Origin: Mesostigma viride
Taxonomy: Eukaryota > Streptophyta > Mesostigmatophyceae > Mesostigmatales > Mesostigmataceae
DNA length: 64,000 nt
Assembly: GCA_009746045.1 (NCBI GenBank)
Contig: RPFO01000079.1
Span: forward strand, 3,208,285-3,272,284
Direction of reading: 5' to 3'
The notes beneath the pieces are model-generated. The model had not been told where the DNA came from, made no database searches, and saw only the letters and a program-made list of their open reading frames with translations. Made by a program: the position numbers and the translations under genes. How positions within the stretch are numbered: the stretch's first letter is position 1; every line of letters begins with the position of its first letter. Shown piece by piece: positions 1-64,000 of the stretch.

Positions 1-726
1 GTCAAAACATCGATCTAGGGATTTTTTTTTTCATAGTCATGTGTTCAAAAGCCCATAAATCGAAGGAATTTTTTAGCTACTCAGATCCACCAAATGCTGG
101 TTGAGTAGAGAGATACAATCGCTTGAATACAGGGGGGTCTGACCATGACCGCGATTTGTTGACCCGGGGTCACAAGTCATGTGCACTTATTCACAAATGG
201 TTCATGAAATTAAAAAATCTGGCTTGGGCGATCAGAGTGAAAACTTGTGGCCTCGGAAACCTTGGTGGCGGTGTGCTCGCGCAGGGCGGAAAACTGAGGC
301 TGGAGCTTGAGCGCGACCATAGCTTCAATATACCTTGGCTGCGCGGGCCGTGAGGGGGCTGTCAGGCGCGGTCAGGCCTGCGAGCTGGGGCGCCATGTGT
401 GAAGATCTATACCATGCAAAGAATTGAAGTTGCGTTCTCAGAAAATGGTCACGTGAAATGGTTTGAACACGAAAAATCCTTGAATGAAGAATGAACAATA
501 AATTGAAGGCGTAAGTGAATCACAACAGCAGTTGGCACTAACCTAGCTATCCAGGCGCAAAGAAAAGGCATATCCTTATCTTTTCGAAACGGTCACTCTA
601 TGCAATGCAACGGAACAGCATACGTGACACTGACAGCTGCAAATAATCGGGCCGGCTTGCCTGGCATGCCAACCATGGTTATAGTCAGCATGCCGCCAAG
701 CCATCTTAGTCATGTTCTCATCAGCT
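1..726. other. Downstream flank of the dehydrogenase gene, no gene seen
   Basis: This stretch lies 3-prime of the alcohol dehydrogenase stop codon at 727. The short open frames here have no recognisable protein features, and I see no repeat or RNA gene. It probably holds the 3-prime untranslated region near 550-726 and then spacer. Confidence 0.4.
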
Positions 727-3700
727 CTACGCCAGAGTCGACATGTCCAGGACAAAGCGCGAGGCCCCTCCCGAGCTGCCAACCGCGCCGCTACCCAATG
801 TCTTCATGGCCTCATTGACCTTGGAGCAAGGGATCAGATCAATGTCGGACACGATGCCCTTCTCCCCGCAGAAGTCGAGCATGGCTTGAGTCTCGGGCAC
901 TCCTCCGACGCACGAGCCCACGAACTGTGCCAGTGCAAGGACAGCAACAGCAGCAAAAGTACTTTTAGTTGGGGCTAAGTAACAAAGGGTCCAGCACAAC
1001 GCTTCGCGGGGATGACATCATGGGCAGGCCTGCCCAATGCTGCCACCTGGCTTGCTTATGCTCATGGATGGTGGCACGCCATCGCTTTGTGAGGATGACC
1101 CCCAGGGGTCTGAGGTCACTTTTGCAATGAAGTAACGCATCCCTGCTGAAGCCCTGCCTGTGCATCTATCGACTAACTGGCAGACATAGCACGGACCAGC
1201 AACATAGGATGACGGCATTCATGTCTTAACAACAATCTATCCAAAAAGCAACAGAATTGACTAACAGATCCATTAGAGAGGTGCATCTGCTCATTACCAC
1301 GCACATCTGCATGATTGAGCGAGTCCTTGTGTGGTCAACAAGAAGAGGGCCGGGCTAGGGCAAGAGGGAATCGCACGCCTCCACAGCATGGTGTCATTAT
1401 ACACTATGCAGATAATCAATACACACTTTATCCATATACTGCAAGACTTTTCCATGCATATTGTTTCAATGATTAGCGCAACATATCCTTCGTGGTTATT
1501 GTTAACCAATACACTGACACGTTTGTTTAGTATCAGCTCACCTGGATCCCGTAGAGCACCAGCGAGAAGGGGGGCAGGCTGATGGGCTTGGGTGGGATGC
1601 CGACCTGTCGCACGTCACACACACACGCACAGGAGAATGACCAGCGCAGGGATTGCAAGCACGCACAAGAGAGCAGCTGAAGGTTAGCATGAACGCTCGA
1701 AACAACCACGCGATGAGAGAAACCCCTCCTCTTCCCTCTTTCCCTCCTCCCCATCCTCCCCAAACTCCCAGACATGCTGGGTGTGGAGTGAAGGACCATG
1801 GGAACGGCAGGAAAGCTCAAAGGCCAGGATAAGGCCTCGCGAGTAACGATGATAAGACGAGCATCCGCGACGATTCTTTCAGGCAAGCAAGTCTGCCCAT
1901 GACCCATTTCAACTTGAAACAGGCCCAGTGGGGGAAACAAGTACACCTCTGGCCCATGCAGACTTGAGTCCATTCAGCACCAGTTGAAGTCTTGATAAAT
2001 CGAAACCAACCCTCTCATTTCATTATTCAACCAGCATCCGAGGCCAACCCCCCGCCCCTTTGACGGGGAGAGAAATCGGGCACTAGTATGGTGACTGCTG
2101 GACACACACACGCAGACATCACCTTATAGGCTAACGACCTGCTTTTTAGAAGCAACGCTGACTATACTACGGCGTGTTATAGTGCAAAGCATCCAACAGA
2201 AAGCGATGCCAACAACCTGAGGATGGTTGTCCTACAAAGAAGCCTTAGCATCAACTGAGCGGCCGCAGTCTGCCATTACCCACAAGCCAGCCGCTTCCAA
2301 GGCAGGTCCCCATCATGGGCATTTTGTTCCTCCCCGTTTGGTACCGGATACCAGCCCAGCCCATCATCCACCGGGAAACAACCCACCGGAGTGTACATCC
2401 CCATCCAGCTCTCCCCAGTCCACCTTTCACCCAGACGTTACCACCAAATTGACTAATCAAAAGCTCACGAATAGCCATCAACCCACCTGGGTACGTCCCC
2501 ATTTATGATTTAGTAGGACCTTGCCCCCCTCCTTTTCATACGATAAGTGATGACAAACAATATCAGCAAGCCTTGGCACTTGATTGTACATCCCCATCCA
2601 GCTCACTCAAGTTGAACCTTTCACCCACATATTACCAGCAAACCGACCAATCAACAGCCCGCCCAAGTTGTTGGACGAGACAACTGGACCAAGTGGCCAT
2701 CCACCCAACCGCATCACGCATGTAGGTCCCACCCATTGCGTTTTCCCCTTCCTGTGTTTCATCAATCAACCGCACATCACCCGATGAACAGCCAACTCAC
2801 CTGGATGTACGTCCCCATCGAGAACGTTCATAACCCCAGCTCTTTACCAGACAACGGCTCACCTGGATGTAGGTCCCCAGGGGGCGGATGAGCCCCACCA
2901 GGGACTCCACGTCATGCTCCGCTGACACCGTGTCAATGATGGCGTCCAATGAGAACGCGGCGGCCTTCATTGCCTCCTTGTCGGTCGTGTTGACAAACGC
3001 GTGCGCGCCCAGCCGCTTGGCGGTGGCTTCCTTGCCGCTGCTGTGGGACAGCACGGTCACGTTGGCGCCCATGGCGACGCCGAACTTAACGGCCATGTGG
3101 CCCAGGCCTCCGAGGCCGACAACGCCCAGGTGGTCGCCCGCCTTGATGCCCGCGCGAACCTGATAAAGAGTAGACGATAGGCAGTAGGTAATAGATAGTT
3201 GTTAACAGATCATAAACCATAAATGATAGACACAGTTGTAGATAGTAAAGTGACCGATGATAGATAACAGGTACCGTAGTGGCCTTTATACGTGTACGCT
3301 TAACTATCGTACGAAGAGGTTTTGGAATTCTTGTTACGCGTACGTAGACTTTTGGGAATTATTTTTACAGTACGTACGTATATCGTCAAAGTACATTTTC
3401 AGGAGATGCCTCTCCAGGCACCCCCTCTTGTAGCCCCTAATAACTCTATTGTCTCTTTGATATTGTCAATCTGAAGATGATCTCTTGGGCTGTATGAGGC
3501 CGGAAGGCTTTTTCTTTTGGCATGCACGAGGGCCATTCGTGCATAATTATGGGTACTGATGTAAGCGCCACTACGGTAACACATGGTAGTTGGAAATAAT
3601 AGACGTTAGAACATATAAGATTATAGATAGTAAACAACAGCTAACATACCATACATTATAGAAATCCATGATAGATACTAGACAGCAGATAAGAGATAGG

Positions 3701-4288
3701 GGTGGTGAATGCGACAACATCGGACTAAGAATCACAGCTTACGCACGTCACCGCCACAACGGGTTGAAAGGCCAACAAACAAAACGTGGAGCCCCCATTC
3801 AATCCTAGAAAAGCATTTCCCGAAGAGGAACATCCAAGTAGTTATCGAAGCAGGAGCGGATGGAAATGGCGATAAGACGATAATAAACAACCACTTCAGC
3901 AACAGTCAAATATAGCACAATAATGTTGCAACTATTTACTGCAGCAAACAAACTTTCTTGATATAAACAGCAGAACGCTCGGCATGCACGCACCAGCGGC
4001 GAGTAGGTGGTGATGCCCGCACAGAGCAGCGGCGCGGTGGCAGCAAACTTCTTGGGATCGCTGCTAAGGCTCTTGGGCACGTGGTGCACAAAGTACTCAG
4101 GGGTGACGATCAGGGTGGAGTAGCCGCCCTGCGCGGGGGGGAAGGGAAACAGCAGATTCACAGTCAAGGTAGTCAATTGATGAGATATGTCTTTGTCATT
4201 GCCGTTGTCATAGCGGTGGTGGTGGTGGTGGTGGTGGTGGTGGTGGTGGGGGTGGTTGGGGGTGGGTGGGGTGGGGGGTGGGGGTGGG

Positions 4289-4322
<34 letters not shown>

Positions 4323-7300
4323 GTGGTGGTGGTGGTGGTGGTGGTGGTGGTGGTGGTGGTGGTGGTGGTGGTGGTGGTGGTGGTGGTGGTGGTGGTGGTG
4401 GTGGTGGTGGTGGTGGTGGTGGTGGTGGTGGTGGTGGTGGCGGCGGCGGTGGTTAAGGTGGTTGTAAAGGTGGACCAGCCGCCCTGAGCATGCCGAATAG
4501 AAGGATCGATGGATGCACTGTTTCAAATAATAGGATGATACCACGAGGACAGAACCATAAGATAATAACAAACGGGGACCAAATGATCCCAACCTGGTTC
4601 CTAACCAGCTATCTCCAGGGTCCTTTGTTGGTACCCACGTGACGCAGTTTTAATCTCCAAAGGTTGGCCACGTCCTTCATAATTGGTGAGTATGGAAGCC
4701 TAAAATTAAAGAAGCGCGGCTCAAGTGAGAAGCCATTACTTGTTTACTGCTATTGCTGCTAGTCAAGAGTCTCTCTCCACCCTTCCAAACCTCCTATTTC
4801 CCTGACCCAAGATCCCCCATCCTCTTCCCCCTGGGCACATCCCTGTCCCCGTCCCCCCTAACGAACCAGACGAGGCGGCCCCAGGTACGCCCGAATATGC
4901 CATCGCATGCACAGTACAATGAAGGACGTGAAGAGAGCAATGAAGACGTTTATACGGGAGAACCAACGCACAGGGAAAGGTGGGGCAGCAGAGCAATGGC
5001 TTCACACGGCAACTACTCAGCTGGTTGGGCCTCCAGTTCTGTAGGGTGGCTGTAAGGTACAGGCCGGTGCGCGGTGAGGCGGGGGTGCCCACGGTGCCCA
5101 TATGCCCTAGGGGGTTATTTTCCACTACCTATAGGGGGTTAACCTCAACCTTCTAATGTCCTCTCTCCTCACCTGCGTCATCTGCCCACACATGGCCCTT
5201 ACCTCAATAAAATAACATGACGCCCTCCCCTCACCTGCGTCATCTCGCCCGAGATCTTTTCCTTGCTGTTGTAGGTGAACGTCTTCTCGGCACTTGTGCA
5301 GTAGATCTCCTTGCCCGACTTGCACAGCGCGCACGTGCGACAGCTGTCCACGATCACGCCCACCGCCGCCTTGTCGCCCTTCTTGAACTTGGTCACTTTG
5401 GCGCCGACCTCAAGCACCTGTGCAGCACGTGCCGGAAGTATTGGTAGGAAGGGAGACTCAACAGTCTTCTTTGTAACTTCCAATGTTCACCAAAGGTGGC
5501 AGTTAGTGTGATGATTTCTTGACTGCCTGTTTTAAGCATCCCAAATACCATTCCAAGGCAGAAACCAGATTGGATGCTGATGTCATGTCAAGCTCTGCGC
5601 TTTCTGTCACCGTTGCGGTGTGCACATCATTGTATGTTAACTTGATGGCGAGCACGACAATCGCTGTTCACTCTAACGGTGAGCACATCCCTCTGCGCAG
5701 CCGGATCCCTGTGGCATGCACGGCCCTTCCAAGGGAGGCATACGAGTGAGTGAGTGAGTGAGTGAGTGAGTGAGTGAGTGAGTGAGTGAGTGAGTGAGTG
5801 AGTGAGTGAGTGAGTGAGTGAGTGAGTGAGTGAGTGAGTGAGTGAGTGAGTGAGTGAGTGAGTGAGTGAGTGAGTGAGTGAGTGAGTGAGTGAGTGAGTG
5901 AGTGAGTGAAAGAAAGAAAGAAAGAAGCAAAGAAAGAAGGAAAGAAAGAAAGAAAGAAAGAAAGATAGAAAACGAAAGAGTGAATGAATGAACGAACGAA
6001 AGAACAAATGAATGAATGCGTAAATGGGCATGATTAACAGGAAATCGCAACAGAAAGACAGGCTATGGGTGAAAGGGACATAGTGACCGAGTCACGAATA
6101 TAGTAGCATCAGCTCACCTCTCCCACAATCTCATGGCCTGAGTGCCGTGGTGCCACACGCCCCCCCGATGCACGCGGCCCCACCAGAAGGACGAGGGACC
6201 GTTGTTCCCGGTGGCCAGGCAAAGGGCGCACATACGGATGTAATAGGAATCACCATCAAAACATGAACATGCTTGTCATAAAAATGTGAATGTGAATTCA
6301 TGGATTGGCAATGCTGGGTAATATGGCGATGTGCCTCTTCGGGCGGTGACGCATTTTTCCAGTACTAATATCTATCAACGACATGAGTGCCGATATTAGG
6401 AGGTCATGGGCAGTTCTTCAGGCTTGCAGAATGGTACCCGATTCATAGTTTTAGTAAGTCCTTGGTTTATGAAGGGAAATAAGCCCTTGGTTTATGAAGG
6501 GAAATAAGCCCTTGGTTTATGAAGGGAAATAAGCCCTTGGTTTATGAAGGGAAATAAGCCCTTGGTTTATGAAGGGAAATAAGCCCTTGGTTTATGAAGG
6601 GAAATAAGCCCTTGGTTTATGAAGGGAAATAAGCCCTTGGTTTATGAAGGGAAATCACGCGGCATGCCAAGCATGTGCACAACGCCAGCGTGTTAGCCGC
6701 GCGGAAGGGAGGGAGGCAACAGAAAAGATATGGGACGTTGTATGGACAGGAACAGTCCCGCAATGGCGTCTATCATAAAATATAATGCATTAGCTACCAC
6801 ATTGCAATGCACCCTTTGATGGGCGGATTCTGCTCTTCCAGGTACAAAACCCGATTCGTCTGTGCTTACGAAGGCCAGGGCCTGCCAGACATGTTGCCTG
6901 CTGTCGTGCCGGGGTCAACTGAGGTCGCGCAGTGCCACATAGATCTCGTCTATACAGGACTTCCTAATTAGTTATTGAAGGCCATTTCTTGTCATCGATC
7001 AGAGCACTGAAAGCGGTGTATCGTGACGCATGGTGACCTCAAGGGCTGCTAGCCCAAATAGCATCCTGAGCAAGAATACTATCGTGGTTCATGGTGACCT
7101 CAAGGGCTGCTAGCCCAAACAGCATCCTGAGCAAGAGTACTATCGTGATGCATGGTGACCTCAAGGGCTGCTAGCCCAAATAGCATCCTGAGCAAGAATA
7201 CTATCGTCAACAAGAGTACAAGAACGTGCAAAGAGCGTAAGAAGAGGAATGAAAGAATACTGGTAGGAGCACGTTTCTAGTTTCTAAGCATCCTCAAGGG

Positions 7301-8650
7301 GAGGAAGACCCCATGAAGCATGATCAAGAGCGCAAAGCGATGCCACATTGCCTGCTGCAGCGCCCACTCGGCATTCGTCCACTCATCCATAAGACATCCA
7401 TAAGACATCCATAAGACATCCATAAGACATCCATAAGACATCCATAAGACATCCATAAGACATCCATAAGACATCCATAAGACATCCATAAGACATCCAT
7501 AAGACAAACCCATGGAGGCCAGCTTGCTTGGGCGTAGGCCTGATGCTGCATTCCATGGGAGACTACGGCTCCATGCCATGAGAAAGACAACGCGGCTTTG
7601 ACATCAACTGCGCTTTGACAACAGCTTTTTATGGTTTTATGTCAACGACGCATGTGGAATGCCTCGCATCCAGCCTGAGCGGTTTAATACTTAATTAAAT
7701 AACCCAGCCTGAGCCTTTTAATACTGAAGGGGACTAAATAATCCAGCATGAGCCTTCTAATACTTAATTACACAATCCGGCCTGTGCGTCGAGGGTCCGC
7801 ACATACCTGGCACAATGGGATATTCCTGGCCGCGGTGGCAGGGTCAGACATTGTCAGGGTGACAAGCAAAGGGAGACGAGGGCAAGGGAGGGGGGAAGCG
7901 AATGCAAGTACATCAACAGGATCAGATGTGCACGTCATGTGCAGGTGGGTCATGCAAGGCGGATATACAATGGTTAACGTGATCTCTTCTTTCAGTTTAC
8001 ACGCGCACTAGCAAATTAGCTTGGCAGAATAGTGCAAAAAAGTTACAGAAGGAATGGATAAAAGGTAGGTCTGATGCTTATAGCTGGACTGCACGCGTGA
8101 TGAAAAAATGGCAGTGCACGTACCACATCGCCCCACTCGGCCGTGATCGTGTGATAGTCCGAGTGGCACCTGCAGGGAAGAAAACAGAGCGGCAGGCGTG
8201 CAGCATTAACACTTGCGACGGTCCATGCAGTTTTATCGCAGATATCGCAGACGATGAAATTACATTAAAAATTAAATTATAACATGACTCCGTTGGGAGA
8301 TCATGTAGCACGTATTCCCTTGCTGGATGGATGGAGGTGGGCGAAGCCGCGAAACCGAACTAAGCTAACTCTAAGCTCATCTACAAAACCCTACCTACTC
8401 TGCTCTATCCTATCTGCTCTACTCTACTCTATCGCAGACGATAGGCAGGCGTTGATAGAAGGAAAGCCAGTGGATCAGGACGAGTGAACCCGGGCAACAA
8501 GAAAGCTCATATGCACGTAGCCACGTACATGCCGGCATATTCAATCTTCAACTTGACATCATCGTCGCGCAGAGCTCGGCGCTCAAACTCCCATGGAGTG
8601 AGATGCGCGGTCTTGTCTGTCGCAGCAATTCCCTTGCACGGACACGCCAT
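727..8650 (-). CDS. Zinc-dependent alcohol dehydrogenase, cinnamyl-alcohol-dehydrogenase type (nine exons)
   Basis: Probably reduces aldehydes to alcohols with NADPH in the cytosol. Exons in order: 8529-8650, 8124-8169, 7807-7825, 6118-6137, 5235-5417, 3994-4128, 2863-3159, 1542-1604, 727-924. All have GT-AG borders and join in frame to 360 aa, a normal family length. Catalytic zinc ligands are Cys42 (in GMCHSD), His64 (in PGHEIVGE) and Cys166. Structural zinc ligands are Cys95, 98, 101 and 109. The Rossmann motif GLGGLG is at 190-195, followed by SHSSGK, a serine-rich turn typical of NADP(H)-preferring members. The start is the ATG at 8650, giving MACPCKGIAA. Exons 2 to 4 are only 46, 19 and 20 nt. 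Introns carry large microsatellites, a MITE and a LINE 3-prime fragment. The gene is divergent from the SLC25 gene. The substrate cannot be told from sequence. Confidence 0.93.
2484..2862 (-). repeat. Degraded copies of the exon 7 donor edge inside intron 7
   Basis: The real exon 7 end plus donor reads, on the plus strand, ctcacctggatgtaggtccc at 2858-2877. Near copies occur at 2796-2818 (with an intact donor), 2484-2502 and, more weakly, near 2390, 2588 and 2730. They look like tandem duplications of the splice junction that have since decayed. Confidence 0.6.
3274..3576. mobile_element. MITE copy 1, TA target site (Tc1/mariner-like ends)
   Basis: A 303-bp non-coding element in intron 6 of the dehydrogenase gene. 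It starts CCGTAGTGGCCTTTATACG and ends with the matching inverted sequence (plus strand GTAAGCGCCACTACGG). It is flanked by TA on both sides (3272-3273 and 3577-3578). It aligns along its length with the copy at 9449-9747. It encodes no protein, so it would need a transposase from elsewhere. Confidence 0.8.
4214..4454. repeat. GGT/GGC triplet microsatellite
   Basis: About 240 bp of mostly GGT triplets, with an irregular G/T stretch at 4246-4290, a GGC block at 4291-4320 and a second GGC block near 4441. It lies in intron 5 of the dehydrogenase gene. Long open frames of poly-Trp, poly-Gly, poly-Val or poly-His across it are artefacts of the triplet period. Confidence 0.95.
5744..5965. repeat. 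GAGT tetranucleotide microsatellite followed by GAAA
   Basis: About 41 uninterrupted GAGT units at 5744-5908 pass directly into an impure GAAA tract to 5965. It lies in intron 4 of the dehydrogenase gene. The switch from GAGT to GAAA is a single base change in the unit, which suggests growth by slippage. Confidence 0.95.
6457..6655. repeat. 25-bp tandem repeat, about 8 copies
   Basis: Unit cccttggtttatgaagggaa plus ataag, nearly identical across copies. Each unit has CCCTT and AAGGG arms that could pair across an 8-base loop. It lies in intron 3 of the dehydrogenase gene. Confidence 0.9.
7020..7207. repeat. 62-bp tandem repeat, three copies
   Basis: Three near-identical copies of a unit that begins gcatggtgacctcaagggct. 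Copies start near 7028, 7090 and 7151. It lies in intron 3 of the dehydrogenase gene. Confidence 0.85.
7384..7505. repeat. 11-bp tandem repeat, about 11 copies
   Basis: Perfect repeats of catccataaga in intron 3 of the dehydrogenase gene. The unit is not a multiple of three but lacks stops on the minus strand, so it creates spurious open frames. Confidence 0.95.
8266..8402 (-). mobile_element. LINE 3-prime end fragment
   Basis: This segment matches 48293-48440 over about 135 bp. Read on the minus strand it ends with ctcccaacggagtcatgtta and an AT-rich tail. It lies in intron 1 of the dehydrogenase gene. It is interpreted as a 5-prime-truncated non-LTR insertion because the matching copy at 48 kb sits just after a LINE C-terminal coding fragment. 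Confidence 0.6.
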
Positions 8651-9278
8651 GTTGTCCTTCGTCAAGCTGCAAAGATTTTGCACACCAGCAGGCAGCGGCA
8701 GCAGACAAGGCAGACAGCGCTGTCAGACCGTGCCCCACGTGGCAACATGTACCCTGACACGGGACTTGGCTTTATCCCGTGAATCCCGGAAAAAAGGACA
8801 CCCCGGGGAGTGCGAGCATGGGTACTACCCTCGTCGCGCACACAATCAAAGAAATGCAATGGACATTGTCACGCGCGTAACCACGCACTTACCTACTAGG
8901 TTTGTAATGTAAGAAAAAAAATGCTATTCCACGTTAGAGTGCTCAAAATGATGGTCTCTTTTGCACCTTCAACGACTTGTATTCGCAAACAAACTGCTAT
9001 CCGGACAAACTGCTTCTGGATATTGATGACTGGACTTTTTGCGCTCGGTCCCCGTGCCTGTTTATCTACCTTGCTGCGTGACAGACGTTTCAGCGGAAGA
9101 AGTTGCTGAGCAGGGAGTCATCTAACGAGTAACGGGCCCAATCCTCGCTGCCAAGTAGGTACTGGTAAACGAGATTTCTAAATTTGGACGGCCACGTGAC
9201 CGCATCGGCTGAGCAGTGAGCATCCCATGACGGTTGGCAAACTAGCTCGCCTCCACGCGTCGAGTCGCCTCGCGATGT

Positions 9279-9408
9279 CTGACACCCAGCGTCATTGGGC
9301 CTGACATCCAGCGTCATGTCAATGATGTCATGCCATGAGGGCCTGACACCCAACGTCAAGTCGTGTCACAGGGCCCTGACAGGCTGACACCCAGCGGCAT
9401 GACGTCTG
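9279..9408. repeat. Irregular repeats of a TGACACCCAGCGTCA motif
   Basis: Four copies or near copies of tgacacccagcgtca occur at uneven spacing of about 20 to 60 bp. The outer TGAC and GTCA arms pair, so each is an imperfect palindrome. It sits just before the second MITE copy, in the divergent promoter region. Confidence 0.6.
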
Positions 9409-9448
9409 CCCGTATAAGCACGCATACCAGCACAAACATTAGGTATTA

Positions 9449-9747
9449 CCGTAGTGGCTCTTATATGTGTACGCTTAATTATCGTACGAGGGCTTTTAGC
9501 GATTCTTGTTACGCGTACGGGGTTTTGGGGATTTTTTCTTAGTGTACGTAGGTATATCGTAAGGGTATATCGTAGGTATATTTGGGAGGCAGTACCCTAG
9601 GGACAACATATGGATGCCCCTCATAAGTAAATCGTAGAAGCTAAGGGTGATATCTTGGGATGTACGAGGCCGGAAGGAGGTTTTTTTTCGGCCTGTACGG
9701 GGTCGATTCGTACATAATTAGGCGTACTGATATAAGAGCCACTACGG
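9449..9747. mobile_element. MITE copy 2, same family as 3274-3576
   Basis: A 299-bp element with terminal inverted repeats matching at 24 of 26 positions. The left end is CCGTAGTGGCTCTTATAT and the right end is its reverse complement. The left flank is TA; the right flank is CA, probably a decayed TA. The two copies share blocks such as ttcttgttacgcgtacg and gaggccggaagg. Confidence 0.8.
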
Positions 9748-10167
9748 CAGTTATTACCTTCGGAGTTCGAGCCCATTCCACCCAATGAGAAATGCTGCCG
9801 TCCGCCACGAACATGAGGCCCCGGGTGGCCACCTATACCCGCCAATACCGAATATCCAGCTGGACGAGGGCACGAGGCCCCCGAGGCTATGGCCCATTGG
9901 CCTGACGTGACTGTAGACCAAAGCCACTAATTGCAACATTGTAATTTGCCAGCATGCTCCTTAAGGCCTATGCCTGTGCAAAACAACGCTTGCCTGTGCG
10001 TGGAACTGTACTGCACAAGCCTTAATAGCAGGGGGGGCAGCTGGCTGGCGTTGGCAGGTCGCAGTTGGACGCACACAATTCGCTCGCCATGAATTTGTGA
10101 CTCCTTCCAGCCCTTTCCGCGTAATTCCTCTCATCGCACGATTACTTTTGTTACAAGCCAAGGAGGA

Positions 10168-13100
10168 ATGGCGAAGCTAGCGATGGCGGGTCTTTATCAA
10201 GCTATTCTGGTCGCGTCTCCTTCCGAGAAGCCTGCAAATGCGGATAGTTGGCGTACGGTGAAATTGTTAGGTGCCGGAGGGATGGCGGGTGCGGTAGCTC
10301 GCACGTGCACGGCTCCTTTGGACAGAATCAAGCTGCTCTTCCAGGTTCAGCATTTGGGGCAAGGCGGGATGGGTTCTCAGAGCTATACAGGTGTCTGGCA
10401 AGCTGCATCGAAGATATTTCGGGAGGAAGGTGTCCGTGCCTATTGGAAGGGAAATGGCACGAACATCATTCGCATTTTCCCGTACTCGGCTGGGCAGGTA
10501 CGCCCTGCGCCTATGATCAGAACAGTGAAGTTGTGCTTCGTCTCCATATGCGTCGACGTAGCTGAAATAAGGTAGACTGCGCATAGATGCTAAAAAAGCC
10601 GCGTGGTTCATAATGCTAGACACATTGTGTTATCAGGTGCACAGCCTCATTTTTTGCGTGGGTGGATGTTCTAAAACAGCCCACAACTTCGGTAATGGCA
10701 AGCAATTTTTGACCGGCAATTCCATATGTTCCCGTTTCCAACTCTCCTCTCCTTTTTCTGCTTGTCGTTAAATCACAGCTATCCCGATGTTTCACAGATT
10801 TTCAGGGTGTAAATTTCTTGTCAGTGCTGTGGACTACTTGCGTGAAATTAGTCTGTAGCCTGTGTGTACCATGTTGTCAAGGTCCCATGCTCCTCTCATA
10901 TGCACTTTCTATGTTTCTCTAAATATCATGGTAAAGTTACTTCATGTTCTTGTTGTTGTTACCTTTGGCATCCTTACCATTACCATTGTTGCCATGATCA
11001 CATTCCTTGTAACTTGGGAGGTGAACGCCGCTTCCTCTTGCTCTATTTAATGCTGAATGCCGACACAGTGGTAGGCGTTTGCGGTGACAGACGCTGGCTC
11101 GCGGCAACTCAAATGCAAAGTGTCGAACCGAAAGCGTCGAACTCAAATTGTTGGACCGCAAGTGCTGAACTCCAGCGTGAACCCAAAGTCGAACCCAACG
11201 CATTGAACCCAAAGCGTGCCCCCCCACTGTTTGGGCAAATACCCCCCATCCTTGGGTCTACACACCGACGCGTGCACCACCCCGGTCTTCGCGCCTGTTG
11301 ACATCCACTGCAACATGTTTGGCTGCCCGGTTCACCCTGTGGCTGTGGCACGTTCTGTCATGCCCAACTTTTGGACACGCTTCCGCGCTTTCCTACACAC
11401 ATGATACTCCCACTATGTGCTCCTCCTAAGGTGGGGGTCCCATGCCAGCCCCCCTGAAACCAAATCATGGCAAAAAATGCAGTGCTGGCCTGGGCGTACC
11501 CAAGAGATGATTTTGGCATGTAAGTAGGATGTGTGTGGGTCCATCCTACCACATGTTGGGGGTGGTATACACAATTATACTACACCGGTGTTCAGCTAAA
11601 AATAGCAACAAAAAGAAGATACATTCTGCCTAGGACAATGCGGGCATATTGTTGCATGGTTCAACATATTCCCTCCTGCAGTTGCCCCAGTTCGCAAATT
11701 TCCCATCTAATGGGCACCGCAAAATGATGAGTATATCATCAGTAATTAGCTTTCCCCCCACAGACATACTTTTCAGGGCAGTAAAAAACAAAACAAATAA
11801 ATGACACGTTATTTTGCCGTGGGGAGGGGGATAAAACACTCACCACACATGGGAAAACAACATTTTGAGCTCGCTCTTGCTAGAAACGTGGAAGCTATAG
11901 CGTTGGGCAGTTGGCCACGTGATGGTACGCTAAGGAAGGCTCTAGTGATTATCTGAACACACAAAGGCTATCTATCCCATACAAGAGGCCGCAGATCATG
12001 CCCGATCGGACAGCGATGTGCAAGGAGGTGGCTGGGCATCTCACGTGCCCTTGCCTTCCCTCGGCATGGCCAACTTGGGGGTTGCATGCACAACGGCAAG
12101 GCTGTTAGCTTTACATGCCTAGCCTGGCCATATAATCTCAAACCTGTCCCAGGATCTGCAGTGTGAGCATCAAATCAAGTTTTCTTTGTCCACTTTTGCT
12201 CGAATGCACCCTGCCACAACCAGCCCGCTAGGGGCGCCCGCCCCGTGCACCACTTTTCCACGGTGCGGATTTTTCGGGGCCAAAAACTTCACGCCTGGAC
12301 CGTTACCTTAATTGCACTTGTACCTCCCCACCCCACCTCCCTTGTGATTTGCTACGCCCATGTGCTTGCTAATGCTTGTGCGAGTGGCTGTTCTCCCTCG
12401 CTGTCACAGTCCCTTTTCGCCGCCCCCACGCCTTCCCAGCCCGCTGCAATAACTTGCCACCGATGGGGGTTACCTGGTTCCCTCGCACCTCTATCCAATG
12501 GTTACCTCTCGCTGTCCTATTCACGACCTCCTTACCTCTCGCTGTCCTATTTACGACCGCCTTACTTCTCGCTGTCCTATTCACGACCTCCTTACCTCTT
12601 GCTGTCCTATTCACGACCTCCTTACCTCTCGCTGTCCTATTCACGACCTCCTCCCCTCTTGCTGTGCTATTCACGACCTCCTTACCTCTCGCTGTCCTAC
12701 CCGCGACCTCCTCCCCTCTTGCTGTCCTATTCACGACCTCCTTACCTCTTGCTGTCCTGTTCACGACCTCCTCCCCTCTTGCTGTCCTGTTTACGACCTC
12801 CTTACCTCTTCCTGTCCTATTCGAGAGAGTCCGAAGAAGCGGAGACTGAACTCTCCACTCCGCTTGCGGATGGCAGAACTAGGGCCCTCTAAGCGGACTC
12901 CGGCACCCGCCGGACAGGCTTCTGAACAAGCGGATTCAGGGCGCGCTAAGACGACAGCATAAGTGATGTTATATCATGTTTTCGATGCGAAAGAGGACAA
13001 AAGCAAAGTAAACAATGTAAACAAATAAAAGAAATCGAAAAAATATCGAAAATGTCGGATCGAGCGACCGAACGCGCCGCGCTCAAGCCACGAATGGCGC

Positions 13101-16100
13101 CGCGCTCAAGTGGGAAACCTCTAAGCGGACCCCGGGTAGACTCTTCCCTTAAAGGGAAGTCCGCCAAGGACTCTTCGCCAGCGCCTGACGGAGTCCGCTT
13201 AAAAAGTGGTACGGCCCGCGACGGTTACGACGAAGCGGAGCGGAATGAGGACTTAACGCTTCTTCGAAATCTCCCGATTCACGACCGCCTTACTTCTCGC
13301 TGTCCTATTCACGACCTCCTTACCTCTTGCTGTCCTGTTCACGACCTCCTTACCTCTTGCTGTCCTATTCACGACCTCCTTACCTCTTGCTGTCCTATTC
13401 ACGACCTCCTTACCTCTTGCTGTCCTATTCACGACCTCCTTACCTCTTGCTGTCCTATTCACGACCTCCTTACCTCTTGCTGTGCTATTCACGACCTCCT
13501 TACCTCTTGCTGTCCTATTCACGACCGCCTTACTTCTCGCTGTCCTATTCACGACCTCCTTACCTCTTGCTGTCCTATTCACGACCTCCTTACCTCTTGC
13601 TGTCCTATTCACGGCCTCCTTACCTCTTGCTGTCCAATTCACGGCCTCCTCGGTCCCAGTAGCCGCTTGATCACCCTCACCCCGCATGACGTAATCCCCA
13701 CCCTGATGTCAAACGATCATCTCACTGCCGAATTCAAAGTCCCCCCCTGCGCGCTCTGGATCCTGGATGGCCTCACCGCCTTATCTTTTGCAGACAGAGC
13801 TTTTGATGTGCATCTGTCCTGTAACTAGCAGTTTGTGCCACTGCCGCACACGGCCACGCACCCTCCCTCGCTGTCACCCATCGTTGCCTACCTGTTTCCT
13901 ACCTAAGTACTACCTAACAAGATTGCTTGCCCACCTGCCAAAACACTGCCAACCCATGGACACCCCCGCCCAGGTCATGTCGCACAAGCAGTACCAATCT
14001 CATCCCGTTTGATCATACCAATCTAATTGCGTGTGATTATACCAATCTAATTGCGTTTGATTGTACCAATCTAATTGGGTGTGATTATACCAACCTACTT
14101 GCGTGTGATTATACCAATCTAATTGCGTGTGATTATACCAATCTAATTGGGTGTGATTATACCAATCTAATTGCGTTTGATTCTACCAATCTAATCGCGT
14201 CTGCTGATTGATGGTGACCGTGTCAATACGTTGAAATATGTGTCGCCTACCCCAAATGCATGCCCGCCCCCCCCCTATAACAGTTCATGTCGCACGAGCA
14301 GTACAAGTCACTTCTGGCCACCGACAACGGCACGCTGACCGTCGCCCGCCGCCTCATGGCCGGCGCGCTCGCGGGGATGACCGCCACGGCGCTGACGCAT
14401 CCGCTGGATACCGTGCGGCTGCGGCTGGCGCTGCCAAACTCGGGCTATGTTGGGATGACCAACTGCGTGACGTCCATGGTGGCGCAGGTGAGGTCACGTT
14501 TTTGATCAAGTCAGACAACGATTGGGAGAACTCTGGGTAAAGGATTCGGTGCGGTCAGCCCGTCACGTCCGCGTTCGCGCAGAGTGGGGCACGGTGGTAG
14601 TATCTTGACTCAAGTGGTGGGTGCCGGCGAGGCGTGATTGTACTATGTTGAATAAGAGGTCAATGTACGGCACGTGTGTACGTGTGAGGCCACTGCATGC
14701 CTTATATATGTGGGTGAGTAATATATTTGTGTGGGTGAGTCAGCTCTTCGCATGCATTATGTATGTGTGGGTGAGTCAGCTCGTTGCGTACCACAATGTG
14801 GCCATGTGCCATGTGGGTGCGTCTTCATGTTTTTTTGTGCAGCGGCTCCGCCACGTTTTGGTCGCGCAACTGAGCCCCCGCGCTGGGCCTTGAAATGTTT
14901 GTGGAATGTTTCAAGGCCATCCCTGGTATGAATGAGCCATCCCACGTATATGCTGGATGGTCATGGGGTGACCAGCATCCATGCCCCATGTGAGGCACTC
15001 CGATGCCATGTTGGTGACGAGGATAAAGGAGCCGGGTGAGCACTCGCGGTTGATTGTGCGGGTGGGAAGCCAGATTGCCCAGTGCGGATGAGCTACATGT
15101 GTTACAGTCCGGTTACGAAACATTCCCGCGTTTCCCCGTGCCTGGATTGTCCGATGGCCATCGATGCTACCCTGCGAGCAACTTCATCGTGATGCCGCAA
15201 TGCAGCGGCCTCTTGTCGCGATCCTGGTGTAGAGTCACAAAATGGTATGAAATCAAACGTGTCACCCGTGCCCTCACTGGCCTAACCCTCCCCAACCCCA
15301 ACCCTTTCATACAATCGCAGGAGGGCGCGGTCTCCACCGAATTACTTGCTTGCTTACTTACACATGCACCAACCCACACACCCCATATATATCTTTTATT
15401 GTATATTATATATTGTGTATTTTTTTCAACCACAGGAGGGCGTCGTCTCCCTCTTCAAGGGCCTGTTCCCCACCCTGATCGGCATTGCCCCCTACGCGGC
15501 GCTCAACTTTGCGTCGTACGACCTGCTCAAGCAAACGCTGTATCGCACGGGCAGCGAGGGGGGTACAACCGCGCAACCCCTGCTCAAGGAGAATCCCTTC
15601 AACAACCTGGTGCTGGGGGCCGTGGCAGGCACCCTGGCCACTACGGTGTGCTACCCTCTGGACACCGTCCGACGGCGCATGCAGGCAAGTCTTGGGGAAG
15701 CGTATAATGATTCATTTTTTTACATCACGACTGACACACATGCCAATCAGGCATATGTAAATGCGTGTTGTCAGGCAGGCGACACATCCACACTACAATG
15801 TACATAGATGAGGGCATCACCCCACGCACGTGGCGGGCAGCTTTTCATCTTGCCGCATGCGCTGGACCGTCTTCCCATTCGCCCTTACAGTATATGCAAG
15901 TATGCATTCTGGCAGAGTGAAACAAAAAATGCAATGGCTGGCATCCCCACAGATTAAACCATTTGTTTATTGGCTATCCTATATATGCGAAGAATTTTCT
16001 CCTAGCATTGTCTGATGTGTCTCTGTTAAGGCATCACGATTGGATGGTGCAAAATTATGTGCCTACGCCACTCGTGCGGATTTTTCGACATGGTGTCGCA

Positions 16101-17278
16101 GATGAAGGGGGTCCACTACACCAGCATGGCCAACGCTCTGGTCTCCATACACCAAAAGGAAGGGATCAGGTGAGGGGCAACCGGACAACTCTATCAGTGT
16201 CTACCAGTGGAACGTGCCCCACAGTTTTCCCTTGACGCACATCCTGTCGAGGCTCATATGTACTACATTATTCCCCTGCTCAGTGCCCCCTCTCCGCTAC
16301 CCCCCCCCTCTCCCCTTCAGGTAGTATGCTGCAAGATGCCGACAGTGTTTCTGCAGCATTATACTACTACATAGAATACTGTAGCTACTAGCATTGATAT
16401 GGTACTAAATACTCTGCAGCATTATACTACTACATAGAATACTGTAGCTACTAGTATTGATATGGTACTAAATACTCTGCCACTATAGTTCTGCAATATT
16501 ACTGCCAGCACATGTTTTGTCAATGACCAGCACCGCATGCCCATCTGCTGCCCATCTGTTGTCCTTTAGTTTCCTTGCCGTGCATATGAAGTGCCTGTCA
16601 GATGGCTTCCCGCCTCCCCCCCTCCCCCCCCCCGCTCCTTTCCCCTTTGTGGGTCTGCTCCAGAATGTTGCGAGCATATGTTACCAAAGCTTCCTTTGAG
16701 TTGTCGGGGACTCACAAAAAGCAAATAGCATTGGCAGGGACAAATACATACGATGTAACATTTATTTGTTGGTATGCAACAATTATCCCTTGCCGATGTA
16801 GTTGTGTAATAGGCATCTGTAAGTAAAGCTACCTAAGTAAGTAAGTACTTGCGTGTCATGCGCGTAGGCATGCAATGGAGCACTATGGTAATCTCATCAC
16901 ACAAGAAAAATAATTACACAAAGGTTTGACAAACAGACAAATATTGTCTGCATCATGCCCCAACCATTTCGTACTAGATGCGGATATTATCTCCATCTAA
17001 AGCTACCTGCTGCCCCCTTCATGGCCTTTTCAATTGCTGTGAGTAATATGAAGTATCTGTCTGCCTTGCAAAGTATGCAGGAACCAGAACCAGCGTTGAG
17101 TTTGGATTCATGGGGTTGCTGGTGATGAATGTGGTGTTTCCTTTTTCCTTGCAGGGGGTTCTACCGTGGCTGGTGGGCAAACACGTTGAAAGTTATGCCA
17201 CAAAATAGCATACGTTTTGTAACCTACGAGCTCTTCAAGAAACTGGTAGGTGTTCAGAAAAAGAAGACAGACACTTGA
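10168..17278 (+). CDS. SLC25-family membrane carrier, adenine-nucleotide/CoA carrier-like (five exons)
   Basis: An inner-membrane transporter with three tandem carrier repeats. Exons are 10168-10497, 14284-14487, 15436-15684, 16102-16169 and 17155-17278; they join in frame to 324 aa, the usual family length. The three signature motifs are APLDRIK (repeat 1), HPLDTVRLR (repeat 2) and YPLDTVRRRMQ (repeat 3). The run GIAPYAALNF in repeat 2 resembles the plant thylakoid ATP/ADP carrier; the third repeat also fits adenine-nucleotide and CoA carriers, so substrate and membrane (mitochondrial or plastid) stay open. There is no long N-terminal targeting extension and no EF-hand domain. Intron 3 uses a GC donor (GCAAGT at 15685). 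Intron 1 is 3.8 kb and full of minisatellites. Degraded copies of the exon 2 and exon 3 acceptor edges lie upstream of the real ones. Confidence 0.92.
12490..12823. repeat. 30-bp minisatellite array, left part
   Basis: About 11 copies of a 30-bp unit containing gctgtcctattcacgacctc. It lies in intron 1 of the carrier gene. The unit is a multiple of three and stop-free in several frames on both strands, which gives long spurious peptides (HDLLTSCCPI on plus, RGKEVVNRTA on minus). Confidence 0.9.
12824..13274. mobile_element. Probable non-autonomous element with inverted ends splitting the 30-bp array
   Basis: This 450-bp segment is unrelated to the repeats on either side. Its left end (GAGAGTCCGAAGAAGCG) and right end (CGCTTCTTCGAAATCTC) are inverted copies of each other with two or three mismatches. 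It contains more AAGCGGAG/CTCCGCTT inverted pairs inside. It interrupts the array within the ATTC of a unit, and ATTC flanks both sides. Transposon insertion into an existing array is the simplest reading. Confidence 0.5.
13275..13655. repeat. 30-bp minisatellite array, right part
   Basis: About 13 copies of the same 30-bp unit as 12490-12823, more uniform than the left part. The last copies read acggcctcc instead of acgacctcc. Confidence 0.9.
13971..14204 (+). repeat. Degraded exon 2 edge copy followed by a 24-bp tandem array
   Basis: 13971-13995 resembles the real exon 2 start at 14281: both read cag, then tcatgtcgcac and agcagtac. Directly after it come about nine copies of a 24-bp unit (ccaatctaattgcgtgtgat plus tata). 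The first unit overlaps the end of the exon-edge copy. Confidence 0.7.
16351..16476. repeat. 63-bp tandem duplication
   Basis: Two copies of a unit beginning ctgcagcattatactactac differ at one visible base (C or T). They lie in intron 4 of the carrier gene. Confidence 0.9.
16834..17000 (-). mobile_element. LINE 3-prime UTR fragment with TTAC tail
   Basis: It matches 17841-17993, the 3-prime end of the LINE fragment ending there. On the minus strand both finish in a TTAC simple tail. It lies in intron 4 of the carrier gene and is probably a strongly 5-prime-truncated insertion. Confidence 0.6.
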
Positions 17279-17840
17279 GACGATGGGTTGAGTGTCCATG
17301 GTGGCATGTGCTGTACATGCATGGGACGTCACACGTCGACTATTCCAAAAAGGTCCAATAATTGACTAGTGGAAGAAATTGGCCTTAACGAATGCAGGCA
17401 TTGGTGAAAAAAATGTTGAGCACTGATTATTGCAACATGATGCAATGGATATTGCTAGCTTGCATGCCAACTGCATGCAATGTGCCATACATGCCTGCGC
17501 TGTTTGTCTTTCAAGTAAGTGCGTGAACATGCACTGAAGGCATGCCACAGATTACCCTATGAGGTACTTTTCTAGGCGGACTCTTCGATCACCCGCGCGG
17601 AGTTAAGTGGCGCGACTCAATCGCCCAGGTCTGGAGTCACAGATATAACAACTCCGCGTCATCCGGACTGTCCAAGACGACTATACGCTCGGCCATGATG
17701 ACGGGTGTGGGAGTAGGTTGCATGCTAACCCCCAATAGCCCAGGAGAATATAAAGGCTTCTCCCGGAGCCTGAGGGTTTTTCGGGGCATACCCAGGGTTC
17801 ACCCACAACCCGGCGCCGCACAATTTCGAGTGAATTAAGT
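17279..17840. other. Spacer after the carrier gene, no gene seen
   Basis: This holds the carrier 3-prime UTR and then spacer. From about 17570 the sequence changes character: it is GC-richer and contains a TATA-like atataaagg at 17758. This could be part of an older mobile element, but I see no coding sequence or clear ends. Confidence 0.3.
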
Positions 17841-18815
17841 GAGTAAGTAAGTACTTGCGTGTCATGCGCAAAGGCATGCCACGGAGTACTATGCTAATCT
17901 CATTAGAAAAATAATTACACAAAAGTTTAAACAAATATCGTCTGCATCATCCCCCAACCGTTAAGCACTAGATGGGGATGTAATCCTCATCCGAGCTGTC
18001 CTCTACTGTAGTGGCAGACGAGGCGGTAGTGTAGTGGCTATCCTCAGGACCAATAACCTCCACCTGCGGACTTCTACCCTGGCTAGCAACGGGCCGCGGG
18101 GCCCGTGGGGAGAAAACAGGAGCATACCCCTCGGGGGGGTGCTAATTGCAGATGGCAGCCCATTTCTCTTTGTCAATCATGCGGGCGCGGAGTACGGATA
18201 GTCCCAGAAGCCCTGCATCTTCAAGCAGTTGTGTCACATAGGTCCAGGTCGCGCCGCGCCGGTGCCCGGCGCGCGCAAGTTTGCCAGTGGGTTGCGATGG
18301 GACAAGGGGGCCCTGCCATAGGAGGAGGTGTCTACCTGGTTGACCCGTCTTAAGCCCCCCGGCAGGGCCCACATCGGTATTCACCTGGTCTGTGCGGGCA
18401 AGATGGCCGGCAAAGAGGAGGCGGCGGTGCCGGATGGTATGGGTGACAAGAGGGCGCTCGCAGTAGAGCTCGGCCCGGGTGCGGCGTTCTTGGTAGCGGA
18501 CGCCGAGGATATGACGGAGCATTCGAGTGACGGTGCCGTCAAGCTGCTGGCTCAGCGCCTGGTCCAGGGTCCACGCCTCGCAGCCATAAAGGAGGATGCT
18601 GAGGACAAGGGCCTTGAACAGAATGCGCTTGCGTCGCTCACTCAGGTAGCGACAGGTCCAGAACCTGTCGAGGCGGCGGAGGGCCGCCCAGGCCTGGCCA
18701 ATGCGGGTGTTGATGTCGTCGGCCGTGGAGGGAAGCCAGCTGCCAAGGAGCTTGAAGCGAGTCGCCGGGGGGACGGGGCTGCCGTCCAGCAAGCAAGAGG
18801 AGGGTGGGTCATCGA
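17841..18815 (-). pseudogene. Non-LTR retrotransposon (LINE) reverse-transcriptase C-terminal fragment
   Basis: An open frame of 216 codons (18142-18792) encodes the region after the reverse-transcriptase core. It contains FKLLGSWL, then an ILLYGCEAWTL block and an IRHRRLLFAGHLAR block, as in many LINE ORF2 proteins. The endonuclease and catalytic YADD parts are missing, so it is a 5-prime-truncated copy. Its 3-prime UTR runs to 17841 and ends in a TTAC tail. It is related to the larger LINE at 48.7-52.2 kb, which has the same LLDG..VP...RFKLLGSWLP segment. It lies between the convergent carrier and HYDIN genes. Confidence 0.85.
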
Positions 18816-19241
18816 GTGAATTGATCTCAATATATGTCGATCATAGGATGATGTCAACACATGCATGCACACTTGTGCAATCAGCGCTACATACACCGTG
18901 CATGGCTTGCATCTGCGATATAATCCGGCAGATTGCCAATTTTCGTGAGAACCCCTAGGTTGGAGCTGAATGGGCAAAGCCAACTTGGTTGGATCGAGAG
19001 GTGCGCAAAGAGGGGATGACCGGAAGATTACCTTTCCCATGCATGGGAGGGAGCCGACTTGGTATACGGAATGTTATGATAAAAAAATTTCGATCCGGGC
19101 TCCGCCAACGAAAATTATTAATTTGAACATGTTACAACGCACGTCAATTATCTGATATTTATATACTCTGATTTGGCACGCCGCAAAGGTGAAAACCATT
19201 TGCGTTCAGTGCCGGTCCGCGGAAAACGCGACCTGCAAATG

Positions 19242-19314
19242 AATCCAGGCCGGAATCGAACTGGGGACCTCTCGCACCAATTTTTGCTGACTACAGGACG
19301 GACCTCTCCGGATC
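19242..19314 (-). pseudogene. Degenerate tRNA-Pro-like copy
   Basis: The 73-nt minus-strand segment has ends that pair over seven positions with two G-U pairs. Its 3-prime half (GGTGCGAGAGGTCCCCAGTT then CGATTCC) closely resembles eukaryotic tRNA-Pro and includes a near-consensus B box. The D arm and anticodon stem do not fold, and the T stem has two mismatches. It is either a decayed tRNA gene or a tRNA-derived SINE head. Confidence 0.45.
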
Positions 19315-19570
19315 CTAAGGCATCGCCAACTGACACCTACAGTCATCCGCAAAAAAGTTCTCCTTTCCGGGGAGTGATGCAAGCCTTTCGGATTTGGTAC
19401 TAGATAAATCATTCCCCCCATGACAGGCTCCCCCTTCGCTGGGCATAGCTTGAAGATCATGGGGATGCAAGTGCCCTGGTGCACCTAGAGCAAGGGTCCT
19501 TTACATCCCCACCCGTGCAGGAAGTAGCCTTGCAGGATGTATGATAGGCCATGTGCCCCCCTCTCAGGGG

Positions 19571-19630
19571 CTATGTGCTACATATACTCCCGACGGAGTT
19601 ATGTTACAATTCAATTCAATTCAATTCATG
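19571..19630 (+). mobile_element. LINE 3-prime end fragment, plus orientation
   Basis: The sequence atgtgctacatatactcccg, then acggagttatgttac and an AATTC tail, matches the minus-strand 3-prime ends at 8.3 and 48.3 kb. The upstream limit of this copy cannot be set by eye. Confidence 0.55.
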
Positions 19631-20434
19631 AATTCAATAAATCATTCGATCGAGATCCAGTGTGTGTAGGAGTACTACACACGTGTCCACTCGAGACTTG
19701 TTCAGTCTCGAAATGTGTGTTTATATACGCGCACCTAGCTATATAGAGTGATAGATTCGCATTTTGTGCGCATGTGTTCTAGTTTTTTCCTGGGCCGGCA
19801 GACATGCTTAGTTGGCATTGGCACCGTGCGTCCAGTATTGATGCGCCTCTCATTGAATATGTAAAGCACGGCAAACAAGTTTGCGTTAAACAATAACTTA
19901 TGTACTTCTTTACTATGCTGAGCTAACAACAGTAAAAAGGATACGATATCAGAGGATGCTACCACTACTATCACAGCGCTGCTAGAAAAAAATATGAACC
20001 TAAAGGACTACCAGGCAGCATCGTCGGTCAATCACAGTTGTGTGCTACCTTTGGGCGACACTGTGACAAGCCAGCCCTTGGCAATTTGTGTCCAGATGAC
20101 AACCAAGCTTGTGTGTAGCTTGCGATGATAGCTAGCGAGAGCATTGCCAGACAAAGTTACAAATTTTGCCAGGAACAAGTTAGGCAGCTCCTCCTGGCTG
20201 TACTGGATCATCGTCAGCGCTCGCGGCGGTCTGGGTAGATGTATGATTGCCAGGAGCACACTTTGCAGACTCGCAACACCCTGCCGCAAGCCTATAGCGA
20301 TCCATCGAAGAGAATGTGGGCCTAAGCCCAAGCGGCCATACCCTCTGTACAGCGACGGCCAACCTTCACAAGACTGCATTCAGCAGCCATCACACCGACG
20401 CGTTCTCATCCTCTCCATTATCACACCTGCCGTC

Positions 20435-23400
20435 TCACTTGCTGGCCGCATCGCCCTGCAGGTAGTACACCCAGGGTGAGGGTGACTCGGGACAAGTGAT
20501 GAGCAGCTTGCCGTTGCGCGGCTTGCCGGGCACGGGCGCGTACTTGATGGCAATCGCGACCATCTTCTTGGGCGTGATCGTCTCGCTCTTGCCCACTGCA
20601 AAGCACGGGTTGTCGACTGAGAGCGAGAAGACGACCTGCTTGGGGAACACGTTGCGGAAGTTGATGCTGCTGCCGCTCGCCTTGATCACAAATGGGCCCT
20701 GTGGCTTGGGCGGGATGCAGCGCCCCGCGACAGGGACCTGGTGCTCCCCTCCCGCCGCCGACTTGACCAGCAGCATGTCCTTGAAGTAGTCACCGATGCG
20801 CACTGGCTCGAACGTGATGTCCACCTCGACGTCGATCCCCTCGGGACCTGCGGGGTGGCCCACCACCGTCGGCTCCACGTCAAACCCGCTCTCGCCTTTG
20901 TTCGCCAGCGTGCACGCATACTCGGCCTTTGCGTTCAGGTAGTGCATGAAGTGGAACGGCTGCATCTGGCGCTGGCCCAGTGGGACCACGAAGGAGATGG
21001 TGTGCTCGGGGCCCGGGGCCGACCCCACCAGCTTGAGCTCGTACGCGTGCAGGCCCAGGACGTCCGACTCTAGCTCCAGTCGCGCAGTCTCCTCACCTGT
21101 GACCAGCGGCCGGTAGCTCACTGGCACGACCGCCTCGCCGCCCGCCTTGACGACGACCTTTGGCGGCACGACCACGGCGGCGTTGTTGCACTTGGACACA
21201 AACGTGGCCTCGGATTCCATCGGGTTCTGCAGCTTGACGCTCGCTGTCGCCAGCTGGCGCACTGGCGCCTCGAGGAGGAGGCTCGTGACGGTTGCCGGCG
21301 ACGAGATGGCGAACTCGAGCGTGTACAGCAGGTACTCCCCTGTGCCCTCATTGAGGAACTTGACGCGCGCGGACGCGGCCCCCGGCTTGTACGCAAAGAA
21401 GGAGAGCTTGTACTCGCGTGAGGTCAGCGCGGGCACGTCGATGTACTCGGGCCCGCGCAGGGTGGTCCCTGGGGTGATGGGCGGGAGCAGCTCCACCACC
21501 GCCTTGAACCGCTGCGGCCGGTTGAGCCAGTTGTCAACGACGAGCGACGCCTTGGCCGCCTCCTTTGCGACCGCGGGCACTTTCACGTTGTCGATGGGCA
21601 ATGGCTCCTTGGCCACGCCCTTGAGGGTGTACAGCAGCGCGGTGCCATCCGGCATGGGGAAGAACGCCGTCCCTGCGTGGGGAGCGGTCGCGGGGGCCAT
21701 GGCCATCGGCAGGTACGTGATCGGGTAGTCGGTCGACTGGCCTGCCTTGATGGCCAAGAACTCGGGTCCCGAGAAATACTCGGGCCCCACGACCGGCTTG
21801 AGGGCCCAGTCCGTGTTGCTCTTGTTGGTCACCTTGATCGCCTTGGTGGCGGCGAGCCGGACATTGGTCTCGAGCGAAATCGTCTCAGCTTGCGGCTGCA
21901 CCGCCACGCACATGCCCGTCAGCGTCAGGTGCTGGGTCGCCCCTCCCTCGATCGTGCATGGGAGGCGCTCGAGGAGGATGTCCGGGTTCACCGCCGTCGG
22001 GTGGAAGGTCACGTCCAGCTTCACGTCCTGGTTGGGCGCGATGAACCCGCTGGAGGGGGACACTGAGAACTCGGACCCAAAGGAGGCCTCGTCCCACGCG
22101 AAGCGCGCGGCCAGGTCACCCGTGTTCTCCAGCTGCACGCGCTTGGTCACGCGGCTGCCTTGTGCGACCGCTCCAAAGGGGAGGTTGTCCACGGCCAGCT
22201 TGCACTCCACGCCCAGGCCGGCACCCTGCATGCAGATCGTGGTGTGTGTGGTGTTGTGTGGTGTTGTGTGCGTGTATGTGTATGTGTGTGTGTGTGCGTG
22301 TGTGTGTGTGTGTGGAATTGTGGGTGGGAACCGAGGGCAGAATGTGTGTGGGTGGGATGGTGTGCAGGAGACGAGAGCAGGGGAAGTGAGGTCAGCGCGA
22401 CGTGCACGCTTGCGGGGAACACACCAGAGTCTGCCCCAAAACGCCCCAACGGGCTCACAAGGGAGGCCTTCTTGCTTGTCACGTGGCATGCAAAGCAAAA
22501 AAAGAGGCCGCCCTACCGACGCCTAGAACACCGATGCAACGCAACGCGGCGCTGAGGCGTGGCAGCACGACTGGGCATCAAACGAAGCAGAAAACGCAAA
22601 ATGGCCACCTCATACAACCACAGCAGTGGCAGCAGCAGGAGCAGCAGCAGCAGCAGCAGTAACATAGAAGTTTCGTAGCACAAGATTGGGTAGCACAAAA
22701 TTGGGTGACCACGAAATTGAAGAGCACAGCGCCGCGTCGCCAAAACGCACCTGCACCACAAAGAGCGTGCGCGGCGCCCCCGCCACCTCGGCGACCACCT
22801 CCTCCTTGAACGGCCGCGTGCGTGCCTGCGGGCAGAACCGCAGGTCGATTGACGCCGTCTCCCTGGGCCCCAGCATCATCTCCGCTTGGCTGGTGACAGA
22901 TATGGCGTAACGCTCCAGCCGGACCAAGCTCGGGGTGAGGGACAGAGTGGTCGCCACCTTGGAACGGTTGGTGAGCTTGACGCTCTTGAGGACCTCCGAC
23001 CCCGGCCGCACCGAGCCCAGGTTGAGGTTGGCTTGTGCCGGGTTGGCGAGCTCGAGCCGAATCGGGATGCCCTCACCCGTGATGGTCACGGAGACGGGGT
23101 ATAGACCATTGACCTCGAACCGGACCACCTCCTTGTAGACCACCGTCTCCCGAGGGGTGAACACGACCGGAAAGGAGACCTCCTGGCCGGGCCCCAGGAT
23201 GGTCGGCGTGGCCAGCACCTCCAGGTGGGGCGTGTTCTCGTACAGCATGTCGAAGCTGATGTCCTCCGTGTCCTGGTTGGCCACCGTGAGCATGACCTTG
23301 TTAGGGTGCATCCCGGGCGCGTGCAGGAAGCAAGGGCCAAAGTCATGGGTATAGAAGGAGAAGCGCAGCTTGGGCTGGTGGCCGTGGCCGGACAGCAGGA

Positions 23401-26400
23401 GCTTATACTTGCGCCCATTCACGATCTGGAGAAGGGCCTCGTGGGCCTTGAGCGCGGCCGTTGATGTCGGGCAGTAGACAAGGTCGCACACCACGCGGCC
23501 GCCCTTGGGGACGTTTGCCGTGGGGGGGGCAACCGAGAGAGGGAACGCGGTGTCATTCGGAGGCGAGTTGAGCGACCAGATGAAGTCAAACGCGGCCTCT
23601 CCCGCGTTCACGACTGCAATCTTGCGCACCTTGCGCTCGTGGAGCGCCACCTGTCCAAAATCCACCGCGTTGCCCTTGGAGCCAGGGACCAGCTCGACCA
23701 TGTCCCCTGCGGAGATCTCTCCTGCAGCAATGGCGGCCAGGCTTCCGGTGGCGGTCATCGCGGGGACGGCCGACGCACGGCTCCCCGACGGGGGCGCCTC
23801 GATGGAGACGACGTCGTGGATCGCATAGCCCTCGCCCTTGACGTTGAGGGTCAGCCGCGACGGCTTCTTGCGCACGGTGACGACGACGTTGAAGTTGAAC
23901 GCCTTCTCCACGCCGGGCGCGAACATGACCTCCACGGGGAGGGTCCCGTTGGGCGGCACCATGCCGGACGACGGGTTAAACTGGAGCACGGGCCTCGAGG
24001 CCTCCGCGGCCGCTGCTGCTCCCGCGCTCGAGGACACGACCCCACCTGCGTCCGCCCCGGACCGTAGCTCTCCCAGGTCGTAGGTGGACTTGTCGACTAC
24101 GAACGAGAAGGGGACGTCCTCGTCGTTGGTCACGTGGAGCGTCTCGCGCGACCAGCCGCCCACGAGCACGCGGCCAAACTGGACGCTGGCGCGGTCGAGC
24201 GCCACGCGGGGCTCCAGCACGTGGCCCACCAGCAGGAAGGGCACGCTGATGTCTTGGTCCGGGATGCGGAAGCGCCAGAAGGACTCGGACAGCTCCTCGC
24301 TCTCCGGCATGTACTCAAACGCCATCTCGTACTTGCGGCCGCTCATGATGAGGCCTGCCCGGTGGAGGCAGCGGAACGGGCCGACCGCCGCACCGCCCGC
24401 GCTGCTACTGTCGGGCGGGGCCGGCGTGGCGGCAGTGCTGGTACTGCTGGCATCCGCCGCGCTGCTGCTGGGCACCGCGATGGACTCCCACACAAAGTCG
24501 TACGAGACATTGGTCGGGTTGAGCACGTGGAAGCGCACCGCGTTGCGCACCTTGGTGCCCAGCGACTCGAACTCGAGCACTTTGGTCTTGGGGTCGAGCG
24601 GGCCCAGTCGGCCCCCTGGCCCGCGCAGCTCCGGGTTGCGCCGCCCGGCCGAGAGGTAGTCGCTCTCCGGCAGCTCAAAGTGGCACCAGGGGCGCGTCAC
24701 CCTTCCCCCCAGGGGGATGCGGATCTGCTCGTACCCTGGCTCCAGATTCTCCATAGTGCACGCAAGGATCCGGGAACAGTCCTCAACCTCCATCGGCGCG
24801 AAACGGACCGTGACGGCCACGGTCTCACCTGCAGGGACGGTCCCTGACGCGGGCTTCACGCTGAAGAGCGGCGGCAGCGGGGCCCCGTTGGCACCCACGA
24901 TGGCCCCGTTGCCGGTGGCGCTGCCGTCGTCGGGCGTGCCGTCGGGGAAGAGGACGGCCCAACTGTAGACGAGCGCCGCGCGGCTCGTGTTCTTGAGCGG
25001 GAACGTGAACGTGCGCGCCTGGAACATCATCGTCGAGCGGAAGAGGATCGGCTTGGTGTCGCACTCGTAGCGCGCGTTGTCCGCGCGCGCAAACACCTTG
25101 AGGTGGAGCGTCTTGGAGCAAGGGGGGGGCGGTCGGGCGTCCCCCGCGCCCGCCCCCGCGCCGCCCTTGCCCTTCCCGGCCGCCTCCTTCCCCTTCCCAC
25201 CCTTGGGGGGCTCTGGCGTCCCCCCCCTCTTGGCCCCCTCGGGAGGGGTCTTGGGGGGTGTTTTGGTCCCCGACTTGGGATCCGCCTTGCCCTTGCCTGG
25301 GGGTGCCCCCTTGCCCCCCTTGACTGCCCCCGTCATCGTCCACCCCTCCCCATCCAACACGATCGCCTCATACGCAGGCTCAGGGACCGTCTCGGTGACC
25401 TTGCGGGGGAGACCCGGGGCGTCCCCCTCGGCTCCTTCCCCTGGGCTAACCCCTTCCTCCTCGGTGACGTAGCGGACCGTGACCATGCGATCATCCCACT
25501 GGGTGGGAGGGACGTGGGGCCCCGCGGCCCCGCTGGCGTCCTCGTAATGAATCGGCACGAGCTCTAGCTCCATGGTCGCCGGGTCGTACTCGACCGCCTC
25601 CTCGGGTGCGAATGTGAACAGGGCGTCGATAGACGCGTGCGCGTGCAGATGGCCCGACGAGGGGGTCATCGTGACGTGCGCCAGGTGCTGCCAGGAGAAG
25701 CGCAGGTGGTGGTCCGAGTTGTTCTTGAGCATGAACGCGACCTCGCGGCCCTTGGCCCCCACGGGGCAGTCCTCCACGTGGAGCTCGTCGTCGAGGCTAT
25801 CGGGAAGGCCGAAGAAAGTGACGTCCTCCAGGTAACACTCGCCGGAGAGCGACACGCGCTGCCGCTCAAACTGGTTGTGGCGGACGGCCAGAAGGCACTC
25901 GTGCTGGAAGGAGCCGACGCGTGCCGGCTCGAAGAGGAGGTCGAACACAAAGGAGCGTTTGGGCTCGAGGGAGAGGCCGAGCTCGCCCGAGGTACGAACG
26001 GCGCCGCCGCCGATGAACTTGCCGCCATGCTGGCCGGGCGCAGGCAGCAGCGCAAAGGCCTCGTGGGCGGGGAAGCTCATGCTGGCGGACGCAGGGATGA
26101 TGCCATCGTTCTGAAGAGGGGCAAGAAGGAAAGGTGAAAGGGCACAGGGAGGGAAAAAGGGGGAGAACATAAGGGAAGCCAAACCGTAAATCGTACTGTA
26201 AAGAGAATCAGGGAAGTTGATCGTGACGAAGTAAATCGGTCTGCAGAGGGGTAGCCAGGAGGAAAACATGGGAAAGAACTATAAGGGAAGTAAAAAATTA
26301 AAACACGTGTGCTTTACGGGACTTGGCTCTAGGCGACTATGCCCCAGCACATCGTCCCAACACGGGGTACATCATGGAAGTAAGTATCATCCAGCCTGGA

Positions 26401-29400
26401 GCACCTCTTTCTCCCACCCTTCCAGTTCGCGCATCCCCACCCACCCGCAGTGTGACCGTGAGGTTGTGTTTCACCACATCAGAAACAGCGCGAGCATGAG
26501 GCCACCCACCCACCTGCAGTGTGACGCTCAGGTTGTGCTTCTTGCCCAGCAACAGGCGCGGGAAGCGCAGCAGCGGCGCGCCGGCCACGTCCCACTCCTG
26601 TGGGCTCTTGATCGTGACGGTCGGCAGCGTCCCCTCCCCCAGCAGCGTGCACGTGAGCATCTTGGTCTTCGGGTCGCTCCCGTTCTCCACCACCGCCTCC
26701 AGAATCGCCGCGTAGCTCTGGATCTCCCGCGGAGAAAAGTAGAGAGTGACGTACCGGTGCTCGTGAGGGGGGATGTCCAACTTGCCTGGCTGGACATCCA
26801 TGGGGAAACCCGACAGCTCCTCCCCGCCGCCCTTGCCCCCCTTGCCTCCCTTCTCCCCCCCCTTTGCGCCACCCCCGGAGGGGCCACCATGCCGCTCCTC
26901 GATCACACGTGGCCGCACGCTCAGCAACACCGTGCACCCGACCTTGTTCGGGTTGGTCAGCTTTATGCTGGCAGATACCCCGTGGTCCTCCTCGCCCTCG
27001 CCCTCGGCGCGCGGGCTGACCAGACCACTCGCGTCCGCAAAGTGACTCTCGTCCGCGTCCTTGCCCCCCTTGTCCTTGCCGCCACGCTTCGCCCCCGCGG
27101 GTGGCGTGGCCGCCTTTTTGGCCCCCTTGGCATCGGCCGCCGCCACTGCAGCCCCTCCCCCCATCTGGGCGATAATTGGCCCGAACGAGAACGTCCGGTC
27201 CCGGATTGAGAACACGTTCCGCTCCGCCCCAAACGGGTCCACCGACGCCACCAGCCGGTGCTCCTCGAACACGGCCTTGAGGTCGTCCGTGACGATCCCA
27301 GGGATGCACGACTCGCCCGCGATCTCGTACGGGAGGCCGCCCGGGTGCACCGCAGGGTCCCTGTCGGTGATGTCCACCCCGACCAGCTCGCAGTAGGTGC
27401 GCGCGTTCTCTGCGCGGAAGCCCACTGTGATGCGCACGCTCGACCCGGGCTCCACCTCGCCGCTGCTGGGCGACACCGTGAAGTTGCCGATTGTGATCGT
27501 GTCCACGGTGCCGCCCTTGCCGCCCTTCTTGACATCCGCGGGCTTGGCCTTGGCGTCCTTGCCCTTGGGATCGGGCTTCCCGCCCTTGGCATCCGGCGCG
27601 GCCTTGCCTCCTTTCTTGGCGTCGGGGGCCTTGGGCGACTTGACGTCCCCCTCGTCGCCCGAGAGCCCCGCGGCTGCCCTCTCCGCGGCTTCCTTCTCTG
27701 CTGCCTCCCGCTCCGCCTCCCGCCTCGCTTCCTCCTCGCCGTAGTCGAACAGCGTGAACGAGAAGGGGAAGTGGCCCGTGTTGCTGATCTCGAACGTGCG
27801 CGGGTTGGCGCTCGTATTGTAGACCAGGGGCCCAAAGTTGATGCCCCGCGCGGGCAGGATGGCGTATTTGGAGAAGACGGCCTGAAGCGACACGTGGACG
27901 GGCATCGCGCTCTCCTGCTTCCCTGTCAGAGTCTCCACGATTGCGAGCACAATGTCCGTGTTGTCTCGGAGCGAGACCTCGTGAGCCAGGAGATGATTCG
28001 CGTTGAACAGGAGTTGGACCTCGAGGGGTTTCCCGTCAGGGGGGACGTTCCCGGATACCGGGTTTATCGTGAACACCTCGCGCACGGCCGCGCTCTTGAG
28101 CTGGAACGCAAACCCGACCTCGTACTTGCCCTTGTTGACGAGCGTCAGCTTGCGCACCGCGTCCTCCGCCACCTTGACGACGCCAAAGTCGACGCCCCCG
28201 TGCGGCGGCATGGCCTCGGGGGGGGAGGGGAACTTGACGTCGATCTCGATCTTGTATGCCTCGCCCGTCACAGGGAGCGTCACCTCCTGGCTGGGGCTCA
28301 GCAGGCTCTCCACGTCCTCCACCTGGCCAGGTGCAGGGGAAGAGGGAAGAAGAGGTGTGGGGGGGGCAGAAGAATGGGCAGTGAGGGGGGGCGTGTGTGA
28401 CGAGTGTGCGGTAATCGTTGATGGCTATCTCCGCTGGGTAGCCAGGCACTTGGACAAGCATGACATACAATGAGATCCAATCCGACGTTGGCAAAGAAGC
28501 AAAGTCAAAGGCATGCAAACAACCACAGAGAGTTGAGAATTGTACATTATCACATCATGTCATACACTCTAGAAATAGATCGCCGACAAATCCACTACTC
28601 TATGCAACCGACCAAAACCACCAGCTTGTGGTCAAACACCTTCACCTTCTGCTCGCCCTACCCCGCACATCTCCCTACGCCACATACCCTAACACGCCCA
28701 TCTGGCAGGCAAGCATCGCTCCTACCACCACCATGTACTACTAGCACCACCACAATGTACTACGAGCACCAGCTTGTGGTCAAACACCTTTTCTACCTAT
28801 TCCACATATCCCCCTAGCCACTCTACAACAAACAACTCCCCTACCATACTTACCACCAGCACCAGCTTGTGGTCAAACACCTTCTTCTCCACGGCGCGCA
28901 GCTGGATCAGCACCTCCGCCTCGGCGTGCGGCTGCAGCGTGCCCTCCGTCGGGCTCACACTAAACTCGGGCGACAGATCCGCCACGCCCACCAGCTTCCA
29001 CTTGACAGGAAGCAGGCAAACGTTCCGCACGACCAGCTTCTTCTTGTCCACATGGTCGAGCAGCAGCCGCTCAAACTTGATCGCGTTCTGGTCCAGCTCC
29101 ACGAGCGGCTTGGTGCCCGTGCACTGGAGGAGGAACTCGACCGGGACAGGGTTGTGACGGATGCGGCACACGAGCGCGTCCTCAAGCCCACCAATCTCCT
29201 CTGGGAACGCGAACACGGTGACTTCTTGCGTCTCGTCCACTCGCAGGTCCAAGCTGCTTGGGTGCACGAAGAAGGGGCACTGCGGGGGCGGCGGCTCCTC
29301 TTCCACGGGGGCCCCCTTGGCGCCCGCTTTCCCTTTGGCAGGGCCGCGCTGCCCCTTCTCGGGGGTCTTGGGGGGAGGCGCTGCTCCCTTGCCCGGCGGC

Positions 29401-32400
29401 TTCTTGCCCTTGGTCGGGGATGCATTGGCGGCGGCTTCCGCAGCGGCGGCGGCGGCGGCCTCCGCGGCGCGCTCCGCCTCCGACTTGATGACAAAGTCCA
29501 CGTGGCAGTCAAACAGGCCGTTGTTGGAGATTCGGAACTTCTCGCAGTTGTCTGGGTGGCAGCGGGCGGGGTCCTCGAGGACGCCCGCGCGCGGCTTGTT
29601 CACGAGCAGGGGGCCGTAGTCGAACACGCCGCGGTTGATCACGTACTGCTTGCGCACAGCACCGGGGCCCGTCTTGCTCTTGACCTTGCGGTAGAAGACG
29701 TTGCGGTAGTCCTGGAAGGGGTGGGGGGGAAGCACAGAGGGAAAGGAGGGGTAAGGGGTGGATGGGGATCGGGATGCCCAAAGGGAATGTGTGTGTGTGT
29801 GTGTGTGTGTGTGAAGAAAAGGAGGCAAAAGAGCTGAAGGTGAGCTTGCCTTGAACTGCGCAAAGAATGGTTCAAAAGGCGGTGGGTGACATCAAGGATT
29901 ATCCAGGGCCCCAAGACCTTGAAGTGCTAGCCCTGCAGTCATGTCATCGGTTCTGTGGAACCAGCTAGGACGGTTGATGGGCCAACCGGCTGCAGAGAGG
30001 GCCCGCGTGCTGCAACCTTTGAAAAATTAAACTTAACTGTACAGGTGGACAGTCTCTCACAGATGACATACCCCCAATCATGGACCTCCTTTCAGGATAT
30101 GGCTCTCAGCATACGACACACATCCTTGATCGCAACTGGCATGCAAACGTATGACAAAGAAGTCCAAAACAAACGGAGCTGTCCTCATGTGCAGCAAGGG
30201 TACATGACGTGACGTTTGTGCACAAAGGGTAGCACTCACAACTGGTTCATGGCCAGCACTCACACAGGCTGCATGGACAGCATTCACAAAACACAAAGGG
30301 GTCAACGGCTAGCCCATGTGACTCGGCCCTCAGCCTCTCCACCACAAGCATGTGACCGTACCTGCGAGATCTGCGGGTACGTGCACGTCCCTGTGCAGGT
30401 GAGCGTGCTCCCCGTGCCCGCGCCCGCCACCTCGAATGCGAGCGACTCGGTGAACTTTCCGCACTCGGCCGACTCGAAGCGCACCAGCAGCTGGACGCTC
30501 CCTTTGGCAGGGACGATCCACCGAGTTTGCTGCGTGAACGTGGGCGCGGGGGCGGGTGCCCCCCCCTCCTGCCCCTCCCCCTCCTGGGGTTGCCCAGGGG
30601 GCGGCGCCACGGGAGTGAAGATGGTGAAGTGGGTGACAAGCGGCCGGGGCGCACGCGCACGCGGCCGGCGCACGACCTGCATGATGGACGCCTCAGGGAT
30701 GATGCGAGACAGCTCCGCCGCGCTGCGCCACTCGGGCAAAGTGCGGCACATCTCGGCCAGCAGGCGCAGAATGCCAGCCTCCGCAACCGGGTCCAACGCC
30801 ACCGTTGCTGCCGCTGTTGGTGCGGACGGTGCTTGTGCCGCCGGTGCACCTTCCTCTGGTGCTGTTGCTGCCGGCGCTGGTGCTGCGGATGATGCAGGCG
30901 CTGAGGGTTGGGTGCCACCACCCGCCACCCTTGACGCATCGATCAGCCGCACACGCACCATTGTGCCCTTGGGTGGCGGCGGTAGCGGGACGGCACCACC
31001 ATCCGCAGGCCGAGCAGGCAAGCCCACCATCGCCCTCACAGCAGCGTCCTGATCCAGGTAGTACGCATCCAGCTCCTCGGGCGGCACGGTCCGCGTGGGG
31101 ACCGCTGGCTTGGGAGCTGCTGGTGCTGTCGACACGCCCTGTCCGGACCCTTCTCCACCGAGTAGACCATCAATGGCCGGCGTAGCGGGCCGACTCACAC
31201 CATCGGCAACCCCCGCTGCCCCCTCAGCCACAGGAGACATGGGCATGGCGTCCGCCCCCTCCACTGGGGGCGCCAACCCGGCCATCACGCGCGCCCCTTC
31301 CTTGTCCACCTGTAACAGCATGAGGTGAACACGCCCCGGGCCTGACCACGATGGCTCCACCGTGGCTGCCCTCGCCATGACCTCCTTCACGGCCGCCTCG
31401 GTGGCGGCCGCTCGTTCCTCTGCCGCCGCCTTGCTCTCCTTCTTGGCGCCCTTGGCGGGCGTGGATGCCGCCGCGGCGGCCGCACGGACCTCGGCCGCCT
31501 CTGCCTCGGCCGCCAGTAGCGCCTTCTTGCGTGCGCTGGTCAGCCCGAAGGCGGTCAGCACCGCCTCCAGGACCTGGTCGCGCGACGCGTATGCCGACCA
31601 CAGGCCGTCCACCACAAAGCCAGCGCACTCCCTCACGGGTCGTGTTTCTGCTGGCGCGCTATCGCTGGCCATTTGGCCTGCACCCGCGTCTGCGGCACCA
31701 TGGCCAGGGGTATCTCCTAAAGGTTTTGGAGCACCCTCATCAGGGGCTGGTGTCCCACTGGCATCCGTCCCCTCGGCCGGTGCGTCGCCCACTGGCTTGG
31801 CCTCCCCTTTCACCTCGCCGTTTGCACCGGCATCCGTCACCACGGGGGCAGGGGCAGCGGTCGCTCTCGACCTGGCAAACTCGGCCTGCATCGCCTCGTG
31901 CATCAAGTCCGCCATGACCGACATCGGCAGCTTGCGCTTGACAGGTGCTGCGGGGGCCTCACCCGCCAGCGGGGTGGTCGGCCGCTTGGCATCTTTCGCC
32001 GCTGGCTTCGTCCCAGGCTTGGCGGGCCGCGCGCCGCCCTTTGAGGTCGGTTTCTCTGGTTCCACGATGGGCGGGCGCAGGTGGGTGATCGCGGCTGCTG
32101 CTGCCGCGCTGACACCTGGCACCTTGCCCGCCTCAACGTTGGCGAGCGTCACGTCCGTCTGGCCGGATGCCACCGCGGATGCCAGCGCCGCGTCCACCTT
32201 GGCCATGGCCTCGTGCACCACGTCGTCCACTCGCAGCCGGCACAGCTTGTACCGGTCCGCCAGCAGCGTTGCCGCACTGGTCTTGCCGCACTGGGGGGGG
32301 CCATCGAGCACGATGCCGATCTGCTTTGACAGGAATGCAGCGAAGAGCGCGGCAGGGTCCTCGGGGGTGGCCGCAGAGTTCCCCCCAAGGCCCCATTCCG

Positions 32401-35400
32401 CCAGATCCACCGGGCCCTTGTTCACCGCGAGGCTGCCCACGCCTTCCTCCCCTCCCCCATCCTCCTCTCCGGGGGGCGGTCTCCCCTCCGCCTCGGCGGC
32501 CGCGGCGGCCGCCTCTTCTTCTTGCATCCGGCGACGCGACTCCTCGGCGGCGCGCTCCATCTCCACGCGCGCATTGTGGGCCTCCACCAGCTCAGGCCAG
32601 AGCGGGTCGCCCGCGCCAAGGGGAGGGAGGAGCATGAACTCGTCTACTGGAGGCGCATGCGGGGTATCCTTGGCCCCCGGCTTGCCACTCGCCGTCTTAT
32701 CGGCAGCGGTGGGCTTCCCAGACGTGGCGTCGAGGCTGGTCGTTGCGTCCAGCGGCGGCGCGGCGCTGGTCACAGCGGCCGCATAACCCTGCGCCGCGCG
32801 CAGCACCTCCTCGTCCACCAGGTACTGCTTGTCGGTGTCCACGCAGAACACCTCGAGCGGCTGGCTGCTCAGGTTCACCAGCCTCACTGAGCGCTCCGCG
32901 GGGCCCGTGTAGCCCTCGCTCCAGCTGGGCAGGATCGCGCCCAGCCGTGCGACCGGGGGCGAGAACTCCACATTGAGGAAGTAGGACGCGGCGCGGCAGC
33001 CCAGCATGTAGCTCTTGGGGTTGTACGCGACCTTGATGGGGACGCGCATGGAGAAGGTGCCACCCTGGAGGGGCCGAGGGGGCGGGGGGATACCATCCCC
33101 AGCGTCCGCGTTCGCTCCGGCTGCTTGTTTAGCGTTCTTGCCGCCAGGACCTGAGGATCCCCCCGCGGCTGCGGAGGGCTTGGCGTCCTTGCCATAGTCG
33201 CGGTGGGGCGGCATGAAGTCCACACGGATGTTCACGCGCTCGTCGGGCTGGAGCATGCCCGCCATGGGCTCGATGCGGAAGTAGGGCCAGTCCTTGGCGC
33301 CCTCCATGGGCTTGTGCGCGCGCCAGTCGGCCGGGACCGTCTTGTGGTTCCACAGCTGCACATACATGGTCTTGCACATGCCCACCTGGACGCCCGAGAA
33401 GTCGAGCAGGTCGGCCGAGAAGGACAGCTCAGGGATCACGACGAGCACCTTGAATACCACGTTCACGGTCGGGCCGCCCTTGACAAAGAGCGGGACGACG
33501 CAGGTGATCGGACCCGGCTGGATGCCCGCGCGGTTGGACTGGAAGGTCACTGAGATCTCCTCGCTCCCGTGCACAGGGGCCCCTGGCAGCTTGACCACGT
33601 TGTCAGGCTCGAAGGAGAACCCGCGCGAGGATAGCAGGTTCTTGTCGGTCGAGATGGTGACCGCGCCCACGCCCGCGTTGGTGATCTTGAAACTCTTCTT
33701 CTTGGCCGTGCCCTTGATCACACTCCCAAAGTCGCACACGTACGTCGCGACGACCACGTTCGAGACGTCCACCTCCATCCCCTTGTGCAGACCGGACTTC
33801 TTCTTGGGGGGCTCCCCCGTCCCCACTGCCCCCTTTGCGCCCGGCTTGAGCGTCGCCCCTGGTTTAAGCGTCTCACCGGGCTTGCCCTTCCCGCCCGTCG
33901 CACCCTCGAGCGTTTTGGTCCCGGCACCCACCGTGGCGGATCCCTTGGCCGCGACCCCAGGTTTCTTGCTGGCATCTGCAACCGCAGACCCCCCCCGCGA
34001 TCCCCCTCGACTGGCCTTCCCTCCCGCCTCCCCCTCACCGCCCGCATCGGCAGCCGCAGCATTCGCAGCAGCGGCCTCTGCTTCTGCGATCGCGACCTCC
34101 TTAGCCGCTGCCTCCTGCGCCGCCAGCTTGCGATGCATCGCCGCGCGGTCCATCTCCACCTCCACCTCCTCGTTGGTGGGTGGGGGTGGTGGAGGGGGTG
34201 ACCATGACCCTCCGCGGGTCTCATCCTCGTCATCCCGTTCCTGCGCGGTGGAATCCGCGGTACTGGGCCGCTTGCCTGGAACGCCGCTCCCGGGGCGGGC
34301 GCCAGAACTACTGCCGGGTCGCCCGCTGTCTCCAGACCCGCGGGGGGTGCCGGGGTGAGACTCCCCTTTTGACCCCGCGGCCAGCCGTGCCATCGGGCCC
34401 GCTTTCCCCGCCTTGGGAGAGAGCAAGATCTGCGGCGGCGGTGGTGCCCCGATGGCCATGTACATGCCCTGTGCTTGCAGCCGCTTGAGGGCCTCTTCCT
34501 TGAGGGAATCGTAGTCGTCGGGCCGGTGGCGGGGCAGCGAGAGCGTGAGCAGCGGGTACATGCCGCAGCCTGTCACAGTGACGCGCACCGGCTCAAAGTG
34601 CGCGATGTCGAGGGTGAAGAACTCGGTCACGCGGTCCGGTACGCCCAGCAGTGTGCGCAAGCAGAACCGCTGCCGCTCGCCCGATGCCAGAGCGCCCTGC
34701 ATCGGTGACACCTGCAGCACGTTGGCCCGCGTGACGGACGACAGATCCACCTTGAAGTCGAACGGGACGCGCCCCGGGTTGGTCAGCACAAACTCGTGCT
34801 CAGTGACCCGGTTGAACGGCACGCGGCCCACATCGATCGACTGCGGCTCAAGCGTGTACCGCATCACGCTCGCCTCTGCCTCCAAGGCCACTGGGTACTG
34901 CGGCCCACCTTCCACCTCGCACACGGCCGTGGCGCGGTGGCGCGCGCCAGCGGCGCCAAAGTAGGTGAACTCCACCGTCTCAGACTCGCCCGGCTGGAGG
35001 CATCCGCGGATAGGGAGCACGTCGAACACTTGGCTGGGCAGCACGGGGCCCGCAGAGGCCGCCGCTGCTGCTGCCGCAGCCGCCGCGGCGGCCGCTCTCC
35101 CTCGGGCGTTCCCTCCTATGACCGACTCAGTGTCAGGTGGCACGACCGCGCCCGCGCCGTCGTCAGCAAACGCCCACGCATACTTTGCGGCCACCTTGCT
35201 GACGTTGGTCATGGTCACGTGGACGCGCTTGGTCGTCTCGTTGAGAACGCAGCCAAAGTCCACGCGCGCCGAGGTCAGCGCCAGGTTCGGCAGGATCATC
35301 TCGCCCACGAGCTCGATCGTGTCGCGCTGCGGGTTGTCCGAGTAGACCACCGTGAGCTGCGTCTTCTGGAGGCTGCTTACGCGGTCCGTGGACTCGCCCG

Positions 35401-38400
35401 GGGCCCACGTGACGTTGACAGTGGCCCCCTCGTCCGGCTGGAGGTTCCAGTACGGCCGGTCCACGATGAACGGCGCCGGCGCGCGCAGCTGGAACTCGAG
35501 GGGCAGCGCGGAGACGTTCCGCAGCGTGAGCGGCTGCGCCTGGGAGCTGAAGGGGACCCCCTTGGAGTAGGTGTACGAGTAGAACAGGCCGGCCGCGCTC
35601 AGCTGGAGCAGGGGCACGGCGACGTCGGCGGAGACGTCCAGGGCATACACAACGCGAGCGGAGCGGCCCGAGAGAGACTTGCACGCGAGGCGTTCTGCCG
35701 CCTTGCCTGCCACATCCACGCTTCCCGTCAAAGTGAACACCATCGACGACTTGGGCGGGAGGAGCGCCTTCTCGGGGCTGATGACAAACAGCGCCTTGGG
35801 CTCCGGCGGGCCCGCCTGAGCGCCTGCCGGCAACGTCCCCGTGCCAGCTGCAAGTGTCCCCTTGCCAGGAGGCAGCGTCCCAGAGGCCCCCGCGGCGGGG
35901 GGCTTAGCACCCGGGCCCTTCTTGGGCGGCCTCATGGCCAGGATGGTCTCGTTGATCCATTGAAGGGACTGCGCCTTGCGGCCGTGGTTCTTGAGAACCA
36001 CCTCCCGCGTGAACGGCCGCCCAGTGAACTGGTGCCCAAAGTCCAAGATCCCTTCCTCGAGCTCGTCGCATTGGACGGTGGACCCTGTTCCTTGCGCCTC
36101 GAGCGCGATCGCGTAGTCGCTGCCCTCCGTCACGAGCACGTTGAGCGTGTCGCTGAAGCGCAGCGTCTCATCCATGACCACCGACACCCGCAATGCCACC
36201 GCGCCGCCAGGTGGCAGCGTGCCCTCGCGCACGTCCACGCTGAACGCGCTCTCCTTGCCCATGACGAACGCCTTGAAAGCCGAGGGGATGAGGCTGGCGT
36301 TGGTCACGTGGACCACGCGCGTGTGCTCCTTGAGCACCGGCAGCCGGCCAAAGTCCAACGATAACCCGGGCGTTCCGTCCTCATTCGCCCCCGCCTTTGG
36401 CTCCCCTCCCTCCTCGGCTCCCCCCTCTCCTTTCTCCCCCTCTTCCTTGTCCTCGGCCATATCTTCAGCCTCGCCATCAACTGCGGCAGGCTTCTCCCCC
36501 GCCGCTGGCTTGTTGGGCCCCCCTTCAATCATAAACTCCAGGATGGGCCCAGTGGACGTGGCCATGAGCGTGACCTCAAGCGGCGGGCCTGTACTTCCAG
36601 CAATCGTCACGCTGGCGGGCAGGTGGATCTTGCCCATGCGCTCCGTGGCCAGCGTGAACGTCACGTGCTGCGAGCCTTGCCCCGCGACCACGCCGGACAT
36701 GGGCTCTGCCGTGAAGGACGCCAGCGCGGTGGAACCGGGGTGCTGGGGGGAGACCTCGAAGCGCGCGGGCAGTGGGGACTCGTTCACGAGCCGCACGCTG
36801 TTGGTGTACGGGTGCCTCAGGAAGCAGAGCCCGAAATCGAGCTTCTCGGGGAAGAGGGAGATCTGCAGTGCACAGGTGTGGGTGTGTGTTGGGGGGGAAC
36901 GGGAGAGAACGGGGGGGGGAAGGGAGAGAAAGGGGCGTGTTTTGAACAGGGGAGAGAAAGAGACGTGTTTTGAACAGGGGAGAGAAAGCGACGTGTTTTG
37001 AACAGGGGAGAGAAAGAGACGTGTTTGGAACAGGGGCGAGAAAGGGGCGTGCTTCCAATCTATTCTCTAGTAATCGGAGGTTGATAGATTTAAGCTTTGA
37101 GGAGATGACATGGTTTGAGAATGATACAAGGTTGACCACCACGATGGGCAAGATGCAACATGAGAACATCTTGCTGGAGAGTGGGTGCTCGCCGCTTGCC
37201 AGCGAGGGTGGACGCGAGCAAAACGGAACTAAACACACACTTAACGCTCATGTCCCATCACTGCAACGGGCTCGTGATGACAAAAACAGGGGGACAAAGG
37301 AAACATGTTGCAGGTGTGTTCAGCGTACACCAACACGCCTTGTGACGAAAAGTGCCACAAGCAACGCTAGACACAAAGTGACATGCCAATTCATGCCTAC
37401 TAAACACTACTTGCCACCGCGCCACCTGGCACCCCGCGCTCACCTTGGGCAGCACGCAATCTGCGGTGATGGCCAGCCGCTGCAGCTGCTCCCCCACCTC
37501 GGGCACGTCCACCACGAAATGGGCCGACACGCGACCCAGCCGCCAGGGAAGGTAATCCAACACGATCTTCTGCCGGCCGGAGGGCAGCACGGTGCCCGTG
37601 ACGGGGACAATAGAGAACTCGCGCTTGCCGGGCGGTTTCCCCGTCACACCGCCCGTGGACGCCGCCACGTCCTCAGGGACCCTGAGACCGAATTCCATCG
37701 GGATGTCACTCGTGTTCGTGAGGACCAGCGTGCGCTGCTGCAGGAAACCGTACGCAACCGCGCCGTAGGCCAGGCTGTCCCCCTCCAGCGTGAACGTGGG
37801 CCCGACCACGCACCCTCGGAAATCGAGCGTGAGCGGTTCCACGCTGCCCTCCAGCTGCCAGCAGAACCGCTGGGAGAACTCCCCCAGCTGGCCGCTCTTG
37901 AAGTTGACAGAGATCGTCGCACGCTGGCCAACGCCCAGCACGCCCGCGGGCGGGTCGAACACAAAGTTGGCCCCAAAGGACCCCGGGGGCGGCGGCGCCA
38001 GCCTGAACTGGCATTCGATCTCGCCCTCGTTGAGGATCTCGACCTCATACACGTGCTCCGAGTTGCGGAACACGTCGCCGATGTCGAGCGTGTCAAAAAG
38101 GAACGTGGCCTTGGGGCCGACGCCCACCGCGCTGACGGGCAGCGCCAGCCGTGCCGCACGGCCCGTCACGCTCAAATACGCCGTGGTCCCAAAGTCAATG
38201 GGAGCGGAAGGGGCGAACGTGACCACAACGGTCACCTCCCCCCCCGGCCAGATCTCGCCGGATGGCGGCTCGATCGAGAGCGCCGGGTTCTCGAACGCGA
38301 CCGTGCTGGCGGACGTAACCACATTCTTGCGCAGCGCGGCGTACCGCCGTTGGAGCTGCAGGCCGGCCTCGTGAAGCACCGAGTCTTCGTAGTCCGAGTC

Positions 38401-41400
38401 GGAGCCGCTGTCACTGTACCCCTCGTCCTCATCCTCGGGGTATTCACGCATCCCCCGGCGCGCCGCACCTTTGCCCACGACGCTCCCGCCCCGGTGACGC
38501 GACGAGTCCCCGTGATAACAGTCCCCTAGCTGCTGCAACTCCGCATGCTCTTGCTCATCCAACGCGGCCAGCATGGCGAGCCGCGCCTCCTCCTCCTCGG
38601 CCTCGTCCGCAAACTTGGTCCAACTAAACTGGACCTTCTCGGCGCTCCGGTTGAGGATCCGGAAGCTACGCGAGGAGCTCTTCTTGATGAAGGTCGGCGG
38701 GAGGTCAAGCTTGGCTACTGACAGCCGTACCTCCACCTCGGCACCCTTGCCCCGCAGCTGAGTGTACACGATATCGCCCGAGTCATAAGCCACCTCGAGC
38801 TCGCCCACGTAGGGGGATGCCAGCAGCGGGCAGAAGGAGACGGAAATCTGCATCGTCTCCTTGATGGCGAGCGAGGCCTCGCGGGGGGTCACCGAGAACG
38901 GGGGCGAGCACGTTAGCCGGAAGAGCGCGTCCTTGTTGCCGACGTTGGTCACGAGGAAGGACTTGGTCGCCGTCGACTTGACGGCCGTCTCGTCAAAGGC
39001 GACTGTGTCGGGGAAGTTGAGCGCAGCTGGTGGGGAGGGACGAGAGGGAGATTGCGGTTGGGAACGTGCGGTGGGTCGATTGGAATGGGTGGATGTTTGC
39101 AGCAAAGGGGTGGAGTGAGTTACGAGCGATGGCACAAGGCCCAGAGATGTCAGGGACTAGGAAAGAATAAGGTGCATGCGCCAGTGATTGAACCAGTGGG
39201 CAGTGGTGTCCGGAATCTTCAACAAACTAACAACTGATGGTCTCAATGATACCAATGACTTCTACGATTTCTTTATCAAGTTTTGGAGCGGTGAGCCAGG
39301 CTGGGGAGGCAGCCAGGCTGGGGAGCGACTCTGGCGATGAGCTCCGATGTGACCGCTAGGGTCTGCATGACATCAGCAGCAGGACGGTATCAACCCTAGC
39401 ATCGAACAAGACTTTCCTTGCCAGAACAGGGGCACTTTTGTCCCCAGAAACGCTGGCAGATATCGCCATGAATGAAAAAAGCAAAGGATGCTACAACCAG
39501 AACAGACTACTGCCATGTACCTCCTAGATAGGATCGTTCTGGTTTTCTAGATAGGAATGTTAAGTGAAGCACGCCTTGGCAGCCGAACGCACTCACAGGC
39601 ACCACAACCATCAGGCACGACGCTTTTGCTATAGTTAGGGTACTTCTCACCTCGGCAGCCGATCGCCCTCACGGGCACCACGAACTTCTCTCGTTCGGTT
39701 GCCACCACGATCTCCGCACCATAGTCTTCGATCGTGGACGGCGTGAAGGTGACCAGGAACTTGACCTCCATGCCCGAGGCGACCTTGTCGCTCTCCTCCG
39801 CGCGGCCTGTGGGAAGCATCGTGCCGGCCTTGCTGGGGATGGTGGTCACCGCAAAGTGCTGGTGGACGAGGGGCAGCACCTTGACGCGGCGCGCGACCTG
39901 CAGGTAGAGTGGTTGAAGGAAAGCAGTAAAAGGAACATAGTCAGAGGGAAGTGATTGGAGTGTGACCTGCAGGTAGGGTGGTTGAAGCAAAGCAGTAAAA
40001 GGAACATAGTCAGAGGGAAGTGATTGGAGTGTGACCTGCAGGTAGGGTGGTTGAAGGAAAGGTAGCCGAAGGAGCACGGTCAGTGGGAAGTAGTTGGAGA
40101 TTAAGCGGGCTGAGGGAAGTGCTCGGACGAGCGTGATTGCAGTTGAGGGGGTGGATTCCAATTCAATAGGGCGTGGTTGCGGGGCAGAGCACATGAGCCA
40201 GCGAGGGGGGGGAAGGGAGGGCGGCTAATTGCACGCTATAGATGTATGGCCAATGCACGTGTGGTGTCCGGCGTGCGGTGGTTTGCATGGAACAATCAAT
40301 CCAGCAACAGGGGCGAGTACCACGGGCATACACGCCCCCCCCCCCCCCCCCCCCCGAATCGCTCTATTCTTCACATTTGTTGCAGCGGAGGCAGCAGGGG
40401 CCCAGGCTAGGATAGCTGCAGAATCAAACTTAAAAACTCACGAATCTTTGAAACATCTAGTAAATTAAATAATCACATAGGTTTTTGTTTCAGGGAGAGG
40501 AGCGGGGGGAGGGGGGATGGAAAGAGGGCAAGGAAGGCAATCACTAGAACAGAGAGCGCCATCAGCCCAATGAGACATGTAACCAGTCCGTGCAAACAAC
40601 GTCCCTGTATCCCCATCCTTCATGCAAAGCCCCCAAATTCTAGCAAATGGAGGGACAAAGTTGCCATGGACTGTCTATGAAGTCATGAGTCCACTTGCCC
40701 ATGCAAAAGAAACTGCCACCTACTGAGCCCAAATATTTCGGTTGTTTCGGTTCAGCCCCAGCTGCCGCCCATCTCATGCCTCGTGCCTCCAAGTGCCGTC
40801 AGACAGTGCCTCCCTAAAACATGCCCGTCTGACACTGCAGCTGCTGAGTCCCACATAATACCATCGTGAGCTATGATGCGGACTTGAAAGCTCACATTGT
40901 CGAGGCAAGCAACTAATAGTAGACTCATAGGACTTGAAAGCTCATATTGTCGAGGCAAGCAACCAATAGTAAGCTCATAGGACTTGAAAGCTCATATTGT
41001 CGAGGCAAGCAACTAATAGTAGACTCATAGGACTTGAAAGCTCATATTGTCGAGGCAAGCAACAAATAGTAAGCTCATAGGACTTGAAAGCTCATATTGT
41101 CGAGGCAAGCAACAAATAGTAAGCTCATAGGACTTGAAAGCTCATATTGTCAAGTAAGCTCATAGGACTTGAAAGCTCATATTGTCAAGGCGAGCAACAA
41201 ATAGTAAGCTCATAGGACTTGAAAGCTCATATTGTCAAGTAAGCTCATGGGACTTGAAAGCTCATATTGTCAAGGCAAGCAACACATAGTAAGCTCATAG
41301 GACTTGAAAGCTCATATCTTCATAGATCCTTATTCGACTGTGAGTTGGCATTACAGCCGTCGCTGGCACTACAGCCATTGGCGCCCACCCACATTATCAT

Positions 41401-43057
41401 TGTTGCGGAGGTACAGCGTGGCGGTGTACGTCTGGAACGGCTCGTAGCGGTGGAAAATGATCTCAGGGGGGAAGGGCTGGAAGATCGGCTCGTCCACGCT
41501 CACCACCGAGTTGACCTGGAAAGGAAGTGGTACAGAGGGGCAGGGAGGCAAACACAGATTGACCGATTGGTGACAAAGATTCATAATAGGGAAGATCCGG
41601 TCCTTCACGCTCACCACCTGAAAACGGTGCTCAGAGGGGCACGTGGACAGAAATAGATTGATCGATGGCTAACAAGGATGCTTCATCAAAGGGAATATTG
41701 GCTGGTCCACGTTCACCACTGTGTTTACCTTGCCAAGGGGGATATTGAGGGGCAGGGGGACAACATAAGATTGGTAGATGGTCGACAAATAAAGATGCAT
41801 AACAGGATATGGTGGCTCGATGAGCACCACCGAGCTGGTCTGGCATGGATGATACGTAGATTTGCCAAGAATGATAAATTTGGGAAGTGAGATGGTGAGC
41901 AGCACAGGTGAAGCATGAAAGAGGACGAGCCCCAGAGAGGGAGAACAAGCAGCCAACACAACCAAGAGCACTACTTTACTAAAGCAGAGCATGGGGGGGG
42001 AAATTACATAGAGTTAGTAAGGCATCCTGAGCTGTGAAATGATAACACAGGGAGCCTATACCATCTGCGTAGACTACTACACCACTTTCACTCCCTGGCA
42101 GAGGAAGCCTGCCGGCACTTTGATGGAGGGAGAATGGCAGGGACAGAGGAGCCTAAAGCGGCATGGGTGACTCGTAGTTAAAGGGAGGCATTACACATCA
42201 GAAGCCCAGGCATCATGAGGCTAATTCTCTGTATATATGAGCTATATCTCGAGGTTGATGCTCCGTATACATAAGCTGTAGCCGCCTCCCACAGTCACGC
42301 CCCAGACTTAAATAGGGAGTATACTTCCTTTGCGGGCTCATGCCACTTTGTGAATAGCAGTTTCCCGGATGTTCAGAGGGCGACGCCGACGCATCATATG
42401 AAGCAAGCAACCCAGTGGAAAACGGAAATCTAAGGAGTAATTTAGGAAGTTGGACACAGTAGGGGGCTTGGCATCTCATAAAAGGTATGGACAGTTCTGA
42501 ACGTGCCATGAGGCTTGTGGATTGGCTGCATACTGCAAGGAAGGCATGAATGCCCATGCTGAATTTGGCTACTCACCTGATGTGTGAAATCTCGCATATT
42601 AAGAAGCTCGATTATCTTTGGCTTTAAGCGAGCATTGCCATGGGCCAAAGGGTTTGGAGGGTCTGCTAGGTTCTTGATCATCTCGCTTGGCCGCGTCTGG
42701 ATTCACGAGTGCATTAAACCACGATAAAATACATCAGGTTAGATTTACACACGCAGAGAAAAAAAGCAGAGTGTGATTCAATGAATTTGGAAGTGTATTG
42801 GGAACAATTCTAGCAGGTTTGCAAGATTGAGCGTAGCCAGCTAGTGTCGTATTCTGATGAAGCAATTGCCATGCCGCGAGATGTGCAGTGCGAGATCCGG
42901 CCACAAGGAGCCGACGCAACGGGCGTACCTTTGGGCTGCCAACTGCCAAAGGATCTGCGTACGTCTTGTACTTCACCGCGGCCCCCATGGCCTTGGAAGT
43001 TGTCTTAATTAGTTTACTAGGCGCCGCCATGTCAGCCATGACGCGCGTGTCAGACAT
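20435..43057 (-). CDS. HYDIN: HYDIN, ciliary central-pair protein (ten exons, 5506 aa)
   Basis: A giant protein of the C2 projection of the ciliary central pair, needed for ciliary beating. Exons: 42929-43057, 42577-42696, 41393-41515, 39651-39897, 37444-39026, 30362-36862, 28854-29711, 26514-28322, 22751-26110, 20435-22225. All borders are GT-AG and the joined frame is open for 5506 codons, close to human HYDIN (about 5100 aa). The N-terminal block has RPSEMIKNLAD, then IIELLNMRDFTHQ and FHRYEPFQTYTATLYLRNND, as in other HYDINs. Dozens of ASH/MSP-like beta domains follow. An adenylate-kinase-like P-loop, GPPQCGKT, is at residues 2255-2262. Low-complexity Lys/Gly/Pro/Ala linkers interrupt the domains, notably in exons 6, 8 and 9. 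The start could also be Met7 or Met10. Third codon positions are extremely GC-rich. It is divergent from the plastid L13 gene. Confidence 0.96.
22240..22316. repeat. GT-rich microsatellite
   Basis: An impure GT repeat in HYDIN intron 9, just upstream (in gene direction) of the acceptor of the last exon. Confidence 0.85.
26441..26475 (-). repeat. Copy of the HYDIN exon 8 donor edge inside intron 8
   Basis: The plus strand reads acccgcagtgtgaccgtgag here and acctgcagtgtgacgctcag at the real exon edge (26512-26531). The match extends through gttgtg. The copy would encode KHNLTVTLR beside the real KHNLSVTLQ. Confidence 0.7.
28617..28793 (-). repeat. Two copies of the HYDIN exon 7 donor edge inside intron 7
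   Basis: The string accagcttgtggtcaaacac occurs at the real exon 7 end near 28860 and again near 28619 and 28769. The copies keep about 30 bp of exon sequence and then diverge. Confidence 0.75.
29787..29813. repeat. GT microsatellite
   Basis: A perfect GT tract of about 26 bp in HYDIN intron 6, near the acceptor of exon 7. Confidence 0.9.
36931..37055. repeat. 28-bp tandem repeat, about 5 copies
   Basis: Purine-rich units containing gagacgtgttttgaacaggg in HYDIN intron 5, starting about 70 bp from the acceptor of exon 6. Confidence 0.85.
39575..39612 (-). repeat. Copy of the HYDIN exon 4 donor edge inside intron 4
   Basis: ggcagccgaacgcactcaca here resembles the real exon edge ggcagccgatcgccctcacg near 39654. 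The match continues into gcaccac. Confidence 0.65.
39894..40100. repeat. 69-bp tandem repeat spanning the exon 4 acceptor
   Basis: Three copies of a unit beginning gacctgcaggtag; the first copy contains the real acceptor of HYDIN exon 4 at 39898. The repeat therefore duplicates the splice site itself. Confidence 0.8.
40337..40356. repeat. Poly-C tract
   Basis: About 20 consecutive C in HYDIN intron 3. Its length is likely to be inexact in any assembly. Confidence 0.85.
40881..41319. repeat. 50-bp tandem array in HYDIN intron 3
   Basis: About nine units that begin gacttgaaagctcatattgt. Most are 50 bp, but at least two lack the gaggcaagcaac part and are shorter, so units have been lost and copied within the array. 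It ends about 75 bp from the exon 3 donor. Confidence 0.85.
41591..41842 (-). repeat. Three degraded copies of the HYDIN exon 3 acceptor edge in intron 2
   Basis: The real edge (41483-41520) reads gatcggctcgtccacgctca, then ccaccgagttgacctgg. Diverged copies lie at 41591-41621, 41700-41732 and 41811-41842, spaced about 110 bp. In minus-strand translation they still resemble VNSVVSVDEPIF (for example VNTVVNVDQPIF). Confidence 0.75.
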
Positions 43058-43886
43058 TCTGGCTATGTGCTAATTACACCAAAGCCAGTCAGGCGAAAAG
43101 CATTACAAACATTCCATATGCTTCACCTTCATTGATAGGACGCGAATGGCAGAGTGGCAATCCACTCGTAAGCCATTCACATTAAAATCTGAACAATCTA
43201 AACGTGAAAGTGGTACATACACCGTCATTTGCACTTCCTACCTACTCCTATCCAGTGGACACCATCACCCCGTGTGGCGGGGCCACGCTAATATGTATAA
43301 TCATGTTCTGGCGGCCTTTCGCAATGGCGACCGTGCAACCACATTTCCCACGGGGGAGCAATAATAGCCCGCCCCATTACACGTTCGTGCATGCAAGCAC
43401 TTCACTCAAAGTTATTAAGCAACGACAAACCGTTTAGGCAACATGTTTGTAACATCGCCGGGGCTATTTTTGAGCTTCATGGCCAAGAATGGACGTTCGG
43501 CAGCATTTTACTGCCAACTCTCGCCCCAGAGAGGCGCGAGGAGATGCAAGCGTCGCGCCAGCCTTCTCATACTGTTATAAATCTCACTGAAGTTTTAGAA
43601 ACGATTTGGGAAACTACTTCATGTTTCACAAAGTTTACCAGACTTTTTTCATTTTTTTACCGTTAACCCTGGTTAACTTTCTCCAAACGCTTTTAGTACA
43701 CAGAAAAGTGCATACGTCAAAGGGCGGCACATCGCGTCGTTCGGCGTCAAGACCGGGCCGCTTCCTCGTGCACGCATGCTTTTCAAGCTCTGGCCGCCCC
43801 TACGGGCAAAAAATTTCGTCTTATCCGCCGTGCTCGGGCATGCGCTCGGTAGGAGACGTGCGGGATTAGACCTCAATATACCGGCT
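43058..43886. promoter_or_regulatory. Divergent promoter region between HYDIN and plastid L13
   Basis: The start codons of HYDIN (minus) and the L13 gene (plus) face away from each other across 829 bp. No repeat or other gene is seen, so both promoters should lie here. An in-frame ATG for L13 exists at 43776, but the ATG at 43887 gives a typical transit peptide. Confidence 0.5.
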
Positions 43887-46796
43887 ATGGCTTCCCTCGC
43901 TACCGTAGCCGCGGCTCCCGCCGCCATCAGTGCGGTTTGTCCTCCATGCACATTGGCATGCTCGCAGAATAAGTCGACATTTATTGCCAGGCCGGCTTTT
44001 GCGGAGTCTGTGACGTCTGTTAGGCTACCTGCCAGCCGCCGCCATACCGCACTTGCTGCCCAGGCTGTAGCACGTGGGCCAGAGAGGGATGTTGAATATG
44101 AGGTAAATTTCCAGCAGTATGCGTACTGGCGATGAACAAGGAATTTAGGCTACATTGTTTGTTTATTTTCTTCCTGATATGGTCTGGTAGCTCCTGACAG
44201 TTTGCGTCCAGCGGCCATTCTCCGTTCAATGACGTTTCATACATGATGTTACTCGGGTTTACAGGACAAATGGAACAAGACCTACTATCCTAAGGCCGCT
44301 GATCACGTGAACCTGGAGAAGGAGTGGGTTATCTTCGATGCCGAGGGCCAGGTATGACCAGTGGGACATCTCGAGCCCCGTCATTTTTCACGCGTTCTTA
44401 TGTTCTTAAACGGTCTCTTAACGTTTCTGGTCTCTTTGAATGTCCTCAATTTGTATGGTTCAGTTCGTCAACGAGCCGGTGAGGTAAGGGGCTGCCTGGG
44501 CATCCCTGTGGCTGCGGATATCCGCATAAATTCCAATAGCGACTTGGCGCCAGCCTGCGCTAGAACATCTCACCAGGGTTTTTCAAGGCATAAATGGATT
44601 TTTAGTTCTTCCGCATGGCATGCATTTGCATTTTTCTATAAAGTCGGGTCACATCCTGCATTCCAAACAACCACCTGCTCAGCAAACCTTGCTCTTAATT
44701 GATGCCAACTACCTTGGATGGTGTACGTTGCTTCAGCCTTACTGTCCGTCACAATTTTGTTATAGCATTTACTTGGTACTTCGGGCATGGCATGGCCCAT
44801 GTGACCTAGCAGCGAGATTATATTAATGCCCGCAGCGCTGATATCCACAATAGCAGCTCACCTGCTGGCAGTATTAGCTTGTGTGGATACTGGCAGCTTG
44901 TGAAGCCGCGCTATGTTTTGTCCGGACAAGGCCTGCTTGGCGACCACAGTGGTACTGGGGCTAGCGGGTGTGAATGGGAAGGGCGGTGTGGAGGGGGAGG
45001 AAGGCAGCATATCGTTGCGGCGTGTTGATGCTGTATGGATGACAGAGAAGCATTTGCGCTGTCTGCAGTGCGGGGCACACCTGTGTTGTGTCCTGGGATA
45101 TATCACCCCTCCCTCCCATGGATGCTCCTCGAGGATTTTTTCCCCAGTCACCAGAAGGTTGTCTCTTTTACAAATTCATCATGCATGCTCATTGTTGTTC
45201 CTACCAGGTGCACGGTTTACTCCCAGCATTGTCGTGTGTGCATGTTGGTTAGTGTTGCTCTTTCCTTTCCCCTTGTTGTTGAGTTTTGCCTCTTTCTCCA
45301 CATCCTCGCGTGGGCCCTTTCCCAAAGCTCATGGCCGCCCTTCTGTCCTCATACCTGTCTTTGCTCGTGTAGCCGCAGTAGCCAGTGCCCATGTGAGAGT
45401 GATGAGAGGTGGGCATGTTTGCAGCAGAGTGTGAATCTCGCCGTCTCACTTTCCACTTCCGCTCCTCGATGCATCCTTCAAGTTCATGCCAATACGTCAT
45501 GCCCATCGTCCATGTTTGTGGCGCCTTCCTAACCGGTCTCTAGCAATGCAAGGCACTGTGGTTGTACCCCAAGCTCATACCCCTGCTTGTTTCGTCAACC
45601 CCCCCATCCTTTCCCTGCCCCGGCTTCTTCTTTTCTTTGCCCTCCCCCCCCCCTCCCACCCGATGCGTGCGCCAGATCCTGGGCCGCCTCGCGGCGGAGA
45701 TCGCCTCGTTCCTGCGTGGCAAGCGCAGCCCGGGGTTCACCCCCTCGGTGGACATGGGCACGTATGTGGTCGTCATCAATGCGGCCAAGGTCAAGGTGAC
45801 CGGCGCCAAGTACGACGACAAGATGTACTACACGTACGAGAGCCAGCGGCCTGGCGGCGGCAAGCGCGAGGCGTACAAGAACCTAATCGCGCGCATCCCC
45901 GAGCGGCCGCTGGAGCGCGCCGTGCGCGGCATGCTGCCCAAGAACAGGGTGAGCTGCTGAGGGAATAGGTGCCGAGGGGACAGGTGTCGATGAATCAGGC
46001 GCCGAGGGGACAGGTGCTGAGGAATCAGGCGGGGGGGCGAGGGGAAATGAGTGCGGACAAATAGCTGCCAAGTGCGATGGGTGCTGAAGAATAGCAGATG
46101 AGTAGGGGCAGCTGAAGGGTTTGAATTCTGAGGACTAATGGCCGCAGGCAATTGGTGCTGGGCTTGGGTTCATACGTGTCAGATCTGGTTGGCTTGTCTG
46201 CTGTAAGTGGGAGTGGTGGGCATTCACTACTGTAGACATGTGTGTTGGCAAGTTGGCCACGTGCGTCATTCTTGTGTTAAAGTGTGTTCTACTTGTGTGA
46301 GTTTGTGAATGGGGTTGCATTTCTGCGTGATGGCGGCGCTGTCTTGGTCATGGGGGAAAACTTGTGGCGTTCTGGTAGGTGAAGTTAGATGCAAAAACTT
46401 GCTTTCATTCCTCCCGCCCCCCCCCCCTTGTCTGAGACTACTGTTTGCATTGGCCATGGTGGTCTTAATTCACCTACCCTTACGTATCAGACATCGTGCG
46501 CTTCACAAACTTGTTTGGTTACACGCATGCAGTGATTCCATCACATCATGCCGTTCCTTGTTATATTTGTGTGTGATGCGGACACTTCGCATTCATCTAT
46601 CAATGGTCCCTAGCATGTGTGTCTTAATGTCCTAACTGGCAACATGTGTGGCTTTTTTCTTCATTTGTTTGCCGTCCCCAATGCCCCTCTTCTCCTGGTA
46701 TGCCAGCTGGGGCGCGCCTGGTTCACTCATCTCAAGGTCTATGAGGGCGCCGAGCACCCGCACGTGGCCCAGAACCCACGCCCCGTCTCCTTGTAA
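43887..46796 (+). CDS. Plastid 50S ribosomal protein L13, uL13c (four exons)
   Basis: A structural protein of the chloroplast large ribosomal subunit. Exons are 43887-44102, 44265-44351, 45676-45948 and 46707-46796, joining in frame to 221 aa. Residues 1 to about 65 form an Ala/Ser/Val/Arg-rich transit peptide that begins [11 protein letters not shown]. The mature part is bacterial-type uL13: [20 protein letters not shown], then [29 protein letters not shown] and a C-terminal [17 protein letters not shown]. The cytosolic homologue (RPL13A) lacks these motifs. A plain transit peptide without a signal peptide fits a primary green plastid. The exons are far more conserved and GC-rich than the introns. 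Confidence 0.95.
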
Positions 46797-47560
46797 ATGG
46801 AGCGCTGCCCACCATTGTCGACCCAAAGGTCTCCTCATCATCCGGAGGGTTCTCTCGCGGGATGCGCGGAGTAGCCTAGACGATATCAGTGCCAGGCAAA
46901 ATCTGGTCGGAAAACTGCGGCATGCCTGGCTGCCTTCCCTGTGTTCTCTAGGGGACCATGCATGGTCAGGAGGTGATCCCCGTGCATGCATCGCCATGGA
47001 GCATGCGTGGACTCGGTGGCTGCCTCCTAGCTGCCCTTTGATATCTCTCAACGTGTCCACCACTGGACACTTTCCTGTGCCCTGCGCTGGGAGCACGCGA
47101 TGAGCATTATGAATGGGCTTTCCTTGAGCTTGCTGGTGGCTAGTCATGACACAGTCATGTTGTGAGAATGACGTGCTTGACATGTTTGCCACGCAGAGTG
47201 CATGGCCCTTGCTCAATCAGGGTGCTAGGCTCAAGTTTAGTTTTTTTTGTAATCAGTGATCACTCAAGAACCATGACATCTGTCTGTCAGCATCTGATAT
47301 TTGGTATTGACATGATTATTCTCTACTACAACGCAAGAACATCAAAGTGTGGCTGAGGGCAATAAAGCTCTGGATATCCAAAGCCACCGCATCTTACTTG
47401 CCCAGGGGTTGCTATTGTATTACCTTACTTGCCAATAAAGGACCACTTTGACCCGTGCACAGACTGAATAATAGTTATTAACAGCATGTTCACACTAGCT
47501 AGCAACTAAGTCCGCTGAATTGTTTTGGGGGGGTCGGGCCAAAAGCCCGGACATTTGACC
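46797..47560. other. Downstream region of L13, no gene seen
   Basis: Should contain the L13 3-prime UTR. A TGTAA, the usual green-algal polyadenylation signal, occurs near 47248, about 450 nt after the stop, but the true end is not clear. No repeat or coding signal beyond this. Confidence 0.35.
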
Positions 47561-47699
47561 AGTGCGTTTCGGGAGTGACCCGCACCGGAGCCCTTGTAGG
47601 GTCGCCAAATTTCCCTGATAAGGATCGGCGCGGCAGCAGTAGGCCGTACCACATCAAGGGACAACCAGCGCAGGCCAGAAATCGGGGGAATCCGGACCA

Positions 47700-48270
47700 T
47701 GGTAGCTCGAGCCTGCCGTTATCTTGTCCGCGTGTTCGCGTCGTTCAGGATGATGAATATGAATGGAGATGGAAATTATGTGTAGCCTCGTGCATTGACA
47801 TTATGGCTGGCTTACGTGTAGGCCGTACCATATCGCTGGTATTCAACAAAATCATTGTTCAGGCCGAACCAATATTCAGAGATCGAGAAGGAAATGTACA
47901 GTGCGAAATATTGAATTCAGGGCACAAATCGGGAGTGGGAGCACACCGAGGCCCTGGCCACGCAGGTCCCTTGAAGATAGCGGCGCAGATGTGCCTTCCC
48001 CACTCACGGGACAAGGCGGCTCCCCCACCAGTCCTGCTCACCTTCCCCTCCCGTGAGGACAAGCAGCGGTTCCTTTCTCGTCGCAAGAGGTTGCACGACC
48101 TCACCTGGACGCTGGACGACGACCTGACCCCCGCTCAGCAGCAGCAGCGACGCGACCTGTGGCCGGAATACTCTCCGCCACAAGCAGGACCCCCAGAAGC
48201 CCAAGGTGTACTGGAGGGGCGGGGACCTGATGATCAACCACAAGATGTGGACGCCCCGGCTGCGTGCTAG
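47700..48270 (+). pseudogene. LINE ORF1-like fragment
   Basis: The plus-strand frame contains VLLTFPSREDKQRFLSRRKR and then TWTLDDDLTPAQQQQRRDLW, the C-terminal pattern of many LINE ORF1 proteins. A frame slip near 48165 moves the match to another frame (LRHKQDPQKPKVYWRGGDL). No ORF2 follows on this strand. It abuts a LINE 3-prime end lying on the opposite strand. Confidence 0.65.
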
Positions 48271-48289
48271 AATAGCTATCGATCCCTAG

Positions 48290-48690
48290 CTTGTATTAAA
48301 ATTAAATTAAATTATAACATGCCTCCGTTGGGAGATCATGTAGCACATATTCCTTGATGGGTGGGTGGAGTGGAAGGAGCCGCGTAATCGAACTAACCTA
48401 ACTCTAAGCTATCTAGTCTAGACAAATCCTAACTACCCTATTCATCAAAACACCGCTGCCTCTTGGGGGGAGGTGCCGGCTTGCCCACAGGGGCTGACCA
48501 GTGTGTGAGCCTTGACAATCTTCTTCCACCGCGTCTTGTTCTGCATGGCAGTCCAAAGAAGGGAGAGAGAGTGGATGCGGTGTTCAAACTGGGCTGGGAC
48601 CACTAGGTCGTCCAGCAACATCTGGATATATTTCGTGACATGTTTCCCTACCCTTTTGGGAATGCCCTTGGGGCCAGGCAAGGTCAGAAT
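48290..48690 (-). pseudogene. 5-prime-truncated LINE: ORF2 C-terminus plus 3-prime end
   Basis: On the minus strand, KHVTKYIQMLLDDLVVPAQF lines up with the C-terminus of the LINE at 18 kb (TWTYVTQLLEDAG). The 3-prime UTR that follows matches 8266-8402 and ends in a TTTAA-type tail. It sits directly next to the tail of the larger LINE at 48691. Confidence 0.65.
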
Positions 48691-51600
48691 TAATTAATTA
48701 ATTAATTAAACTCGTGCTCCCGTTGGGGAGTCACGGAGCACCGAAGTGCTTTTAATCCCTGTGTGTGCACTACAGGAGAAAGGGCAGAGACCCCCAGTCT
48801 CCTTCATGCCAAAGGCATGCCACAGCTGCAATCGGGCGCGGCTAGCTAAAAGGACAGGCTAACGATCCGGCAAACTGTGGGTGCAATAAGACCCATGTGA
48901 GCATGTCATAGCAAGGAGCGTGGGCAAGTAATCTGAACATAGCCAGGGCGTAGCATGGCTGTACTAGAACTAGGCTAAGGCTATGGCTGGTTGTGTACCG
49001 TGCGTTGGCGGCACGTGACTAGGTTTGTTGGCACAGCTAGGCAAACATTCTAGGCATGGCAAGGTCAGAATATGCCGCCCTGGCTGGCCAAGCCGCTGGG
49101 GGCCTGCTGGCCAGACCAAGGGCGGTGTCGACCTGGCTGGTGCGAGCAAGATGTCCCGTACAAATGCTATCCTACGCTGTCTAATCTCGTCCGAAATACG
49201 AGGCATGCCCTTATACAAAGACTCTAATGACGGGCGCTTGGAACTGAAACCCTACGTTCAGGACCTGTCGGAGCATCCTGTAAACCGTGCCGTCTAGCTT
49301 AGCTGCCAGTGTTGCAGTGAGTGTCCACGCCTCGGCGCCATACGTGAGCACCGTGAGGACGAAGACCTTGAAGAGCATGCGCTTGCGGTGCTCGCCCAGG
49401 CCCTTGGAGCGCCAGTAGGTGTTGAGCGAACGAAGCCTAGCCCAGGCCAGGCCGATGCGGATGTCCACTGATCGTCGGCGGCGGTGTCAGGGAGCCAACT
49501 CCCCAACAGTTTGAAGCGATCGCGGAACGGGACCTCCGTCCCGTCGAGCAGGCAAGGCTGCGGCGGTGTACTGGAGGCCCCAATCACCATCACCTCAGTT
49601 TTGACACTAATCTCCAACCCCACCGCCCTCGCCTCAGTCCAGGCCAGACAGTCCAGCCAGGTCTGAATGTGCTCGGGGCGCGCGATGAGGGTGGTGCATG
49701 CATGCATGTCATCCGCATAAATCAGGTCGGCCAGGCGGTAGCCAGGTTGAACCCCGACGTGCTCGCGCTCGTTACTTAAGGATGTCCAAGCCTGGCTCGA
49801 ACCCGTTAAGAGCAGTAAAGCGCGCGCACGTGCCCGCCGCATGACGTGATCCTCGACAATAATGAACAGGTCTGGGATCGACAGGACACAACCTTGCCAC
49901 ACCCCGTGGTGAAGGGGGAATGGTCCCAGGGTGGTGCCTTCCGCAGTCCGCACTACTGCCTGTGAGCCCTCATACAGTCGACGAATGGCAGCAATAAACG
50001 CTGGTGGCACCCGATCCAGAGCTAGGATGGCCTAAAGAGCCAGTCCCAGAGGACCGTGTCAAAGGCCTTGATATAGTCAACAAAAATGAAGACCAGTGGC
50101 AAACTGTTCGGGCAAAGGCGACGCACCTCCTCCATCAACCGGCGCGCGACAAACACAGCCATGACAGTGTTACGACCACGACGGAAACCCATCTGAGACT
50201 CACCCAGGTGTGGCTCCAGCGCGGCGCGGAGCCTGTGCAGCATCATGCGCATGAAGACCTTCAGCGCGGCGCTCTGGAGGCAGGTCTACACCCCGGTAGT
50301 TACCGGGGTCAGCAGCAGAGCCCTTCTTGTACAACATGACGCGGATATGGCCGTCTGCCACTCAGCAAGCGGAGGCTCATCAGAGAGCAGGACACAGTTG
50401 CAGAACGCCAGCAGAAGATCCCTCACCGCCGGGTCAGGGGTCTTCAGCAGCTCATGCAGCCAAAAGGTGCTCGGCATGCACCGACCGCCGCGTCGTACCG
50501 GAGGCGAGCTAGGGCGCGCCGTCCAATTCCTTCAAAGTGAAGGGGTGGACGACGTCGTTGGTGGCAAGGCAGCCCCGGCTCCTGCAAGGCAGGGACTTGG
50601 TAGTCCGCGGCCGAGGAGGGGGGCGCCGGCGGCGGCGGGGGTCCGGCGACCCCGATCGAGACGGGCGGCCGTCTCGGGGTCAGTGAAGCGGCGGGGGGGG
50701 GGGCGCGAGCCCCACCTGTCAAGCCGGACTGAACATTGTGGGCCAACCAGCGGTCAAGGCTTACCGGCGCCGCACGTGCCGTCCCCCGTGTGCTCCACCA
50801 GGCCGGGTGCGCTGCCGCCGGCCGCCGAGCCGGTCAAGGTGGTACCACATGTCCTTGCCCTAGTTGCGAGCTTGGCATGCAGGCCTTGGCATCTGCGATG
50901 CACTGGGCCGGCTCTGCGTCCTGAGCGTGCTCGTAGGCCTCCACGAGGGCGGCCTTGAGCACCGGTTGCTGCAGCGGGTCCCGGTTACGGTTACGCTTGA
51001 GGCGGTGCCGGGCGGCCAAGACCTTGGGGTCCTGGCGGTAGAGCGGGCCGGCCAGCCGAGGCGGCTGCGGGGCATGACCGGCAGGTGCCGCCGGGGCCGC
51101 CAACAAGGGGGCATGTGCAGGTCGCAAAGCCCGCAAAAATTGCGGCGTTGGGGGCACCCTTGTCCAGCTCGTCGACGTCCGCCCGGGCGTCCAGGGCCGA
51201 CAGGTACTCCAGTCGGCACCGGTTCCGCTCGTGCTCGGCGTCCGTCCAGTCCTCAGGATCTCCCCGGACTGGGCGTAGGGCAGACCAGTCAGGGCGGGCC
51301 ACTGGGGCGCGGCGCTCGGGGACATGGAACCGGAGCTGAATGGACGCGCGCACCAACCTGTGGTCAGAGCACACCGTGGGCGTGTCAAACACTCGGGTGT
51401 CCAGAACCGAGGTGCACCTGGGCTGCCGTACCACCACGTAGTCCAGACAGGCCTGACGGCCGTTAGGGCCACGAAACGTGACCAAGTCCTGTGAGCTAGG
51501 GACGTTGGAAGTCACAGTTGACAGCAACCATCCCGCTATCCCGCATGCAAAAAGGCAGAAAACAGGTAAGTGTTGTCGTTAGTTAGCAGCCGTGTCAGCA

Positions 51601-52155
51601 GGCGCAACTGAGCGACTGCCAGCAGCTAGTGCCCATGACGGGGAGCGTGGCATTGGCGTCGAGCAGCATAACCAAAAAGTGGCGGGCCGGGGTGGCCCCC
51701 TTAAGGCTATGCAAGTCCTCGAAGAACTTCTGGCGTTCCAATTATCACTGACTGGCCCAGGTAGTAGACTGGTCACTATGGGGTGCGTAGCCCACCCCCA
51801 CCGTGCTCAGGTGGTGTTTAGACCGCCCCTCGACGGAGGTGAAATGTGCTACCATAAGGCGTGGGGTTAGAAACTTCAGCGTGCTAAGGCTGGCAACTGC
51901 CAGCGGCGAACACAAAAGACCAACACCACCTTGGCCCGTGAACATTGTACCACTACCAGCGAAGTAAAACCGCCAGCCACCCGCCAGGCCGGGGATCAGT
52001 GCATGCGCACCACGCCAAGTGGCACCGAGCGGCGATGCTCTTGCGCACCTAGAATAGACACACGATGGGCTATCCAGAAGGCAACGAGCTCCTCTAGGGC
52101 GTCCCCAACATCTACTGCTCCAACCTAGGGCCATTGCTGGTACTTTTGACGTCAT
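48691..52155 (-). pseudogene. Decayed LINE with endonuclease and reverse transcriptase
   Basis: Read on the minus strand: an APE-type endonuclease in pieces (GGVGLLCSPLAV near 51.9 kb, CLDYVVVRQP and SDHRLVRASI near 51.4 kb). Then reverse transcriptase: MGFRRGRNTVMAVFVARRL and FIFVDYIKAFDTV near 50.1 kb, GVWQGCVLS near 49.9 kb, and the catalytic YADD near 49.71 kb. Then the post-RT region (YGAEAWTL, ISDEIRQRRIAFVRDIL) to about 48.97 kb. Several frameshifts break it, so it is not active. The 3-prime end carries a hairpin-forming gtgctccgtgactccccaac and a TTAA tail at 48691-48711. It is related to the copy at 17.8-18.8 kb. Confidence 0.85.
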
Positions 52156-52654
52156 GAAAGCAGCGTTTTGGACTAGTGGAATATGATTTTACAGCATAAA
52201 AAGTCCATTTTATCATGAATGAACATGGCCAACAACCCCAAGTGCCCCTAAATTTCTCAATATTTGTAGAGAAATGCTACTTCTCATAATTAAAACCTGC
52301 ACAAATGCACAATTTGGGGCATGCATGTGAAAGTTTGAAGTACAAATTCACAATGAGGTTTTACATTTTTCAATTATTAATGGTATCTCATTCTTCAATC
52401 AATCAATTTGCAATCGTCCAAACAATTTATTCATTTCATACATGTCCGAATATGTTGAAAGAACACATGCAAGTGCTCAATCAGCGTGGACCCCCTTGGA
52501 CGCGCCCCACCATATATACATTGGACACGTCACCCCAACTACTAAACTGCCCAAAGTCACGGTAACTGATCCAACTACTATGTACATCTGCATTTCTCCA
52601 CGTTGCGGTGGGCAATTACGTGCAAAACGCGATTTCGTGCAAAGTCCTCGCCCA
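52156..52654. other. AT-rich spacer, no gene seen
   Basis: Separates the LINE from the unknown gene block. It is clearly more AT-rich than its neighbours. No repeat, RNA gene or convincing coding frame is seen. Confidence 0.4.
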
Positions 52655-53377
52655 TCATCGCTTGCCAGGTCGATATGAAGGAATGTTGTCCCAGCTGGCG
52701 CCTTCCTTCAGGAGAGTAACATGTTCTCTAGCGAACTTCAGAGGGAAACGAAACTTTTGCTCGCACTCATTACTCCAACCGAGGTCGTGCCCTTCATCAA
52801 ACCATCTGAACACCACCTTCTCCCTCTCTTTGCCCAGGAGGGTGCCAAAGAGCGGAAAATCTTCCTTCTTGGGGTACTTGTGCTCCCAGTTTATGCACAC
52901 GTCGTCTACCCATTTCGAACTCCAACCTCCGCGACTCAGTTTCGCGCCATCCATAAAGCGCATCCGGACGTCCGGCCGAACGTCCCTGATTCGGTTTTCG
53001 GCCGTCGCATCTCTGCCCTGACCACCACCCTTCTGCGGCTGTGCAGGTTCGTCGGCACCCTCCGTCTCCTGCCCCGCCCCTCGCCTGCCCCCTCCCCGAC
53101 GTTTTGCCTTCTGCCCCTGCGCAGCCGCCGCCTCTGCCATCAACTCTTCGTACGTTTTTTCTGGCTGACCGCACGGTAAGGCTGGTGCGTGAGTTGGTGC
53201 GTTGGGTGGGAGCTCGTCCCCTCCCGCCCCCGGTTGTGCAACTGGTTCGCCGACCGCGGCCTGGCCAACAACACGGCCGGCCTCTCTGGACACAGTCCCA
53301 GACGCGGATCCACGGGGAAACCGAACTGGAGTTTCTTCTTCGCCTTTCCCTGCACGTAAGCACATGCCAATTAACAT
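52655..53377 (-). CDS. Hypothetical protein, or last exon of the neighbouring gene
   Basis: Open frame of 240 codons. The N-terminal half is low-complexity Gly/Ala/Pro/Arg with KTYEELMAEAAAAQGQKAKR. The C-terminal 90 residues look folded and Trp/Phe-rich (WVDDVCINWEHKYPKKEDF, then VVFRWFDEGHDLGWSNECEQ). I do not recognise the family. A TATA-like atatata at 53444-53450 lies about 65 bp before the ATG at 53377, which favours a separate gene. A good acceptor (TTACGTGCAG) at 53350 would instead make it an internal or terminal exon starting GKGEEETPVRF. The data do not decide between these. Confidence 0.5.
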   Translation of the reverse strand: MLIGMCLRAGKGEEETPVRFPRGSASGTVSREAGRVVGQAAVGEPVAQPGAGGDELPPNAPTHAPALPCGQPEKTYEELMAEAAAAQGQKAKRRGGGRRGAGQETEGADEPAQPQKGGGQGRDATAENRIRDVRPDVRMRFMDGAKLSRGGWSSKWVDDVCINWEHKYPKKEDFPLFGTLLGKEREKVVFRWFDEGHDLGWSNECEQKFRFPLKFAREHVTLLKEGASWDNIPSYRPGKR

Positions 53378-53462
53378 GAATACGGAAGGGTCGTGTGAGA
53401 AATCAATGAAGCCATGGACTGATGCAAAAAAACTTATGTAGAAATATATATTAAGGTACTTA

Positions 53463-53777
53463 TTAAACTCGTTTATTGAAAATGAAATTTACCGGCCGAA
53501 TGTACCGTTGGAGCGTGGAAGGGCATCCTTGGTCGATCGAAGATATCGTAATAGGTGCGGCCGATGTCCCTGGCGGCGCCTCAACATCGACCACCTCAGT
53601 CGGGCGCATCAATCCGGCAAACGCCGGCCCTCCACCTGAGACTTTCGGCGGACCCTCCACGTTACGAGCCTCCAATACCCTCTTCTGCAGTGGGGTGCTC
53701 GCAACAAAATCCGTGTCAGCCGACGGCTCCGGATCGTCATCCTCATTCAGCAGTATCGTGTTCGGGCATTGCTCCAT
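53463..53777 (-). CDS. Hypothetical short acidic/proline-rich open frame
   Basis: 104 codons starting MEQCPNTILLNEDDDPEPSA; no known domain. An AATAAA lies at 53472-53477 just before the stop. The neighbouring minus-strand frame is also open upstream to about 53950. It may be the C-terminal part of the large gene ending near 54287, after frame slips in the C-rich tract between them. It could also be an independent small gene. Confidence 0.35.
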   Translation of the reverse strand: MEQCPNTILLNEDDDPEPSADTDFVASTPLQKRVLEARNVEGPPKVSGGGPAFAGLMRPTEVVDVEAPPGTSAAPITISSIDQGCPSTLQRYIRPVNFIFNKRV

Positions 53778-53954
53778 CCCCGTCGAGCGGGGGGCAAAGT
53801 CATCACAACCGTCCTTCCTGACGACGGTACGGGATCGTCACCCAGACCCAAAGAAACCGAGGCGAGGGCGGGGGTCCCCTCAACCGGGGGTCCCCATGAA
53901 TCCTGACGAGGCCTCATTCCCATCTGTCGGACACGACCGCCTCCCGTAAATCGG

Positions 53955-54225
53955 GAACGCCCGCCGGCGCTACCAGTAACAGGCCGCGAGCCTGCTTCCT
54001 GCTGGCGATCCCCATCCTCATCACAGATACGCCCGCCGGCGTTTCCAGTAACAGGCCGCGAGCCTCCTTCCTGCTGGCGATCCCCCTCCTCATCACAGAT
54101 ACGCCCGCCGGCGTTTCCAGTAACAGGCCGCGAGCCTCCCTCCCGCTGGCGATCCCCCTCCTCATCACAGATACGCCCGCCGGCGTTTCCAACGACAGGC
54201 CTCGAGTCTCCTTCACCAGCACGCT
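53955..54225 (-). repeat. 72-bp coding-type tandem repeat, about 3.5 copies
   Basis: Minus-strand reading gives 24-residue units with ETPAGVSVMRRGIASRKEAR as the core. The frame is open across all copies. Each unit contains GAAACGCCGGCGGGCGTATC, a near match to the block-wide 20-base motif but in the opposite orientation. The frame differs from that of the upstream exon (stop at 54287). The C-rich tract between could hide an indel. Confidence 0.75.
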
Positions 54226-54286
54226 GGCGCTTACCTCCCCCCCTTTTGTCTTCATCCCCCCCATTGTCTCCTCCCGCGAGCCTCCA

Positions 54287-54492
54287 TCATCCCGACTGCG
54301 CTTTTTCCCTCCCCTTCCATCTCCTCCCCCGTCCCTCTCCCCCCTCCCCTCCTCCCTCCTCCCCATCCCCATCCCCTTTCTCCCCCTCCGCCTGCCCCCC
54401 ACCCACCCCGGGCGGGTGCCCCTCAGCAATATCCTCCTCCCCCTCTTCCTCCTCCCCCTCTTCCTCCTCGTAAACCTCTTCCTTCTCCGAGC

Positions 54493-54551
<59 letters not shown>

Positions 54552-57500
54552 GAATGATGATCCCCGTCGTCTTCGTCGTCCACGACCACGGCAAAGTCCA
54601 TGTCGACGTCTTGCCACCCATCTTCAAGAAGCCGATATTTGATAAGTCGGACCAGGCGCTTCCACCGGCGGATATGGGCGGGTAACCCGAACACCAGCAG
54701 AACTCTGGAGGGTCCCTTCAACAGGGCCTTGGTGATCTGGTCAACCACATCCCACGCGGCATACCTCAAACGGGAGGAGGGTAAGGGTATCTGGCTGTCG
54801 ACCGGAATACAGTCTTGATCCCACTCGCGCAGGTTCCTCCACTTCTCGTTGCTGTCAGCTGTCAGGTCCAGCACAGCAAACGCCTGGTCCTTCAGCTTCC
54901 CAGGAAGGTCTTCAGACCCCGTGTACAACTCGTCCACCACCTTCGTCACCACCAGATCCTTTCTTTTTTCGTTTTCCTTCCATGTCATTGTCCTGTATGC
55001 GATCCAGTCGGGTCCCATCTTCACCCCGTCCCAATAGGTGAAGGCTTCCAGCCTGTCCCACCACCCCCTCTTGGCCTTGGCAGTCCCCTCCTCCTTAGCC
55101 GCCGCCTGCACCTCCTCCTCCGCCGCCGCCTCCTGCTGTGGCACACCCAGCAGATGTTTGGTCTTCACCCCCAAATCGTCATACAAATGACGGGGGTGGG
55201 AAGCGAGCAGCCCTCTCGGGAACTTCCAGTCCTTCTGGTCGACCACTTTCCTTTTAGCCGGCGGAAGGTCCCTCAGCGTGAGAATGATCGCCCTCGTGGC
55301 CGTGACGATCACCCGCCAAAAGTCTCTGGTCAGGCGGCAGTCGGCGATGAACTTGTCGAGGTCCGTGGCGACGGTGCCCTTCAGCTTCACGCCAAACACG
55401 TGCTCCCTCACCAATACGGGGTCGAAAGTCCCGTTTAGTTGTTTGCAAGCGGCCATCAGCTCGGGGTTCTCCAGGAACTTGATGTGGGCGAATTGCTTTG
55501 CCGCCTCTATCAAATTCTTGGCGACTTCCATTATTTTTATCAGGTTGCTGGGAGGGGCCTCACAGGACATGATCGGCGCTTGGATCAGGCTGTCGAAGTA
55601 CTGGAAACTCGCAAGTTCCCGATGCGCGGTGAAAATGGACAGTTCGTGCGCCTTGTCTTTAGGGCGCGTGTCAAGGAAGTCTTGCCGAGCCGCGATATCC
55701 TGTGCGATCGCCGGCTTGCCGTCGACAGCGGGCTTCAAAGGGTCCTCACACCAGAACAGCCAGCGCTGCATGAAGTTCTTCTGGTCCGGCCCCCACTTGT
55801 CCGTCTCTTCAGCCCCTCCTGCCTTGTCGCCTGCGCCGTCCCCTTCGGCCTTGGCTTGCTCTCCTTTCTGCCAAAAGGGCTTCACAATCGCCCAGATCTT
55901 GCCGTACAGAGGAGTTGGGAGAGACACGCCCTTCCCTCTCTTGACGGGTCCATATGCCTGGTAGGCCCGGTGCACATCCCCCAGCGCTGAGCCCCACGTT
56001 GCCTTGGCTTGGGCTGTGTCCTCGGCGTTCATGGCGTTCCCGAGCTGCCTGACAACTTCGATCATCTTGCCGACTTGTTCGGTAACCTGCATCCCCGTAG
56101 GGCAACAACGCGCAGAGACACATCGACAGTCCTCCCAAATAAGCACAACTCAACTGAGAACAAGAATACGACTGACAGAAACGCCGGCGGTCGCATCTTG
56201 ACCAAAATATGGCATGCTAAGGTGGAACATGAAAACCCCTTATAGAAACGCCGGCGGTCGCATCTTGACCGAACTAATGGCATACTGAAATTAACACAAG
56301 AAAACCACTTATAGAAACGCCGGCGGTCGCAACCTGGCTTACCTTCTGTTCACGGATCTGCCACCAGGTCGGCAGGATGGTCTCACCCTTGAGCATCTGC
56401 ACGTCCACCCCCCCGAAATTCGTCCAATCAGTTGCCCACTCCTCCAGCTTCGCCGCGGCCACGGTCTTCGTGACCTCCTGCTCCTTCCCTCCCCGCGCAA
56501 CGACCCTGAGCTTTTCCGCCTTCATGAAACCATTCAGCATTGCCTGGTACCACACAGATCTTTGGTCCACCGTCATATTGTCGGTGACCAGTTCGAATTT
56601 CACCGATTTGATGAGTGTGGTAAAGTGGTTCCCGTCCAGCACGAGAAAGCCGCAAATGGCTGGCGGCAACGGTGTCTTCTTCTCGAGTGGAGCCATCTCC
56701 CAGGCGGACTTGCACAAACTGTCCAAAAGCGCGGCCTTTCTCACGTCCACGGGCTTAAGTGAGTCCAGAATATCGGCCGGTCCTGTCAGAACCGCGGTGG
56801 AAGCAGCTTCGGCCATTCCCTTGGCCGAGCTCGTTCGCAGGTAGATATCAATCTCTTTGTCAGTCATTGCGCGAGCGTAGCCAGCCTTCATTGTCCGTGC
56901 CCCCCCATCTCCCCGAAGAGTTGCGCGAGCTGACGCTGGGTGCCTTCCTTTTTCATCCAGTCATGAAAACTGTTGGGGCACCGGTCAGCCAAAAACTGGA
57001 ACGAGTACCGCCACACAGGAATCACCAGCTTGTCGTGGCCGTAGTCGGACTCCGAGTTTGCAAAAATGGTGGCGTTCTGCTCGGCTCTAGACAGATGCAA
57101 GTCTCGTGCGAGGAGCTTCTGAGGCCCCACGAACAGGTTCCTTGTCCACACCCGATTTCGATGCACCAAGGCTTTGGACATCTCATCGAGGTCCCGAGGC
57201 TGAACGGCAAGCTGCTTCCGCAACCGTTTGCCCTTCGCGATCTCATCGTTCACATCCAGGATGTCATCATCATCCTGCGACACCGGGGACTTCTCCCATT
57301 TCTCAAGCAGAGACACGGGAGCATCCGCAACCTCCACCTCCTTTCCTTTCCCCTTTCCCTTCAGCGCCTTCCCCTTGTAGGTCGCAAGTGCTTCGGAGAG
57401 TCCCTTCTGGTGTTCGTCGACGGCAGCAGTCCACGTACTATCTATTTTCATGTTCTCGCGGCGCGCGTGCTGGTCGAGGCTGATTGAGTACAGGATGGCC

Positions 57501-59663
57501 GCGTGGGTCGCCCTCTCGGCCTGCACGTACTGCGTTGATGCGAAAAAATCAGGAAAGCATAACCAAAAGGAATAAAGTAAATGCCGATTGAGAAACGCCG
57601 GCCGTCGCAACCTACATGAAACCTGAACCTCAACATCAAAGCCCCCCTCACGACAGAGGTATACTTACCTCGTTCCCCTTAACAATGATATGAAAAAATC
57701 AGGAAAGCATAACCGAAAGGAATAAAGTAAATGTCACACTTGAGAAACGCCGGCCGTCGCAACCTAGATGAAACCTAAACCTCAAGATCAGAGCCCCCCT
57801 CACAACAGAGGTACACTTGGCTCATTTCCCTCAACGATGCGAAATCAGGAAAGGAAGTAAGTGTTAGTCAAAAGGAAGTAAGTGTCACACTTGAGAAACG
57901 CCGGCCGTCGCAACCTACATGAAACCTGGACCTCAAGAACAAAGCCCCCCTCACAACAGAGGTAGACTTACCTCATTCCCCTCAACCGCTGCTGCTTCAG
58001 CCGCTTTCTTCGACCCCTTCGCGATCTTCGGAGACTTGTCCCGGCGGGCATCGTGTTCCTTCAACATCTTGATCAGAGTCTTGGCGTCCGCCATCGTCAC
58101 CGTCTTCAGTTTACACTTCCTCTCCTTCCCTTTGCCCTCGAACAGGTTCTCCTCCATCCACTTTATCAAGGCCTTGGCGCTCGGGATCTCCTCAGGCTGT
58201 GTGGCGCCATCGGGCGCGCACGCATTCTTCACGATCAACTCAGCGACTTGATGGAGAGTCATCATCTGGTTCCGTACCTCAGGTGGGGCTGTTTCCGTTC
58301 TCACCTCGGCCACAACCCACTTTGCCAACTTCTTCAGTTGATAAGCATCCGCTTGCTCCTTAAAGCGTGTCATTTTCGCAGTATCGCCGTCGCTTCCACC
58401 CGCGCCCTCTGACACAGGCTCACCGACAGCGATAGCCCCCTCTCCCTGGAGATTTGCCCCACCCTGACGACCGGCTTCCTGCAAGAACATTATCAACGGA
58501 AGATTTTTAATGTAAGAAAAGTGTAGAGAAACGCCGGCCGTCGTAACTCTGTCAATTGAGGACGAACCTAAACTTTCAATTTGTAAGTCAACGGTAACTT
58601 ACCCTTCCCCCCTCTGCAGTGGAACCACCGTAAGATCCACTTCCCCTCCTGTCACCGCCCTCTTGCTGCTCGAACGGACTTCCCTGTAAAAATAGCAAAC
58701 GCGATTGTCCATTCACAAGAAAAAAATTACTACAAAAATAAACAAGGATATACGCACGCAAACCTTTTCAATACAAGTAAACCGGAGAGGAATCTGACGC
58801 ACTCATGTACCTGGGTGCTTCCCGCCATTGAGCGGGCTTCTCTTGCACCAACATCCTCTTGCCGGCCCTGCGAACATTTCAACGGAAAGTAAAAATCCGC
58901 TTAGTTGTCGGAAATGACATGTCTGGCGAATATTGCAAAAAAATGCGTATTGTATTTCACGACATCAATTTAATGGGCGGAGACTTACGAAGATCGGCCC
59001 GCCACCTTCCAAATTGCCCAGCGTCATATCGAAAACATCGAGGACTTCCCCTCCATCGACCCCCTTCCCCCTTCCCCTCTGCCGCGGCGGGGGCATATCG
59101 CCCGTCGCGACCGGCTTGGAAGTCGCGGGGGGATCCCTTGCGGTTGAGGGCACTGCGGCCGACTCGTGCACACTCTCCCCCCTCTTTTGGGCTACTGCGG
59201 CAGGCGCGGCATGGGAGGGCGCGGCGGCTACTGTCTCTGGCGCATTCTGAGCCAACCGACGCAACCTTAGCTCCTGCTGGAGCAGGGTTTCGAAACGAGG
59301 CATGAATGTGCGCTTGGAGGTATAAGGCACCTTGGCGACTTCAGGTTTGTCATTAAGGATGTCTTGGTACAGCGCGAATTGCTGTTCACGAGTGCCATTC
59401 GCGAGTCGCTCAAACCGCTCAATCTGAATCCGCTTAACCGGATCGTCCACCATCTCAAGACCACCGTGGTACTCATCCTTCCCAGTGACCGCGGCAAAGC
59501 TGACACCAGATTCCACCATTGGGGGCGGCGTGCCCTCCCTTGCACGCTTGTGAGGAGGCTGTTGTGGGGAGGCGCCTTGGGCCTGAACTGGTTGCCCTTC
59601 TGACCCTTCCCCCCTAGGGGGAGAGTCGCCGACCACCTGCGATGTAGGGCCGCCCTTTTCCAT
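54287..59663 (-). CDS. Large multi-exon gene of unknown function with Asp/Glu-rich tail
   Basis: Exons: 58989-59663, 58811-58867, 58603-58683, 57972-58478, 56343-57529 and 54287-56086; donors are GTAAG-like except GTACAT after exon 2, acceptors mostly YGCAG, and all introns are phase 0. Exon 5 needs one extra base: its first frame stops at 56888 and the continuing frame opens with an overlapping ATG at 56891, next to a run of seven C (56900-56906). With that the product is about 1435 aa. The N-terminus is Gly/Pro/Gln-rich; the middle is helical with many charged residues. A conserved-looking segment ends RVLLVFGLPAHIRRWKRLV. Then come about 18 Asp (54496-54550) and a Glu/Gly-rich tail. I do not recognise any domain. 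Introns 3, 4 and 5 (before exons 4, 5 and 6) hold one, three and three copies of the 20-base hairpin motif. Confidence 0.7.
56178..56333 (-). repeat. Three tandem hairpin-motif units in an intron
   Basis: Motif copies at 56178-56197, 56245-56264 and 56314-56333, in units of about 68 bp that also share tggcat and aaaacc stretches. They fill most of the 256-bp intron between exons 5 and 6 of the large gene; the copy nearest the donor begins 10 nt from it. Confidence 0.85.
57592..57985 (-). repeat. Three tandem 152-bp units including the exon 4 donor
   Basis: Motif copies at 57592-57611, 57743-57762 and 57895-57914. Each unit also carries a copy of the exon-4 end and donor: the real one is at 57966-57985, a second copy near 57665-57685 keeps an intact GAG|GTAAGT, and a third near 57815 has lost it. 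The unit is about 151 bp. Confidence 0.85.
58528..58547 (-). repeat. Single hairpin-motif copy in intron 3 of the large gene
   Basis: GAAACGCCGGCCGTCGTAAC on the plus strand, about 55 nt from the donor. This copy has T at position 17, which restores pairing with A4. Confidence 0.8.
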
Positions 59664-59712
59664 CTGCAACACAAAACAAAAAAATTGGAAAAAACATACG
59701 AGTCAGCAGGAA

Positions 59713-59845
59713 GATGCGCCCCACGTCGCAACTCAATACAAAAAATGCATCATTATGTCAAGGTACAAACAACGTTATAATTCAGAATGAACAGAGATTC
59801 ATAACAAGAGAACGACGCACTAAAAGATGCGACCGCCGTCGCAAC
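59713..59845 (-). repeat. Two hairpin-motif copies between genes
   Basis: GATGCGACCGCCGTCGCAAC at 59826-59845 forms a perfect 5-bp stem with a 4-base loop. GATGCGCCCCACGTCGCAAC at 59713-59732 is the second. They lie between the stop at 59886 and the ATG at 59663. A possible donor (GTG|GTAACG) near 59935 would make this spacer an intron instead. Confidence 0.8.
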
Positions 59846-59885
59846 TTTCGTCAATTCACTCTCTATACAAACAACTCTATGTCCC

Positions 59886-60620
59886 TCATAAAGAATCAAT
59901 TGGCAAGGAAATGCAAAAAAATTCCGTTACCACCTCCGTCGACCCATAAGTGGTTCGCGAATGGGAAATCGCTGCTGATTTTCGGTCGAGCCCTTCACGG
60001 TATTTTCGAAATCTCGAGGCAAGGTTGCGCGGAAGAGGGCCCCCCTCAATCATGCGTGCGATCGGACTGGCCATGGAAACGGATACCTGGTTCCTGGACT
60101 GCCTTGCACGGTCAACCATCTTGAAACTTCCCCGGAGAAGGAAATCAGACGTCAGACGGTTGAATATGCGAACGTCAAGATTTGACCAACCCATCATCCA
60201 TTCCACCACCTTCTCCGCGGCATCATGGAAGACCTGCCTCTCATCCGCCACTCCTCGAGACCCAAACACACAATCGGCCGTGTTATCGTCGTGCCTCTTA
60301 AGGCGAATGTTCACGTCCTCTTTGTCATCATCCATTTCCGACAGCCGAATTACAGCCCTTTTGGCTCCGTCCACTCCATCCTCAAGAAGGACGTCCATCT
60401 GCGCCCCTCCCACACAATTGTTGTCAACGTATTGTTGCAAATGACGGGAAATCATGTCCTTTCCAAAAGCTACGATGTGTTCCCCACACAGACCCATGTC
60501 GGTAATTGACAGCTTTTTACATTTCCTATCCCGGCACTTCTTTTCGGGATCCTTCTCAAAAATCCGGAAAACAGCGTCCTGATATGGACGTCCCCTTATG
60601 TCGACCGTCAGACTGGACAT
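59886..60620 (-). CDS. Hypothetical protein with MYND-like half zinc module
   Basis: 244 codons from the ATG at 60620. Residues 29-48 contain Cys29, Cys34, Cys45 and His48 in the pattern C-x4-C-x10-C-x2-H (CRDRKC...LCGEH). This equals the first half of the MYND finger of the neighbour at 62234-62989. The rest is charged alpha/beta sequence without a known domain. The ATG directly follows CGCAG, as in the next gene upstream, so it may be a 5-prime-UTR splice acceptor. Upstream TATA-like tataaac near 60655 and a shared CCGGTATGTT precede the start. Function unknown; zinc binding and protein contact are inferred from the motif. Confidence 0.6.
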   Translation of the reverse strand: MSSLTVDIRGRPYQDAVFRIFEKDPEKKCRDRKCKKLSITDMGLCGEHIVAFGKDMISRHLQQYVDNNCVGGAQMDVLLEDGVDGAKRAVIRLSEMDDDKEDVNIRLKRHDDNTADCVFGSRGVADERQVFHDAAEKVVEWMMGWSNLDVRIFNRLTSDFLLRGSFKMVDRARQSRNQVSVSMASPIARMIEGGPLPRNLASRFRKYREGLDRKSAAISHSRTTYGSTEVVTEFFCISLPIDSL

Positions 60621-60735
60621 CTGCGAAACCAGAACATACCGGCCGCGAGTAGTTTATATTATTAAAAAAAACTGGCATTTATTAAGTCATCTTCATCTAT
60701 TTATGCGAGCTAAAATTTGAAGAAAATGCAACAAA

Positions 60736-60895
60736 GAAACGCCCTGGGGCGCAACTTCCTCAACAACCACTTTCTACGTACAAACGAATGGCAATCACAT
60801 CGACTACGATTGTCACTACATACGAATGTCCAGACAATATAATGTGTATGTAGAGGGGGGGCATTCAAGACCAGAGAAACGCCGGCGGGCGCAAC
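60736..60895 (-). repeat. Two hairpin-motif copies between genes
   Basis: GAAACGCCGGCGGGCGCAAC at 60876-60895 begins 5 nt after the stop codon at 60901. GAAACGCCCTGGGGCGCAAC at 60736-60755 is the second. Both can form a 4-bp CGCC/GGCG stem, with loops GGCG and CTGG. Confidence 0.85.
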
Positions 60896-60900
60896 TCATA

Positions 60901-61767
60901 TCAATATAGACTGTCCCGCGACTCGTTCCACTCTCTGCAGGTTTTGCAACAACCGATCGAGCGAACTCTCGGAACCTCTTTCGCCGCCATTTCATCGACA
61001 CGAGCGAACATCTCTTCTTTGGCGGCCACCAACTTTGCCTCCTTGTTGCCGGTGTCAGGATAGATTTCGGACCTCCTCGTCTTCATCGGGGCCACTCTCT
61101 CCAAATACTCTGCACACAGAGAATCCTGCTCCTCCTCCACAATCGCCTTCACGCCGGATACAATCGCTTTGGCTTTTGTTTCCACGCGAAAATCGAACTC
61201 TCGTTGAGTTATCAGCGGAATGTCGGCGAGTGCAAAACACATACGCCGATAAAGTTCGCTTACATCCGTGTCACGCGAGTCGGCAAAAGGTGTCGTCATC
61301 AAAAAGCATCTCAAGCTACTCCAACCATTTTCTTGGGCGCCGGCAACGTAGCCTCCCTTTGCCAAGTCCGCACCTGTCGCGGAGTCTTTGACTATCCAAT
61401 CTTCAAGGAAGTACTCGTCTCCCCTGGTGAAATCAAAATTTACACCCACGACCTCTCCGACAGTCATGTCCAGGCGAAGTCGCAGGGCCCCCCCCGCCAA
61501 TCCAGGTCCGAGGGCGCCCGCCATTCCAAGTCCGCGACTGAGGGCATTTTCGATGTGACGAGAATGTTCTTCGTGCTTTCGGCAATACAAGTCAAATCCG
61601 AGAGCGGTTTTCTTGCAAGTGGACACATCACACTTGCGCGGCGCCCCTATTGAGCGAGCAACACTCTGAATGACAGTGGCAACCGCTTGGTGTTGTTGAA
61701 GTCGTTGCCAATCCTCCATCAGGAGGTGACTAGACGAATCGGACGAATCTTCCGTCGAACCGGACAT
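60901..61767 (-). CDS. Hypothetical protein with MYND-like half zinc module
   Basis: 288 codons from the ATG at 61767 (MSGSTEDSSD). After a Ser-rich start, residues 46-65 carry Cys46, Cys51, Cys62 and His65, again C-x4-C-x10-C-x2-H (CDVSTC...YCRKH). A segment LRLRLDMTVGEVVGVNF ending WIVKD resembles LRVRADACVGAVPLNMNF ending PIVRD in the MYND protein at 62234-62989, so the two look like relatives. Near the end there is a further Cys cluster (CCKTC). The ATG follows TCGCAG. The preceding spacer has the same CCGGTATGTT seen before the next gene. Function unknown. Confidence 0.6.
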   Translation of the reverse strand: MSGSTEDSSDSSSHLLMEDWQRLQQHQAVATVIQSVARSIGAPRKCDVSTCKKTALGFDLYCRKHEEHSRHIENALSRGLGMAGALGPGLAGGALRLRLDMTVGEVVGVNFDFTRGDEYFLEDWIVKDSATGADLAKGGYVAGAQENGWSSLRCFLMTTPFADSRDTDVSELYRRMCFALADIPLITQREFDFRVETKAKAIVSGVKAIVEEEQDSLCAEYLERVAPMKTRRSEIYPDTGNKEAKLVAAKEEMFARVDEMAAKEVPRVRSIGCCKTCREWNESRDSLY

Positions 61768-61878
61768 CTGCGACAAGTTACGATAACATACCGGCCCCGG
61801 AAAATAAAATTCAAAAAACGTTTTGAAATTTTTTTATTGTACTTGTTTATTAATACGAAGGTTTAAATTTGGCGCAAA

Positions 61879-61898
61879 GAAACGCCCCAAGGCGCAAC
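61879..61898 (-). repeat. Hairpin-motif copy after a stop codon
   Basis: GAAACGCCCCAAGGCGCAAC on the plus strand, 33 nt after the stop at 61932. Stem CGCC/GGCG with loop CCAA. Confidence 0.85.
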
Positions 61899-61931
61899 TT
61901 GTCGAACAGCAATATGGCGATAAAACATTAT

Positions 61932-62177
61932 CTATTCAATGTGCGATTGATGTGCTGAAACCTTCCAGACTTTGACACTGTCCGGTATCACCGGACTCGG
62001 ACGAGGAGTCGAGTCGGAAGCGAGCCAGTAATCCTCGACTATTTTTTTGATGTACAATGGAAGACTCCTTCCATTATGTCGAAGTGTGTCGGTCCTTTGC
62101 CTTTTGGCCAAACTCTCCTTAACCTCCACCATTTCCTGCGCGTAGGAGGAAAATGATACGTTATAAACATTAAACAT
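61932..62177 (-). CDS. Hypothetical small basic protein
   Basis: 81 codons from the ATG at 62177, or 66 from the ATG at 62132, which follows a CGCGCAG that could be an acceptor. The protein is basic in its first part (KESLAKRQRTDTLRHNGR) and ends with PDSVKVWKVSAHQ. The KVWKV segment faintly resembles KAWKVFVTN in the small protein at 63058-63297. No known domain. Confidence 0.45.
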   Translation of the reverse strand: MFNVYNVSFSSYAQEMVEVKESLAKRQRTDTLRHNGRSLPLYIKKIVEDYWLASDSTPRPSPVIPDSVKVWKVSAHQSHIE

Positions 62178-62233
62178 TAAACATTAAATATAACATCATA
62201 TAAACAAGTTATTACTCTACATTTCAAGTTTTT

Positions 62234-62989
62234 CTAAGAGGCAGAGCCGTCGTGGAAGTTGAAGGAGAAGTCGACATCAGACCCCATAGTTTTATCCAGT
62301 ATCGTCGTCACGTTAACCCCCCACTTCACCCCTGCCAGCACCTCCCTCGCTTGCCTCAGACGTTCGCATCTATCCTTATGCCTACTCCAGTCCGCACGCT
62401 GGCACTCCTCACTGCAATATCTGGCATCCCTACATCCTCTACACCACTTGATATGAGGTCCTGTTTCGCACCCACACCCCTCCTTGGAGCACTTTCGCGT
62501 ACTACGCATGCGATCCCCATCCCTCACGATCGGGTCAGAGAGCAAGAAAAAGTTCATGTTGAGGGGTACTGCCCCTACACATGCATCAGCCCTCACGCGC
62601 AGAGAATGCGTAACATTCGGGTAAAATGCGCGCCCGTAGGTGCACCCAAGCTGAGCCCCTTCCTCTTCCCCCAACTCTATCTTTGGCCCCTTTGTAATGA
62701 ACGACACCAAAAGGCGGAACTCCGTCCTTGGGTCTATGGGCACTCTTAGATCCATCTGTGGTCTGAAAAAACCCTCTTGAATACAGAAGTTCATATCAGC
62801 TAGCTGGGCGTACATAATTCTCTCCATTTGGCTGAACGAATCAAACGCCAATAAAACGGCCAAGTGGCGGCCTGTCCTCTCCTGCGCGACTCGAACTTCC
62901 TCGAATATGACACGCGACAGAAAGCGAACTTGTTTGAAAACGTTTTGAAGGACGCTTCCGTAGACTTCATTCACGATCTCGGACTCCAT
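62234..62989 (-). CDS. MYND-type zinc-finger protein
   Basis: 251 codons from the ATG at 62989, the first ATG after an in-frame stop. The C-terminal MYND finger spans residues 167-208: Cys167-x4-Cys172, Cys183-x2-Cys186, Cys192-x3-Cys196 and His204-x3-Cys208, with the typical ARYCSEECQRADWSRHKDRC. MYND fingers bind two zinc ions and usually mediate protein contacts, often in chromatin or signalling proteins. No SET or other catalytic domain is present. The N-terminal 160 residues are unrecognised but share a segment with the gene at 60901-61767. The two neighbours with half modules suggest a local gene family. Confidence 0.75.
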   Translation of the reverse strand: MESEIVNEVYGSVLQNVFKQVRFLSRVIFEEVRVAQERTGRHLAVLLAFDSFSQMERIMYAQLADMNFCIQEGFFRPQMDLRVPIDPRTEFRLLVSFITKGPKIELGEEEGAQLGCTYGRAFYPNVTHSLRVRADACVGAVPLNMNFFLLSDPIVRDGDRMRSTRKCSKEGCGCETGPHIKWCRGCRDARYCSEECQRADWSRHKDRCERLRQAREVLAGVKWGVNVTTILDKTMGSDVDFSFNFHDGSAS

Positions 62990-63057
62990 CTTTTTCAGGG
63001 AAAAAACGAACAAAAAAATTCATAAACATTAATTTATTATTTTATAATAACAAGTTA

Positions 63058-63297
63058 CTATTCCTCGGAATAGTTTTTTTTTATCCATTCCACAAACGCG
63101 TTTGTCACAAACACCTTCCATGCTTTCTCAAGAACTTGTCCCCCTGATGTTTTTGAGTATTCAAACTCGTCATCCGAAGAAACCAACTCCGGCACATCCT
63201 CCGAGAGGGTCTCTAAATTGTCATCGGCTTTCCTTTTGCGCTTGTGGTTTCCGAAGCATTTTTTTTGTTCTTCTTCTGACATTTGTTCTGCAACCAT
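63058..63297 (-). CDS. Hypothetical small charged protein
   Basis: 79 codons from the ATG at 63297 to the stop at 63058. A Lys/Arg-rich stretch (KRKRKADD) that could be a nuclear signal is followed by an acidic stretch (SEDVPELVSSDDEFEY) and a helical C-terminus with Trp/Phe. No known domain. It may be a small gene or a terminal exon. Confidence 0.4.
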   Translation of the reverse strand: MVAEQMSEEEQKKCFGNHKRKRKADDNLETLSEDVPELVSSDDEFEYSKTSGGQVLEKAWKVFVTNAFVEWIKKNYSEE

Positions 63298-63408
63298 GGA
63301 GTCATTTCGAGGGGGGTGTGGTTTAACGGGTGCAGATTTAAAGTAATTTGTTTTAGGTGAACGATGGTAAAAACTTCATTAGATATTTTAAACGAACGAG
63401 AAGCAACA

Positions 63409-63811
63409 GAAACGACGGCGGGCGTAACTATCATGGGAAACTTTGATATCACAAGATCACAATGGACACGAACGCGCTGCAACTTTCACGACATATTCTT
63501 CGACATCGAAAATAAAAAAGAAACGACGGCGGGCGTAACTATCATGAAACATTGATCTTACAAGAAGCTGACGGGGATGCAACTTTCACGACAAACACTT
63601 CGACATCGAAGATGCAAAAGAAACGACGGCGGGCGTAACTATCATGGAAAGATTGAGCTTACAAGATGACAAGTTAACTGACGGGGGTGCATCTTTCCCG
63701 AGATATATTTCGACATCGAAAAGGCAAAAGAAACGACGGCGGGCGTAACTAGCACAACCAATGTTGGTCATGTGCTCTTCCAGTAAGACAAGAAACGACG
63801 GCGGGCGTAAC
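63409..63811. repeat. Five-copy hairpin-motif array
   Basis: GAAACGACGGCGGGCGTAAC occurs exactly at 63409-63428, 63520-63539, 63620-63639, 63730-63749 and 63792-63811. The units are about 100-111 bp (the last 62) and also share ctttcacgac and ttcgacatcgaa. This version differs from the copies at 56-62 kb by A at position 7 and T at 17. No gene is seen upstream of 63298. Confidence 0.9.
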
Positions 63812-63877
63812 TATCACACGGTCCAGGAAGAGTGACGTTGGCAGAATTATGGTGTTTGTAAAAGGGGGGGGGGTAAG

Positions 63878-63934
63878 AGGGAGAGGGAGAGAGAGGGAGA
63901 GAGAGAGGGAGGGAGAGAGAGAGAGAGGGGGAGA

Positions 63935-64000
<66 letters not shown>
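63878..64000. repeat. GA/GGGA microsatellite at window end
   Basis: Impure GAGAGGGA that becomes a pure GA repeat running to the window edge. Its true length is unknown because the window ends inside it. Confidence 0.95.

Follow-up and report, generated by a model that had tools for sequence, protein, structure and literature searches.

The 10-kb gene block near the end of the window (the whole 64,000-nucleotide stretch of DNA analysed here) forms the cargo arm of a giant DNA transposon, of which this green-algal genome holds many near-identical copies. The non-coding DNA of both its arms carries a 20-base palindromic motif which, judging from the sequence, is probably where a dimeric protein binds to regulate the genes of the element. 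A puzzling repeat thereby becomes the marker of a large, apparently recent transposon family carrying many unknown genes in a 440-Mb genome.

A palindromic motif in the non-coding DNA of the gene block

One symmetric 20-base consensus, GWWRCGMC-N4-GKCGYWWC, fits the motif copies; it includes several CpG steps. Within the block (53928-63811) the consensus GWWRCGMCNNNNGKCGYWWC has 20 exact matches and one with a single mismatch, whereas the other 54 kb of the window (1-53927) contain none at up to two mismatches; at three mismatches the counts are 23 and 7, respectively. Shuffled versions of the block (n = 100) yielded a mean of 0.02 matches with at most one mismatch (largest count, 1), and the pattern of the preliminary description, allowed up to three mismatches, gave 18 matches against 0.03 expected; on these counts a chance origin of the copies is rejected. 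Half-sites form 20 inverted pairs, all at a spacing of 4 (20/20), with none at other spacings from 0 to 30 and none in other orientations. A scan for repeated 20-mers (at least three loci more than 400 bp apart, up to three mismatches, simple sequence excluded) over seven window segments, six of 10 kb and one of 4 kb, was positive only for 50001-60000; segment 60001-64000, though part of the block, held no 20-mer at that threshold.

The leftmost sites (53954, with one mismatch, 54026, 54098 and 54170) lie in an array of 72-bp units (53954..54189). Site 53954 is exact at the corresponding place of the element copy on contig C1, so that not every site has been kept. The remaining sites accompany minus-strand genes. 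Three (56178, 56245 and 56314; 56178..56333) lie in the inferred intron 56087-56342 of a large gene, three more (57592, 57744 and 57895; 57592..57914) in 151-bp tandem units within the inferred intron 57530-57971, and one (58528..58547) in the inferred intron 58479-58602. Further upstream, two (59713 and 59826; 59713..59845) are found in the spacer from the ATG at 59663 to the stop codon at 59886, and two (60736 and 60876; 60736..60895) in the spacer from the ATG at 60620 to the stop codon at 60901. One (61879..61898) precedes the ATG at 61767 by about 112 nt, and five identical sites with diverged flanks (63409, 63520, 63620, 63730 and 63792; 63409..63811) lie upstream of the ATG at 63282. 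All 17 copies in 54232-63811 fall outside inferred exons, which occupy 7.1 kb of these 9.6 kb. Two introns of the large gene are without any site, as are the short upstream gaps of the genes with ATGs at 62989 and ~62141. Several of the starts with upstream sites follow a splice-like CAG. All 17 copies previously listed are present (one at 57744, not 57743); that list lacked the four copies of the 72-bp array.

The motif is far more constant than its surroundings: variable columns number 1 of 80 in the motif and 40 of 96 in the flanks (Fisher 7e-12), and between two element copies 0 of 340 motif positions differ, compared with 59 of 2061 in the surroundings (Fisher 2e-4). A further copy, C69, is identical in two stretches and reads N throughout the third. 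The variation allowed consists of A/T swaps at positions 2, 3, 18 and 19 (A or T in 72/72 cells, mixed), A/C at 7 and A/G at 4. The motif halves are not equivalent. Among the 18 variants on the gene-sense strand, which are not independent of one another, position 17 is T in 16 and position 4 is G in 12, and 18 of the 21 window sites fit better in one direction with respect to the genes on the minus strand, the three exact copies of the 72-bp array fitting better in the opposite orientation. Such asymmetry is not needed by a pure homodimer site; it could stem from common ancestry or from a role at the RNA level.

Termini and genome-wide distribution of the element

The cargo end of the transposon is marked by the terminal sequence GGGCGTCCCCAACATCTACTGCTCCAA followed by CCTAGGG (52097..52123, plus strand). 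The same 27 bases recur unchanged at C1:1332767 and in four termini of the transposase end, the neighbouring DNA differing in every case, and the first 22 occur 555 times in the genome at up to two mismatches (control, 0). Features of cut-and-paste (TIR) transposons were found, namely inverted terminal repeats and a target duplication of fixed length: the two ends share identical terminal bases in 10/10 pairs read, and the target-site duplication is a perfect 4 bp in 8 of 10 facing pairs (1 base in one, 0 in one). Among the facing terminus pairs listed, 12 of 15 are spaced 23.8-41.1 kb; 70 of the 100 termini listed have no listed facing partner. In the C1 copy a ~71-bp satellite lies between the two arms; the DNA to the right of the window reads N.

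Across the whole 440-Mb genome the consensus has 6,851 matches, against 23 for the reversed control. The motif's confinement to one block, as first described, is thus true of the window and fails for the genome, in which the copies number thousands. On contig C1, 63 of the 69 exact places fall in the first 20 kb inward from listed termini, zones that together make up ~2% of the contig, and the remaining six within 31 kb. Every one of the 69 is either enclosed by facing termini or no further than 20 kb inward from a terminus; for six this depends on terminus intervals 77.6 and 110 kb long. Among the places matching the consensus, 57 are listed for C1 up to 2.93 Mb, and all of these likewise lie at most 31 kb inward from a terminus. 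The earlier suggestion of an element used by this block holds, the motif marking a block that is itself part of a giant transposon.

The same distribution bears on the proposal that the motif is a self-spreading 20-bp repeat, either introner-like or resembling the short palindromes repeated in chlorophyte organelles. Its copies do occupy introns and spacers, as the Volvox repeats do (PMC2670323), yet every exact place on C1 is tied to element termini, the listed copies lie in or beside large elements, and the motif arms are not self-complementary. The genome search largely refutes an independent short mobile repeat, and we regard any version of this explanation as very improbable.

Exact matches to the pattern were also retrieved from 4 and 58 viral-contig stretches and from 31 prokaryote-contig stretches, all of them single. 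No second site with at most one mismatch was present at the matching loci of these collections that were examined, and the matches look like chance.

Genes of the element

On the other arm lies a transposase-like gene; the motif recurs upstream of it and within its inferred introns. The consensus derived from the window then matched this arm at six exact and three one-mismatch sites, and all nine read in the same direction relative to the transposase-like gene as the window majority do relative to theirs. The open reading frame (ORF), a candidate DDE transposase, displays spaced acidic motifs (HTDYAENYQ, WSDNCSMQFKSR and HGKGEVDGAGG, judged by eye); it has no Pfam match and no PDB sequence match, and a search for viral relatives of its exon gave nothing of use.

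In the cargo arm, the large gene (54287..59663, minus strand) has six inferred exons (58989-59663, 58811-58867, 58603-58683, 57972-58478, 56343-57529 and 54287-56086), five of them with lengths in whole codons; within 56343-57529 there is a change of frame, which was kept as found. Its last ORF (601 aa) has 74 reported genome matches, its own included, and its pieces match no Pfam family at 0.1, bar one weak match below the cutoff. Upstream follow, also on the minus strand, two ORFs of no known family, one of 244 aa (59886..60620; weak matches in PHROG, E 0.073, and PDB, E 0.53) and one of 288 aa (60901..61767; weak PHROG match, E 0.018), the latter modelled by AlphaFold from one sequence with a mean pLDDT of 37; a 251-aa ORF with a MYND zinc finger (62234..62989; zf-MYND, 2.5e-07); and a small ORF of ~73 aa (63061..63282). 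The MYND protein is the only one of the scanned element proteins above the Pfam cutoff, and neither a DNA-binding protein nor a nuclease family was recovered among them. PDB sequence searches with three block proteins gave no useful match, and none of nine block proteins had a PHROG match below E 0.01. Viral contigs contained no relatives of four block proteins and phages none of one, so that the identification of the block as a known viral one is unsupported. Elsewhere in the window, a HYDIN gene near the block has as its best match chain 7sqc_F0, which we take to be from Chlamydomonas, and a plastid L13-like gene was recognized by eye at ~44.3-46.8 kb; the attribution to a green alga is based on these two genes.

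Tests of RNA structure

The motif had been described as a hairpin, possibly a structured RNA. Pairing and covariation are no higher than in shuffles on either strand. On the plus strand, 65.9% of positions are paired among 11 distinct copies (shuffles, 67.2) with a covariation of 0.045 (0.054), a test that misses the G-U pairs of a transcript; on the gene-sense strand, where the transposase-arm copies were added, the values for 18 distinct copies are 73.6% (75.1) and 0.146 (0.148). The unslid register pairs best (slid registers, 11.7-47.7% on the plus and 25.4-59.0% on the sense strand), which is no more than expected of any palindrome. In the sense strand, 2/19 is unpaired in 12, 3/18 in 16 and 7/14 in 10 of the 18 copies, and 4/17 is G-U, A-U or G-C in 18/18. 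Only two of ten 60-nt sense folds have z below -2 (-3.15 and -2.08), and Rfam has no match at gathering scores within the window. A hairpin RNA is rejected, given the lack of covariation beyond shuffles on either strand and the mostly unremarkable folds; an Rfam family and a tRNA were both rejected as the identity of the motif.

A looser RNA-level role, in which the motif in introns and 5' leaders would act as a splicing or retention signal, perhaps through a weak hairpin, and limit the gene products, is unlikely but accounts for some observations. The one-directional reading in both arms, the placement of sites within inferred introns or ahead of starts that in several cases follow the splice-like CAG, the sense pairing at 4/17 and the two stronger folds would all be in keeping with it. 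Against it count the covariation values and the frequently unpaired 7/14, the two site-free introns of the large gene and the three oppositely oriented copies of the 72-bp array; moreover, swaps restricted to A/T at unpaired positions would not be expected of an RNA loop.

A putative operator-like site

Under the dimer-site reading, which we favour, the palindrome would be a double-stranded DNA site for a symmetric protein dimer, one subunit contacting each GWWRCGMC half across the 4-bp spacer, and each half would vary independently, only in ways that would suit contacts in the DNA grooves. The regulator, in the simplest case a product of the element itself, would bind the sites in leader regions and introns and switch or repress the element's genes together, in the manner of an operator; the local multiplication of sites would have arisen through later tandem duplication. 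Two features of palindromic operators were found, symmetric halves at a fixed spacing and conservation relative to the flanks in non-coding DNA. The single half-site spacing, the fit of the window-derived consensus in the other arm and across the genome, the absence of covariation, the constraint and the exclusively non-coding placement of the 17 copies, upstream of genes and in inferred introns as in the other arm, all argue for such a site; the unequal halves, the directionality of most window sites, the two introns and two upstream gaps without sites, the degenerate site at 53954, the termini lacking a listed partner and the failure to recognize a DNA-binding protein among the element proteins scanned argue against it.

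A protein-DNA site of another kind is also conceivable, bound by the transposase as a transposition enhancer or cut by a nuclease as a homodimeric target of the homing-endonuclease type. Subterminal transposase-binding repeats of the Ac and En/Spm type cluster in the outermost few hundred bp of an element. We looked for such clustering and did not find it: the first sites stand ~1.9 kb from the terminus in the window (52097 to 53954) and ~1.5 kb in C1 (2261058 to 2259564), and sites reach ~12 kb inward. The termini themselves bear a different sequence, and no nuclease family appears among the ORFs scanned, which are part of the element's ORFs. The occurrence of the motif in both arms, its arrays of duplicates and a layout resembling the 22-bp pseudopalindromic I-CreI target (PMC6035192; arms and 4-bp centre by our own alignment) speak for this explanation, which we nevertheless hold to be improbable.

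The site, conserved in leaders and introns on the two arms, offers a direct handle for finding the regulator. If the element does regulate itself through a dimer site, operator-like autoregulation would have a eukaryotic example in a giant transposon. More speculatively, and we think it doubtful, the sites might form a private genome-wide regulon, in which one element-encoded dimer serving the leader and intron sites of both arms would join ~6,850 sites in hundreds of copies into one circuit, sense copy number by titration and, by way of the sites in introns, link splicing or elongation to DNA binding.

Comparison with known systems

Among the titles and opening lines of abstracts surveyed, none names this palindrome or element, and the element may have a name in Repbase; the comparisons below draw on portions of the sources cited. 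Introner elements of Amoebophrya share with the motif a repeated sequence in introns, but each of them constitutes an entire intron, with inverted repeats as well as direct repeats where it meets the exons (PMC7789003), whereas the motif is a small part of its introns and also lies upstream of genes. The Volvox organelle repeats are likewise short palindromes in introns and spacers; unlike the motif, which lacks covariation and is restricted to one transposon family, they fold into hairpins and form most of the organelle non-coding DNA (PMC2670323). The I-CreI target has similar arms around four central bp, again by our own alignment (PMC6035192), while here the ORFs scanned include no such protein and the sites number thousands. 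As a transposon, the element resembles the giant cargo-carrying DNA transposons of eukaryotes (PMC6431247) in its size of tens of kilobases, its own termini and its extra genes, and differs in its two arms with the ~71-bp satellite (C1 copy), its Pfam-less transposase-like gene and its element-wide palindrome; Starship, Maverick and Teratorn are named in the literature on such elements. For the motif, a further parallel is the immediate-early promoter-like motif of Medusavirus, a 24-base palindrome mostly 40-70 bp from the start codon (PMC8557863). Its sequence is different, and the portion of that report drawn on does not mention introns or arrays; in both cases, however, a palindrome with a preference for intergenic DNA precedes many functionally uncharacterized genes of a single genome.

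Palindromic sites in the gene block

All 17 copies of the 20-base motif named in the preliminary description are present in the sequence, and the pattern given there has 18 matches in the window at up to three mismatches (0.03 expected from shuffles). A symmetric consensus, GWWRCGMC-NNNN-GKCGYWWC, fits better, with 20 exact matches and one at a single mismatch, all within 53928-63811; a 72-bp tandem array (53954-54189) missing from the earlier list accounts for four of the copies. The reported absence of the motif from the rest of the window was borne out, the remaining 53.9 kb containing no consensus match at up to two mismatches; at three mismatches, 23 matches fall in the block versus 7 elsewhere in the window. 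Dinucleotide shuffles of the block (100) gave a mean of 0.02 matches at up to one mismatch. When half-sites were sought at spacings of 0-30, every pair (20/20) was an inverted repeat separated by exactly 4 bases, and no other arrangement was seen. A control for dispersed 20-mers (seven window segments, simple sequence excluded) returned examples at three or more loci in 50001-60000 alone; the last 4 kb of the window, also part of the block, gave none at this threshold.

The block genes lie on the minus strand, with ATGs at 63282, 62989, about 62141 (by eye), 61767, 60620 and 59663. In the large gene (54287-59663), the inferred introns are bordered by GT...AG and the inferred exons of 675, 57, 81, 507 and 1,800 nt comprise whole codons, while a 1,187-nt exon shifts frame internally. 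Sites occupy its inferred introns at 56087-56342 (three), 57530-57971 (three) and 58479-58602 (one), as well as the gaps upstream of the ATGs at 59663 (two), 60620 (two), 61767 (one) and 63282 (five). This agrees with the location originally described, introns and spacers: inferred exon sequence contains 0/17 sites, though it makes up 7.1 of 9.6 kb (this count used exon borders a few bases off the final set, a shift that brings no site into an exon). Two of the large gene's introns lack sites, as do two short gaps.

Four starts (59663, 60620, 61767 and 53927, the last read by eye) come immediately after a CAG like that of a 3' splice site. GTATGT...GCAG stretches of 19-36 nt precede three ATGs (59664-59699, 60621-60639 and 61768-61791) and could be either very short introns or trans-splice-like acceptors. 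Among the ten block ORFs scanned, a MYND finger is the sole Pfam match above cutoff; weak matches at E 0.016 and 0.07 fall below it. The 601-aa ORF, the last of the large gene, differs in length among copies of the element described below; near its end, a (CAT)19 run (54493-54550) encodes a poly-aspartate stretch.

A giant transposon carrying the sites

A search of the 440-Mb genome assembly, in which the window occupies C2022:3208285-3272284, showed the block to belong to a giant transposon. Another contig, C1, matches window positions 52097-64000 from 1332767 to about 1344762, sites included, with 97.5% identity over the longest stretch (8.8 kb) and 93.1% over the first 2.2 kb. The homology starts at 52097 with GGGCGTCCCCAACATCTACTGCTCCAA, and these 27 terminal bases recur at the tip of a second arm in four copies, the flank being different in each. 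The first 22 bases have 555 genome matches (292 + 263, up to two mismatches), compared with 0 for the reversed control. The 100 exact matches listed include 15 neighbouring facing pairs, 12 of them spaced 23.8-41.1 kb; the other three are longer (62.6, 77.6 and 110 kb) and could each enclose more than a single element. The remaining 70 have no facing partner among the matches listed, many contigs being short. Ten pairs were read at sequence level: all have one end in ...CCAACCT, as in the window, and the other in ...CCAATTT, and eight carry a perfect 4-bp target duplication (one pair shares 1 base, one 0). The C1 element spans 34.2 kb, from its cargo end (1332767) to its transposase end (1366939), with the duplication AGAT. 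The far end of the window copy is not visible, the DNA to the right reading N.

The second arm encodes a transposase-like ORF of 739 codons (L134:1814-4030), whose motifs HTDYAENYQ, WSDNCSMQFKSR and HGKGEVDGAGG resemble by eye a DDE transposase core; it has no Pfam match and no PDB sequence match. Together with the 4-bp target duplications, it possibly represents a little-described superfamily. Six sites lie upstream of this gene and three in two intragenic stretches with intron-like borders. These nine test the consensus, since they were not used in its derivation: six are exact and three deviate at the last base only. The 601-aa ORF has at least 74 genome matches (its own included, one locus in two pieces), 94-100% identical and with an internal stop in two, which suggests that the element family is young or recently active.

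Between the arms, a tandem satellite with a repeat of roughly 71 bp (C1:1351664-1359191, loci L129 and L130; also L133, L137 and L140) abuts the transposase arm on its inner side; the satellite flips direction at about C1:1354479, like two mirrored halves meeting. About 245 bp by the cargo terminus (window 52175-52410) are 72% alike to the stretches bordering it (C1:1351444-1351665 and 1359190-1359413). Left of the terminus, 48000-51700 appears by eye to be decayed non-LTR retrotransposon sequence. A large axonemal HYDIN gene occupies the minus strand at 20435-40224 (best match of the longest ORF, HYDIN chain 7sqc_F0, 801 bits), and many near-perfect minisatellites, such as 25-bp x 8, 30-bp x 12.5 and 50-bp x 5.4, lie at 1-20000 and 39895-41317, without the motif.

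Genome-wide, the consensus has 6,851 exact matches (reversed pattern, 23), and a stricter pattern at up to two mismatches has 3,172 + 2,986 (control, 64 + 63). The idea of a short repeat scattered independently of larger elements is contradicted by its distribution: each of the 69 exact C1 matches listed is either enclosed by facing termini or no more than 20 kb to the inner side of one. With long intervals excluded, the zone reaching 20 kb inward from the listed termini, which covers about 2% of C1, contains 63 of these 69, and extending it to 31 kb takes in the remaining six. Of the 57 distinct consensus matches listed for C1 (to 2.93 Mb), 52 lie no more than 20 kb inward of a terminus and five no more than 31 kb. 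The 34.2-kb element holds 29 sites, 23 of them in the cargo arm and 6 in its counterpart. Halving the 555 termini gives an estimate of some 280 elements; at about 25-29 sites apiece, these would make up the genome total. The sites could be end repeats bound by the transposase, a less likely reading because they do not begin until 1.5-1.9 kb inside the termini.

Constraint and possible function of the site

Sequence comparisons indicate that the site is under constraint. It is carried by four tandem arrays of unlike repeat units (67, 72, 151 and about 105 bp), within which 1/80 site columns vary versus 40/96 in the flanks (12 bases each side; Fisher 7e-12). Between the window (55206-64000) and its C1 copy, 0/340 site bases differ, compared with 59/2,061 in other non-coding and 93/6,156 in exon sequence (site against non-coding, Fisher 2e-4). 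Counter to this, the site in the 72-bp array's first unit, a stretch not covered by the window-C1 comparison, is degenerate in the window (53954) but exact in C1.

The proposed hairpin with compensatory changes was not upheld. On the plus strand (11 distinct copies), where four of eight possible pairs are invariant, pairing and covariation fall below shuffled means, as they also do on the gene-sense strand (18 distinct copies, including the transposase arm). Pairing is better in the true register than after a slide of 1-3 bases, a property of any palindrome. On the sense strand, pairing fails at 2/19, 3/18 and 7/14 in 12, 16 and 10 of the 18 copies, respectively; pair 4/17 is always G-U, A-U or G-C, yet overall pairing is no better than shuffled. 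Two of ten folded 60-nt stretches stand out against shuffles (z -3.15 and -2.08). The symmetry resides in the base set permitted per half, not in the single copy: at positions 2, 3, 18 and 19, 72/72 cells contain A or T, in mixed order, as would be expected of two duplex-DNA half-sites read independently.

The best-supported reading is that of an operator-like DNA site for a putative dimeric protein, which would bind the element's genes in their leaders and introns. Polarity is the chief objection: 18/21 window sites score better in one direction, transposase-arm sites point the same way relative to their own gene, and the two halves differ consistently. Common descent may explain this, as may an RNA-level role, the leading rival.

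Comparison with known systems

In titles and abstract openings, our literature search found neither site nor element named; Repbase lay outside the search, and a name there is possible. The layout of the site resembles the I-CreI target, and the sites could likewise be nuclease targets, but no I-CreI-like nuclease is among the ORFs scanned. Published reports already describe giant transposons (PMC6431247), palindromic promoter-like motifs in large virus genomes, namely medusavirus (PMC8557863), and, in chlorophytes, short palindromes situated in introns and spacers (PMC2670323).
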